Assembly: GCF_030052815.1 (NCBI RefSeq)
Contig: NC_079499.1
Coordinates: 76,461,760 to 76,525,759 of the forward strand
DNA: 64,000 nt
DNA from: Hevea brasiliensis
Lineage: Eukaryota > Streptophyta > Magnoliopsida > Malpighiales > Euphorbiaceae
Reading direction: 5' to 3'
Shown here one piece after another: positions 1 to 64,000 of the stretch; the first letter of the stretch is position 1, and every line of letters starts with the position of its first letter. The notes beneath the pieces were generated by a model. That model had not been told where the DNA came from. It saw nothing but the letters and a program-made list of their open reading frames with translations, and did not search any database. The position numbers and the translations under genes are program-made.

Positions 1-565
1 ATACCTAGACAGTAGTGTAAGAGTTGGATAGATTGGCATGCCAAGAAGGGATGAGATTAGCAGTACTGCACATAGCTTCTATGCCAGGATACCATGGGTA
101 GGCACCTAGTGTCCGATATGGTTATCCCTTATTGATGATGACTTGAATAATCACGGGCAGGCATCGAGTGTCCAATGCGATTATTCCCATGGCTTTATGC
201 CTAATGTTACATATCCAGTAGGCATGGTATGATGACGAGTAGGCATCGATTGTCCAGTGCCAGTATACCCGCGTATCCAGTCTTAACAGTATGTTAGAGG
301 TTACATTGGATACTAAAAGTAGGCAAGGAAGTTGAACAACAAAGTAAAGAAAAGTAAAGATCCTCTAAAAGGAACGATTCCAAAGATCATGAAAATATGG
401 AAAGTACCCAGAAACATTTGACATTATAAAACCCACATTTCTATCAAATTTTTTTTATGAAAAATCATATGTGAACGATGCTTAGTCCACACAGTATGTT
501 AGTTAATTTAATTTATATATACTGCATTTTATTATATTATTACACCACTAAGCAGAAAAGCTTAA
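1..565 (+). repeat. Y1 LTR, left part (Ty3/gypsy-type LTR, split by C1)
   Basis: There is no coding capacity. The sequence continues at 10140 once C1 and one copy of its CTTAA target duplication are removed, so 1-565 plus 10140-10658 form one LTR-like unit in + orientation. It holds three diverged copies of a phrase of about 32 bp (98-129, 157-188, 239-270) built around AGGCAnC(T)AGTGTCC. An AT-rich stretch with a TATATATA-like run lies at about 515-530. The LTR start lies left of the window. The assignment rests on the 3' end at 10658 (GGGGTGTTACA) and on similarity of the right half to Y2. Confidence 0.55.
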
Positions 566-2669
566 TGAAGGAACGGAAGCATGAAAAACACAAGTTTACA
601 CCATTGAATTCAAAAATTTTCACCTAAGGTCACATGCATCATACAAGATTTATTTTTATCTATTTGATTTCAATGATAAACAAATATTAAAACTCTTTTA
701 ATATGTTTTTGGATCTGTATTTTCCATTTAAGATTTTAAAATTAATCAGATTATTTTTAGAACCCTAGATTAAATCAAGAACGATTATGCTAACCTCTTG
801 ATGCACTGCAGCGTGTCTGCGCTTTTGAGATTCATCTTCAGGACACCAGATGCTGTCTCTCTAGTTTTTCCACACCAAGAATACCTATGGCAGCCCTTGA
901 ACAGCTTCTAAAGCTTTTTCTATTAATTAGAATTCAAGTTCTGCCTTTTAAGAGACTAGAGATGTAAACAGGACACTATAAACAATTTATAGTGTTCTTA
1001 ATTCAAGAGATTGATGGCTAATCTCTTTGAATTGTTGAGAGATGAAGAAGAATAGATGAAAAGCCTCAAAGTGGCGTGACAAAGGAGAGGAGTGGCTGCT
1101 GGTTATTTTTTCTTTTCATAACCACACTTAAATAGCTAGGTTAACACATCAAACCCTTGCCACATGTCACCCTTTGATTAGCTCTAGGTTTAAGTGACCA
1201 AATCACATTGTGCCAAGTATCAAACCTATATTTAATCTTGATTTTAATCATCTTACATGATTAAAAACCATTTGGCAAGCTTATGTGTAATCCCATTTGT
1301 CACCATCTCATGGTGCCACGTGTCACACTGTGAAATAACCAAAATGCCCCTGTGTCTTAATTTTGAGTTCTTAACCCAAAATAATTATTTTTCTTCTTCT
1401 AATTAATTTATATCAAATATAAATTATTTAATTAATCTCTATTAATTAATTTCTCATTAATTAAATTCATATTTAAACACTTTAAATATAAATTTAATTT
1501 ATATTACACATCCAATAATCTAGATTTGGTTTCAAGTAATGCTAGGGACTTTGCAACTTAATTACAAACCAAACCTATTTAATTAATCAATTAAACTCTT
1601 TAGTTAATTAATTAAATCATATTTAAATAGGTGATAACTTGTGTATGTGTGTGACTTACTAGGCTCATCACTAATTGGCAATGAGAAATGATATCAACTC
1701 TCAATATCATCAGAACTCTTTCTTACCATAAATGATTTCTCTAAATCATTTTATGAACCTCATAGACCATGGTTAACACCTAGCATAGCATGCCATGGCC
1801 ACCCAATTAGTAATAAGGTTTACCTTAAATGAACCTATAATCATATGTTACCATGCACTAGAATCTCTCTGTTACAAAATCCCAACTCAAGCTGGAGTCA
1901 TGGTTCATGTCAAACTCCATTTGCTATGAATATTATGTTCTCTTTTAATTCTAGTTCTTGATTAAAAGATTTTCTCATCAGAAACTCTTTTCTGAATAAA
2001 TCTATCTGTCCTGGCCAGGAACTTGAAACATCAAGAACAATTAAATAAACGTAGGATTTTATCTCTATTTACTTAGAGGAACAGATTCCATCTTGATCAA
2101 CACCTACCTCCATATATAACTAGTAGGAGCCAACACATGCCCATATACCCATACATAGTACAAGTATGAAAGCAGTATCAAACTCAAACTACATATATAC
2201 ACGATAACTGTTCTATCTCAGGTCTAAAGACTATATGCACTGATATGATTTATGACAAAACATTGACAAGAGTAAAGTCCATGTGCTTGTCATAAGTGTC
2301 ACTGCTTCGCCCTACTTATAATTTACAAGTGCCTATCATGTTTGTTATATAGCATAAGACTCACCATTCCATCTTATTTATATCTCATATAAATAACTTG
2401 GGAACAAACATGAATAAATCTTTCTGGATAAGTCATGTCCTTATTATGAAGTATCCTGGATTGTGAACCTATTTATGATACTTTGTGCTAGAAATATTAT
2501 CACTCATATTCTTAACAACTTAAGAATAATATTTTTAACAAAATATCAATGGACATTTTCTATTACACATAAATATATTATGTAAACGGAAAAGTGGAAA
2601 TGCCTTTTATTAATAAAAATATGTACAAGATACAAACTAAATGATATGCTCTAGGGCATACTATTAACA
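566..2669 (-). repeat. C1 3' LTR
   Basis: 2104 bp, closely matching 8028-10134. In element orientation it starts TGTTAATAGTATGCCC and ends CCGTTCCTTCA. It is bordered on the inside by the purine-rich tract (reverse of ATCTCCCACTAGCAC) and on the outside by CTTAA. Its U3 carries the same GACAnnTGGC motif cluster and AT-rich palindromic TTAATTAA blocks as the other family LTRs. Confidence 0.93.
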
Positions 2670-2683
2670 ATCTCCCACTAGCA

Positions 2684-5422
2684 CTAGAGCCATTCATTAT
2701 AATACCTTAGACCCATCTTCTCAAGATGTCAGTCTAACTGAGCTTGTGACAAATGCTTAGCGAATGGATCAGCTGGTTTTTCAGCTGATGTTATTTTTCT
2801 GCATGGCTACATCGCCTCGCCCAACTATTTCTCTGATAATGTGGTAGCGCCTTTCTATGTGTTTGGATTTATGGTGAGACCTTGGTTCCTTAGCCTATAT
2901 GACTGCTCCATTATTGTCACAGTGTAGTGGAACTGCTGCCTCAATGGAAGGAACTACTGTAAGTTCTGTCACAAACTTTTTTTATCCAAACAGCTTTTTA
3001 TCCATGCAAATATTCTGCGTAGTGGAATATTCTGCAGTAGTGGAATCGTGCTCTGTTTGGAACTCTTCCAACTGACTGCACCTCCATTACAAATGAACAC
3101 ATATCCAGAGGTAGACTTTCTATCATCGATATCTGATTGGAAATCAGAATCAGTATAACCATCCAATTGCAAGTCTCCACCTCCATAAATCAAGAATAAA
3201 TCCTTAGTTCTTCTCAAGTACTTAAGGATATTCTTGTGACTATCGATGTTCCAAACACGGATTGGATTGATACCTGCTAGTCAAACTAACAGCATATGCG
3301 ATATCCGGCCTAGTACACAACATTGCATACATTAAACTTCTAATAACTAAAGCATATGGAATCCTGGCCATCTTATCTCTTTCTTCAGGTGTCTTTGGAG
3401 ACATCTCTTTAGAAAGGTGGATACCATGTCTCACTGGTAACAATCCTCTCTTGGAATCAAGCATGTTAAACCTCTTTAACACCTTTTCCAAGTATAGACT
3501 TTGGGATAAACCAATTATTCTTTTCGCTCTATCTCTATAGATGCGAATCCCAAGAATATAGGTTGCCTCCCCTAAGTCTTTCATGGAGAATGTATTTGAC
3601 AACCATACCTTTATAGTCGTCAACATACCTGTGTCATTACCCATCAACAGTATGTCATCCACATATAAGATAAGGAAAGTGATAGCACTGTCACTAACCT
3701 TCTTATATACACATGGCTCATCCTCATTTTTGATAAAACCAATGGATTTAATGGCTTCATCAAAATGGATGTTCCAACTCCTCGAAGCTTATTTCAACCC
3801 ATAAATGGATCGCTTTAGCTTGCATACCTTGGAACCATCTTGGGACTCAAAACCCCTAGGTTGTTCCATGAAAATGTTTTCTTCAATGTATCCATTGAGA
3901 AAAGCTGTTTTGACATCCATCTGCCAAATCTCATAATCATAGTATGCAGCTATTGCTAATAAAATTCTAATTGATTTAAGCATGGCAACAGGCGAGAAAG
4001 TCTCCTCATAGTCAATTCCTTGCCTTTGGCGAAACCCTTTCGCTACTAGCCTTGCCTTATAGGTCTCTACCTTTCCATCAAAACGAATTTTCTTCTTGAA
4101 AACCCATTTGTTCCCTATAGGTACAATACCTTCAGGTGGGTCAACAAGATCCCAAACTTGATTCTTATACATGGAATCAATCTCTAATTTCATAGCATCA
4201 ATCCATTTTGAAGAGTCTATATCTGATATGGCTTCTTCATAAGTAAGTGGATCATCTCCATGATCTACTTCTTCATGAGTAGACAACTCTTGTTCTTCTT
4301 CATGAAGAAAACCATATCTCACTGGTGGGTGAGATACCCTGGTTGTTCTACGAGGAACAGCTGTAGATGTTTCATCAACGGGTATAGGTTGACTAGATGG
4401 ATCTATATCCATCTGATCTGTTGGTTGGTCAGAATTCTCCAATTCTAACTCTATTTGCCTTCCTTTGCCTCCTTCTTGAACAAACTGTTGTTCAAGAAAT
4501 GTGGCATCTCTACTTATCACAAACCTTTGTGAAGTAGGCAAATAAAATAATATCCAAAACTATCTTTTGGATATCCAACAAATCGACCTTTTTCTGATCT
4601 GGTCTCCAATTTATCAGTGTTCAGCTTTTTGATATAAGCTGGACAACCCCAAATCTTAACATGCTTAAGACTTGGTTTTCTTCCATGCCATATCTTTAAG
4701 GTGTGGAAGAAACTGATTTTGATGGAATCCTATTCAGAATATACAAAGCTGATTCTAATGCAAATTCCCAAAAGAAGATTGGCATATCAGTATAGCTCAT
4801 CATACTACGTACCATATCCAATAGGGTACGATTTCTCCTTTCAGATACACCATTCAGTCCCGATTCGAGGAGTCAGCTAAGAAACAATGCCATGCTCTCT
4901 CAAGTATTCATGAAATTCAATACTCAAATATTCACCTCCACGATCTGATCGAAGAGCTTTAATACTCTTTCCTGTTTGATTTTCTACTTCATATTTAAAT
5001 TCTTTGAGCTTTTCAAAAGATTTATGTTTGTATTTCATCAAATACAAATACCCAAACCTTGATTTATCATCAGTAAAGGTAATAAAATAATGAAAACCCC
5101 CTCTAGCCATTTCTTTAAATGGACCACATACATCACTATGTATTAGCTCCAAAATATTTTCAGCTCTTAGCCCTTGTCCAACAAAGGGTGATCTAGTCAT
5201 TTTGTCTTGAAGGCAAGATTCACAAGTTGGAGTAGGCTTAGAGCCCAATGAGGATAGAATCCCCATTTTCTCCAGTTTTGCAATCCTATCTTCTGCAACA
5301 TGACATAACCTTAAGTGCCAAATATATTTTGAACTTGAGTTGGTTTTCACCATGGCATTGCATTCTTTTAGATTGCTATACTCTGGCCAGTGGAAACACT
5401 TTCTTACTGGCAATGGAAACAC
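2684..5422 (-). pseudogene. C1 pol remnant: integrase, RT, RNase H (Ty1/copia)
   Basis: Copia pol would cut, copy and integrate the element's DNA in virus-like particles. Visible in order on the minus strand: the GAG-pre-integrase/HHCC zone (HLRLCH ... CESC) and integrase core (HSDVCGPF ... SDRGGEY) at 5422-4877; the GKGRFVGYPK-type region around 4560-4600 (frame broken); RT (KARLVAKGF, DVKTAFLNG, YVDD near 3650) at 4541-3240; RNase H (DRKSTSGYVF) at 3217-2969, ending near 2684. Protease is absent. There is an in-frame TAA at 3789-3791 after YGLK, and a frameshift near 4870. RNase H after about 3060 is scrambled relative to C4. Not functional as read, though some breaks sit at the CAG/CTG-type artefact sites described in the findings. 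Confidence 0.9.
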
Positions 5423-5480
5423 TTTCCTACTGGCAGTGGAAACACTTTCCTACTGGCAGTGGAAACACTTTCCTTTGCCT
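5385..5480 (-). repeat. 23-bp tandem repeat, four copies, in the gag zinc-knuckle region
   Basis: The core TGGAAACACTTTC recurs at 5391, 5414, 5437 and 5460, an exact 23-bp spacing. The unit is the reverse complement of the sequence coding for the start of the gag CCHC knuckle (KCFHCQ). C2, C3 and C4-type copies hold it once. Twenty-three is not a multiple of three, so each added copy shifts the frame. The repeat abuts the point where the protease-coding segment is missing. Confidence 0.9.
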
Positions 5481-6237
5481 ATGTCAGCTTTGGTCTTCCC
5501 TTTCTGTTTAGCTATTTTCTTGGAAGGACCAAGAATCTGAAGTTTCTTTTTCTTATTGCCCTTCTTCTTGTTGGACTTTCCAGCAAAAGAAGATGCAATT
5601 AAAGCTACCTCTTTTCCTTTATTGCCTGGCATATTCTTTCGGGCAATAACTAGCATGTTGGGTAAACCAGCTAAGGTGCATTCCGGTTTAGTCATATGGA
5701 AATTTGTCACAAAATTCCCAAAAGACTCAGGAAGGGACTGAAGGATCAAATCCGTCTATAGTTGGAAATCCATGTTGAAGTCAAGATGTTCCAACTGCTC
5801 AATCAGCCGAATCATCTTGTGGACATGATCCCCAACATTCTGTCCCTCAGACATCCTCATACGGAATAGGCTCTAGATATCTCATACCTAGCATTCCTGC
5901 TGTGCTCACCATACAACTCTTGTAGGTGAAGGAGGATCTCACTCGCACTCTGCATGTTCTCATGTTGCTTCTGTAACTCATTACTCATGGAAGCAAGCAT
6001 GTAACACTTAGCTCTCATATTATGCTCCTTCCACTTGTCCAAAGTTTCATGTTCCTCTTGAGTGGCCTCTGGAGGTAAGGGACCAGGAACATTTGAATCT
6101 AGAACATATCCTATATGTTCAAGGTTTAGGACAAGTTTCAAATTTCTTAGCCAATCAGACAGATTAGGTCCTGTCAACCTATTGTGATCAAGTATGCTTG
6201 CAAGGATATTGGATGGTGGTGGTTGTTTTGTGCTCAT
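5450..6237 (-). pseudogene. gag: C1 gag remnant (Ty1/copia capsid/nucleocapsid)
   Basis: Gag forms the particle that packages element RNA. The start ATG at 6237 matches C3 (MSTKQPPPSNILASI). The frame is open for 126 codons to about 5860 and is then lost where C3 has ACAGCTATTCC and C1 has a shorter AGCCTATTCC form. It resumes in another frame (MILQSLPESFGNFVTNF ... basic KKKGNKKKKLQ tract ... GKGKCFHCQ) to 5450. The CCHC knuckle is cut after FHC and runs into the 23-bp repeats. As read it cannot make full Gag. The 126-codon break coincides with a CAG site and could be a sequence error. Confidence 0.88.
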
Positions 6238-8027
6238 TTTTATTAGAAAATTAATTGTAGAAAATAACCAGATTAATTAGTAAATGTATCATGTAATTAA
6301 CCAAAATGATTATGGTCTTTTAATCAAATTGGTCCTCCCACTAACTTAGCGAATCCTACACTTTCAAAGTAGAAAACGGAAATTCTAGTTGGATGGATTT
6401 CTAGTGGGTGATTGAATTCTTATAATTCTATTGATCATCATCAGGTACATCCATTATTGGAATTACAATAAACTATAAGTGAGCAACTCCTTGCCCATCA
6501 CATCTCATGTGAGGTTCAATCTATTACCTAGCCCCTAATGCTCAAAATCTCAGGTACATCCATTATTGACTTATCTTGCATTAGTTAAGTTGATCCCATT
6601 GAGCCAGTAATTATGCAAATAATTTTAATGTCCTCAGGTACATCCAATATTGGCCACTAAACCATTTACATATGTACAACATCTCATGCTTAACAATTAT
6701 TCTTAAGAAAATCTCTTAAATTAATTGCATCTTATGCAACTTTTTAAAATTTCTGAAAATAATTGCCCCAATAGAGGGCCTATGTTATAATTACTTTAAT
6801 TATAGCATTTCCAACTTAATCGTTTGTTTGGAAGATTTTATGGTCATTCTAATTACTATTAAGGTCTCACTTTGCACATTATCCATTTAGCATGCATATA
6901 TCATATAATTGCATACATTCCCATACATCTCATGCATTCATGGATAAGCAGTAAATATGGTATGATCATGGACTTTCTAAGGGAATCAATTCTGAGCCAC
7001 CAAGAATTGAATCAGGGCATTCCTAGGTGCATTTCATTCATTCATTCATTTTACAAGAGTTGCTGAAGGAGTACATTATCAACACTTGATCTTGAATTCT
7101 TCCCACTGGTCCCACCAATGCTCTTGACCTCCTTGAACTTCTTGCAATCCAATATTACATAGTAATCCTTGGCATACCAAGGCGAATTTACAAGAACATA
7201 AATAAATAAAATTAAAACCCAAAAATTATTACAAACTTAATAATAATGCCCAAAATAAATTAAAATAAATTAATTAATTTACAATCCCAAAGAAACATAA
7301 AAGAAATAAATCTAATCACATTGGTCTTTTATAGTCCATGATCATCCATCATGCATATCACTATTTAATAATTAAATAAAACATGCAAACTTAAATTAAA
7401 TTGAATATCTCAAATTCAACTTAAAAATCCAGATTTGAATATGATTCAAATAAATTTAAAAATTCAAATTTGAATATCATTCAAACAAATTTAAAAATTC
7501 ATATTTGAATCATATTCAAACAACTTTAAAAATTCAGATTTGAATCATATTCAAACATTTTTTAAAAAATCAGATTTGAATCACATTCAAACATTTTTTA
7601 AAAAATCAGATCTGAATTTTATTCAATCAATTTTAAAAAATCAGATTTAAATATGATTCAAACAACTTTAAAAATTCAGATTTGAACCACATTCAAACAA
7701 TTTTTAAAATTCAGATTTGAATCACATTCAAACAATTTTTTAAAATTCTGATTTGAATCATAATTTAATTGTGTGATTAAAATTCTAATTAAATAATTTA
7801 ATTAGACATAGGATGAGCTTTTAGATCATACAACAATTGTAAATTAAAAAGCAAACCTTGCGCCACCTTGAAGAACCATTGTTGCCGCCACCAAAGGTGG
7901 CTTCACCATGTGTGCCGCCACACATCCATTGCAACCAGCAATGGATCAATCATCTCATGATCAATTCACACAATTAAATCATATAATCAACAATCCAAAT
8001 GGCAAATATAGTGGCTCTGATACCAAT
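6238..8027 (-). other. C1 5' leader (non-coding), with hairpin-repeat block and triple motif
   Basis: About 1.8 kb between the LTR and gag with no coding signal. Minus-strand features shared with C2 and C3 are a block of imperfect 35-bp repeats at about 7420-7770 (TTTGAATnnnATTCAAA hairpins) and three copies of GGATGTACCTGAG (reverse complement near 6441, 6550 and 6633). The leader presumably carries packaging and dimerisation signals, which is inference only. Confidence 0.8.
8014..8025 (-). other. C1 primer binding site (initiator tRNA-Met type)
   Basis: On the minus strand TGGTATCAGAGC lies two bases inside the end of the 5' LTR. This is the usual plant LTR-retrotransposon site complementary to the 3' end of initiator methionine tRNA, where minus-strand DNA synthesis starts. 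Confidence 0.9.
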
Positions 8028-10134
8028 TGAAGGAACGGAAGCGTGAAAAACACAAGTTTAGACCATTGAATTCAAAAATTTTCACCTAGGGTCACATGCA
8101 TCATGCAAGATTTATTTTTATCTATTTGATTTCAATGATAAACAACATATTAAAACTCTTTTAATATGTTTTTAGATCTATATTTGCCATTTAAGATTTT
8201 AAAATTAATCAGATTAATTTTAAAACCCTAGATTAAATCAAGAACGATTGCACTAACCTCTTGATGCACTGCAGCGTGTTTGCGCCTTTGAGATTCGTCT
8301 TCAGGACACCAGATGCTGTCCCTCTAGTTTGTCCACACTAGGAACACCTATGGCAGCCCTTGAAAAGCTTCTAAAGCTTTTTCTATTAATTAGAAATTCA
8401 AGTTCTGCCTTTTAAGAGATTAGAGATGTAAACAGGACACTAGAAACAATTTCTAGTGTTCTTAATTCAAGAGATTGATGGCTAATCTCTTTGAATTGAT
8501 GAGAGATGAAGAAGAATAGATGAAAAGCCTCAAAGTGGCATGACAAAGGAGAGGAGTGGCTGCTGGTTATTTTTTCTTTTCATAACCACACTTAAATAGC
8601 TAGGTTAACACATTAAACCCTTGCCACATGTCACCCTTTGATTAGCTCTAGATTTAAGTGACCCAATCACATTGTGCCAAGTATCGAACCTATATTTAAT
8701 TTGATTTTAATTATCTTACATGATTAAAAAACATTTGGCAAGCTTATGTGTAATCCCATGTGTCACCATCTCATGGTGCCACGTGTCACATTGTGAAATG
8801 ACCAAAATGCCTCTGTGTCTTAATTTTGAGTTCTTAACCCAAAATAATTATTTTTCTTCTTCTAATTAATTTATATCAAATATAAATTAATTAATTAATC
8901 TCTATTAATTAATTTCTCATTAATTAAATTCATATTTAAACACTTTAAATATAAATTTAATTTACAATACACATCAAATAATCTAGATTTGGTTTCAAGT
9001 CATGCTAGGGACTTTGCAATTTAATTGCAAACCAAACCTATTTAATTTATCAATTAAACTATTTAATTAATTAATTAAATCATATTTAAATAGGTGATAA
9101 CTTGTGTATGTGTGTGACTTACTAAGCTCATCACTAATTAGCAATGAGACATGATATCAACTCTTAATATCATCAGAACTCTTTCTTACCATAAATGATT
9201 TCTCTAAATCATTTTATGAACCTCATAGACCATGGTTAACACCTAGCATAGCATGCCATGGCCACCCAATTAGTAATAAGGTTTACCTTAAATGAACCTA
9301 TAATCATATGTTACCATGCACTAGAATCTCTCTATTACAAAATCCCAACTCAAGCTGGAGTCATGGTTTATGTCAAACTCCATTTGCTATGAATATTATG
9401 TTCTCTTTTAATTCTAGTTCTTGATTAAAAGATTTTCTCATCAGAAACTCTTTTCTGAATAAATCTATCTGTCCTGGCCAGGAACTTGAAACATCAAGAA
9501 CAATTAAATGAACATAGGATTTTATCTCTATTTACTTAGAGGAACAGATTCCATCTTGATCAACACCTACCTCCATATATAACTAGTAGAAGCCAACACA
9601 TGCCCATATACCCATACATAGTACAAGTATGAAAGCAGTATCAAACTCAAACTACATATATACAAGATAACTATGCTATCTCAGGTCTAAAGACTATATG
9701 CACTGATATGATTTATGACAAAACATTGACAAGAGTAAACTCCATGTAATTGTCATAAGTGTCACTGGTTCGGCCTACTTATCATTTATAAGTGCCTATC
9801 ATGTTTGTTATATAGCATGAGACTCACCATTCCATCTTATTTATACCTCATATAAATAACTTGGGAACAAACATGAATACAATCTTTCTGGATAAGTCAT
9901 GTCCTTATTATGAAGTGTCCTCGATTGTGAACCTATTTATGATACTTTGTGCTAGAAATATTGTCACTCATATTCTTAACAACTTAAGAATAATATTTCT
10001 AAACAAAATATCAATGGACCTTTTCTATTACACATAAATATATTATGTAAACGGAAAAGTGGAAATGCCTTTTATTAATAAAAATATGTACAAGATACAT
10101 ACTAAATGATATATTCTAGGGCATACTACTAACA
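8028..10134 (-). repeat. C1 5' LTR
   Basis: 2107 bp in reverse orientation, matching 566-2669 with scattered substitutions. The ends are TG...CA in element orientation. The adjacent TSD CTTAA lies at 10135-10139. A TATA-like element (reverse of CTATTTAAG) lies at about 8590-8600 in the U3. The GACAnnTGGC motifs are upstream of it. Confidence 0.93.
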
Positions 10135-10139
10135 CTTAA

Positions 10140-10658
10140 CGCAATGGTTCTTCCTCGCGCAGGTACGGGAGTAGATATCAGACTGGGATTTTGAAACAGA
10201 TCTGCAGTAGAGATTGTTGTCACCTCAGCATACCACTTTGGTAGGGCTCACGGTTCCAAAGCAATGTATATTTAGCATATTGTAATTAAATGTAAAGTTT
10301 GTAATTAAATTTTAAGTTTTTATAAAAATTATGTAAACTATGTACGTTTTATAAATTAATGAAATGAGATTATTTCATGTATGGAATGGATATGTATGAT
10401 GTGGAAATATGAATGATATGGAGTAGTTATAAAATTGAGATTATATTATTGAAATATTTGCACAGGTAACTATTTTAATAAGGAAAATGTCAATAAAACA
10501 GGGGAGACTCTTACAGTTTCTCCAAAAAAAAAATTGAACTAAATTATAACAGACACAATGTGACAAGGAAAAGAACTAAAGTAAGATTACGTGCTCTGGC
10601 ACAAGTTGTGACATTCCTTTACTCTGCTACACAGTAGATCGAGTAAGGGGGTGTTACA
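10140..10658 (+). repeat. Y1 LTR, right part
   Basis: Continues 1-565 after removal of C1. It ends GGGGTGTTACA at 10658, typical for the TGTAACACCC...GGGTGTTACA LTR ends of several plant gypsy families. The last 300 bp resemble Y2 read in reverse (shared GCTCnGGCAC and GCTACACnGTAG segments near the end, and a shared GTTTCTCC zone). No primer binding site follows, so this is a 3' LTR or solo LTR, not a 5' LTR. Confidence 0.6.
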
Positions 10659-11818
10659 AAACTTATAAGGTGCATTTTGAAAACAAGGCATAACTTATTT
10701 GATTTGAATCCTAACATGAGTATAAGTGTGTTGATGAGACACTTAAAACAAATATATGGTGAATGCTAATCTAGAGGTAGCATACTAAGCAATTATTCTT
10801 AAGAATATGCTACAAAGAGCCAAAAAGACCACAATACAAATTCAGTAATTTCATGTGAGTAGGACTTGTAAAACTATCATGGAGTCTATTCAAAGCAACA
10901 AGCAGAATTTTGGCAAATAACTTTTTTAGGATAATCAAAGAGAATAATCTAAATTGATGAGAAGTAGTGTTGTGATAATGTGGCAGCCAAAAAAAGAATA
11001 CTTGTATTTATTCATGTGAATAATAAATCACAATATGTATGCAGCATCATAAAGCAAGTACAGGCATGAACCATATATGAATAAGAATCTAACTAACAAT
11101 AAGAAGGATCAATAATTCAAATTAGGCAAAATCTCAATATTGAATTTCAATGTTCATAAAACTAAAAATGTAAATATACACATACAACAGCCAATCAAAC
11201 AACATTGTGCTAACTCAAATCAATTAACATTGTATAACATGAAGATTAATTGAAGATGTGAATACTTATCCGAAAGAGAAGAAACTCAAAAAATTTGGAA
11301 AAGAGTTTCTAAGAGCCACAACAAATTAACAACTAAATGGACTGTGAAACCTTGAGGAGGTCCAATGTACCAAATTATGGTAAAAACGAGCTTTGAAAGG
11401 TTTAAAAATAATGAGTTCAAGGGAAAATTGATGGAGAAACTGAGTGAGGAGAGATTCGAGAGTGAGAGAGGGAAAAAAAAGAGAGAGGGGATTTAGGGGT
11501 TTTAAAAAGTTCAGGTTCGATAACCAGAACTAAGACTTTCAACTGCCTCTTTAGCTACTACCCGATTTAAAAAAAAAAAAAGTTAAAGGTTCAGCAATTG
11601 GAATAAGGACTTTCAGCTACCTAAAGTGCCTCTAACCGAAATTTTTAGAAACACATTTTCAATACCATAGTAACATCAAAAACCTTTTCTTTTCAAGTAA
11701 ATAAGACTCTTAACACATAAAAGTTTTGAAAAATATTGAGACAAATCTTAAAACACGAAACATACAGTAATTTAACAAGAATTTTCAAAAAATATGTACA
11801 CATTCAATCATCACAATT
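10659..11818 (-). other. Non-coding tail of a Sirevirus-like copia (possible 3' region/LTR)
   Basis: No coding signal is visible. It lies directly downstream (minus strand) of the RNase H stop of the Sirevirus-like pol. On the minus strand a pyrimidine-rich stretch (reverse of GAGAGAGGG runs, 11462-11500) follows two diverged copies of a segment of about 75 bp starting near GGTTC (11516-11575 and 11585-11645 on the + strand). A post-pol region plus LTR is expected here, but I could not define LTR ends. Confidence 0.4.
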
Positions 11819-13636
11819 TCAAGCATCAAAGTTATTAAGCATGTCTAATTCTCTCTTAATGAAATTAAAACTATCTTCACATAAAAATTTTGTAAATATG
11901 TCAGCTAATTGGTAATTAGCATCAACAAACTCAAGAACAACATCACCATTCAACACATGATCACGTATAAAATGATGTTTAATGTCTATATTGGTTTTAG
12001 AATTTTATATAGGGTTTTTGATCAAGTTGATTGCACTTGTATTATCACATCTAATAGGAATGTGATCAAGAGACACTTTGAAGTTCTTTAATTGTTGTTT
12101 GATCCAAATAACTTGGTTATAATAAAGACCTGCAGCCACATATTTGACTTCGACCATGGAAAGTGAAATTGAGTTTTGTTTTTTTCTACACCAGGAAACT
12201 AAAAAGTGTCCTAGGAGTTGACAAGTACCTGAAGTACTCTTCCTATCAAGGATGCTTGTGGCAAAGTCAACATCTGAGTAGGAACATAAATGAAATGATG
12301 CATTTCTAGGATAGCATAGACCTAAATGCAATGTACCATTCAAGTATTTAAGAATGCATTTAACAGCATGCAAATGAGACTCTTTAGGACATGATTGAAA
12401 ATGTGCACATAAATATACGTAAAATATAATATCTAGTCTACCAGTCATGAGATATAAGAGACTACTGATCATATCTCTATAGAGATTTTCATCAACTAGT
12501 TTTCTTTTTTCATCCTTGTGAAGTATGGTGTTTGTGCTCATTGGAGTTCTACTTAGCTTGCTATTCTCTATCCCATACCTCTTGATCAATTCTTTGGTAT
12601 ATTTGGCTTTGTTGATGAAGATGCCATCCTTAGCTTGCTTGATTTGAATGCCACGAAAGAATTTGAGCTCTCCCATCATGCTCATCTCAAACTCACTATT
12701 CATGGTGTTAGCAGACTCTTCACACAAACACTCATTAGTAGGACCAAATATAATATCATCAATATATATTTGCACTACAAGGATGTCATTTTCATGATTT
12801 TAAATAAAAAGAGTTGTATCAACTTTTACTTTTGAAAAATCATTTTACAAAAGAAAGTTACTAAGCCTTTCAAACTAAGCTCTAGGAGTTTGTTTCAAAC
12901 CATATAAGGATTTAGTCAATTTAAAAACATAGTTTGGAAACTCATGGTTTTCAAATTCAAGAGGTTGCTCAACATATACCTTTTTTTCAATAAAACTATT
13001 TAGAAAAGTACTTTTAACATCCATTTGAAAAATTTTAAAATCATGCATGATGCATATGCAAGCAAAATTCTATTGGCTTTTAATCTAGCTAGATGGACAA
13101 AAGTTTCATCATAGTCAATGCCCTCCTCTTAGTTATAGCCTTTGGCTACTAATCTAGCCTTATTCCTAGTTTTGTTTGCATCTTCATCTAACTTGTTTCT
13201 AAACACCCATTTGCATATGCATGGATGATCCTTTGGCTAGGAACTAAGGTCCAAACCTTACTTCTTTTAAATTAGTTGAGTTCCTCTTACATTGCAATTA
13301 CCCAACCCTTATCATTTATGGCCTCATTTATGCTCTTAGGTTTTATTTGAGGAATGAATGCAAGGTTATTACATATATTTCCAAGAGAGGATCTAGTTGT
13401 TATCCCTTTTTATGTATCACCAATGATTAGGTCCTTAAGATGATCCTTCTTGAAGGTCCATTCTTTAGGCATATCTTCTTAAACTCCTTGATAGGAACTA
13501 GTTGACCTTGTTGCTCTTGAAGCTCACCTTCATCATCTCCTATATCCTTCAAGGGATCTTTATTGCGTTGATCTTCATTTTCACTAGATTGAGGATCTTC
13601 AAGAGTCAAGTCATCAAAATTACTTATAGCATCATC
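11819..13636 (-). pseudogene. Sirevirus-like Ty1/copia pol remnant (RT-RNase H)
   Basis: Minus strand. Between 13636 and 13427 is a linker rich in acidic residues (SSENEDQRNKDPLKD) of the kind found between integrase and RT. A heavily broken RT follows at 13420-12776 (stops and frameshifts). An open stretch of 256 codons at 12775-12005 holds the RT active-site strand YIDDIIFG, then KYTKELIKRYG and RNase H (DRKSTSGTCQLLG, NTSAINLIKNPI). The frame resumes after a stop (KHHFIRDHV, LADIFTK) and ends with TGA at 11819-11821. The CQLLG and YIDDIIFG wording matches the SIRE lineage. Old and inactive; interrupted at 13637 by a copia LTR. Confidence 0.85.
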
Positions 13637-13915
13637 TGAAGGAGTGAAAGTATGAAAGTTATTCATTAGAGCATTGAATTTCAAAAATTTTCTTCTAAGG
13701 TTACATGCATCATACCACATCTTTTATGTTCCTAATTAATTTCAATGCTCAATTGCATATTAAAACAGTTTTAATATGTATTAGGATCTATGTTTTCCAT
13801 TTAAGATTTTGAATTAATAAATTAATTCATTTAAACCCTAGTTTAAAAGAGAAGTTAGAGCAGTAACCTCTTTGATGCACTATGGATGTGATTGGCACCT
13901 TTAGGAAGCACCTTG
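13637..13915 (-). repeat. f1: partial copia-family LTR (3' end in element orientation)
   Basis: Starts TGAAGG (reverse of CCTTCA, the LTR end) right after the Sirevirus linker. It is alignable with the first 280 bp of f2 and, more distantly, with the C1 LTR (CATTGAATT, TTACATGCATCAT, CTCTTTGATGCAC). It stops at 13915 where f2 begins. Part of it is read through in a chimeric open frame with the pol linker, which has no meaning. Confidence 0.75.
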
Positions 13916-14955
13916 TGAAGGAGCAGAAGCATAGTGATTTGTTCATTAGAGCATTGAATTTCAAAAATTTTCTTCTAGAGTTACATGCATCATACCACAT
14001 CTCTTATGTGCCTAATTAATTTCAATGCTCAATTTCATATTAAAACACTTTTAATATGTATTAGGATCTATGTTTGCTATTAAAGATTGTGAATTAACAA
14101 ATTAATTCATTTAAACCCCTAGTTTAAAAGAGGAGTTTGAGCACTAACCTCTTTGATGCATTATGGATGCAATTGGCACCTTTAGAAAGTACCTAGGACC
14201 CCAAGTGCTATCCCTCTAGCTTATCCACACCAAGATCACCTATGGGCAGCCCCCAAATCAACTTCTCAAGCCTTGCCAACCAATTATAATTTGATTTTTT
14301 ACCTTTAGAGAGGTTGTATGTGTGTATAGGACACTAGAAACAATTTCTAACAATTTTAATTAAAAGGGAATGGAGTGACATTAAGCCAAGTGGCAAAGCT
14401 AGATTTAATCTTAACTTTGATCACCTTGCATGATAGGAAGACAAATGGCAAACTTATATGATGCCATGTGTCACCATCTCATGGTGCCATATGTTACCTT
14501 GTGAAATGACCAAATTACCCTTATGTTGTAGTTTTTAGTTCTCAACCCAAAATCATTATTTCTCCTCCTCTAATCAATTTATATCAAATATAAATTAATT
14601 AATTAATCTCCATTAATTAATTTCTCACAATTAAGTTCATATTTAAACATTTTAAATATAAATTTAACTTATACTATACATCTAATAACCTAGATTTGGT
14701 TTCAAGTCATGCTAGGGACTTTGCAATCAAACCTATTTAATTGATCAATTAAACTCTTTAATTAATTAATCAAATAACATTTTACACGGTGATTATCTCG
14801 TGTATATGTGTGACTCACTAGGCTTATTACTAATTGGCAATATGATATGATATTAACTTTTAATATCATCAGAACTCTCTTTCTTACCATAAATGATTTA
14901 TCTAAATCATTTTAGGCATCTCATAGACTATGGTTGCCACCTAGCATAGCGTGCC
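13916..14955 (-). repeat. f2: partial copia-family LTR, interrupted by C2
   Basis: Begins TGAAGGAGCAG and follows the C1-family LTR order (CATTGAATT, GGTTTAAA block, ATGGTGCCA zone, TTAATTAA palindromes, CATAGACTATGG) for about 1040 bp, then stops at CATAGCGTGCC where C2 starts. It is clearly more diverged than C1-C4 and internally shortened near 14290-14420. The missing portion is not found to the right in this window. Confidence 0.75.
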
Positions 14956-17051
14956 TATTAGTAGTATTCCCTAGAGCATATCATTTAGTATGTATCTTGT
15001 ACATGTTTTTACTAATAAAAGGCATTTTCACTTTTCCATTTACATAATATATTTATGTGTAATGGAAAAGGTCCATTGATATTTTGTTAGAAATTCTATT
15101 CTTAAGTTGTTAAGAATATGAGTGATAGTATTTCTAGTACAAAGTATCATAAATAGGTTCACAATCGAGGATACTTCATAATAAGGACATGACTTATCCA
15201 GAAAGATTGTATTCATGTTTGTTCCCAAGTTATTTATATGAGATATAAATAAGATGGAATGGTGAGTCTCATGCCATATAACAAACATGATAGGCACTTA
15301 TACATGATAAGTAGGCTGAACCAGTAACACTTATGACAAGCACATAGAGTTTACTCTTGTCAATGTATTATCATAAATCATATCAGTGCATATAATCTTT
15401 AGACTTGAGATAGCACAATTATCTTGTATATAGGTGATTTAAGTTTGATATTGCCTTCATACTTGTACTATGTATGGGTATATGGGCATGTGTTGGCTGT
15501 TACTAGTTATATATGGAGAAAGGTGTTAATCAAGATGGAATCTGTTCCTCTAAGTAAATAGAGATAAAATCCTATGTTCATTTAATTGTTCTTGATGTTT
15601 CAAGTTCCTAGCCATGATAGATAGATTTACTCAGAAAATAGTTTCTGATGAGAAAATCTTTTAATCAAGAACTGGAATTAAAAGAGAACATTATATTCAT
15701 AGCAAATGGAGTTTCACATAAACCATGACTCCAGCTTGAGTTAGGATTTTGTAACAGAAAGATTCTAGTGCATGGTAACATATGATTATAGGTTCATTTA
15801 AGGTAAACCTTATTACTGATTGGGTGGCCATGGCATGCTATGCTAGGTGTTAACCATGGTCTACGAGGTGCATAAAATGATTTAGAGAAATCATTTATGG
15901 TAAGAAAGAGTTCTGATGATATTAAGAGTTTATATCATATCTCATTGCTAATTAGTGATGAGCTTAGTACGTCACACACATACATAAGTTATCACCTAAT
16001 TAAATATGATTTAATTAATTAATCAAAGAGTTTAATTGATTAATTAAATAGGTTTGGTTTGCAATTAGATTGCAAAGTCCCTAGCATGACTAGAAACCAA
16101 ATCTAGGTTTTTGGATGTACAGTATAAGTTATATTTATATTTAAAGTGTTTAAATATGAATTTAGTTAATGAGAAATTAATTAATTAATTTATATTTCAT
16201 ATAAATTGATTAGAAGAAGAGAAATAATTATTTTAGATTGAGAACTCAAAATTAAGACACAGGGGCATTTTGGTCATTTCACAGGGTGACATGTGGCACC
16301 ATGAAATGGTGACACATGGCATTACACATAAGCTTGCCAAATGTCTTTTAATCATGTAAGATGATTAAAATTAAGACTAAATATAGGTTTGACACTTGGC
16401 ACAATGTGATTGGGTCAATTAAACCTAGAACCAATCAGAGGGTGATATGTGGCGAGGGTTTAATGTGTTGACCTAGCTATATAAGTATTGTTATGTAAAA
16501 GAAAATAACACAACCAGCAACCTCTTTCTTTGGTGCTGCCACCCAAGAAGGTTTCTCTCCTCTTCATCTTCTTCTCTCATCTATTCCAAGAGATTAGCAA
16601 ACAATCTCTTGAATTAAAAATACTAGAAATTATTTCTAGTGTCCTGTTTACATCTTTAATTTCTTAAAAGGCAGAACTTATTTTTCTAATTAATAAAAAA
16701 AGCTTTATAAGCTGTTTAAGGGCTGCCATAGGTGTTCTTGGTGTGGACAAGCTAGAGGGACAACATCTGTTGTCCTGAAGACGCATCTGAAAGGCACAAT
16801 ACGCTGCAGTGCATCAAGAGGTTAGTGTATTTGTTCTTGATTTAATCTAGGGTTCTAAAATTAATCTGATAAATTTTAAAATCTTAAATGGCAAATAAAG
16901 ATCCAAAAACATATTAAAAGTGTTTTAATATATTGTTTACCATTGAAATCAAGTAGATAAAAATAAATCTTGCATGTTGCATGTGACCCTAGGTGAAAAT
17001 TTTTTGAATTCAAGGGTATAAACTTGTGTTTTTCATGCTTTCGCTCCTTTA
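14956..17051 (+). repeat. C2 5' LTR
   Basis: About 2096 bp, alignable end to end with the C3 LTRs. A good TATA box is present: CTATATAAG at 16477-16485. The expected duplicated target on its left would be GTGCC (14951-14955), but the right copy is missing. The U3 motif that reads ACACGTGGC in C3 is ACATGTGGC here. Confidence 0.9.
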
Positions 17052-18886
17052 ATTGGTATCAGAGCCACTATATTTGCCATTTGGATTGTTGATTATATGA
17101 TTTAATTATGTTTTTTGATCATGAGATGATTTATCCATTACTGGTTGCAATGGATGTGTGGCGGCATGCTTGAAGAACACCATCTTTGGTGTGCCGATTT
17201 TGGCTTCCATGGGTGGCTCAAGGTTTGGCTTTTTAATTTACAATTGTTGTATAATCTAAAAGCTCATCCTATGTATAATTAAATTGTTTAATTAGAATTT
17301 TAATCACACAATTAAATTATGATTCAAATCAGAATTTTAAAAATTATTTGAATGTGATTCAAATCTGAATTTTAAAAGTTGTTTGAATGTGATTCAAATC
17401 TGAATTTTTGAAGTTGTTTGAATCATATTTGCATCTAATTTTTTAAAGTTGTTTGAATAGTATTCAGATTTGAATTTTTAAAAATTGTTTGAATATGATT
17501 CAAATCTGATTTTTTTTTTAGAATTGTTTGAATGTGATTCAAATCTGAATTTTCAAGGTTGTTTGAATGTGATTCAAATCTGAATTTTTTTGTTTGTTTG
17601 AATGAGATTCAAATCTGAATTTTTAAATTTATTTGAATCATATTCAAAACTGGATTTTTAAGTTGAATATGAGATATTCAATTTAATTTAAGTATGTATG
17701 CTTTATTTAATTGTTAAATAGTAATATGCATGATGGATGATCATGGACTATAAAAGACCAATGTGATTGGATTTATTTCTTTCATGTTTCTTTGGGATTG
17801 TAAATTAATTAATTTATTTTAATTTATTTTGGGCATGTATTGTTAAGTTTGTAATGATTTTTGGGTTGTAAATTCATTTATTTAAGTTCTTGTAAATTCG
17901 CCTTGGTATGCCAAGGATTACTATGTAATATTGGATTGCAAGAAGTTCAAGGAGGTCAAGAGCATTGGTGGGACCAGCAAGAGGAATTCAAGATCAAGTG
18001 TTAATTATGTACTCCTTCAGCAACTCTTGTAAAATAGATCAAGTGTTAATTATGTACTCCTTCAGCAACTCTTGTAAAATGAATCAATAAAATGCACCTA
18101 GGAATGCCCTGATTCAATTCTTAGTGGCTCAGAATTGAATCCCTTAGAAAGTTCATGATCATACCATATTTACTGCTTATCCATGAATGCATGAGATGTA
18201 TGGGAATGTATGTAATTATATGTTATATGCATGCTAAATGGATAATGTGCAAAGTGAGATCTTAATAGTAATTAGGATGACCATAATATCTTCCAAACAA
18301 ATGATTAAGTTGGAAATGCTATAATTAAAGTAATTATAACATAGGCCCTCCATTAAGGCAATTATTTTAAGAAATTTTAAATACTTGCATAAGATGCAAT
18401 TAATTTAAGAGATTTTCTTAAGAATAATTGTTAAGCATGAGATGTTGTAAATATATAAATGGTTTGGTGGCCAATATTGGATGTACTTGAGGACATTAAA
18501 ATTATTTGCATAATTACTGGCTCAATGGGATCAACTTAACTAATGCAAGATAAGTCAATAATGGATGTACCTCAGATTTTGAGGATTAGGGGCTAGGTAA
18601 AGGATTGAACCTCACATGAGATGTGATGGGCAATGAGTTGCTCACTTATAGTTTATTGTAATTCCAATAATGGATGTACGTGAGGATGATCAATAGAATT
18701 ATAAGAATTCAATCACCCACTAGAAATCCATCCAACTAGGATTTCTGTTTTCTACTTTGGAAGTGTAGGATTCGCTAAGTTAGTGGGAAGACCAATTTGA
18801 TTAAAAGACCATAATCATTTTGGTTAATTACTTGATACATTTACTATTTAATTTGGTTATTTTCTACAGTTAATTTTCTGATAAAA
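17052..18886 (+). other. C2 leader with primer binding site, hairpin repeats and triple motif
   Basis: TGGTATCAGAGC at 17054-17065 is the tRNA-Met primer site. The 35-bp hairpin repeats span about 17330-17640. A private 44-bp tandem duplication sits at 17993-18080. The GGATGTAC motifs lie at 18479, 18563 and 18672, with spacings (84, 109) identical to C3. No coding signal. Confidence 0.85.
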
Positions 18887-19800
18887 ATGAGCACAGAACA
18901 ACCACCACCATCCAATATCCTTGCAAGCATACTTAATCGCAATAGGTTGACAGGAGCTAATCTCTCTGATTGGCTAAGAAATTTGAAACTTGTCCTGAAC
19001 CTTGAACATATAGGATATGTTCTGATTCAAATATTCCTAGTCCCTTACCTCTAGAGGCCACTCAAGAGGAACATGAAACCTTGGACAAGTGGAAGGAGCA
19101 TGATATGAGAACTAAGTGTTACATGCTTGTTTCCATGAGTAACGAGTTACAGAAACAACATGAGAACATGCAAAGAGCGAGTGAGATCCTCCTTCACCTA
19201 TAAGAGTTATATGGTGAGCACAACAGAAATGCTAGGTATGAGATATCTAGGCAGCTGTTCCGCATGAGGATGTCTGAGGGATAAAATATTGGGGATCATG
19301 TCCATAAGATGATTCGGCTGATTGAACAGTTGGAACATCTTGATTTCAACATGGTTTTCCAACTACAGACGGATTTGATCCTTCAATCCCTTCTTGAGTC
19401 TTTTGGGAATTTTGTGACAAATTTCCATATGACTAAACAGGAATGCACCTTAGATGGTTTACTCAACATGCTGGTTATTGCCCAAAGGAATATGCTAGGC
19501 AATAAAGGAAAAGAGGTTGCTTTGATTGTATCTTCTTCTGCTGCAAAGTCCAACAAGAAGAAGGGCAATAGGAAAAAGAAACCTCAGATTCCTGATCCTT
19601 CCAAGAAAATAGCTAAATAGAAAGGGAAGACTAAAACTGATGGAGGCAAAGGAAAGTGTTTCCACTGCCAAAAGGATTGGCACTGGAAAAGGAACTGCCC
19701 AGAGTATCTTGCTTCTCTGAAGGACAAGAAGGATACACCTTCAGAAGGTATGTCCATATCTTGTTATTTAGATTCTGATGATACTCAAAGTTCATCTACA
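18887..19800 (+). pseudogene. gag: C2 gag (Ty1/copia), broken
   Basis: ATG at 18887 opens MSTEQPPPSNILASI. A one-base loss near 19022 (GTTCTGATTC versus GTTCTAGATTC in C3) shifts the frame. Stops replace glutamine codons at about 19201 (TAA), 19282 (TAA) and 19618 (TAG), as expected from C-to-T decay of CAA/CAG. The longest clean piece is 19309-19617 (IRLIEQLEHLDFN ... NKKKGNRKKK). The knuckle follows in frame with it after the stop: CFHCQKDWHWKRNC, a C-x2-C-x4-H-x4-C with D-W where C3 has D-G. Non-functional. Confidence 0.9.
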
Positions 19801-20285
19801 GCTTGAGTTTTAGATACTGGTACCAGTTCTCACATTTCTAATGATATGCAGGAACTAGCAAATAGTAGCAGCTTGCATTCTCGAGATGTTAGACTCCAGA
19901 TTGGCAATGGCTCAACTGTTGAAGCTTTAGCCATAGAATCTAAATCTTTTTACATGTCTGGACATGTTTTATGTTTGGATAATATTTTATATGTACCTGA
20001 TGCTTTTAAAACAATCATTTCTTTATCTAATTTGTCTAGAAATGGCTATGAATTTCAGTTCACAGATGCTGTTTGCAATATTTATTTTGGAAATAAATAT
20101 ATTGGTTCGGGTTATATGAATGATGGTCTTTATTATTTGGATAATAATGACAAACACAAAATGAATGCAAGTGATCTAAATGAATGCAATGCCATAGTGA
20201 AAACCAACTCAAGTTCAAAATATATTTGGCACATAAGGTTATGCCATGTTGCAGAAGATAGGATTGCAAAATTGGATAAAATTGG
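19801..20285 (+). pseudogene. C2 protease and integrase N-terminus, truncated
   Basis: The aspartic protease motif is intact: VLDTGTSSHISNDM (19811-19852), preceded by a TGA at 19804. The protease body (VQIGNGSTVEAL-like, LDNILYVPDAFK) and the pre-integrase zinc region start (YIWHIRLCHVAEDRIAKLD) follow. The frame runs through the junction at 20286 into Y2 LTR sequence, giving a meaningless chimeric C-terminus. This copy preserves the DTG that is corrupted in C3, so it is the best local reference for that site. Confidence 0.9.
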
Positions 20286-20850
20286 TGTAACACCCCTCAC
20301 CCGACTACAGTGTAGCCGAGCAAAGCGTGCTACAATCGGTGCCGGAGCACCCTAACTTATCCTACTTTATTTTTTTAATAATTTTGAATTTGTTTAATTT
20401 AACATCAATTATTTTTCAACGGAGAAACCAGCAGAGTTTCTCCTATTTTATTATCGTTTGGCATATTTCAATATTCACCTGTTTGAAATTCAATAATATT
20501 TTCAAAATAAAATCTTATCCATGCTAATCATACTTATCTCATCAATCATTCTCATAATTTCTCATATTTCAAATCTCATCCATGCATTTCCATTCATACT
20601 CAATTCATATGTAAACATTCTCAAATTACAGAAGCAAAACTTTCCAATTTTCTTAATTTACATAATTTATAAAATAATTACAAAATTTCATAATTTACAT
20701 GATATATAAATTAATTACATATGAAAAAGCTAATTAATTAATTTACACCGCATTCCTATTAATTACATGTTCATCATATACATTACAATACAATATCTAA
20801 GCATTTTATTCAAAATATAAAATATAATCTATATGGGCCTATCTATATAG
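20286..20850 (-). repeat. Y2: 3' part of a Y-type gypsy LTR
   Basis: Starts TGTAACACCCC on the + strand, i.e. the minus-strand LTR ends GGGGTGTTACA. It aligns in reverse with 10240-10658 of Y1 (GTAGCCG/GTAGATC zone, GTTTCTCC zone, TATGTAAATTA runs). It inserted into C2 integrase. At about 20850 it stops abruptly and G1 RT sequence begins, with short TATATAG microhomology at the join. No gene. Confidence 0.6.
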
Positions 20851-22846
20851 TACCATCCTTCTTCTTAACAAACAACACTGGTGCTCCCCAAGGTGACACA
20901 CTAGGGCAGATGAAGCCCTTTTCAAGTAATACTTGCAATTGTATCTTCAACTCCTTCAACTCTGCTGGTGCCATTCTGTATGGCACTATGGAGATTGGTT
21001 CCACACTAGGCATAACATTAATTTCTAACTACACTTCTCTTTTCGGAGGTAATCCTGGCAATTCATCAGGAAACACATCTGGAAAGTCATATACTGTAGG
21101 GATGTCCTTCAATGCTATACTCCCCACTTGGGTGTCTACCACATGTGCCAAGTAGGCTTCACACCCCTTTCTGATCATTTTTCTGGCTAGTGCAGCCGAA
21201 ATGACGTTTGATGGCAATAGCTGCCTCTCCCCTTGTATTACCACATTACTATACTGAGGGAGACCAAGAGTGGTATCTTGACCTCTGATCAATCATGGCA
21301 TGATGCCTAGCTAACCAATCCATGCCCAAGATGATATCATAATCTCTGAAGGGCATTTCAATGAAATCAGACAAAAAAGTGTGTCTTTGGATCACCGAAG
21401 GACAATCTCTATACATTCTATTAACCCTGACCTCCTGTCCTAACAGATTTGTTACTAGCACCTCAAAGTCCATTTTTGTACATGGAACAGCAATGCAATC
21501 AATGATGCTAGCACTAACATAAGAATGGGTAGAACCCGGGTCAAATAACACAAACACATTCTGATTAAAAGTTGAGAAGGTACCAGCCACAACATCAGAT
21601 GTCTCGGCCTCTTCCCTCTGTCTCATTGCATACATTCTGACTGGAGCACTGTCTTACTCTGATTGTTTCACTGTGCCTTGGCTGCCTGCTGGGCTAAGTC
21701 TACCCCTACCTCTACCTCTGCTGGGTGGTTGTGAACTTCTAGTGACAGGGCTCTGAACTGACCCTTCTACAGTAGTAGGGGGTGGTCCAACTCTGCGACT
21801 ATTAGTGTAGTCCTTGGCAAAGTGTCCTATGCCTCCACAGTTATAATAGGCTCCAATAGCCTTGTAGCAGATCCCACCATGATTTCTTCCACATGTCTCA
21901 CATTGGCGGGGAGGGTAGGAACCTCTGGTACTCTGCTGACCAGATAGGGGAGGCTTACATCACGAATATCTTCCCCTACCAGATTTCTTGCCACCTCTGC
22001 TGTGTCCCCCATAGTTCTTCCTCTTTCCAGTAGGACCACTGGAACTCTGTTCTACAGATTTTCCCTCTTTCTCTGTCTTCTCTGATTTCTTTTTCTCAGG
22101 AGCAGCTTCAGACTCAATTCTTTCTAACTCTAGAGCTTGAGAAATAAGTTCAGAGAAGTTAGTGTGTTTGAAGCCGACTACTTGTAATCTGATACTGGGC
22201 TTCAAGCCAGTTTCAAACCTCTTGCATCTCTCCCTGCTGGTAGAAAGTAAACTTACTGCGTAATGGCTCAGGCGGGAAAATTCTCTTTCATACTCAGCCA
22301 CTGATCTGTTCCCCTGTTTCAGACTTAGGAATTCTTGTAACTTCTGGTCTACATAAGCATCAGGGACATATTTCTGTCTGAATTCCCTGAGAAAGTCATT
22401 CCATGTTAGCACTGCAGGTTCTACCAGACTGTGGGGAATGGTTTTCCACCAGTCATAAGCATCCCCCTGTAGCAAAGATACAGAGTATTCGAATCTGAGC
22501 TCCTCTGTGCAATGCAGTTTCTTGAATACCCTATCCATCCTTTCTAACCACTGTTCAGCCTCTAGAGGATCTACTGTCCCCTTGAACTCTGTAGCCCCAT
22601 ACTTCATCAATTTGTCATACTGCCTAGTAGGAGATTGTGGTTGTACCACTGGTGTTTGTATTGGGACTTGAGTAGGCACATTACCAGCCATTTGTTGGAA
22701 CATTGCAGCCATCTGCTTTGGCGAGCGAGCAGAAACTATGGTGCTGCGGTGGTGTTCTTTGAACCACTGACATTATGTAAGCCTGGGGCTTCCCCTTGCA
22801 CCTCAGCCTCAATAGATTGATCGACTGAACGATCACCCTCTTCCAT
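20851..22846 (-). pseudogene. G1 gag-protease-RT (partial), Ty3/gypsy
   Basis: Start ATG at 22846 (MEEGDRSVDQS). A TAG and frame change follow near 22750. Retrotrans_gag then runs at 22712-21960 (LEAEQWLERMDRVF, GDAYDWW, FRQKYVPDAY). After another shift, the knuckle is YNCGGIGHFAKDY: the first Cys is Tyr in GAYYNC and the last Cys is Tyr, so the finger is damaged. Protease at 21635-21249 has FDPGSTHSYV where a DSG/DTG is expected, and DIILGMDWLARH. Stop, then DVFPDELPGLPP at 21292-21029 and the RT start ([33 protein letters not shown]) ending at 20851. Inactive. Confidence 0.88.
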
Positions 22847-22945
22847 AGTAAATGCGAGGATTTTAGATCTCTTGAACAAATAAAACAAGGAGATTTCCTC
22901 CGGTTAGTGCATATTTATAATGTAATGTACTGTATGTATCAAACA

Positions 22946-25050
22946 TGTTAGTAATATGCCCTAGAGCATATCATTTAGTATGTATCTTGTACATAATTTT
23001 ATTAATAAAAGGCATTTCCACTTTTCCGTTTACATAATATATTTATGTGTAATAGAAAAGGTCCATTGATATTTTGTTAGAAATATTATTCTTAAGTTGT
23101 TAAGAATATGAGTGACAATATTTCTAGTACAAAGTATCATAAATAGGTTCACAATCGAGGATACTTCATAATAAGGACATGACTTATCCAGAAAGATTGT
23201 ATTCATATTTGTTCCCAAGTTATTTATATGAGATATAAATAAGATGGAATGGTGAGTCTCATGTCATATAACAAATATGATAGGCACTTATAAATGATAA
23301 GTAGGCCGAACCAGTGACACTTATGACAAGCACATGGAGTTTACTCTTGTCAATGTTTTGTCATAAATCATATCAGTGCATATAATCTTTAGACCTGAGA
23401 TAGCACGGTTATCTTGTATATAGGTAGTTTGAGTTTGATACTGCTTTCATACTTGTACTATGTATGGGTATATGGGCATGTGTTGGCTCCTGCTAGTTAT
23501 ATATGGAGGTAGGTGTTGATCAAGATGGAATCTGTTCCTCTAAGTAAATAGAGATAAAATCTATGTTCATTTAATTGTTCTTGATGTTTCAAGTTCCTGG
23601 CCAGGACAGATAGATTTATTCAGAAAAGAGTTTCTGATGAGAAAAATCTTTTAATCAAGAACTGGAATTAAAAGAGAACATAATATTCATAGCAAATGGA
23701 GTTTGACATAAACCATGACTCCAGCTTGAGTTGGGATTTTGTAACAGAGAGATTCTAGTGCATGGTAACATATGATTATAGGTTCATTTAAGGTAAATCT
23801 TATTACTAATTGGGTGGCCATGGCATGCTATGCTATGTGTTAACCATGGTCTATGAGGTTCATAAAATGATTTAAAGAAATCATTTATGGTAAGAAAGAG
23901 TTTTGATGATATTAAGAGTTGATATCATGTCTCATTGCCAATTAGTGATGAGCCTAGTAAGTCACACACATACACAAGTTATCACCTATTTAAATATGAT
24001 TTAATTAATTAATTAAAGAGTTTAATTAATTAATTAAATAGATTTGGTTTGCAATTAAATTGCAAAGTCCCTAGCATGACTTGAAACCAAATCTAGATTA
24101 TTGGATGTGTAGTATAAATTAAATTTATATTTAAAGTGTTTAAATATGAATTTAATTGATGATAAATTAATTAATAGAGATTAATTAATTAATTTATATT
24201 TGATATAAATTAATTAGAAGAAGAAAATAATTATTTTGGGTTAAGAACTCAAAATTAAGACACAGGGGCATTTTGGTCATTTCACAGTGTGACACGTGGC
24301 ACCATGAGATGGTGACACATGGCATAACACATAAGCTTGCCAAATGTTTTTTAATCTTGTAAGATGATTAAAATCAAGATTAAATATAGGTTTGACACTT
24401 GGCACCATGTGATTGGGTCACTTAAACCTAGAGCTAATCAAAAGGTGACATGTGGCTAGGGTTTAATGTGTTAACCTAGCTATTTAAGTGTGGTTATGAA
24501 AAGAAAACATAACCAGCAGCCTCTCCTCTCATATGTCACGCCACTTTGAGCCTCTCCAGCTATTTCTCTTCATCTCTCATCAATTCAAAGAGATTAGCCA
24601 TCAATCTCTTGAATTAAGAACACTAGAAATTGTTTCTAGTGTCCTGTTTACATCTTTAATCTCTTAAAAGGCAGAACTTGATTTTCTAATTAATAGAAAA
24701 AGCTTTAGAAGCCATTCAAGGGCTGCCATAGGTGTTCTTGGTGTGGACAAGCTAGAGGGACAACATCTAGTGTCCTAAAGACGAATCTCAAAGGCGCAGA
24801 TACGCTGCAGCACATCAAGAGGTTAGTGTAATCGTTCTTGATTTAATCTAGGGTTCTAAAATTAATCTGATTAATTTAAAATCTTAAATGGCAAATACAG
24901 ATCCAAAAACATATTAAAAGAGTTTTAATATGTTGTTTATCATTGAAATCAAATAGATAAAAATAAATCTTGCATGGTGCATGTGACCCTAGGTGAAAAT
25001 TTTTTAATTCAATGGTATAAACTTGTGTTACTCACACTTCCGTTCCTTCA
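22946..25050 (+). repeat. C3 5' LTR
   Basis: 2105 bp, TGTTAGTAATATGCCC ... CCGTTCCTTCA. The U3 holds AT-rich palindromes (TTAATTAATTAATTAA near 24000-24040 and 24170-24200), the GACAnnTGGC cluster and a TATA-like box. The U5 holds the ATTAATCTGATTAAT region close to the end. Confidence 0.95.
24291..24488 (+). promoter_or_regulatory. C3 U3: four GACAnnTGGC motifs upstream of a TATA-like box
   Basis: GACACGTGGC (24291), GACACATGGC (24313), GACACTTGGC (24393) and GACATGTGGC (24447), all in the same orientation, followed by CTATTTAAG at 24480-24488. C2 and C4 have CTATATAAG at the TATA position, supporting it as the core promoter. ACACGTGGC is the canonical plant ABRE/G-box form bound by bZIP factors. 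Use as an enhancer here is inferred. Confidence 0.5.
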
Positions 25051-25052
25051 AT

Positions 25053-25064
25053 TGGTATCAGAGC
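25053..25064 (+). other. C3 primer binding site
   Basis: TGGTATCAGAGC two bases after the 5' LTR end, complementary to initiator tRNA-Met. Confidence 0.93.
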
Positions 25065-26834
25065 CACTATATTTGCCATTTAGATTGTTGATTATATGAT
25101 TTAATTGTGTGATTTGATCATAAGATGATTGATTCATTGCTGGTTGGATTAAGAGGTGTGGCGTCACACATGGTCAAGCCACCAATGGTGGCGGCAACAA
25201 TGGTTCCATGTGTGATTCAAGGTTTGGCTTTTAATTCTGCAATTGTTGTATGATCTAAGGCCTATTCTTTGACTAATTAAAGTGTTTAATTAGTTGTTTT
25301 AATCACACAATTAAATTATGATTCAAATCAGAATTTTAAAAAAATGTTTGAATGTGATTCAAATCTGAATTTGAAAAGTTGTTTGAATGTGATTCAAATC
25401 TGAATTTTTAAAGTTGTTTGAATCATATTTAAATCTGATTTTTTAAAATTGATTCAATAAAATTCAGATCTGATTTTTTAAAAAATATTTGAATGTGATT
25501 CAAATCTAATTTTTTAAAAAATATTTGAATGTGATTCAAATCTGAATTTTTGAAGTTGTTTGAATGTGATTCAAATCTGAATTTTTAAATTTGTTTGAAT
25601 GAGATTCAAATCTGAATTTTTAAATTTATTTGAATCATATTCAAATCTGGATTTTTAAGTTGAATATGAGATATTCAATTTAATATAAGTATGTATGTTT
25701 TATTTAATTGTTAAATAGTGATATGCATGATAGATGATCATGGACTATAAAAGACCAATGTGATTGGATTTATTTCTTTTATGTTTCTTTGGGATTGTAA
25801 ATTAATTTATTTTAATTTATTTTGGGCATGTATTATTAAGTTTGTAATATTTTTGGGTTGTAATTTCATTTATTTAAGTTCTTGTAAATTCGCCTTGGTA
25901 TGCCAAGGATTGCTATGTAATATTGGATTGCAAGAAGTTCAAGGAGGTCAAGAGCATTGGTGGGACCAGTGGGAGGAATTCAATATCAAGTGTTGATTAT
26001 GTACTCCTTCAGCAACTCTTGTAAAATGAATGAATGAAATGCACCTAGGAATGCCCTGATTCAATTCTTGGTGGCTCAGAATTGAATCCCTTAGAAAGTC
26101 CATGATCATACCATATTTACTGCTTATCCATGAATGCATGAGATGTATGGGAATGTATGCAATTATATGATATATGCATGCTAAATGGATAATGTGCAAA
26201 GTGAGACCTTAATAGTAATTAGGATGGCTATAAAATCTTCCAAACAAATGATTAAGTTGGAAATGCTATAATTAAAGTAATTATAACATAAGCCCTCCAT
26301 TGGAGCAATTATTTTAAGAAATTTTAAATAGTTGCATGAGATGCAATTAATTTAAGAGATTTTCTTAAGAAATAATTGTTAAGCATGAGATGTTGTAAAT
26401 ATGTAAATGGTTTGGTGGCCAATATTGGATGTACCTGAGGACATTAAAATTATTTGCATAATTACTGGCTCAATGGGATCAACTTAACTAATGCAAGATA
26501 AGTCAATAATGGATGTACCTGAGATTTTGAGCATTAGGGGCTAGGTAAAGGATTGAACCTCACATGAGATGTGATGGGCAATGAGTTGCTCACTTATAGT
26601 TTATTGTAATTCCAATAATGGATGTACCTGAGGATGATCAATAGAATTATAAGAATTCAATCACCCACTAGAAATCCATCCAACTAGGATTTCCGTTTTC
26701 TACTTTAGAAGTGTAGGATTCGCTAAGTTATTGGGAGGACCAATTTGATTAAAAGACCATAATCATTTTGGTTAATTACATGATACATTTACTAATTAAT
26801 CTGGTTATTTTCTGCAGTTAATTTTCTGATAAAA
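25065..26834 (+). other. C3 leader with 35-bp hairpin repeats and three GGATGTACCTGAG motifs
   Basis: About 1.77 kb with no coding signal. At about 25319-25640 imperfect 35-bp repeats contain TTTGAATGTGATTCAAA (7-bp stem, 3-base loop), exact at 25347, 25382, 25488, 25523 and 25559. GGATGTACCTGAG occurs at 26427, 26511 and 26620, each preceded by CAATA(T/A)T. Conserved in C1 and C2. Confidence 0.85.
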
Positions 26835-27780
26835 ATGAGCACAAAACAACCACCACCATCCAATATCCTTGCAAGCATACTTGATCACAACAGGTTGACA
26901 GGACCTAATCTGTCTAATTGGCTAAGAAATTTGAAACTTGTCCTGAACCTTGAACATATAGGATATGTTCTAGATTCAAATGTTCCTGGTCCCTTACCTC
27001 CAGAGGCCACTCAAGAGGAACATGAAACTTTGGACAAGTGGAAGGAGCATAATATGAGAGCTAAGTGTTACATGCTTGCTTCCATGAGTAATGAGTTACA
27101 GAAGCAACATGAGAACATGCAGAGTGCGAGTGAGATCCTCCTTCACCTACAAGAGTTGTATGGTGAGCACAGCAGGAATGCTAGGTATGAGATATCTAGA
27201 CAGCTATTCCGTATGAGGATGTATGAGGGACAGAATGTTGGGGATCATGTCAACAAGATGATTCGGCTGATTGAGCAGTTGGAACATCTTGACTTCAACA
27301 TGGATTTCCAACTACAAACAGATTTGATCCTTCAATCCCTTCCTGAGTCTTTTGGGAATTTTGTGACAAATTTCCATATGACTAAACAGGAATGCACCTT
27401 AGCTGAATTACTCAACATGCTGGTTATTGCCCAAAAGAATATGCCAGGCAATAAAGGAAAAGAGGTAGCTTTGGTTGCATATTCTTCTGCTGGAAAGTCC
27501 AACAAGAAGAAGGGCAATAAGAAAAAGAAACCTCAGATTCCTGGTCCTTCCAAGAAAATAGCTAAACAGAAAAAGAAGACTAAAGCTGATGGAGGCAAAG
27601 GAAAGTGTTTCCACTGCCAAAAGGATGGGCACTGGAAAAGGAACTGCCCAGAGTATCTTGCTTCTCTGAAGGACAAGAAGGATACACCTTCGGAAGGTAT
27701 GTCCATATCTTGTTATTTAGATTCTGATGATACTCATAGTTCATCTGACTTGGGTTTTAGATCTGGTGCGGTTCTCACAT
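26835..27780 (+). CDS. gag: C3 gag (Ty1/copia capsid-nucleocapsid)
   Basis: Gag assembles cytoplasmic virus-like particles that enclose element RNA and reverse transcriptase. The frame from ATG 26835 is open for 322 codons. Residues 1-230 are the helical UBN2/Retrotran_gag-type capsid (LTGPNLSNWLRNLKL, LDKWKEHNMRAKCYM, LQELYGEHSRNARYEIS, LPESFGNFVTNFH). About 220-255 is a lysine-rich tract (NKKKGNKKKK, KQKKKTK). About 258-271 is a complete CCHC knuckle, CFHCQKDGHWKRNC. The start is supported by C1 and C2 at the same place. The last 20 or so residues are out of frame: two bases are lost at 27761-27775 relative to C2, so protease is not read in phase. That loss is at a CCAG site and may be an artefact. 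Confidence 0.9.
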
Positions 27781-30758
27781 TTCTAATGATATGCAGGAAC
27801 TAGCAAGCGATGGCGACTTGCGTTCTCAAGATATTAGAGTCCAGATTGGCAATGGCTCAACTATTGAAGCTTTAGCCATAGGATCTAAATCTTTTTACAT
27901 GTTTGGACATGTTTTGTGTTTGGATAATATTTTATATGTACCTGATGCTTTTAAGAACATCATTTCTATATCTAGTTTGACTAGAAATGGCTATGAATTT
28001 CAGTTCACTGATGATGTTTGCAATATTTATTTTGGAAATAAATATGTTGGTTCGGGTTATATGAATGCAAGTGATCTAAAAGAATACAATGCCATGGTGA
28101 AAACCAACTCAAGTTCAAAATATATTTGGCACTTAAGGTTATGTCATGTTGCAGAAGATAGGATTGCAAAATTGGAGAAAATGGGGATTCTATCCTCATT
28201 GGGCTCTGAGCCTACTCCAACTTGTGAATCTTGCCTTCAAGGCAAAATGACTAGATCACCCTTTGTTGGACAAGGGCTAAGAGCTGAAAATATTTTGGAG
28301 CTAATACATAGTGATGTATGTGGTCCATTTAAAGAAATGGCTAGAGGGGGCTTTCATTATTTTATTACCTTTACTGATGATAAATCAAGGTTTGGGTATT
28401 TGTATTTGATGAAATACAAACATGAATCTTTTGAAAAGTTCAAAGAATTTAAATCTGAAGTAGAAAATCAAACAGGAAAGAGTATTAAAGCTCTTCGATC
28501 AGATCGTGGAGGTGAATATTTGAGTCGAATTTGATGAATACTTGAGAGAGCAAGGCATTGTTTCTCGGTGACTCCTCGGGAATGCCACGGTGAATGGTGT
28601 ATCTGAAAGGAGAAATCGTACCCTATTGGATATGGTACGAAGTATGATGAGCTATACTGATATGCCAATCTCCTTTTGGGGATTTGCATTAGAATCAGCT
28701 TTGTATATTCTGAATAGGATTCCATCAAAATCAGTTTCTTCCACACCTTATGAGATATGGCATGGAAGAAAACCAAGTCTTAAGCATATTAAGATTTGGG
28801 ATTGTCCAGCTTATATCAAAAAGCTGAACACTGATAAATTGGAGACCAGATCAGAAAAAGGTCGATTTGTTGGATATCCAAAAGATAGTTTTGGATATTA
28901 TTTTTATTTGCCTACATCACAAAAGGTTGTGATAAGTAGAGATGCCACATTTCTTGAACAATAGTTTGTTCAAGAAGGAGGCAAAGGAAGGCAAATAGAG
29001 TTAGAATTGGAGAATTCTGACCAACCAACAGATCAGATGGATATAGATCCATCTAGTCAACCTATACCCATTGATGAAACATCTACATCTGTTCCTCGTA
29101 GAACAACCAGGGTATCTCACCCACCAGTGAGATATGGTTTTCTTCATGAAGAAGAACAAGAGTTGTCTACTCATGAAGAAGTAGATCATGGAGATGATCC
29201 ACTTACCTATGAAGAAGCTATATCAGATATAGACTCTTCAAAATGGATTGATGCTATGAAATCCGAGATTGATTCCATGTATAAGAATCAAGTTTAGGAT
29301 CTTGTTGACCCACCTGAAGGTATTGTACCTATAGGGAACAAATGGGTTTTCAAGAAGAAAATTGGTTCTAATGGAAAGGTAGAGACCTATAAGGCAAGGC
29401 TAGTAGCGAAAGGGTTTCGCCAAAGGCAAGGAATAGACTATGAGGAGACTTTCTCGCCTGTTGCCATGCTTAAATCAATTAGGATTTTATTAGCAATAGC
29501 TGCATACTATGAGTATGAGATTTGGCAGATGGATGTCAAAACAGCTTTTCTCAATGGATACATTGAAGAAAACATTTTCATGGAACAACCTAAGGGATTT
29601 GAATCCCAAGATGGTTCCAAGGTATGCAAGCTAAAGCGATCCATTTATGGGTTGAAACAAGCTTCGAGGAGTTGGAACATCCATTTTGATGAAGCCATTA
29701 AATCCGTTGGTTTTATAAAAAATGAGGATGAGCCATGTGTATATAAGAAGGTTAGTGACAGTGCTATCACTTTCCTTGTCTTATATGTGGATGACATACT
29801 GTTGATAGGTAATGACACAGGTATGTTGACGACTATAAAGGTATGGTTGTCAAATAAATTCTCCATGAAAGACTTAGGGGAGGCAACCTATATTCTTGGG
29901 ATTCGCATCTATAGAGATAGAGCGAAAAGAATAATAGGTTTATCCCAAAGTCTATACTTGGAAAAGGTGTTAAAGAGGTTTAACATGCTTGATTCCAAGA
30001 GAGGATTGTTACCAGTGAGACATGGTATCCACCTTTCTAAAGAGATGTCTCCAAAGACACCTGAAGAAAGAGATAAGATGGCCAGGATTCCATATGCTTT
30101 GACTATTGGAAGTTTAATGTATGCAATGTTGTGTACTAGACCGGATATCGCATATGCTGTTAGTTTGACTAGCAGGTATCAATCCAATCCAGGTTTGGAA
30201 CATTTGGATAGTCATCAAGAATATCCTTAAGTACTTGAGAAGAACTAAGGATTTATTCTTGATTTATGGAGGTGGAGACTTGCAATTGGATGGTTATCAC
30301 GATTACGATTTCCAATCGGATATCGATGATAGAAAGTCTACCTCTGGATATGTGTTCATTTGTAATGGAGGTGCGATCGGTTGGAAGAGTTCCAAGCGAG
30401 CACATTGCAGATTCCACTCGAGGTTGAGTATATTCTCGCATCGAATCTTTGTTTGGATAAATAAGTTCGTGATGAGAACTTACGGTAGTTCCTTCCATTG
30501 AGTCGATAGTTCCACTACCTTTGTGACAATAATGGAGCGATCATACTGAGCTAAGGAACCAAGGTCTCACGAGAAATCCAAACACATAGAAAGCGCTACC
30601 ACATTATCAGAGAAATAGTTGGGCGAGGCGATGTAGCCATGCAGAAAATAGCATCAGCTGAAAATCCAGCTGATCCATTCACTAAGCCTATGTCACAGAC
30701 TCAGTTAGACCGACATCTTGAGAAGATAGGTCTAAGATATTGTAATGAATGGCTCTAG
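27781..30758 (+). pseudogene. C3 pol: protease, integrase, RT, RNase H with several breaks
   Basis: The protease body (LDNILYVPDAFKN) runs from 27791 but DTG upstream is destroyed. Integrase has HLRLCH, CESCLQGK, HSDVCGPF and SDRGGEY; the frame breaks at 28525 (AGTCGAATTTG versus AGTACAGAATTTG in C4). It resumes at about 28590 (NGVSERRNRTLL, KGRFVGYPKDS) to a TAG at 28963 and a second TAG at 29296 (TGG in C1). RT is open 29466-30230: DVKTAFLNGYI, YGLKQASRSWN (Gln intact, unlike C1/C4), YVDDILLIGND. RNase H (DRKSTSGYVF) is shifted several times after 30200 and ends at TAG 30756. Many breaks fall at CAG/CTG-to-CG sites, so the true copy may be less damaged. Confidence 0.88.
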
Positions 30759-30772
30759 TGCTAGTGGGAGAT
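30759..30772 (+). other. C3 polypurine tract
   Basis: GCTAGTGGGAGAT lies immediately before the 3' LTR. It is conserved in C1 and C4 and is the expected plus-strand primer site. Confidence 0.75.
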
Positions 30773-32871
30773 TGTTAGTAATATGCCCTAGAGCATATCA
30801 TTTAGTATGTATCTTGTACATAATTTTATTAATAAAAGGCATTTCCACTTTTCCGTTTACATAATATATTTATGTGTAATAGAAAAGGTCCATTGATATT
30901 TTGTTAGAAATATTATTCTTAAGTTGTTAAGAATATGAGTGACAATATTTCTAGTACAAAGTATCATAAATAGGTTCACAATCAAGGATACTTCATAATA
31001 AGGACATGACTTATCCAGAAAGATTGTATTCATATTTGTTCCCAAGTTATTTATATGAGATATAAATAAGATGGAATGGTGAGTCTCATGCCATATAACA
31101 AATATGATAGGCACTTATAAATGATAAGTAGGCCGAACGGTGACACTTATGACAAGCACATGGAGTTTACTCTTGTCAATGTTTTGTCATAAATCATATC
31201 AGTGCATATAATCTTTAGACCTGAGATAGCACAGTTATCTTGTATATAGGTAGTTTGAGTTTGATACTGCTTTCATACTTGTACTATGTATGGGTATATG
31301 GGCATGTGTTGGCTCCTGCTAGTTATATATGGAGGTAGGTGTTGATCAAGATGGAATCTGTTCCTCTAAGTAAATAGAGATAAAATCCTATGTTCATTTA
31401 ATTGTTCTTGATGTTTCAAGTTCTGGCCAGACAGATAGATTTATTCGAAAGAGTTTCGATGAGAAAAATCTTTTAATCAAGAACTGGAATTAAAAGAGAA
31501 CATAATATTCATAGCAAATGGAGTTTGATATAAACCATGACTCGGCTTGAGTTGGGATTTTGTATGAGAGAGATTCTAGTGCATGGTAACATATGATTAT
31601 AGGTTCATTTAAGGTAAATCTTATTACTAATTGGGTGGCCATGGCATGCTATGCTAGGTGTTAACCATGGTCTATGAGGTTCATAAAATGATTTAGAGAA
31701 ATCATTTATGGTAAGAAAGAGTTTTGATGATATTAAGAGTTGATATCATGTCTCATTGCCAATTAGTGATGAGCCTAGTAAGTCACACACATACACAAGT
31801 TATCACCTATTTAAATATGATTTAATTAATTAATTAAAGAGTTTAATTGATTAATTAAATAGATTTGGTTTGCAATTAAATTGCAAAGTCCCTAGCATGA
31901 CTTGAAACCAAATCTAGATTATTGGATGTGTAGTATAAATTAAATTTATATTTAAAGTGTTTAAATATGAATTTAATTGATGAGAAATTAATTAATAGAG
32001 ATTAATTAATTAATTTATATTTGATATAAATTAATTAGAAGAAGAAAATAATTATTTTGGGTTAAGAACTCAAAATTAAGACACGGGGGCATTTTGGTCA
32101 TTTCACAGTGTGACACGTGGCACCATGAGATGGTGACACATGGCATAACACATAAGCTTGCCAAATGTTTTTTAATCATGTAAGATGATTAAAATCAAGA
32201 TTAAATATAGGTTTGACACTTGGCACAATGTGATTGGGTCACTTAAACCTAGAGCTAATCAAAAGGTGACATGTGGCTAGGGTTTAATGTGTTAACCTAG
32301 CTATTTAAGTGTGGTTATGAAAAGAAAACATAACCAGCAGCCTCTCCTCTCATATGTCACGCCACTTTGAGCCTCTCCAGCTATTTCTCTTCATCTCTCA
32401 TCAATTCAAAGAGATTAGCCATCAATCTCTTGAATTAAGAACACTAAAAATTGTTTCTAGTGTCCTGTTTACATCTTTAATCTCTTAAAAGGCAGAACTT
32501 GATTTTCTAATTAATAGAAAAAGCTTTAGAAGCCATTCAAGGGCTGCCATAGGTGTTCTTGGTGTGGACAAGCTAGAGGGACAACATCTGGTGTCCTAAA
32601 GACGAATCTCAAAGGCGCAGATACGCTGCAGCACATCAAGAGGTTAGTGTAATCGTTCTTGATTTAATCTAGGGTTCTAAAATTAATCTGATTAATTTAA
32701 AATCTTAAATGGCAAATACAGATCCAAAAACATATTAAAAGAGTTTTAATATGTTGTTTATCATTGAAATCAAATAGATAAAAATAAATCTTGCACGGTG
32801 CATGTGACCCTAGGTGAAAATTTTTGAATTCAATGGTATAAACTTGTGTTTTTCATGCTTCTGTTCCTTCA
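30773..32871 (+). repeat. C3 3' LTR
   Basis: 2099 bp. Same as 22946-25050 except for a handful of substitutions and small losses concentrated at former CAG/CTG sites (31137-31140, 31421-31465, 31541-31575). TSD AAACA follows. Confidence 0.95.
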
Positions 32872-32876
32872 AAACA

Positions 32877-32967
32877 ATGATATTGAGCAGTTGTACTATG
32901 AAGAAAGAATATTCAAGTAAAATGTGGAAATAGAATTTAAAAACTTTGCTCTGATACCACAAAAACA
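32877..32967 (-). other. G1 leader fragment with primer binding site
   Basis: The reverse complement reads TGGTATCAGAGC at 32959-32948, 8 bases inside the LTR end, as in G2 and G3. The remainder of the leader continues at 22940 beyond C3. Confidence 0.88.
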
Positions 32968-35900
32968 TGTCACACCCTACCCCTCTGTAAAGCATAACAT
33001 GATCCCGTAGTATATCTAATCAATTACCAACTCCGTCTACTGATAACCCATTAAATACACTACAAGGGATTTTAAAAACTTTTCTTACTTCTTTAACAGT
33101 GGTAAGCACTATTTACAGGTATTAAAAACCTTTTTGAATTGAAGTGATAGAACTGACACATTTGAATTATTTGGAATTTCTGTAAAAATTTTGGCAGAGT
33201 GCCATCTGTATTTTGGATAAAACAGTTCTTTAGAAAACCTGTAAAAAGCACTTCAAAATTTTTTCCAAATCTCAACTCCAACATTTTTCTCAACACAACA
33301 TATTTCTCAACTCAAATCCACAGTGATTTTCAAAGACTGAGATAAAAGAAATATAATACAATTTTTACAAGTCAAAATAACTCATAATTATTTTACAACT
33401 TCAATGTACTATTTGAATTTACAACTACTCAAAACCAAAAATAATATGTACATACAGTGGTCATACATTACAGTACAAAATGCAAAATGTTGGTATACTC
33501 ATTATACCCGGTAATCTCTCGCTGGAGGTACTAGCAGCCTAGTCTGCTGCCCTGTCTGTCTGTCTATCTACCTGCGACAGCAATAAAAAGCTATCGCTGA
33601 CACAATGTCTCAGTGGTGCACAACATTAACCAAATACAACTTTAAATCACAATTCACAAGTTATATAAATAGTGGATACTTAAAACCATAGTTAAATTCA
33701 AGACAGTAATTGTCAACAAGAATTTAAACTCCATTTCTCAATATCACAATAATTTCAATAAATCAAATCATGATTAAATTCAAAAGAAAATGAATGTCAA
33801 TAATAATTTAATTCCATTTCACAACCTCATAATACGTATCAATAAATCACACACAGCTTAATCATGTTCCAAAGTTCAATTCGTCCCCAAAGTCGATGGC
33901 TAATGAGGTATTCAATTCGTCCCAAAAGTCAATGACTAATGAGGAATAACATAGCTAGCTAGCAAAAATATGAGTACTCATCCAATTCGTCCTCAATAGG
34001 CACACACCCCAACATTTCAACCAGAGAGGGAATTCAATTCGTCCCACTAGACAAGCTAGCGAGGAATATAATCAATATACATGATAGCTGTGGTTTCAAA
34101 CCATTTACAGTGCTTTTCAATCAATAAGTATCCATCAAATATTATTCAAACAATTTTTCACAGTTTCACAATTTAAAACAATAATATGCAAATAATCAAA
34201 ATTTATTTCAATTGAAAATAATTCAAAAGAAATAGCTGTTGTGCACAAACCTCTGATAACTGTCTCTTGGTCTGGACTCAGTGTTTCCTTCCCTTTTCCT
34301 GAGTCTTTGGTAACTGAGAAACACAATTTGAAGTGTTTCAGTACTAAATTAAACTGTCTCTATCGATAATGCTTGATAAGTAATTCATTGAAAGCTATTA
34401 TTTGCTTAATCAACTAATATATCGACCCTCGATGCGTTCTAGGTAAATTAAATTTTAGTGTCACTAATATGTCACATTCGATAGTCTTTTAGGGTTGGTA
34501 CATATTACCAATTTCATTTCCTTGTTTAGTGCATTTTATTGCAACTTGCTGGATTCCGGGATACTAGTTTGACCTAGCCGGACGACCTGGTTCCCTCGGT
34601 TTTCGGGTTTCGGTCAAAACTACAAACTTGTAGATCTATGTCTTATGGAACGCGGGGCAAACATTTAGGTCATTCAGAGTTATGTAGACCAAGTTATGGT
34701 CATTTTACTATTGCTGGTCCAATGGCATCAAATTAGGTCATTTTAGGTCAATTTTGGTCAACTTTGGTTCGGTCAGTTTTTGGACCCGACCTTGTGCAAG
34801 CTGTTTGACTTACTTATGGTCATTTCTGGGCTTTGGTGTCTTCATAAGACTTGTAGATATGGACCTTAAATATTCATGGTTAAAATTTCAGGTCAATTGG
34901 ACTTGTTTTGAGTGAGTTATGGCCTAAACACTAACTGCTGCCCAAATGGTCAGTTTTCAGGCCTCACTTGCACTTAATCCGGATTTGGTCATTTTTCAAG
35001 CTACCTTGCAAGCAGAATTTTGGTATGTTTCCTTCATAAAAGTTGGCACATTTTGTGCCTAGTTTCACCTCCAATTGGTCTCATACCAATTGGAGTTACA
35101 CATTTAAAGTTATAGGTTGAAATGCATACTGTCCTTGATTACATTGCTTATACATCTATCCATTACACATTTAACTTGCTACAAGTCCACTTCTCTTACC
35201 AATTCTGTTTTGGTACATTACCAAAACCATTTACTACTTCACCTTAAAGTTACTTTGGGCAGAATACAAACATCCTTAATACACCAAATGAAGTCCTAAC
35301 TCACAAAGTCCAAATACAACAATAGATACACATAAAACTCCTAATTATTACATACAATTTCCACAACCAATTTACATACATGTTCATCAACACTCAATAT
35401 CACAATTCATCCAACATCTTCATGAATTCAAACATTCATTAAGGAGTCCCAAGGCTGTCGAAAGCTTCACAATGCCAAAGTTTCCCACAATTCATCAACT
35501 TCCATTTCAAGTGCACAATCACCATATACATGTGGAATTAACTTACTAGGACATTAAATCACCCTAGTCAACATAATTTCCCATTAAATAAATGTAAGAA
35601 AAAATCATCAAATATACAACTCCATGGCTGTCCAAACTGGATATATCAAGAACTCCTCAAAACATAAAAATTCCTTCACAAAGCACACACCCATAACATG
35701 TATACAAAGTTTAACAAAGCAATATTCAAAAATACAAACTTACTTATTGTTAGGACTTGTTAAACCTTCACTAAACTTCTTGATTTTGCTATCAAACTCT
35801 TCCTTATGATGTGGAGATAAACTTTGATGAAGAAACCTAGGTGTTTAGAGGTGAAATGAAGGAGTGAATGAAGGTTTAAGCAAAACGGCATTGGAGGTTC

Positions 35901-36386
35901 TCACTTTCTTCATTTCGGCATGGTTGAGGGAAATGGAGAAGATGAAGATTTCAGATTGTATAATGGACTTACACCTGCCATTTAATGTTTAATTTATTCT
36001 ATAGTGGTCCACTTTCACAAAGTAATTCATTTTATATGTTAAATTTTCCTTTATTCCACATTAAACCCATAATTTTTGCTATTTACTTTAGGTACCACCA
36101 AATTAATTTTTCATTATATTTTCTAAGTGTAATATTATTTATTTTTAATGGACATTTAGGTCAAAAGACAATTCGGGATGTCAAATGACCATAATGCCCC
36201 TGTTCGGGTTGCATTCCCGATTTTTCGGTAACACCGGGTTTTGTCTGTTTTTCGATTTCTCACTTTTCTTTGTACTAATTATTTATTTTTTATTTAATGT
36301 TTCTAATGATATTTATACTTCAATTGATGTCTCTTTAAGTCCTATAAATATTTTCTAGGGTTCCCCGCAGTCCAGGGCTAGTCAAC
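32968..36386 (-). repeat. G1 5' LTR, main part
   Basis: 3.4 kb of non-coding sequence beginning TGTCACACCCTACCCC (reverse of the LTR end). It aligns in reverse with the G2 LTR throughout, with a distinct variant block near 33865-34050 (repeated AATTCGTCC). It stops at TCAAC (36386), where G2 inserted, and its last 237 bp continue at 56845. Short open frames in it are not genes. Confidence 0.9.
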
Positions 36387-39300
36387 TGTAACACCCCTAA
36401 GTTCGGTAGTGCGTTCTACTGCTCCAGTGACCAGTGTTGTCCGGACAGCTAGGATGCCTAGAACCACACCTTGATATGAGAGAGTAGACATAAATAATGA
36501 AATACAAGAAAAGAAAATACAAGAAAAACAAAGGAAAAATAATAGCAAAGAAATGTCACCAAGTTAAGCGAGCCGGAAACCTAGCGATGGGTGACCGCAC
36601 CGGGAAGTCACGGCGTGGACCGTTGACTAGCCCTGGACTGCGGGGAACCCTGGAAAACATTTTTAGGACATAAATAGAACCTTATTGAAGAATAAATATC
36701 ATTAGAAAGATCAAAGAAAAATTAAATAATTAGTACAAAGAAAAGTGAGAAATCGAAAAACAGACAAAACTCGTATCTGAAAAATCGGGAATGCCACCCG
36801 AACAGGGGCATTATGGTCATTTGACATCCCGAAGTGTCTTTTGACCTAAATGTCCATTAAAAATAAATAATATTACACTTAGAAAATAAAATGAAAAATT
36901 AAATTGGTGGTACCTAAAATAAATAGTGGAAATCATGGGTTAAATGTGGAATAAGTGGGAAGTTAGCTTAAAATATGATTTAATTTTTAGTGGACCACTA
37001 AGGGGATTAATTAAATACATAGTGGGACATGTGTACACTTAAAATGCAGCTGAATAATTCATCTTCCTCATTTGCATTCAACTTGCCGAAATGAAGAACC
37101 TTGAAACCTCCATGGACGTGTTGTGTAAAGCTTGATTTCCTCTCTCCATTTCAACTCCAATCCCTTAAGTAGCTTTATGAAAAATGGTCTACACATCACA
37201 AGGAAGATATTGATACCAATTTTGAGAAGTTTGGTGAAGGTTTAGCAAGTTACAATTAAAGGTAAGTTTGCATTTTTGAGAATTTCTTTGTTAAAGTTTA
37301 TGTTCATGTTATGGGTGTTGGTTTGGTGAAGGAAAATTTTGAGTTTGAAGGGTTATTGTTGTTTTCATTTTGGACAGCCATGAGTCACGTTTTTGATGAG
37401 ATATTTGTGCATATAATTGATGAGAAATGGTGTTGATCATGATGAATTAGTAACCTAGTGAATTATTTCATGTTTATATGGTGATTTATGCACTTGGTTG
37501 GGAATTGGTAAATTGGATGGCACTTTGATGTTGAAGAATGGTTTACGGCAGCTTGGGGACACTTGAGTAATTGTATATATTGAAGGAAGTGTGGGCAGAA
37601 TATTGACCTAGATGGATTGATGATATGTATGTAGATTGATATTGTAAAGTGTATGTAAGATGTGTAATGATTAGGTGTGTATGTAATGGTACTTAGAAAT
37701 TGTAAATGTGAATTATATTTGGTGTGTTGAGGGTAATGGTAATCTGCCCAAAGTAATGTAAATGTAAAGTAGATAATGCTTTTGGTAATGTACCAAAACA
37801 GATTGGTAGGGTATGGAAGTAAACTTTACAAGTTAAATGTGTGTTTGAAATGGGGTGTGAAAGGCATAGTGAGGGCAGTGTACATTTTAGCCTATAACCT
37901 TACATGTGTAACCTCAATTGGTATGAGACCAATTTGAGGTGAAACTAGGCACAAAATGTGCCAACTTTCATTGAGAAACCATACCAAAATTCTGCTTGCA
38001 AGGGGACCTAAAAAAATGACCAATTCGGATTAGGTGCAATTAGGACCTGAAAAATGACCAATTGGGCAGCAGTGAGTGTTTAGGCCATAACTCACTCAAA
38101 CCAGGTCCAATTGACCTGAAATTTTGACCAAGAATAGTTAAGACCCATACCTACAAGTCTTATGAAGACACCAAAGCCCAGAAATGACCATAAGCAAGTC
38201 AAACAACTTGCAAAAGTTCGGGTCCAAAAACTGGCCGAACCAGAATTGACCAATTTGACCTAAAATTGACCTAAAATGGTACCATTTGACCAGCAATAGT
38301 ATAATGACCATAACTCGGTCTACTTAACTCGGATTGACCTGAAATTTTTCCCCGCGTGCAATAAGACCTAGATCTACAAGTTTGTAGTTTCAACCGAGAC
38401 CCGAAAACCGAGGGAACTAGATCGTCCGGTTAGGTCAAACCAGTATCCCGGAATCCAGCAATTTGCATTAAAATGCACTAAGCAAGGAAATGACTTTGGT
38501 AAAACATACCAAACCTAAAACCCTATCGAATGTGACATATTAACGACACTAAAACCTAATTTACCTAAAACGCAACGAGGGTCGGTATATTAGGTGATTA
38601 AGTGAAAAATTGAGTTCAGTGCATTATTTACCAAACATTATCGTTAAAGACAATTTAATTTAGTACTGAAACACTTCAAATTGTGTTTCTCAGTTACTAA
38701 AGACTCAGGAAAAGAGAAGGAAACACTGAGTCCAGACCAGGGAGACAGTCATCAGAGGTTTGTGCACAACAACTATTTCTTTTGAATTTTTCAATTGAAA
38801 TAAATATTGACTATTTGTACATTATTGTTTTAAATCGTGGAAATGTGTTTGAATGGATATTTATTGCTTGAAAAGCATTGTAAATGATTTGAAACTGTGA
38901 GAAATTGTTTGAATGATATTGATGGATACTTATTGCTTAAAAGCATTGTAAATGGTTTGAAATTGTGGGAAAATTAGTTTAGTGTGATTTGTGAAAATCG
39001 AAGTTAATTATGAATTGTGTTGCCATTTTGTGAATGAAATTATGACTTTAGAAATTTATTGGATTCTCACGAATCATTTGAATAAAATGTTTGGAATTGA
39101 TTTTGTGTTCACACTTAGCATGACAGTATCATATCATTCCTTCTCCAATTATGGGGTTGTGATCGTTTATTTCCTTCTCCATTTATGGAGTCGTGATCGT
39201 TTATTTTTCTCCCTCTCTGGTTTACCAGTTGAGGTGATCGGATGAGTACTCATTATATAGCTAGCTCCCCTTCCTCATTGATTTCGATTAGTGAGGTTGT

Positions 39301-40280
39301 GATTGCTTTGTCGTGGTGTACAACACGGCATTGATCGGAAAATTGTGTCATGGCTTAAGTTGTGAATGAATTGGCAACACTGTATTGTTAAATTATTCGA
39401 CTAAATTGCATTATTATGTATTGTGAGATTGTGAAATTGATTTAAACTCTCATTGACATATACTGTCTTTTGAATTCAAACATGATCTGACTTATGGAAA
39501 ATTATTGTGATATTGACAAATGGAGTTTAAATTCTTGTTGACATTTATTGTCTTGAATTTAACTATGATTTTAAGTATCCACTATTTACATGACTTATGA
39601 ATTGTGATTTAAATTGTATTTGGTTAATGTTGTGCACCACTGAGACATTGCCTCAGCGATAGCTTTTTTATTGCTGTCGCAGGTAGAGAGACGGATAGGG
39701 CAGCAGACTAGGCTGCATATACATCCAGCGAGGGATTGCCTGGTATAATGAGTATACCAATATTTTGCATTTTGTACTGTAATGTATGACACTGTATGTA
39801 AATATTATTTTTGGTTTTGAGCAGTTGTAAATTAAATTGTACATTGAAGTTGTAAATTAATTATGAGTGTTTTGGATTGTAAAAGTTGTATTATATTTCC
39901 TTATCTCAGCTTTTGAAAAATCACTGTGGATTTGACTTGAGAAATGTGTTGTGTTGATAAAAATGTTGGAGTTGAGACTTGGAAAAATATTGAAGTGTTT
40001 TTTTTACAGGTTTTCTGAAGAACTGTTTTATCCAAAATATAGATGGCACTCTGCCAAAAATTTTTACAGAAATTCCAAGTAAACCAAATGAGTTAGTTAT
40101 TTCACTCAGTTCACCAAAGTCTTTAACACCTGTAAATAGTGCTCACCACTGTAAAAGAAGTAAGAAAAGTTTTTAAAATCCCTTGTAGTGTATTTAATGG
40201 GTTATCAGTAGACGGAGTTGGTAATTCATTAGGTATACTACGGGATCATGTTATGCCTTACTGAGGGGTAGGGTGTGACA
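36387..40280 (+). repeat. G2 5' LTR
   Basis: 3894 bp, TGTAACACCCC ... GGGTAGGGTGTGACA, so the ends are near-inverted repeats of about 10 bp. It contains a TTGACC cluster (38111-38339) and a duplication of about 69 bp (38853-38970). Open frames such as 38991-39245 are LTR sequence without homology I recognise. Confidence 0.93.
38111..38339 (+). promoter_or_regulatory. Cluster of seven TTGACC (W-box-type) motifs in the G2 LTR
   Basis: TTGACC at 38111, 38124, 38246, 38255, 38266, 38286 and 38334, all in one orientation. TTGAC(C/T) is the WRKY-factor W-box core. Most of the cluster recurs in the G3 LTRs and the G2 3' LTR. Function is inferred from the motif only. Confidence 0.4.
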
Positions 40281-40288
40281 TGTTTTGG

Positions 40289-40300
40289 TGGTATCAGAGC
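40289..40300 (+). other. G2 primer binding site
   Basis: TGGTATCAGAGC eight bases after the 5' LTR end; initiator tRNA-Met type. Confidence 0.92.
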
Positions 40301-40468
40301 ATAGTTTTTAAATTCTGTTTTCACCTGTTATTTGAATGTTCTTTCTTCATAGTACAACTGCTCAATATCATTGTTGATACATACAGTACATTACAGTATA
40401 AATATGCACTAACGAGAGTAAATATCCTTGTGTTATTGTTCAGGAAAGCTAAGATCCTCGCATTGAAT

Positions 40469-41928
40469 ATGGAAGAGGGTGATCGTTCAGTCGATCAGTC
40501 TATAGAGGCTGAGGTGCAAGGGGATGCCCCAGGCTTACATAATGTTAGTGGTTCAAAGAAGACTAGCCCCTGCAAGATCGCAGCTTTTACGCTCAGCAGA
40601 TGGCTGCAATATTCCAACAAATGGCTGGTAATGCACCTACTCAAGTCCCAATACAGACACCAGTGGTACAACCACAGTCTCCTACAAGGCAGTATGACAA
40701 ATTGATGAAGTATGGGGCTACAGAGTTTAAGGGGACAGTAGATCCTCTAGAAGCTGAACAGTGGTTAGAGAGGATGGATAGGGTATTCAAGAAACTTCAT
40801 TGTACAGAGGAGCTCAGACTTGAATACTCCGTATCTTTGTTACAGGGGGATGCTTATGACTGGTGGAAAACCATTCCCCACAGTCTGGTAGAGCCTGCAG
40901 TGCTAACATGGAATGACTTCCTCAGGGAATTCAGGCAGAAATATGTCCCTGATGCTTATGTAGACCAGAAGCTACAAGAATTCCTAAGTTTGAAACAGGG
41001 GGGCAGATCAGTGGCTGAGTATGAAAGAGAATTTTCTCGCCTTAGCCATTATGCAGTGAGTCTACTCTCTACCAGCAGGGAAAGATGCAAGAGGTTTGAA
41101 ACTGGCTTGAAGCCCAGTATCAGAGTACAAGTGCTCGGCTTCAAACACACTAACTTCTCTGAACTTGTTTCTCAAGCCCTAGAGTTGGAAAGAGTTGAGT
41201 TTGAGACTGCTCCTGAGAAAAAGAGATCAGAGAAGACAGATGAAGAGGGAAAGTCAGTAGAACAGAGTTCCAGTGGTCCTACTGGAAAGAGGAAGAACTA
41301 TGAGGGACACAACAGAGGTGGCAAGAAGTCTGGTAGGGGAGGACATTCAGGACAGAAACCTCCTTTATCTGGTCAGCATAGTACCGGAGGTTCCTACCAT
41401 TCCCGCCAATGTGAAAATTGTGGAAGATATCATGGTGGGATATGCTATAAGGCTATTGGAGCCTGTTATAACTGTGGAGGCATAGGACACTTTGCCAAGG
41501 ACTGCACCAGTAGTCGCAGAGTTGGACCACCTCCTACTACTGCAGAAGGGTCAGTTCAGAGCCCTGTTACCAGAAGTTCGCAACCACCCAGCAGAGGTAG
41601 AGGCAGGAGTAGAGGTAACCCAGCAGGCAGCCAAGGCACAGTAAAACAATCAGAGCAAGATAGTGCTCCAGTCAGAGTCTATGCCATGAGACAGAGGGAA
41701 GAGGCAGAGATATCTGATGTTGTGGCTGGTACCTTCTCAACTTTTAACCAGGATGTGTTTGTGTTAATCGATCTGGGTTCTACCCATTCTTATGTGTGTG
41801 CTAGCATCATTGATTGCATTGCTGCTCCAGGTACAAAAATGGATTTTGAGGTGCTAGTAACAAGTCCGCTAGGACAGGAGGTCAGGGAAATAAATTTTGA
41901 TGCATTAGTGATTAGTCCTTTAGGATAA
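40469..41928 (+). pseudogene. gag: G2 gag with protease stub (Ty3/gypsy)
   Basis: ATG 40469 opens MEEGDRSVDQS but is out of frame with the main body after a shortened alanine/proline segment near 40560-40600 (G3 keeps SVAPAPAVPQFSAQ here). The main frame 40600-41928 (442 codons from an internal ATG) has Retrotrans_gag (about residues 40-150: LEAEQWLERMDRVF, GDAYDWW, WNDFLREFRQKY), a basic glycine-rich linker, CENCGRYHGGIC, then an intact CCHC knuckle CYNCGGIGHFAKDC (about 286-299). A protease start follows, with DLGSTHSYV where DSG/DTG is expected. It ends with a second LVISPLG-like phrase and a stop. Apart from the N-terminal shift this is the best gag of the family. Confidence 0.85.
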
Positions 41929-42770
41929 GGATTGTGATAATAAGTGAAATTAGTTTTGGAAGAGTTTATTGGCGAAAAGTATTTGCTGACACACCATAAA
42001 ATTATAAGCTAATTGGCGAGCCTACTTAATGTAAGGCAAGAGGACGTAAAAATAAGTTACAGAAATAGAATTGCTCTAGATGAAGGCAGAGATGTTACTG
42101 TTAGTAATTGTTAATGGATATTGTAATCAGAATAAGTTCGGATATCAGTGAATTCGAAAAGGATAAAAGACAGGAAAGTTTGATCTATTGAATAAGCTGT
42201 AGATTACAGTACTAACTTGAGATTATTGTGTAGAGCTACGTACTACCCGATAGTACATCTAGATGAGAATAGTTGCCAACGGCATCTGTTTTGGTATAGT
42301 TATGCCAGGACAGAATCTAATTGTTAGAATTAAGTTTGAAAATCCTACTTAGGGATCTAAAACTCAAAATTTAGAATATCGAAAGGTTACAGTTCAGTAC
42401 AAAAGGAAGTAAGTCATAGAATATTGACAGATAAAAAGAGTTATGGAAGTAGAGATTTGAACAGTTGATTCATATATAACAAAGAAATATTCCGAATGTG
42501 AGGAAGACTATGGACTAGAATGGTCAGAGGACCAATGCCTGATGAATGATTCTAACATGACCTCAAGGGTCATTCAAGAAGGAACGTGAGCTGAAATATT
42601 AGACAACATAATAGTAAGAGAAGATTGGGGTTATCCAAGCAAATTAAACATTGTATTAGATTGTTAAAAGTCTTACGATCATATAGAAAGGAGAAAATAA
42701 ACGTATGACTATTGTAAGATGACTACTGGGTAAAATTTCGTGGACGAAATTTATTTAAGGGGGGGAGAAT
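41929..42770 (+). other. G2 conserved non-coding tail and purine tract
   Basis: 0.84 kb between the gag stop and the 3' LTR. No domain or long frame. It matches 48640-49522 of G3 almost throughout. It ends CGTGGACGAAATTTATTTAA followed by a G-rich purine run (42759-42770), the common 3' end of plant gypsy elements. It takes the place of the RT-RNase H-integrase part. Confidence 0.8.
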
Positions 42771-43201
42771 TGTAACACCCCTAAGTTTGGTAGTGCGTTC
42801 ATCTTGCTCGGTGACCGGTGTTGTCCTGGACACTAGGATGCCTAGAACCACACCTTGATATGAGAGAGGAGACATAAATAATGAAATACAAGAAAAGAAA
42901 ATACAAGAAAAACAAAGGAAAAATAATAGCAAAGAAATGTCACCAAGTTAAGCGAGCCGGAAACCTAGCGATGGGTGACCGCACCGGAAAGTCACGGCGT
43001 GGACCGTTGACTAGCCTTGGACTGCGAGGAACGCTGGAAAACATTTTTAGGACATAAATAGAACCTTATTGAAGAATAAATATCATTAGAAAGATCAAAG
43101 AAAAATTAAATAATTAGTACAAAGAAAAGTGAGAAATCGAAAAACAGACAAAACCCAGTAATACCGAAAAATCGGGAATGCCACCCGAACAGGGGCATTA
43201 T
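42771..43201 (+). repeat. G2 3' LTR, first part
   Basis: 431 bp identical in order to the start of 36387-40280. Interrupted by G3 after ATTAT (43197-43201). It continues at 53375; the two parts total 3896 bp versus 3894 for the 5' LTR. Confidence 0.93.
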
Positions 43202-46200
43202 TGTAACACCCCTAAGTTCGGTAGTGCGTTCTGCTGCTCCAGTGACCAGTGTTGTCCGGACAGCTAGGATGCCTAGAACCACACTTCAATGAGAGTGAGG
43301 AGACATAAAATAATGAAATAAAAGAAAAGAAAGTACAAGAAAAACAAAGGAAAAATGATTGCAAAGAAATGTGATCAAGTTAAACGAGTGAAACCTAACG
43401 ATGGGTGATCAGACCGAAAGTCACGGCGTGGACCGTTGATCGCCTCGGATCATGGGAACCCTGGAAAACATTTTTGGGACATAAATAGACCCTTGTTGAA
43501 GAATAAATATCATTAGAAATATCAAAGAAAAATTAAATAATTAGTACAAAGAAAAGTGAGAAATCGAAAAACAGACAAAACCCGGTAATACCGAAAAATC
43601 AGGAATGCCACCCGAACAGGGGCATTATGGTCATTTGACATCCCGAAGTGTCTTTTGACCTAAATTTCCATTAAAAATAAATAATATTACACTTAGAAAA
43701 TGAAATGAAAAATTAAATTGGTGGTACCTAAAGTAAATAGTGAGAATTAAGGGTTTAATGTGGGATTAAGTGAAAGTAACTTATAATATGAATTAATTAG
43801 AGTAAGTGGACCACTAAGAGAATAAAATAAACACATTATGGGGCTGATGTAAGTCCACTATGTCCAGCAGCCACTTCATCTTCTTCATTTACCATCCAAG
43901 CCGTGAATGAAGGGAGAGAAAACTCCATGGACATTTTCATGCAAGCTTGATCCCTCCTTCCATTTCAACTCCAAACACTTGAGTTCCTTCATTAAAATTT
44001 GTCTACACATCACAAGGAAGATATTGACACCCAATTTGAGAAGTTTGGTGAAGGTTTAGCAAGTTACAAATAAAGGTAAGTTTGCATTTTGAGAAATCCT
44101 TTGTTAAAGTTTTTGTGCATGTTATGGGTATTAGTTTGGTGAAGGAAAATTTTAAGTTTGAAAGGTTATTGTTATTTTCATTTTGGACAGCCATGGGTCA
44201 CGTTTACGATGAGGTATTTGTGCATATAATTGATGGGAAAGAATGTTAATAATGGTGATTTAGTAACTTAGTAAGTTATTGCATGTTTATATGGTGAATT
44301 ATGCACTTTGATGGGAATTGGCATATGGTACGGCAATGTGATGTTGATGAATGTTTTGTGGCAGCTTGTGGACACTTGAGAAATGGTGTATATTGAAGGA
44401 AGAGTGGGCAGAATATTGACCTAGAAGGATTGATGATATGTATGTGAATGAATGTTGTAAAGTGTATGTAAAGTTTGTAATGTTTAGGTGTGGTTGTAAT
44501 GGTATTTAGAAATTGTAATTGTGAATGATATTTGGTGTGTTGAGGGTGATTGGAATCTGCCCAAAATAATGCTAATGTAATGTAGAAAATGTTTTTGGTA
44601 ATGTGCCAAAACAGTTTGGTAGGGTATGGAAGTAAACCTTGCAAGGTGAGTATGTGTTTGAAGTTGGGGTGTGAAATGCATATTGAGGGCAGTGAATATT
44701 TTAGCCTATAACCTTGAATGTGTAACCTCAATTGGTATGAGACCAATTTGGGGTGAAACTAGGCACAAAATGTGACAACTTTCATTGAGAAACCATGCCA
44801 AAATTCTGCTTGCAAGGTGACCTAAAAATTTGACCAATTCGGATTAGGTGCAATTAGGACCTGAAAAATGACCAATTGGGCAGCAGTGAGTATTTAGGCC
44901 ATAACTCACTCAAACCAGGTCCAATTGACCTGAAATTTTAACCATGAATAGTTAAGACCCATACCTACAAGTCTTATGAAGACACCAAAACCCAGAAATG
45001 ACCATAAGCAAGTCAAACAACTTGCACAAGTTCGGGTCCAAAAACTGGCCGAACCAGAATTGACCAATTTGACCTAAAATTGACCTAAAATGGTACCACT
45101 TGACCAGCAATAGTGTAATGACCATAACTTGGTCTACTTAACTCGGATTGACCTGAAATTTTGCACCGCGTGCAATAAGACCTAGATCTACAAGTTTGTA
45201 GTTTTGACCGAGACCCGAAAATCGAGGGAACTAGATCGTCCGGTTAGGTCAAACCAGTATCTCGAAATCCAGCAAGTTGCATTAAAATGCACTAAACAAG
45301 GAAATGACTTTGGTAAAACGTACCAAACCTAAAACCCTATCGAGTGTGACATATTAAAGACACTAAAACCTAATTTACCTAAAACGCATCGAGGGTCGGT
45401 ATATTAGGTGATTAAGTGAATAATTGAGTTCAGTGCATTATTTACCAAACACCATCGATAGAGACAGTTTAATTTAGCATCAAACACTTCAAATTGTGTT
45501 TCTCGATTAACAAGGACTCAAAGAAAAGGGAAAGAAATACTGAGTCAAGACCAGGAGACAAATATCAGAGGTTTGTGTACAACAACTGTTTCTTTTGAAT
45601 TATTTTCAATGGAAATAAATATTGACTATTTGCATATCATTGTTTTAAATTGTGGAAATGTGTTTGGTGGACACTTATTGATTGAAAAACATTGTGAATG
45701 GTTTGAAACTGTGAAAAATTGTTTGAATGGTATTTGATGGATACTTATTGATTGAAAAGCACTGTAAATGGTTTTTGTGGAAATTGAAGTGAATTACGAA
45801 TTGTGTTGCCATTTTGTGAATGAAATTATAACTTTGGAAATTTATTGGATTCTTACGGATCATTTGAATAAAATTTTTGGAATTGTTTTGACTCACAATT
45901 TGCATGACACTGATACTATGTTGCTCCTCCATTAATGGGGTGTGTGTGAGTATTACTACCTCTTTGACTTATTACTCTGGGGTGAGGATGATTATGTTCC
46001 TCCCTCTTTGACTTCCCACCGAGGTGAGTATGGATGAGTTCTCATTATATAGCTAGCTTCCTCCTCATTGATTTCGATTATTGGGGTTAGAATGACTTGT
46101 CGTTGATTACAACACCGCTTATATGTAAAAATAATGTCATGCCCTAAATTGTGTTATAGATTGGCAACATCTGTATTCTTGATTATTTGATCGAATTGTG

Positions 46201-47066
46201 TTATTATGTATTGTGAGATTGTGAAATTGATTTAAACTCTTATTGACATATACTGTCTATTGAATTCAACCATGATCTGACTAATTGAAAATTATTGTGA
46301 TATTAACAAATGGAGTTTAAATTCTTGTTGACATTTATTGTCTTGAATTTAACTATGGTTTTAAGTATCCACTATTGATATGATTTATGAATTGTGATTT
46401 AAAATTTGTATTTGGTAAATGTTGTGCACCATTGAGACATTGTCTCGTGATAGCTTTATTCCGTCGCAGTAGAGAGACAGACAGGCAAAGCAGTTAGGCT
46501 GCTAGTATCGCCAGCGAGAGATTTTTGGGTATAGTGAGTATACCACATGTGGCATTTTGTACTGTAATGTATATTCACTGTATGTATATTTTGTTCTTGG
46601 TTTTGAGCAGTTGTAAATTTAAGTTGTACAGTAAAGTTGTAAAATAATTATGAGTTATTTGGCTTGTAAAAATTGTGTTATATCTTTGTATCTTAGTCTT
46701 TGAAAATCACTGGTGACTTGACTTGAGAAATGTGTTGTGTTGATAAAAATGTTGGAGTTGAGATTTGAAAATATATTGAAGTGCTTTTTACTGGTTTTCT
46801 GAAAGAACTGTTTTGTCCAAATACAAAATGCACCCTTGCAAAAATTTTTACAGATATCCCAATAAATCAAATGAGTTAGTTGTTTCACTTCAGTTCACCA
46901 AAGTCTTTCACACAACTGTAAATAGTGCTCACCACTGTAAAAGAAGTAAGAAAAGTTTTTAAAATCCCTTGTAGTGTATTTAATGGATTATCAGTAGACG
47001 GAGTTGGTAATTCATTAGGTATACTACGGGATCATGTTATGCCTTACAGAGGGGTAGGGTGTGACA
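43202..47066 (+). repeat. G3 5' LTR
   Basis: 3865 bp. Same family as the G2 LTR but a distinct subtype: different segments at about 43790-43930 and 45900-46060. Most differences from its partner LTR lie near CAG/CTG sites. Confidence 0.93.
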
Positions 47067-47074
47067 TGTTTTAG

Positions 47075-47086
47075 TGGTATCAGAGC
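47075..47086 (+). other. G3 primer binding site
   Basis: TGGTATCAGAGC eight bases after the LTR; tRNA-Met type. Confidence 0.92.
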
Positions 47087-47256
47087 AAAGTTTTTAAATT
47101 CTGTTTTCACCTGTCATTTGAATATTCTTTCTTCACAGTACAACTGCTCAATATCATTGTTTGATACATACAGTACATTACATTATAAATATGCACTAAC
47201 GGGAGGAAATCTCCTTGTGTTATTGGTTTAGGAGATCTAAAATCCTCGCATTGACT

Positions 47257-48640
47257 ATGGAAGAGGGTGATCGTTCAGTCGATCAATCTATTGAGGCTGA
47301 GGTGCAAGGGGATGCCCCATGCCTACATAATGTCAGTGGTTCAGTAGCACCAGCCCCTGCAGTACCGCAGTTCTCTGCTCAGTTCGCTCAGCAGACGGCT
47401 GCAATGTTCCAACAAATGGATGGTAATGTGCCTACTCAAGTCCCAATACAGACACCGGTGGTACAACCACGATCTTACGCTAGACAGTATGATAAATTGA
47501 TGAAGTATGGGGCTACAGAGTTCAAGGGGACAGTAGATCCTCTAGAGGCAGAACAATGGTTAGAGAGGATGGATAGGGTATTCAAGAAACTGCATTGCAC
47601 AGAGGAGCTTAGATTTGAGTACTCATTATCTTTGCTACAGGGGGATGCTTATGACTGGTGGAAAAACATCCCTACGATCGATAGAACTGCAGTGCTAACA
47701 TGGAATGACTTCCTCAGGAATTCAGGCAAAAATATGTCCCCGATGCTTATGTAGACCGTAAGTCGCAAGAATTCCTAAGTCCAAACAGTGGATCGCTGGT
47801 CGAGTATGAAAGGGAATTCTCCCGCCTAAGCCATTATGCAAGAAGTCTACTTTCTACCAGAGGAGAGATGTAAGAGGTTTGAAACCGGCTTAAAGCCTAG
47901 TATCGATTACAAGTGGTCGGATTCAAACATAACAACTTCTCCGAACTTATTTCTCAAGCACTAGAACTAGAAAGAATTGAATCAAGCGGCTCTTGAGAAA
48001 AAGAAATCGAGAGAAGACGTAAAAGAGGGAAAGTCACAGACGAGTTCTAGTGGTCCCACCGAAAGAGGAAAACTTTGGGGATACACCAGAGATAGTCAGA
48101 CGTCCGGTAGAGATAGATCTTTGGGACAGAAACCCCCTCGATCCGATCAGCAAACTCAACAGAAACCCAGGAATGCGCTGTCAGATCGACTTTGTGAAAC
48201 TTGTGGTAAACCACATAGTGGTGTATGCTATAGAGCCGTAGGAGCATGTTTTAATTGTGGAGAGATGGCCATTTTGCTAGGGATTGTGTAAATCCGTGTC
48301 GCTCGGATCATTTACTACACCAAAGGGATCAACCCAAGTTTCTACCCCAAAGAGTTCACCATCGCTTAGTAGAGGCAAAGGTAGAGGTAGGGTAGTACAC
48401 CTAGAAGTCGACTCATCGTGAATCACCAAAACAGGGTGATGCTTCAACGAGTATACGCTATACTGACGTAAAAGAGACTGAGACTTTTGACATCATTCTT
48501 GGTACTTTCTCAATTAGCAACCGAGATATATATATGTATTGTTTGACCTGAATTTTCATATTTTTACATTAGTGTTAGAACTATATGTTCTGTTGTTATT
48601 CGTTACGAGGAATAAATTTTGACGCATTAGTGATTAGCCC
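47257..48640 (+). pseudogene. gag: G3 gag and protease remnant
   Basis: ATG 47257 (MEEGDRSVDQS) runs in frame through the alanine/proline segment into Retrotrans_gag (GDAYDWWKN) and is lost at about 47715 (AGGAATTC versus AGGGAATTC in G2). Further shifts follow. 47977-48291 keeps the hydrophilic linker, CETCGKPHSGVC and CFNCGEM, but the knuckle then shifts and ends. Protease remains only as fragments (48480-48560). Base losses are concentrated where G2 has CAG or CTG, so an intact gag here cannot be excluded. Confidence 0.82.
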
Positions 48641-49522
48641 TTAAGATAAGGATTGTGATAATAAGTGAAATTAGTTTTGAAAGAGTTTATCGTAAAAGTA
48701 TTTTCTAACACACCATAAATTATAAAGCTAATTAGTGAGCCTACTTAATGTAAGGCAAGAGGACGTAAAAGTAAGATGCAGAATGGAATTGCTCTTGATA
48801 AGGGCAAGGAGGTTACTGTTAGAAATTGCTAATGGATATTGTAATCAGAATAAGATTCGAATATCAGTGAATTCAAAAAGAATAAAAGATAACAAAGTTT
48901 GATCTATTGGGATGTATCGTAGTAACTATGCAATGTTCTTGATGTTTATACTAAGTCGCAGACATGCACTAACTTGAGATTATTGTGTAGAGCTACGTAC
49001 TAACCGATAGTACACCTAGATGAGAATAGTTGCCAACGGCATCTGCTTTGGCATAGTTATGCCGTGACGTAATTTAATTGTTAGAAATATGTTTGAAAAT
49101 CCTTCTTAGTGATCTAAAACTCATAAGTTAAAATATCGAAAGTTTATAGTTCTGTACAAAAGGAAGTAAGTTATTGAACATTGACAGATATAAAGAGTTA
49201 TGGAAGTAGTGACTTGAGCAGTTGATTCATATGTAACAAAGAAATATTCGAATGTGAGGAAGACTATGGACTAGAAAGGTCGAGGACCAATGCACGATGA
49301 ATGATTCTAATATGACCTCAAGGGTCATTCAAGAAGGAACGTGAGTGAAATATTAGACAACATAATAGTAAGAGGAGATTGGTGTTATCCAAACAAAGTA
49401 AACATTGTATTAGATTGTTAAAAGTCTTACGATCATATAGAAAGGAGAAAATAAACGTATGACTATTGTAAGATGATTATCGGGTAAAATTTCGTGGACG
49501 AAATTTATTTAAGGGGGAGAAT
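48641..49522 (+). other. G3 conserved non-coding tail and purine tract
   Basis: Matches the G2 tail. No recognisable domain. Contains an extra segment of about 40 bp near 48921-48965 absent from G2. Ends with the purine tract at 49511-49522. Confidence 0.8.
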
Positions 49523-52500
49523 TGTAACACCCCTAAGTTCGGTAGTGCGTTTGTCGCTCCGGTGACCGGTGTTGTCCTGGACAGCTAGGATGCCTAGAAC
49601 CACACTTCAATGAGAGTGAGGAGACATAAAATAATGAAATAAAAGAAAAGAAAGTACAAGAAAAAAAATGAAAATGATTGCAAAGAAATGTGATCAAGTT
49701 AAACGAGCGGAAACCTAACGATGGGTGATCAGACTGAAGTCACGGCGTGGACCGTTGATCGCCCTGGATCATGGGAACCCTGGAAAACATTTTGGGACAT
49801 AAATAGACCCTTGTTGAAGAATAAATATCATTAAAAATATCAAAGAAAAATTAAATAATTAGTACAAAGAAAAGTGAGAAATCGAAACAGACAAAACCCA
49901 GAATACTGAAAATCAGAATGCCACCCGAACAGGGCATTATGGTCATTTGACATCCCAAGTGTCTTTTGACCTAAATTTCCATTAAAAGTAAATAATATTA
50001 CACTTAGAAAATGAAATGAAAAATTAAATTGGTGGTACCTAAAGTAAATAGTGAGAATTAAGGGTTTAATGTGGGATTAAGTGAAAGTAACTTATAATAT
50101 GAATTAATTAGAGTAAGTGGACCACTAAGAGAATAAAATAAACACATTATGGGGCTGATGTAAGTCCACTATGTCCAGCAGCCACTTCATCTTCTTCATT
50201 TACCATCCAAGCCGTGAATGAAGGGAGAGAAAACTCCATGGACATTTTCATGCAAGCTTGATCCTCCTTCCATTTCAACTCCAAACACTTGAGTTCCTTC
50301 ATTAAAATTTGTCTACACATCACAAGGAAGATATTGACACCCAATTTGAGAAGTTTGGTGAAGGTTTAGCAAGTTACAAATAAAGGTAAGTTTGCATTTT
50401 GAGAAATCCTTTGTTAAAGTTTTTGTGCATGTTATGGGTATTAGTTTGGTGAAGGAAAATTTTAAGTTTGAAAGGTTATTGTTATTTTCATTTTGGACAG
50501 CCATGGGTCACGTTTACGATGAGGTATTTGTGCATATAATTGATGGGAAAGAATGTTAATAATGGTGATTTAGTAACTTAGTAAGTTATTGCATGTTTAT
50601 ATGGTGAATTATGCACTTTGATGGGAATTGGCATATGGTACGGCAATGTGATGTTGATGAATGTTTTGTGGCAGCTTGTGGACACTTGAGAAATGGTGTA
50701 TATTGAAGGAAGAGTGGGCAGAATATTGACCTAGAAGGATTGATGATATGTATGTGAATGAATGTTGTAAAGTGTATGTAAAGTTTGTAATGTTTAGGTG
50801 TGGTTGTAATGGTATTTAGAAATTGTAATTGTGAATGATATTTGGTGTGTTGAGGGTGATTGGAATCTGCCCAAAATAATGCTAATGTAATGTAGAAAAT
50901 GTTTTTGGTAATGTGCCAAAACAGTTTGGTAGGGTATGGAAGTAAACCTTGCAAGGTGAGTATGTGTTTGAAGTTGGGGTGTGAAATGCATATTGAGGGC
51001 AGTGAATATTTTAGCCTATAACCTTGAATGTGTAACCTCAATTGGTATGAGACCAATTTGGGGTGAAACTAGGCACAAAATGTGACAACTTTCATTGAGA
51101 AACCATGCCAAAATTCTGCTTGCAAGGTGACCTAAAAATTTGACCAATTCGGATTAGGTGCAATTAGGACCTGAAAAATGACCAATTGGGCAGCAGTGAG
51201 TATTTAGGCCATAACTCACTCAAACCAGGTCCAATTGACCTGAAATTTTAACCATGAATAGTTAAGACCCATACCTACAAGTCTTATGAAGACACCAAAA
51301 CCCAGAAATGACCATAAGCAAGTCAAACAACTTGCACAAGTTCGGGTCCAAAACTGGCCGAACCAGAATTGACCAATTTGACCTAAAATTGACCTAAAAT
51401 GGTACCACTTGACCAGCAATAGTGTAATGACCATAACTTGGTCTACTTAACTCGGATTGACCTGAAATTTTGCACCGCGTGCAATAAGACCTAGATCTAC
51501 AAGTTTGTAGTTTCGACCGAGACCCGAAAACCGAGGGAACTAGATCGTCTGGTTAGGTCAAACCAGTATCTCGAAATCCAAAGAAGTTGCATTAAAATGC
51601 ACTAAACAAGGAAATGACTTTGGTAAAACGTACCAAACCTAAAACCCTATCGAGTGTGACATATTAATGACACTAAAACCTAATTTACCTAAAACGCATC
51701 GAGGGTCGGTATATTAGGTGATTAAGTGAATAATTGAGTTCAGTGCATTATTTACCAAACACCATCGATAGAGACAGTTTAATTTAGCATCAAACACTTC
51801 AAATTGTGTTTCTCGATTAACAAGGACTCAGAAAAGGAAAGAAATCTTGAGTCAAGACCAGAGACAAATATCAGAGGTTTGTGCACAACAACTGTTTCTT
51901 TTGAATTATTTTCAATGGAAATAAATATTGACTATTTGCATATCATTGTTTTAAATTGTGGAAATGTGCTTGGTGGACACTTATTGATTGAAAAACATTG
52001 TGAATGGTTTGAAATCGTGAAAAATTGTTTGAATGGTATTTGATGGATACTTATTGATTGAAAAGCATCGTAAATGGTTTTGTGGAAATTGAAGTGAATT
52101 ACGAATTGTGTTGCCATTTTGTGAATGAAATTATAACTTTGGAAATTTATTGGACTCTTACGGATCATTTGAATAAAATGTTTGGAATTGTTTTGACTCA
52201 CAATTGGCATGACATCGATAATATGTTCCTCCTCCATTAATGGGGTGAGTGTGATTATTCCTCCCTCTTTGACTTATTAGTCTGGGGTGAGTATGATTAT
52301 GTTCATCCCTCTTTGACTTCCGAGTCTGAGGTGAGTATGGATGAGTTCTCATTATATAGCTAGCTTCCTCCTCATTGATTTCGATTATTGGGGTGAGCAT
52401 GTCTTGTCGTGGTGTACAACACGGCATATATGGAAAAAATTGTGTCATGGCCTAAATTGTGTTATAGATTGGCAACACTGTATTCTTGATTATTTGATCG

Positions 52501-53369
52501 AATTGTGTTATTATGTATTGTGAGATTGTGAAATTGATTTAAACTCTTATTGACATATCTGTCTATTGAATTCAACCATGATCGACTTATTGAAAATTAT
52601 TGTGATATTAACAAATGGAGTTTAAATTCTTGTTGACATTTATTGTCTTGAATTTAACTATGGTTTTAAGTATCCACTATTGATATGATTTATGAATTGT
52701 GATTTAAAATTTGTATTTGGTAAATGTTGTGCACCATTGAGACATTGTCTCGTGATAGCTTTATTCTTTGTCGCAGTAGAGAGACAGACAGGCGTGAGGC
52801 TAGGTCGCTAGTATCGCCATGAGAGATTTTTGGGTATAGTGAGTATACCACATGTGGCATTTTGTCTTGTAATGTATATTCACTGTATGTATATTTTGTT
52901 CTTGGTTTTGAGCGATTGTAAATTTAAGTTGTACAGTAAAGTTGTAAAATAATTATGAGTTATTTGGCTTGTAAAAATTGTGTTATATCTTTGTATCTTA
53001 GTCTTTGAAAATCACTGTGGATTTGACTTGAGAAATGTGTTGTGTTGATAAAAATGTTGGAGTTGAGATTTGAAAATATATTGAAGTGCTTTTTACAGGT
53101 TTTCTGAAGAACTGTTTTGTCCAAAATACAAATGGCACCTTGCCAAAATTTTTACAGATATTCCAAATAAATCAAATGAGTTAGTTGTTTCACTTCAGTT
53201 CACCAAAGTCTTTCACACCTGTAAATAGTGCTCACCACTGTAAAAGAAGTAAGAAAAGTTTTTAAAATCCCTTGTAGTGTATTTAATGGATTATCAGTAG
53301 ACGGAGTTGGTAATTCATTAGGTATACTACGGGATCATGTTATGCCTTACAGAGGGGTAGGGTGTGACA
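49523..53369 (+). repeat. G3 3' LTR
   Basis: 3847 bp, partner of 43202-47066. Shortened by many one- to three-base losses relative to it (for example 49551-49575, 52791-52815). Ends GGGTAGGGTGTGACA. Confidence 0.93.
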
Positions 53370-53374
53370 ATTAT

Positions 53375-56300
53375 GGTCATTTGACATCCCGAAGTGTCTT
53401 TTCACCTAAATTTCCATTAAAAATAAATAATATTACACTTAGAAAATAAAATGAAAAATTAAATTGGTGGTACCTAAAATAAATAGTGGAAATCATGGGT
53501 TAAATGTGGAATAAGTGGGAAGTTAGCTTAAAATATGATTTAATTTTTTAGTGGACCACTAAGGGGATTAATTAAATACATAGTGGGACATGTGTACACT
53601 TAAAATGCAGCTGAATAATTCAACTTCCTCATTTGCATTCAACTTGTCGAAATGAAGAACCTTGAAACCTCCATGGACGTGTTGTGTAAAGCTTGATTTC
53701 CTCTCTCCATTTCAACTCCAATCCCTTAAGTAGCTTTATGAAAAATGGTCTACACATCACAAGGAAGATATTGATACCAATTTTGAGAAGTTTGGTGAAG
53801 GTTTAGCAAGTTACAATTAAAGGTAAGTTTGCATTTTTGAGAATTTCTTTGTTAAAGTTTATGTTCATGTTATGGGTGTTGGTTTGGTGAAGGAAAATTT
53901 TGAGTTTGAAGGGTTATTGTTGTTTTCATTTTGGACAGCCATGAGTCACGTTTTTGATGAGATATTTGTGCATATAATTGATGAGAAATGGTGTTGATCA
54001 TGATGAATTAGTAACCTAGTGAATTATTTCATGTTTATATGGTGATTTATGCACTTGGATGGGAATTGGTAAATTGGATGGCACTTTGATGTTGAAGAAT
54101 GGTTTGCGGCAGCTTGGGGACACTTGAGTAATTGTATATATTGAAGGAAGTGTGGGCAGAATATTGACCTAGATGGATTGATGATATGTATGTAGATTGA
54201 TATTGTAAAGTGTATGTAAGATGTGTAATGGTTAGGTGTGTATGTAATGGTACTTAGAAATTGTAAATGTGAATTATATTTGGTGTGTTGAGGGTAATGG
54301 TAATCTGCCCAAAGTAATGTAAATGTAAAGTAGATAATGCTTTTGGTAATGTACCAAAACAGATTGGTAGGGTATGGAAGTAAACTTTGCAAGTTAAATG
54401 TGTGTTTGAAGTGGGGTGTAAAGGCATAGTGAGGGCAGTGTACATTTTAGCCTATAACCTTACATGTGTAACCTCAATTGGTATGAGACCAATTTGAGGT
54501 GAAACTAGGCACAAAATGTGCCAACTTTCATTGAGAAACCATACCAAAATTCTGCTTGCAAGGCGACCTAAAAAAATGACCAATTCGGATTAGGTGCAAT
54601 TAGGACCTGAAAAATGACCAATTGGGCAGCAGTGAGTGTTTAGGCCATAACTCACTCAAACCAGGTCCAATTGACCTGAAATTTTGACCAAGAACAGTTA
54701 AGACCCATACCTACAAGTCTTATGAAGACACCAAAGCCCAGAAATGACCATAAGCAAGTCAAACAACTTGAACAAGTTCGGGTCCAAAAACTGGCCGAAC
54801 CAGAATTGACCAATTTGACCTAAAATTGACCTAAAATGGTACCATTTGACCAGCAATAGTATAATGACCATAACTCGGTCTACTTAACTCGGATTGACCT
54901 GAAATTTTGCCCTGCGTGCAATAAGACCTAGATCTACAAGTTTGTAGTTTCGACCGAGACCCGAAAACCGAGGGAACTAGATCGTCTGGTTAGGTCAAAC
55001 CAGTGTCCCGGAATCCAGCAATTTGCATTAAAATGCACTAAGCAAGGAAATGACTTTGGTAAAACATACCAAACCTAAAACCCTATCGAATGTGACATAT
55101 TAACGACACTAAAACCTAATTTACCTAAAATGCAACGAGGGTCGGTATATTAGGTGATTAAGTGAAAAATTGAGTTCAGTGCATTATTTACCAAACATTA
55201 TCGTTAGAGACAATTTAATTTAGTACTGAAACACTTCAAATTGTGTTTCTCAGTTACTAAAGACTCAGGAAAAGAGAAGGAAACATTGAGTCCAGAACAG
55301 GGAGACAGTCATCAGAGGTTTGTGCACAACAACTATTTCTTTTGAATTTTTCAATTGAAATAAATATTGACTATTTGTACATTATTGTTTTAAATCGTGG
55401 AAATGTGTTTGAATGGATATTTATTGCTTGAAAAGCATTGTAAATGATTTGAAACTGTGAGAAATTGTTTGAATGATATTGATGGATACTTATTGCTTAA
55501 AAGCATTGTAAATGGTTTGAAATTGTGGGAAAATTAGTTTAGTGTGATTTGTGAAAATCGAAGTTAATTATGAATTGTGTTGCCATTTTGTGAATGAAAT
55601 TATGACTTTAGAAATTTATTGGATTCTCACGAATCATTTGAATAAAATGTTTGGAATTGATTTTGTGTTCACACTTAACATGACAGTATCGTATCATTCC
55701 TTCTCCAATTATGGGGTTGTGATCTTTTATTTCCTTCTCCATTTATGGAGTCGTGATCGTTTATTTTTCTCCCTCTCTGGTTTACCAGTTGAGGTGATCG
55801 GATGAGTACTCATTATATAGCTAGCTCCCCTTCCTCATTGATTTCAATTAGTGAGGTTGTGATTGCTTTGTCGTGGTGTACAACACGGCATTGATCAGAA
55901 AATTGTGTCATGGCTTAAGTTGTGAATGAATTGGCAACACTGTATTCTTAAATTATTCGACTAAATTGCATTATTATGTATTGTGAGATTGTGAAATTGA
56001 TTTAAACTCTCATTTACATATACTGTCTTTTGAATTCAAACATGATCTGACTTATGGAAATTTATTGTGATATTGACAAATGGAGTTTAAATTCTTGTTG
56101 ACATTTATTGTCTTGAATTTAACTATGATTTTAAGTATCCACTATTTACATGACTTATGAATTGTGATTTAAATTGTATTAGGTTAATGTTGTGCACCAC
56201 TAAGACATTGTCTCAGCGATAGCTTTTTATTCTTTATCGCAGTAGAGAGACAGACGAGCGTGAGACTAAATTTGCATATACATCCAGCGAGGGATTTCCT

Positions 56301-56839
56301 GGTATAATGAGTATACCAATATTTTGCATTTTGTACTGTAATGTATGACACTGTATGTACATATTGTTTTTGGTTTTGAGAAGTTGTAAATTAAATTGTA
56401 CATTGAAGTTGTAAATTAATTATGAGTGTTTTGGATTGTAAAAGTTGTATTATATTTCCTTATCTCAGCTTTTGAAAAATCACTATGGATTTGACTTGAG
56501 AAATGTGTTGTGTTGATAAAAATGTTGGAGTTGAGACTTGGAAAAATATTGAAGTGTTTTTTTTACAGGTTTTCTAAAGAACTGTTTTATCCAAAATATA
56601 GATGGCACTCTGCCAAAAATTTTTACAGAAATTCCAAGTAAACCAAATGAGTTAGTTATTTCACTCAGTTCACCAAAGTCTTTAACACCTGTAAATAGTG
56701 CTCACCACTGTAAAAGAAGTAAGAAAAGTTTTTAAAATCCCTTGTAGTGTATTTAATGGGTTATCAGTAGACGAAGTTGGTAATTCATTTGGTATACTAC
56801 GGGATCATGTTATGCCTTACTGAGGGGTAGGGTGTGACA
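53375..56839 (+). repeat. G2 3' LTR, second part
   Basis: Resumes at GGTCATTTGACATCCCG and follows 36807-40280 to the end GGGTAGGGTGTGACA. A corrupted patch at 56229-56282 (versus 39670-39725) again involves CAG-rich sequence. Confidence 0.92.
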
Positions 56840-56844
56840 TCAAC

Positions 56845-57081
56845 GGTCCACGCCGTGACTTCCCGATGCGGTCACCCATCGCTAGGGTTCTCGGCTCGCT
56901 TAACTTGATTACATTTCTTTGCTATTATTTTTCCTTTGTTTTTCTTGTATTTTCTTTTCTTGTATTTCATTATTTTATGTCTCCTCCCTCATATCAAAGT
57001 GTAGTTCTAGGCATCCTAGCTGTCCGGACAACACTGGTCACCGGAACAGTGGAACGCACTACTGAACATAGGGGTGTTACA
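56845..57081 (-). repeat. G1 5' LTR, outer part
   Basis: The reverse complement reads TGTAACACCCCTATG at 57081 and runs to the G2 insertion point, completing the G1 LTR (3419 + 237 bp). Beyond it lies Athila coding sequence. Confidence 0.9.
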
Positions 57082-59320
57082 CTATAGGTAGGGGTGGATG
57101 AGCTACTAACTATTGTGCACAGGCTGCTATTTCTATATTTTTATCATCTATTGTGTGGCTGTGCACAATACATGCTTCAAGAGGATCTGTAGGATGTGTC
57201 TTATGAAATTCCTTTTCAATTTGTTCATCAATTATGTCAACCTTGAAGCATTCATCAGGTTAAAATTTATGTTTCATTGTGTTGAACAAGTAGAACTCCA
57301 CTTATTCTTCTCCTACCTTGAGGGTTAGTCGCCCATTTTTGACATCTACGATGGCTCCAGTGGTTGCCAAGAATGGTCTTCCCAAGATGATAGGAATTTG
57401 AACATCTTCTTCCATCTCAAGGACAACGAAATCCACTGGAATAAAGTATTTGCCCACTTTGATTGGAATGTTTTCAAGTATTCCCACGAAAAATTTAACA
57501 GGTCGATTAGCCAATTGCAATGAGATTGTTGTGGGCTTTAGTTCTCCAATCTGCAGCTTTTTGCATATTGATAGAGGCATTAAACTAATGCTTGCCCCAA
57601 GATCGCAGAGGGCCTTGTCTATTTTCTTGTTAACAATGAAGCAGGGTATGGAGAAGTTTTCTGGATCTTTCAACTTTGGAGGCAGTTTGTTTTGCAGTAT
57701 GGCACTGCATTCCTCTATTAGAGCTATTGTTTCATAGTCTTCTAGCTTTCTTTTCTTTGATATAATTTCCTTAATAAATTTGGCATAGAATGGCATCTGA
57801 GAAAGTGCTTTAGTGAAAGGTATGTTGATGTAAAGTTTCTATAAAACCTCCACAAACTTCCCAAACTGCTTGTCCAATTTGGCTTTCTGAAATCTCCGAG
57901 GAAAAGGTAGGGGAGGCTGGTCTGGATCTGGTAATTACTTTGTCTTTCTTGCTTCCTCTTCCTGATCTTTCTTAGCTTCTTCCTCCTTTTTCTCTGCTTG
58001 GCCTTTAGATTTTTCAATGGTTTCCTCTATCGGTTCTACCTCTGGTTGTACTAGAGTTCTTCCACTCCTCAGTGTAACTGCCTTACAATGCTCCCTTAGG
58101 TTCATTTTTGGTTGGCTAGGCAGTTTGCCAGCAGCCTTACTTGAAGAACTTGCTTACTGAATGATTTGATTCTCTAGCATCTTGTTATGAGTAGCAAGTT
58201 GGTCCACTCAGGAAGTCAATTGTTTAATCAATTCGTTTTGTTGTTGTTGAGCTACTAGGAATCCTTCTATCATGGTTTCCATGGTCATTTTCAGTTCAAG
58301 TTGTTGAGGTTGGAGAGGTAGTGATGGTTGTGCAATGTTTTGAGCTCTGAAAGGAAATCTAGGGGGTGCTGGTGGTTTGTACCCTTGTTGCTTATTTATT
58401 GGCTGGTTCTTCTGATTAGACCATGAGAAATTTAGGTGGTTCCTCCATCTAGGGTTGTAAGTATTTGAATATGGATTGTTGGGCTACCTCTGGTTGAAGT
58501 TTTCTACATTATTCACATAGTTCATCTGTTCTGTGGAGGGTTCATTGAAATTGCTTATTCTAAACTCATGTATCCTCCTCCATAGCTGTCCTCATGTTGA
58601 TTGTTTGTACCAACTGCATTGGCTTGCATTCTTTCGAGTCTCTTTGTGAGCTGATCAAATTGAGCCTTTAGCATGCTTAGGGCGTCTACTTCCAGGACCC
58701 CTACAGTTCTTCTTGCATTTCCTCTTTCATTTCACCACTCATAATTATGGTATACAACCCTAAGTTCAAGTGCTTGTGTCACTATTTTCTCCATTAGATC
58801 ACCCTCTGCAGCTGAATCAACTGTGCTCCTTGTAGAGGGTAGTAATTAATTATAGAAATTTTGCACAAATAGCCAATCTTCTATGCCATGGTGTGGACAT
58901 TCCCTCTGCAGGTCATTATATCTTTCCCATACGTTATAGAGTGATTCTCTTTCATTTTTGTTTGAAGGTGTTGAGCTCAAGCCTCAGTTTTGCAGTCTTT
59001 GCAGGTAGAAAATACTTTCCTAGAAAAGCTTGAGAGAGGTTTTCCTAAGTGGTGAACGTTCAAGCCGATTGAGAAAGTAAGCACTTCCTTGCTTTGTCCC
59101 GAAGGGAGAATGTGAATGCTCTGAGTCTTATTGCTTGATCAAACACTCCATTCATTTTGAATGTGTCACATAGGGCAAGAAAGCACTAGAGGTGATAGTG
59201 TGGGTCTTTTGTTGGTGAACCTGCAAACTGGGTTTGTTGAAACATTTGGTGCCATGCTAGTTTTAATTTAAAGTTGTTGGCTTCCACTGTGGGTCAAGTG
59301 ACACTGGGCTGACATCCTTG
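57082..59320 (-). pseudogene. Athila-type Ty3/gypsy gag-protease remnant
   Basis: Minus strand. Gag from 59320: DTFKMNGVFDQAI, then several stops, the proline-rich NNPYSNTYNPRWRNH segment typical of Athila (about 58450-58490), a glutamine-rich stretch, and a lysine/arginine-rich stretch (58017-57742). Protease at 57796-57302 has ALCDLGASISLMPLSI and IPIILGRPFLATTGA; DLGAS is the usual Athila form, not a lost site. After a stop at 57296 the frame continues ECFKVDIIDEQIEKEF, DPLEACIVHS to 57094, where G1 starts. Five or more stops and frameshifts make it inactive. RT and beyond are missing to the left. C4 interrupts gag at 59321. Confidence 0.87.
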
Positions 59321-61429
59321 TGAAGGAACAGAAGCGTGAAAAATAGAAGTTTATACCATTGAATTCAAAAATTTTCACCTAGGGTCACATGCATCATACA
59401 AGATTTACTTTTATCTATTTGATTTCAATAATAAACAACATATTAAAACTCTTTTAAAATGTTTTTGGATCTGTATTTGCCATTTAAGATTTTAAAATTA
59501 ATCAGATTAATTTTAAAACCCTATATTAAATCAAGAACAAACACACTAACCTCTTAATGCACTGCAGTGTATTTGAGCCTTTGAGATTCATTTTTAGGAC
59601 ATCTAATGTTGTCCCTCTAGTTTGTGCACACCAAGAACACCTATGGCAGCCCTTGAATAGCTTCTAAAGCTTTTTCTATTAATTAGAAAATAAAGTTCTG
59701 ACTTTTAAAAGATTAGAGATGTAAACAGGACACTATAAATAATTTTTGGTGTTCTTAATTCAAGAGATTGTTTTTCTAACCTCTTGGATTGATGAGAGAA
59801 GAAGATGAAGAGAGAATGGGAGGCTTCAATGTGGCAGCACAAAGAGAGAGGCTGTTGCTAGTGTTTTATTTTTTCTCATAACAACACTTATATAGCTAGG
59901 TTAACACATTAAACCCTTACCACATGTCACCCTTTGATCAGCTCTAGGTTTAAGTAACCCAATCACATTGTGCCAAGTGTCAAACCTATATTTAATCTTA
60001 ATTTTAATCATCTTACATGATAAAAGACATTTGGCAAACTTATGTATAATGCCATGTGTCACCATCTCATGGTGCTACGTGTCACACTGTGAAATGACCA
60101 AAATGCCCCTGTGACTTAATTTTGAGTTCTTAATCCAAAATAATTATTTTTCTTCTTCTAATTAATTTATATCAAATATAAATTAATTAATTAATCTCTA
60201 TTAATTGATTTCTCATTAATTAAATTCATATTTAAACACTTTAAATATAAATTTATCTTATACTATACATCTAATAATCTAGATTTGGTATCAAGTCATG
60301 TTAGGGACTTTGCAATCTAATTGCAAACCAAAGCTATTTAATTAATCAATTAAACTCTTTAATTAATTAATTAAATCACATTTAATTAGGTGATAACTTA
60401 TGTATGTGTGTGACTTACTAGGCTCATCACTAATTGGCAACGAGATATGATATCAATTCTTAATATCATCAGAACTCTTTCTTACCATAATGATTTCTCT
60501 AAATCATTTTATGCACCTCATAGACCATGGTTAACACCTAGCATAGCATGCCATGGTCACCCAATTAGTAATAAGGTTTACCTTAAATGAACCTATAATC
60601 ATATGTTACCATGCACTGGAATCTCTCTGTTACAAAATCCCAAGTCAAGCTGGAGTCATGGTTTATGTCAAACTCCATTTGCTATGAATATTATGTTCTC
60701 TTTTAATTCCAGTTCTTGATTAAAAAGATTTTCTCATCAGAAATTCTTTTCTAAATAAATCTATCTGTCCTGGCCAGGAACTTGAAATATCAAGAACAAT
60801 TAAATGAACATAGGATTTTATCTCTATTTACTTAGAGGAACAGATTCCATCTTGATCAACACCTACCTCCATATATAACTAGCAGAAGCCAACACATGCC
60901 CATATACCCATACATAGTACAAGTATGAAAGTTGTATCAAACTCAAACTACCTATATACAAGATAACTGTGCTATCTCTGGTCTAAAGATTATATGCACT
61001 GATATGATTTATGACAAAACATTGACTAGAGTAAACTCCATGTGTTTGTCATAAGTGTCACTGGTTCAGCCTACTTATCATGTATAAGTGCCTATCATGT
61101 TTGTCATATGACATAAGACTCACCATTCCATCTTATTAATTTCTCATATAAATAACTTGAGAACAAACATGAATATAATCTTTATGGATAAGTCATGTCC
61201 TTATTATGAAGTATCCTCGATTGTGAACCTATTTATAATACTTTGTACTATAAATACTATCACTCATATTCTTAACGACTTAATAATAGAATTTCTAACA
61301 AAATATGAATAGACCTTTTCCATTACACATAAATATCTTATGTAAATGGAAAAGTGGAAATGCCTTTTATTAATAAAAATATGTACAAGATACATACTAA
61401 ATGATATGCTCTAGAGCATACTACTAATA
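59321..61429 (-). repeat. C4 3' LTR
   Basis: 2109 bp. TATA box CTATATAAG on the minus strand at 59887-59895. U3 motifs as in C3 with substitutions (the ACACGTGGC site reads ACACGTAGC). Confidence 0.92.
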
Positions 61430-61443
61430 ATCTCCCACTAGCA

Positions 61444-64000
61444 CTAGAGCCCTTCATTACAATATCTTAGACCCATTTTCTCAAGATGTCGGTCTAGTTG
61501 AGTTTATGACATAGGCTTAGTGAATGGATTAGCTGGATTATCAGCTGATGCTATTTTCTGCATGGCTACATCGCCTCGCCCAACTATTTCTCTGATAATG
61601 CAGTAGCGCCTTTCTATGTGTTTGGATTTTTGGTGACACCTTGGTTCCTTAGCCTGTATGACTGCTCCATTGTTGTCACAGTGTAGTGGAACTACTAACT
61701 CAATGGAAGGAACTATTGCAAGTTCTGCCATTAACTTCTTTATCCAAACAGCTTCCTTTGTAGCATCTGATGCAGCAATATACTCAGCCTCTGTAGTGGA
61801 ATCTGCAGTCGTGCTCTGTTTGGAACTCTTCCAACTGACTGCACCTCCTTTGCAAATGAATACATATCCAAAGGTAGACTTTCTATCATCGATATCTAAT
61901 TAGAAATCAGAATCAGTATAACCATCCAATTGCAAGTCTCCACCTCCATAAATCAAGAATAAATCCTTAGTTCTTCTCAAGTACTTAAGGATATTCTTGA
62001 CAGTTATCCAGTGTTCCAAACCTGGATTAGATTGAAACCTGCTAGTCAAACTAACAGCATATGCGATATCCGGCCTAGTACACAACATTGCATACATTAA
62101 ACTTCCAATAACCGAAGCATATGGAATCCTAGCCATCTTATCTCTTTCTTCAGGTGTCTTTGGAGACATCTCTTTAGAATGATGGATACCATGTCTCACT
62201 GGTAACAATCCTCTCTTGGAATCAAGCATGTTGAACCTCTTTAACACCTTTTCCAAGTATAGACTTTGGGATAAACCAATTATTCTTTTCGCTCTATCTC
62301 TATAGATGCGAATCCCAAGAATATAGGTTGCCTCCCCTAAGTCTTTCATGGAGAATGTATTTGACAAACATACCTTTACAGTTGTCAACATACCTGTGTC
62401 ATTACCCATCAACAGTATGTTGTCCACATATAAGACAAGGAAAGTGATAGCACTGTCACTAACCTTCTTATATACACATGGCTCATCCTCATTTTTGATA
62501 AAACCAAAGGATTTAATGGCTTTATTAAAACGGATGTTCCAACTCCTCGAAGCTTATTTCAACCCATAAATGGATCGCTTTAGCTTGCATACCTTGGAAC
62601 CATCTTGGGATTCAAAACCCCTAGGTTGTTCCATGAAAATGTTTTCTTCAATGTATCCATTGAGAAAAACTGTTTTGACATCTATTTGCCTATTCTCATA
62701 ATCATAGTATGCAGCTATTGCTAATAGAATCCTAATTGATTTAAGCATGGCAACAGGCGAGAAAGTCTCCTCATAGTCGATTCCTTGCCTTTGGCAAAAC
62801 CCTTTCGCTACTAGCCTTGCTTTATAGGTCTCTACCTTTCCATCAGTACCAATTTTCTTCTTGAAAACCCATTTGTTCCCTATAGGTACAATACGTTCAA
62901 GTGGGTCAACAAGATCCCGAACTTGATTCTTATACATAGAATCAATTTCATATTTCATAGCATCAATCCATTTTGAAGAGTCTATATCTGATATAGCTTC
63001 TTTATAGGTAATTGGATCATCTCCATGATCTAATTCTTCATGAGTAGACAACTCTAGTTCTTCTTCATGAAGAAAACCATATCTCACTGTTGGGTGAGAT
63101 ACCCTGGTTGTTCTACGAGGAACAGCTGTAGATGTTTCATCAACGGGTGTAGGTTGACTAGATGGATCTATATCCATCTCATCTGTTCGTTGGTCAGAAT
63201 TCTCCAATTCTAACTCTATCTGCCTTCCTTTGCCTCCTTCTTGAACAAACTGTTGATCAAGAAATGTGGCATCTCTACTTATCACAACCTTTTGTGAAGT
63301 AGGCAAATAAAAATAATATCCAAAACTATCTTTTGGATATCCAACAAATCGACCCTTTTCTGATATGGTCTCCAATTTATCAGTGTTCAGCTTTTTGACA
63401 TAAGCTGGATAACCCCAAATCTTAACATGCTTAAGACTTGGTTTTCTTCCATGCCATATCTCATAAGGTGTGGAAGAAACTGATTTTGATGGAATCCTAT
63501 TCAAAATATACAAAGTTGATTCTAATGCAAATCTCCAAAAGCAGATTGGCATATCAGTATAGCTCATCATACTACGTACCACATCCAATAAGGTATGATT
63601 TCTCCTTTCTGATATACCATTCAGCTGTGGCGTTTCTGGGGGAGTCAGCTGGGAAATAATACCGTTCTCTCTCAAGTATTCATCAAATTCTGTACTTAAA
63701 TATTCACCTCCATGATTTGATCGAAGAGCTTTAATACTCTTTCCTGTTTGATTTTATACTTCAGATTTAAATTCTTTGAACTTTTCAAAGGATTCATGTT
63801 TGTATTTCATCGAATACAAATACTCAAACCTTGATTTATCATCAGTAAAGGTAATAAAATAATGAAAGCCCCCTCTAGCCATTTTTTTAAATGGACCACA
63901 TACGTCACTATGTATTTGGTCTAAAATATTTTTAGCTCTTAGCCCTTGTCCAACAAAGGGTGATCTAGTCATTTTGCCCTGAAGGCAAGATTCACAAGTT
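61444..64000 (-). pseudogene. C4 pol: integrase (partial), RT, RNase H
   Basis: Minus strand from the window end: CESCL-type zinc part cut by the border, HSDVCGPF core, a stop at 63754 (GAA to TAA), then 63675-62554 open for 373 codons. This covers the integrase end (NGISERRNHTLL), KGRFVGYPKDS, a linker with acidic residues, and RT (KARLVAKGF, DVKTVFLNG) to a TAA after YGLK at 62554, the same stop as C1. RT continues with VDNILLMGND, so the YVDD box reads YVDN, a second catalytic lesion. Then KDLGEATYILGIRIY to TAA 61900 and RNase H ([26 protein letters not shown]), ending 61444. At CAG/CTG sites this copy keeps the expected bases. Confidence 0.9.

Follow-up and report, generated by a model that had tools for sequence, protein, structure and literature searches.

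CAG/CTG-to-CG rewriting in Copia retrotransposon copies of a plant assembly as a probable base-calling error at methylated sites

The window analysed here, i.e., the whole stretch of 64,000 nucleotides at C7:76461760-76525759 of a plant assembly (1,876,525,085 bases, 755 contigs), contains a retrotransposon, C3, that reads CG at places where its relatives read CAG or CTG, and the question is whether these letters record mutations of the element or a fault of the assembly. A first-pass annotation had described the change as a systematic replacement in C3 and had taken a base-calling or polishing error as its simplest explanation. Our results support this error reading, by the excess of the changes in the CAG/CTG context and by the lack of CG forms among the losses of a related copy (C4). 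The description itself was confirmed, with two corrections: the rewriting is patchy rather than systematic, and it extends beyond C3.

C3 has the LTR pair (about 22946-25051 and 30773-32871) and the target-site duplication (AAACA, 5 bases, at 22941-22945 and 32872-32876) of a Ty1/Copia LTR retrotransposon, and its Pfam matches follow the Copia-type order, with gag, then the integrase part and then the reverse transcriptase RVT_2. The match to rve (integrase core) lies below the Pfam cut-off, and gag_pre-integrs and SH3_retrovirus lie above theirs; the RNase H pieces matched no Pfam family and take their name from homologues. An older repeat hosts the insertion, with 21425-22950 and 32872-33838 both matching repeats at 39-48 kb. 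Just inside the 5′ LTR, positions 25275-25693 hold direct repeats with a 35-base spacing and counterparts in C1 and C2, and a stretch of ~450 bases in C3 (27626-28073) is mostly absent from C1 (5374-5447). C4 was chosen for comparison because CG forms are absent among its CAG/CTG losses. The features are given in Table 1.

Table 1. Retrotransposon copies, rewritten patches of C3 and rewritten stretches of a second repeat family in the window
Feature	Coordinates	Strand	Remark
C3, Ty1/Copia-type LTR retrotransposon	22946..32871	+	LTRs 98.4% identical
C1, C3 family	566..10134	-	altered at the counterparts of patches 2 and 3
C4, C3 family, cut by window end	59321..64000	-	comparison copy
Patch 1, rewritten CAG/CTG sites in C3	27746..27816	+	frame change; seen against C2 only
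Patch 2, integrase part of C3	28522..28592	+	frame change
Patch 3, reverse transcriptase end and RNase H part of C3	30201..30610	+	two frame changes
Patch 4, C3 3′ LTR only	31137..31566	+	CAG/CTG intact in 5′ LTR
Rewriting in unrelated repeat family	47700..48152	+	new CG at 14/29 CAG/CTG sites
Further CAG/CTG rewrites, second family	52515..52950	+	

When the C3 LTRs were compared with each other, C3 with C4 and with C2, and six LTR copies side by side, all ten rewrites listed by the annotation were recovered, at the same positions or a few bases away. Between 28219 and 30772, C3 lost 10 of the 39 CAG/CTG sites common to C1 and C4; six of these ten losses are CG forms, and all six are confined to 30298-30540. 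The CpG observed/expected ratio reaches 0.98 in patch 3, whereas seven further stretches of the element range from 0.12 to 0.41. At the places of patches 2 and 3, C1 is altered too, in a different manner from C3. The two LTRs of C3 differ in 24 blocks, five of which lie on CAG/CTG within 31137-31566 of the 3′ LTR, three of them creating CG; for the CAG-to-CGG change near 32085, a plain transition suffices. The frameshifts that had been attributed to the rewriting exist, since the open segments of C3 switch frame at about 27761-27800, 28531/28572, 30169-30227 and 30498/30555; C4, as far as it lies in the window, has four open segments of at least 60 amino acids, and these all keep one frame.

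Ordinary decay of methylated cytosine, which had been thought unable to yield CG with a lost base, is ruled out as the source of the CG forms by the losses of C4: between 28219 and 30772 this copy lost 13 CAG/CTG sites, ten by a single C-to-T or G-to-A change and three by other single changes, with no CG form among them. Such decay, evident in C4, C2 and C1, also strikes these CAG/CTG sites, but it proceeds by one transition to TAG, CAA, CTA or TTG, with no base loss and no new CG. Among the 714 changed CAG/CTG cells of the multi-copy site table described below, the commonest forms, all given in the CAG orientation, are CGA (87) and CAA (86), followed by CA (70), CGG (67), CG (64) and TAG (50); TAG and CAA being common, ordinary decay runs alongside the rewriting. 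Note that plain differences between CCGG and CCAG/CTGG, which are frequent, were set aside as non-diagnostic because CpG decay in the reverse direction can give them.

The direction of the change follows from the RNase H part. In nine homologues (eight named from plants), this part has residues with little or no variation, and C4 keeps them throughout the CAG/CTG-rich tract altered in C3; thus, CAG/CTG was the original state. The homologues of the C4 RNase H (61507-61899, minus strand) include proteins named from Escherichia coli, Modestobacter lapidis and Bifidobacterium longum, the E. coli one being 89% identical and located on a 605-bp contig, and these bacterial-named matches to a plant Copia RNase H suggest that plant DNA has entered bacterial assemblies. 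The name ‘secreted RxLR effector protein 161-like’, carried by several of the plant Copia RNase H proteins, is apparently misleading.

Whether the changes prefer CAG/CTG was examined in two sets of copies, and a strong excess was found in both. The annotation had named a context table lacking such an excess as a refutation of its reading, and the outcome was strongly the opposite. The first set comprised C1, C3 and 29 copies that resemble the reverse transcriptase stretch 29300-29990 at 98-99% identity, taken from 2397 candidates of which the best 40 were scored, with C4 as the reference; its counts omit the selecting stretch (29280 on in that piece) and any non-CWG triplet lying 6 nt or less from a CWG. 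Triplets beside CWG sites had been raised in an earlier copy set, and the other triplets were therefore restricted, here and in the two further tables below, to those at least 7 nt away. A new CG occurred in 398 of 2059 CAG/CTG cells, against 983 of 53,745 cells of these other triplets and 4 of 1500 at GAC/AGC; a complex change occurred in 580/2059, 1270/53,745 and 12/1500 cells, respectively. Against the triplets at least 7 nt away, CAG/CTG had an odds ratio of 12.9 for new CG, and the ratio for complex change was 16.2. C3 gained a CG at 16 of its 67 CAG/CTG sites and stands near the middle of the 31 copies, the 30 others having 2 to 28 among 54-68 sites each (4/68 in C1). CCG showed C-to-T change as well as complex change above background (27/186), and no new CG was found there. 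The second set, 29 copies picked by 30000-30770 and tested outside that stretch, gave a new CG in 207 of 1237 CAG/CTG cells versus 583 of 64,013 others, with odds ratios of 21.9 for new CG and 12.3 for complex change; in its reverse transcriptase part alone, the counts were 14/232 versus 136/17,429.

Since cells share ancestry and are not independent, an additional table counted sites and copies, after dropping, besides what the first table omits, reference-private sites and those covered by under 15 copies or matching the reference at less than 20% identity. A new CG was present in 10% or more of the copies at 28 of 56 CAG/CTG sites, 0 of 41 GAC/AGC sites and 21 of 1533 others, and the CAG/CTG excess of new CG appeared in all 31 copies (reference-private sites dropped). 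The errors are thus concentrated in one methylation-type context, CWG as against other triplets. In a table of unpolarised one-base deletions, CAG/CTG was no more than modestly raised (7 versus 1.97 expected), and ATC (8 versus 3.60) and GTA (7 versus 2.63) were raised as well; the case therefore rests on the multi-copy tables. Early copy sets picked with the altered C3 stretch overstate the frequency of CG forms; in copies so picked, ACG exceeded CAG/CTG for complex change (27/31 cells, at one site). Some CAG/CTG sites within patches are almost always intact, e.g., the one at 30408 in patch 3 (28 of 31 copies).

The copies also differ among themselves: over 45-56 CWG sites, 9 of the 31 copies have 1-6 new CGs and the other 22 have 8-23, a contrast between few and many that was noted at L090, L095, L103, L104, L107 and others and that either polishing or methylation may account for. 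In the per-site comparison of copies, 4 of 32 rows were excluded, having no usable LTR piece. The error rate did not correlate with the divergence between copies (rho 0.06), so the idea that patches survived where near-identical copies blocked short-read polishing is unsupported.

The annotation had confined the pattern to C3; the pattern itself was borne out, and this scope proved too narrow, the signature occurring in unrelated families and on many chromosomes. Indeed, an event of C3 alone is excluded by the same rewriting in C1, in C3-family copies on other chromosomes and in an unrelated repeat family. The comparison copy of this second family, near 22.4 kb, has a new CG at none of its 25 CAG/CTG sites, against 14/29 at 47700..48152; the rewriting thus recurs in unrelated sequences sharing the CWG context. 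One second-family pair without a third copy to give direction shows new CGs at 9/65 and 7/58 CAG/CTG sites, and another such pair shows a small excess (1/61 and 4/57 CWG sites). In addition, 39 LTR copies elsewhere in the genome were picked by the intact 5′ LTR, a choice that understates altered forms; among them, C3-like changes of CAG/CTG sites number six in L036 and two each in L039 and L040, and L032 carries a single CG form.

We conclude that the CG forms are very probably assembly errors, arising where the base-caller took methylated CAG/CTG for CG and surviving in patches after polishing, because they are concentrated at CWG, recur over many copies, chromosomes and families, take several forms at one site and destroy conserved residues. 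In plants, transposons carry methylation in the CHG context, and CAG/CTG (CWG) is its palindromic, symmetric part. A nanopore base-caller that had met 5-methylcytosine mainly before G may have written a methylated CWG as a CG form; the fault, recurring in the reads of the same site, would be kept by the consensus, and polishing would have mended most sites, the patches being what was left over. The almost always intact sites within patches, the missing correlation with divergence and the small excess in one second-family pair weigh against this reading. The available excerpt of PMC10106855 describes a wild Hevea assembly that was built with 300x PromethION (Oxford Nanopore) and 60x Illumina reads, with 18 linkage groups and an N50 of 102.0 Mb, which is presumably the assembly analysed here.

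The alternative that survives best would tie the base-calling or consensus error to the CAG/CTG motif itself, independently of methylation. Our tables reveal a sequence context and not methylation, and there is wide variation between sites of one triplet, which leaves some room for such an error; we nevertheless consider it improbable, since the affected motif is the palindromic context of CHG methylation in plants and the product is typically CG. The precedent of CCAGG/CCTGG, as given in the excerpt of PMC6591954, also depends on 5mC.

It is far less probable that the CG forms are real subfamily variants, inherited and spread by transposition or gene conversion. On a tree built from columns free of rewriting, the CG states take slightly fewer steps than shuffled labels (170 versus 184.2 for 25 sites, with 2 clearly low), as inheritance would have it, but held-out ordinary SNPs fit this tree better (157 versus 205.2; 26 tests in four splits, 10 low), and the tree being weak, these step counts only lean against inheritance. 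The forms at one site weigh more: near-identical copies there show, among others, CGA, CGG and a CG with one base missing. Although some CG forms are common to many copies (in part copies picked with the altered C3 stretch), the same rewriting in an unrelated family and the breaking of frames at sites conserved across plants also speak against inherited variants. Finally, a real mutation aimed at methylated CWG, e.g., faulty repair after excision of 5-methylcytosine on both strands, would fit the context and the base loss at part of the sites, but it is scarcely credible, as it would have altered a large fraction of the CWG sites in copies whose other columns differ by ~2% on average, would usually have to make CG and often keep the length (CGA, CGG), and we know of no mutational process that turns methylated CWG into CG forms.

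Altogether, the CAG/CTG-to-CG pattern, very probably a misreading of methylated CWG, is real in the letters and an artefact in biology, an error of a known general kind, and the apparent CG mutations in these retrotransposon copies should not be taken as biology. The errors produce false frameshifts and false CpGs, which is how patch 3 comes by its high ratio, and the five LTR difference blocks on CAG/CTG in patch 4 inflate the LTR divergence of C3. A bias is to be expected in the transposon-rich parts of this assembly for element dating, intactness calls, CpG-depletion measures and gene models, and similar nanopore plant assemblies are perhaps biased likewise; the signature is simple to screen for. 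If the error needs 5-methylcytosine, the finished assembly might even be a partial record of methylation, in which the copies with few CGs are under-methylated and not better polished. We regard this as rather unlikely; if true, the false CGs per transposon copy would report CHG methylation without reads, and the nine copies with one to six new CGs would be under-methylated relative to the 22 others.

Searches of the open-access literature, judged by title and start of abstract, gave no printed account of a CAG/CTG-to-CG signature in plant nanopore data, and the excerpts of PMC8188678 and PMC10849370 had no bearing on it. Related losses of accuracy are on record: according to the excerpts of PMC9749173 and PMC7501810, stock nanopore base-callers are less accurate on native plant DNA, and this is blamed, as here, on methylation absent from the training; unlike our case, these excerpts name no triplet context and no CG product. 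In one benchmark, ~70% of the nanopore consensus errors fell within the 5mC motifs CCAGG/CCTGG, which were missing from the base-caller training (PMC6591954, excerpt). These Dcm errors are bacterial and concern one extended motif, whereas those described here strike CAG/CTG in plant transposons and make CG forms, probably at methylated sites. As far as the same excerpt goes, both would involve a 5mC motif outside the training, the Dcm motif holds CAG/CTG, and polishing corrects the errors only in part.
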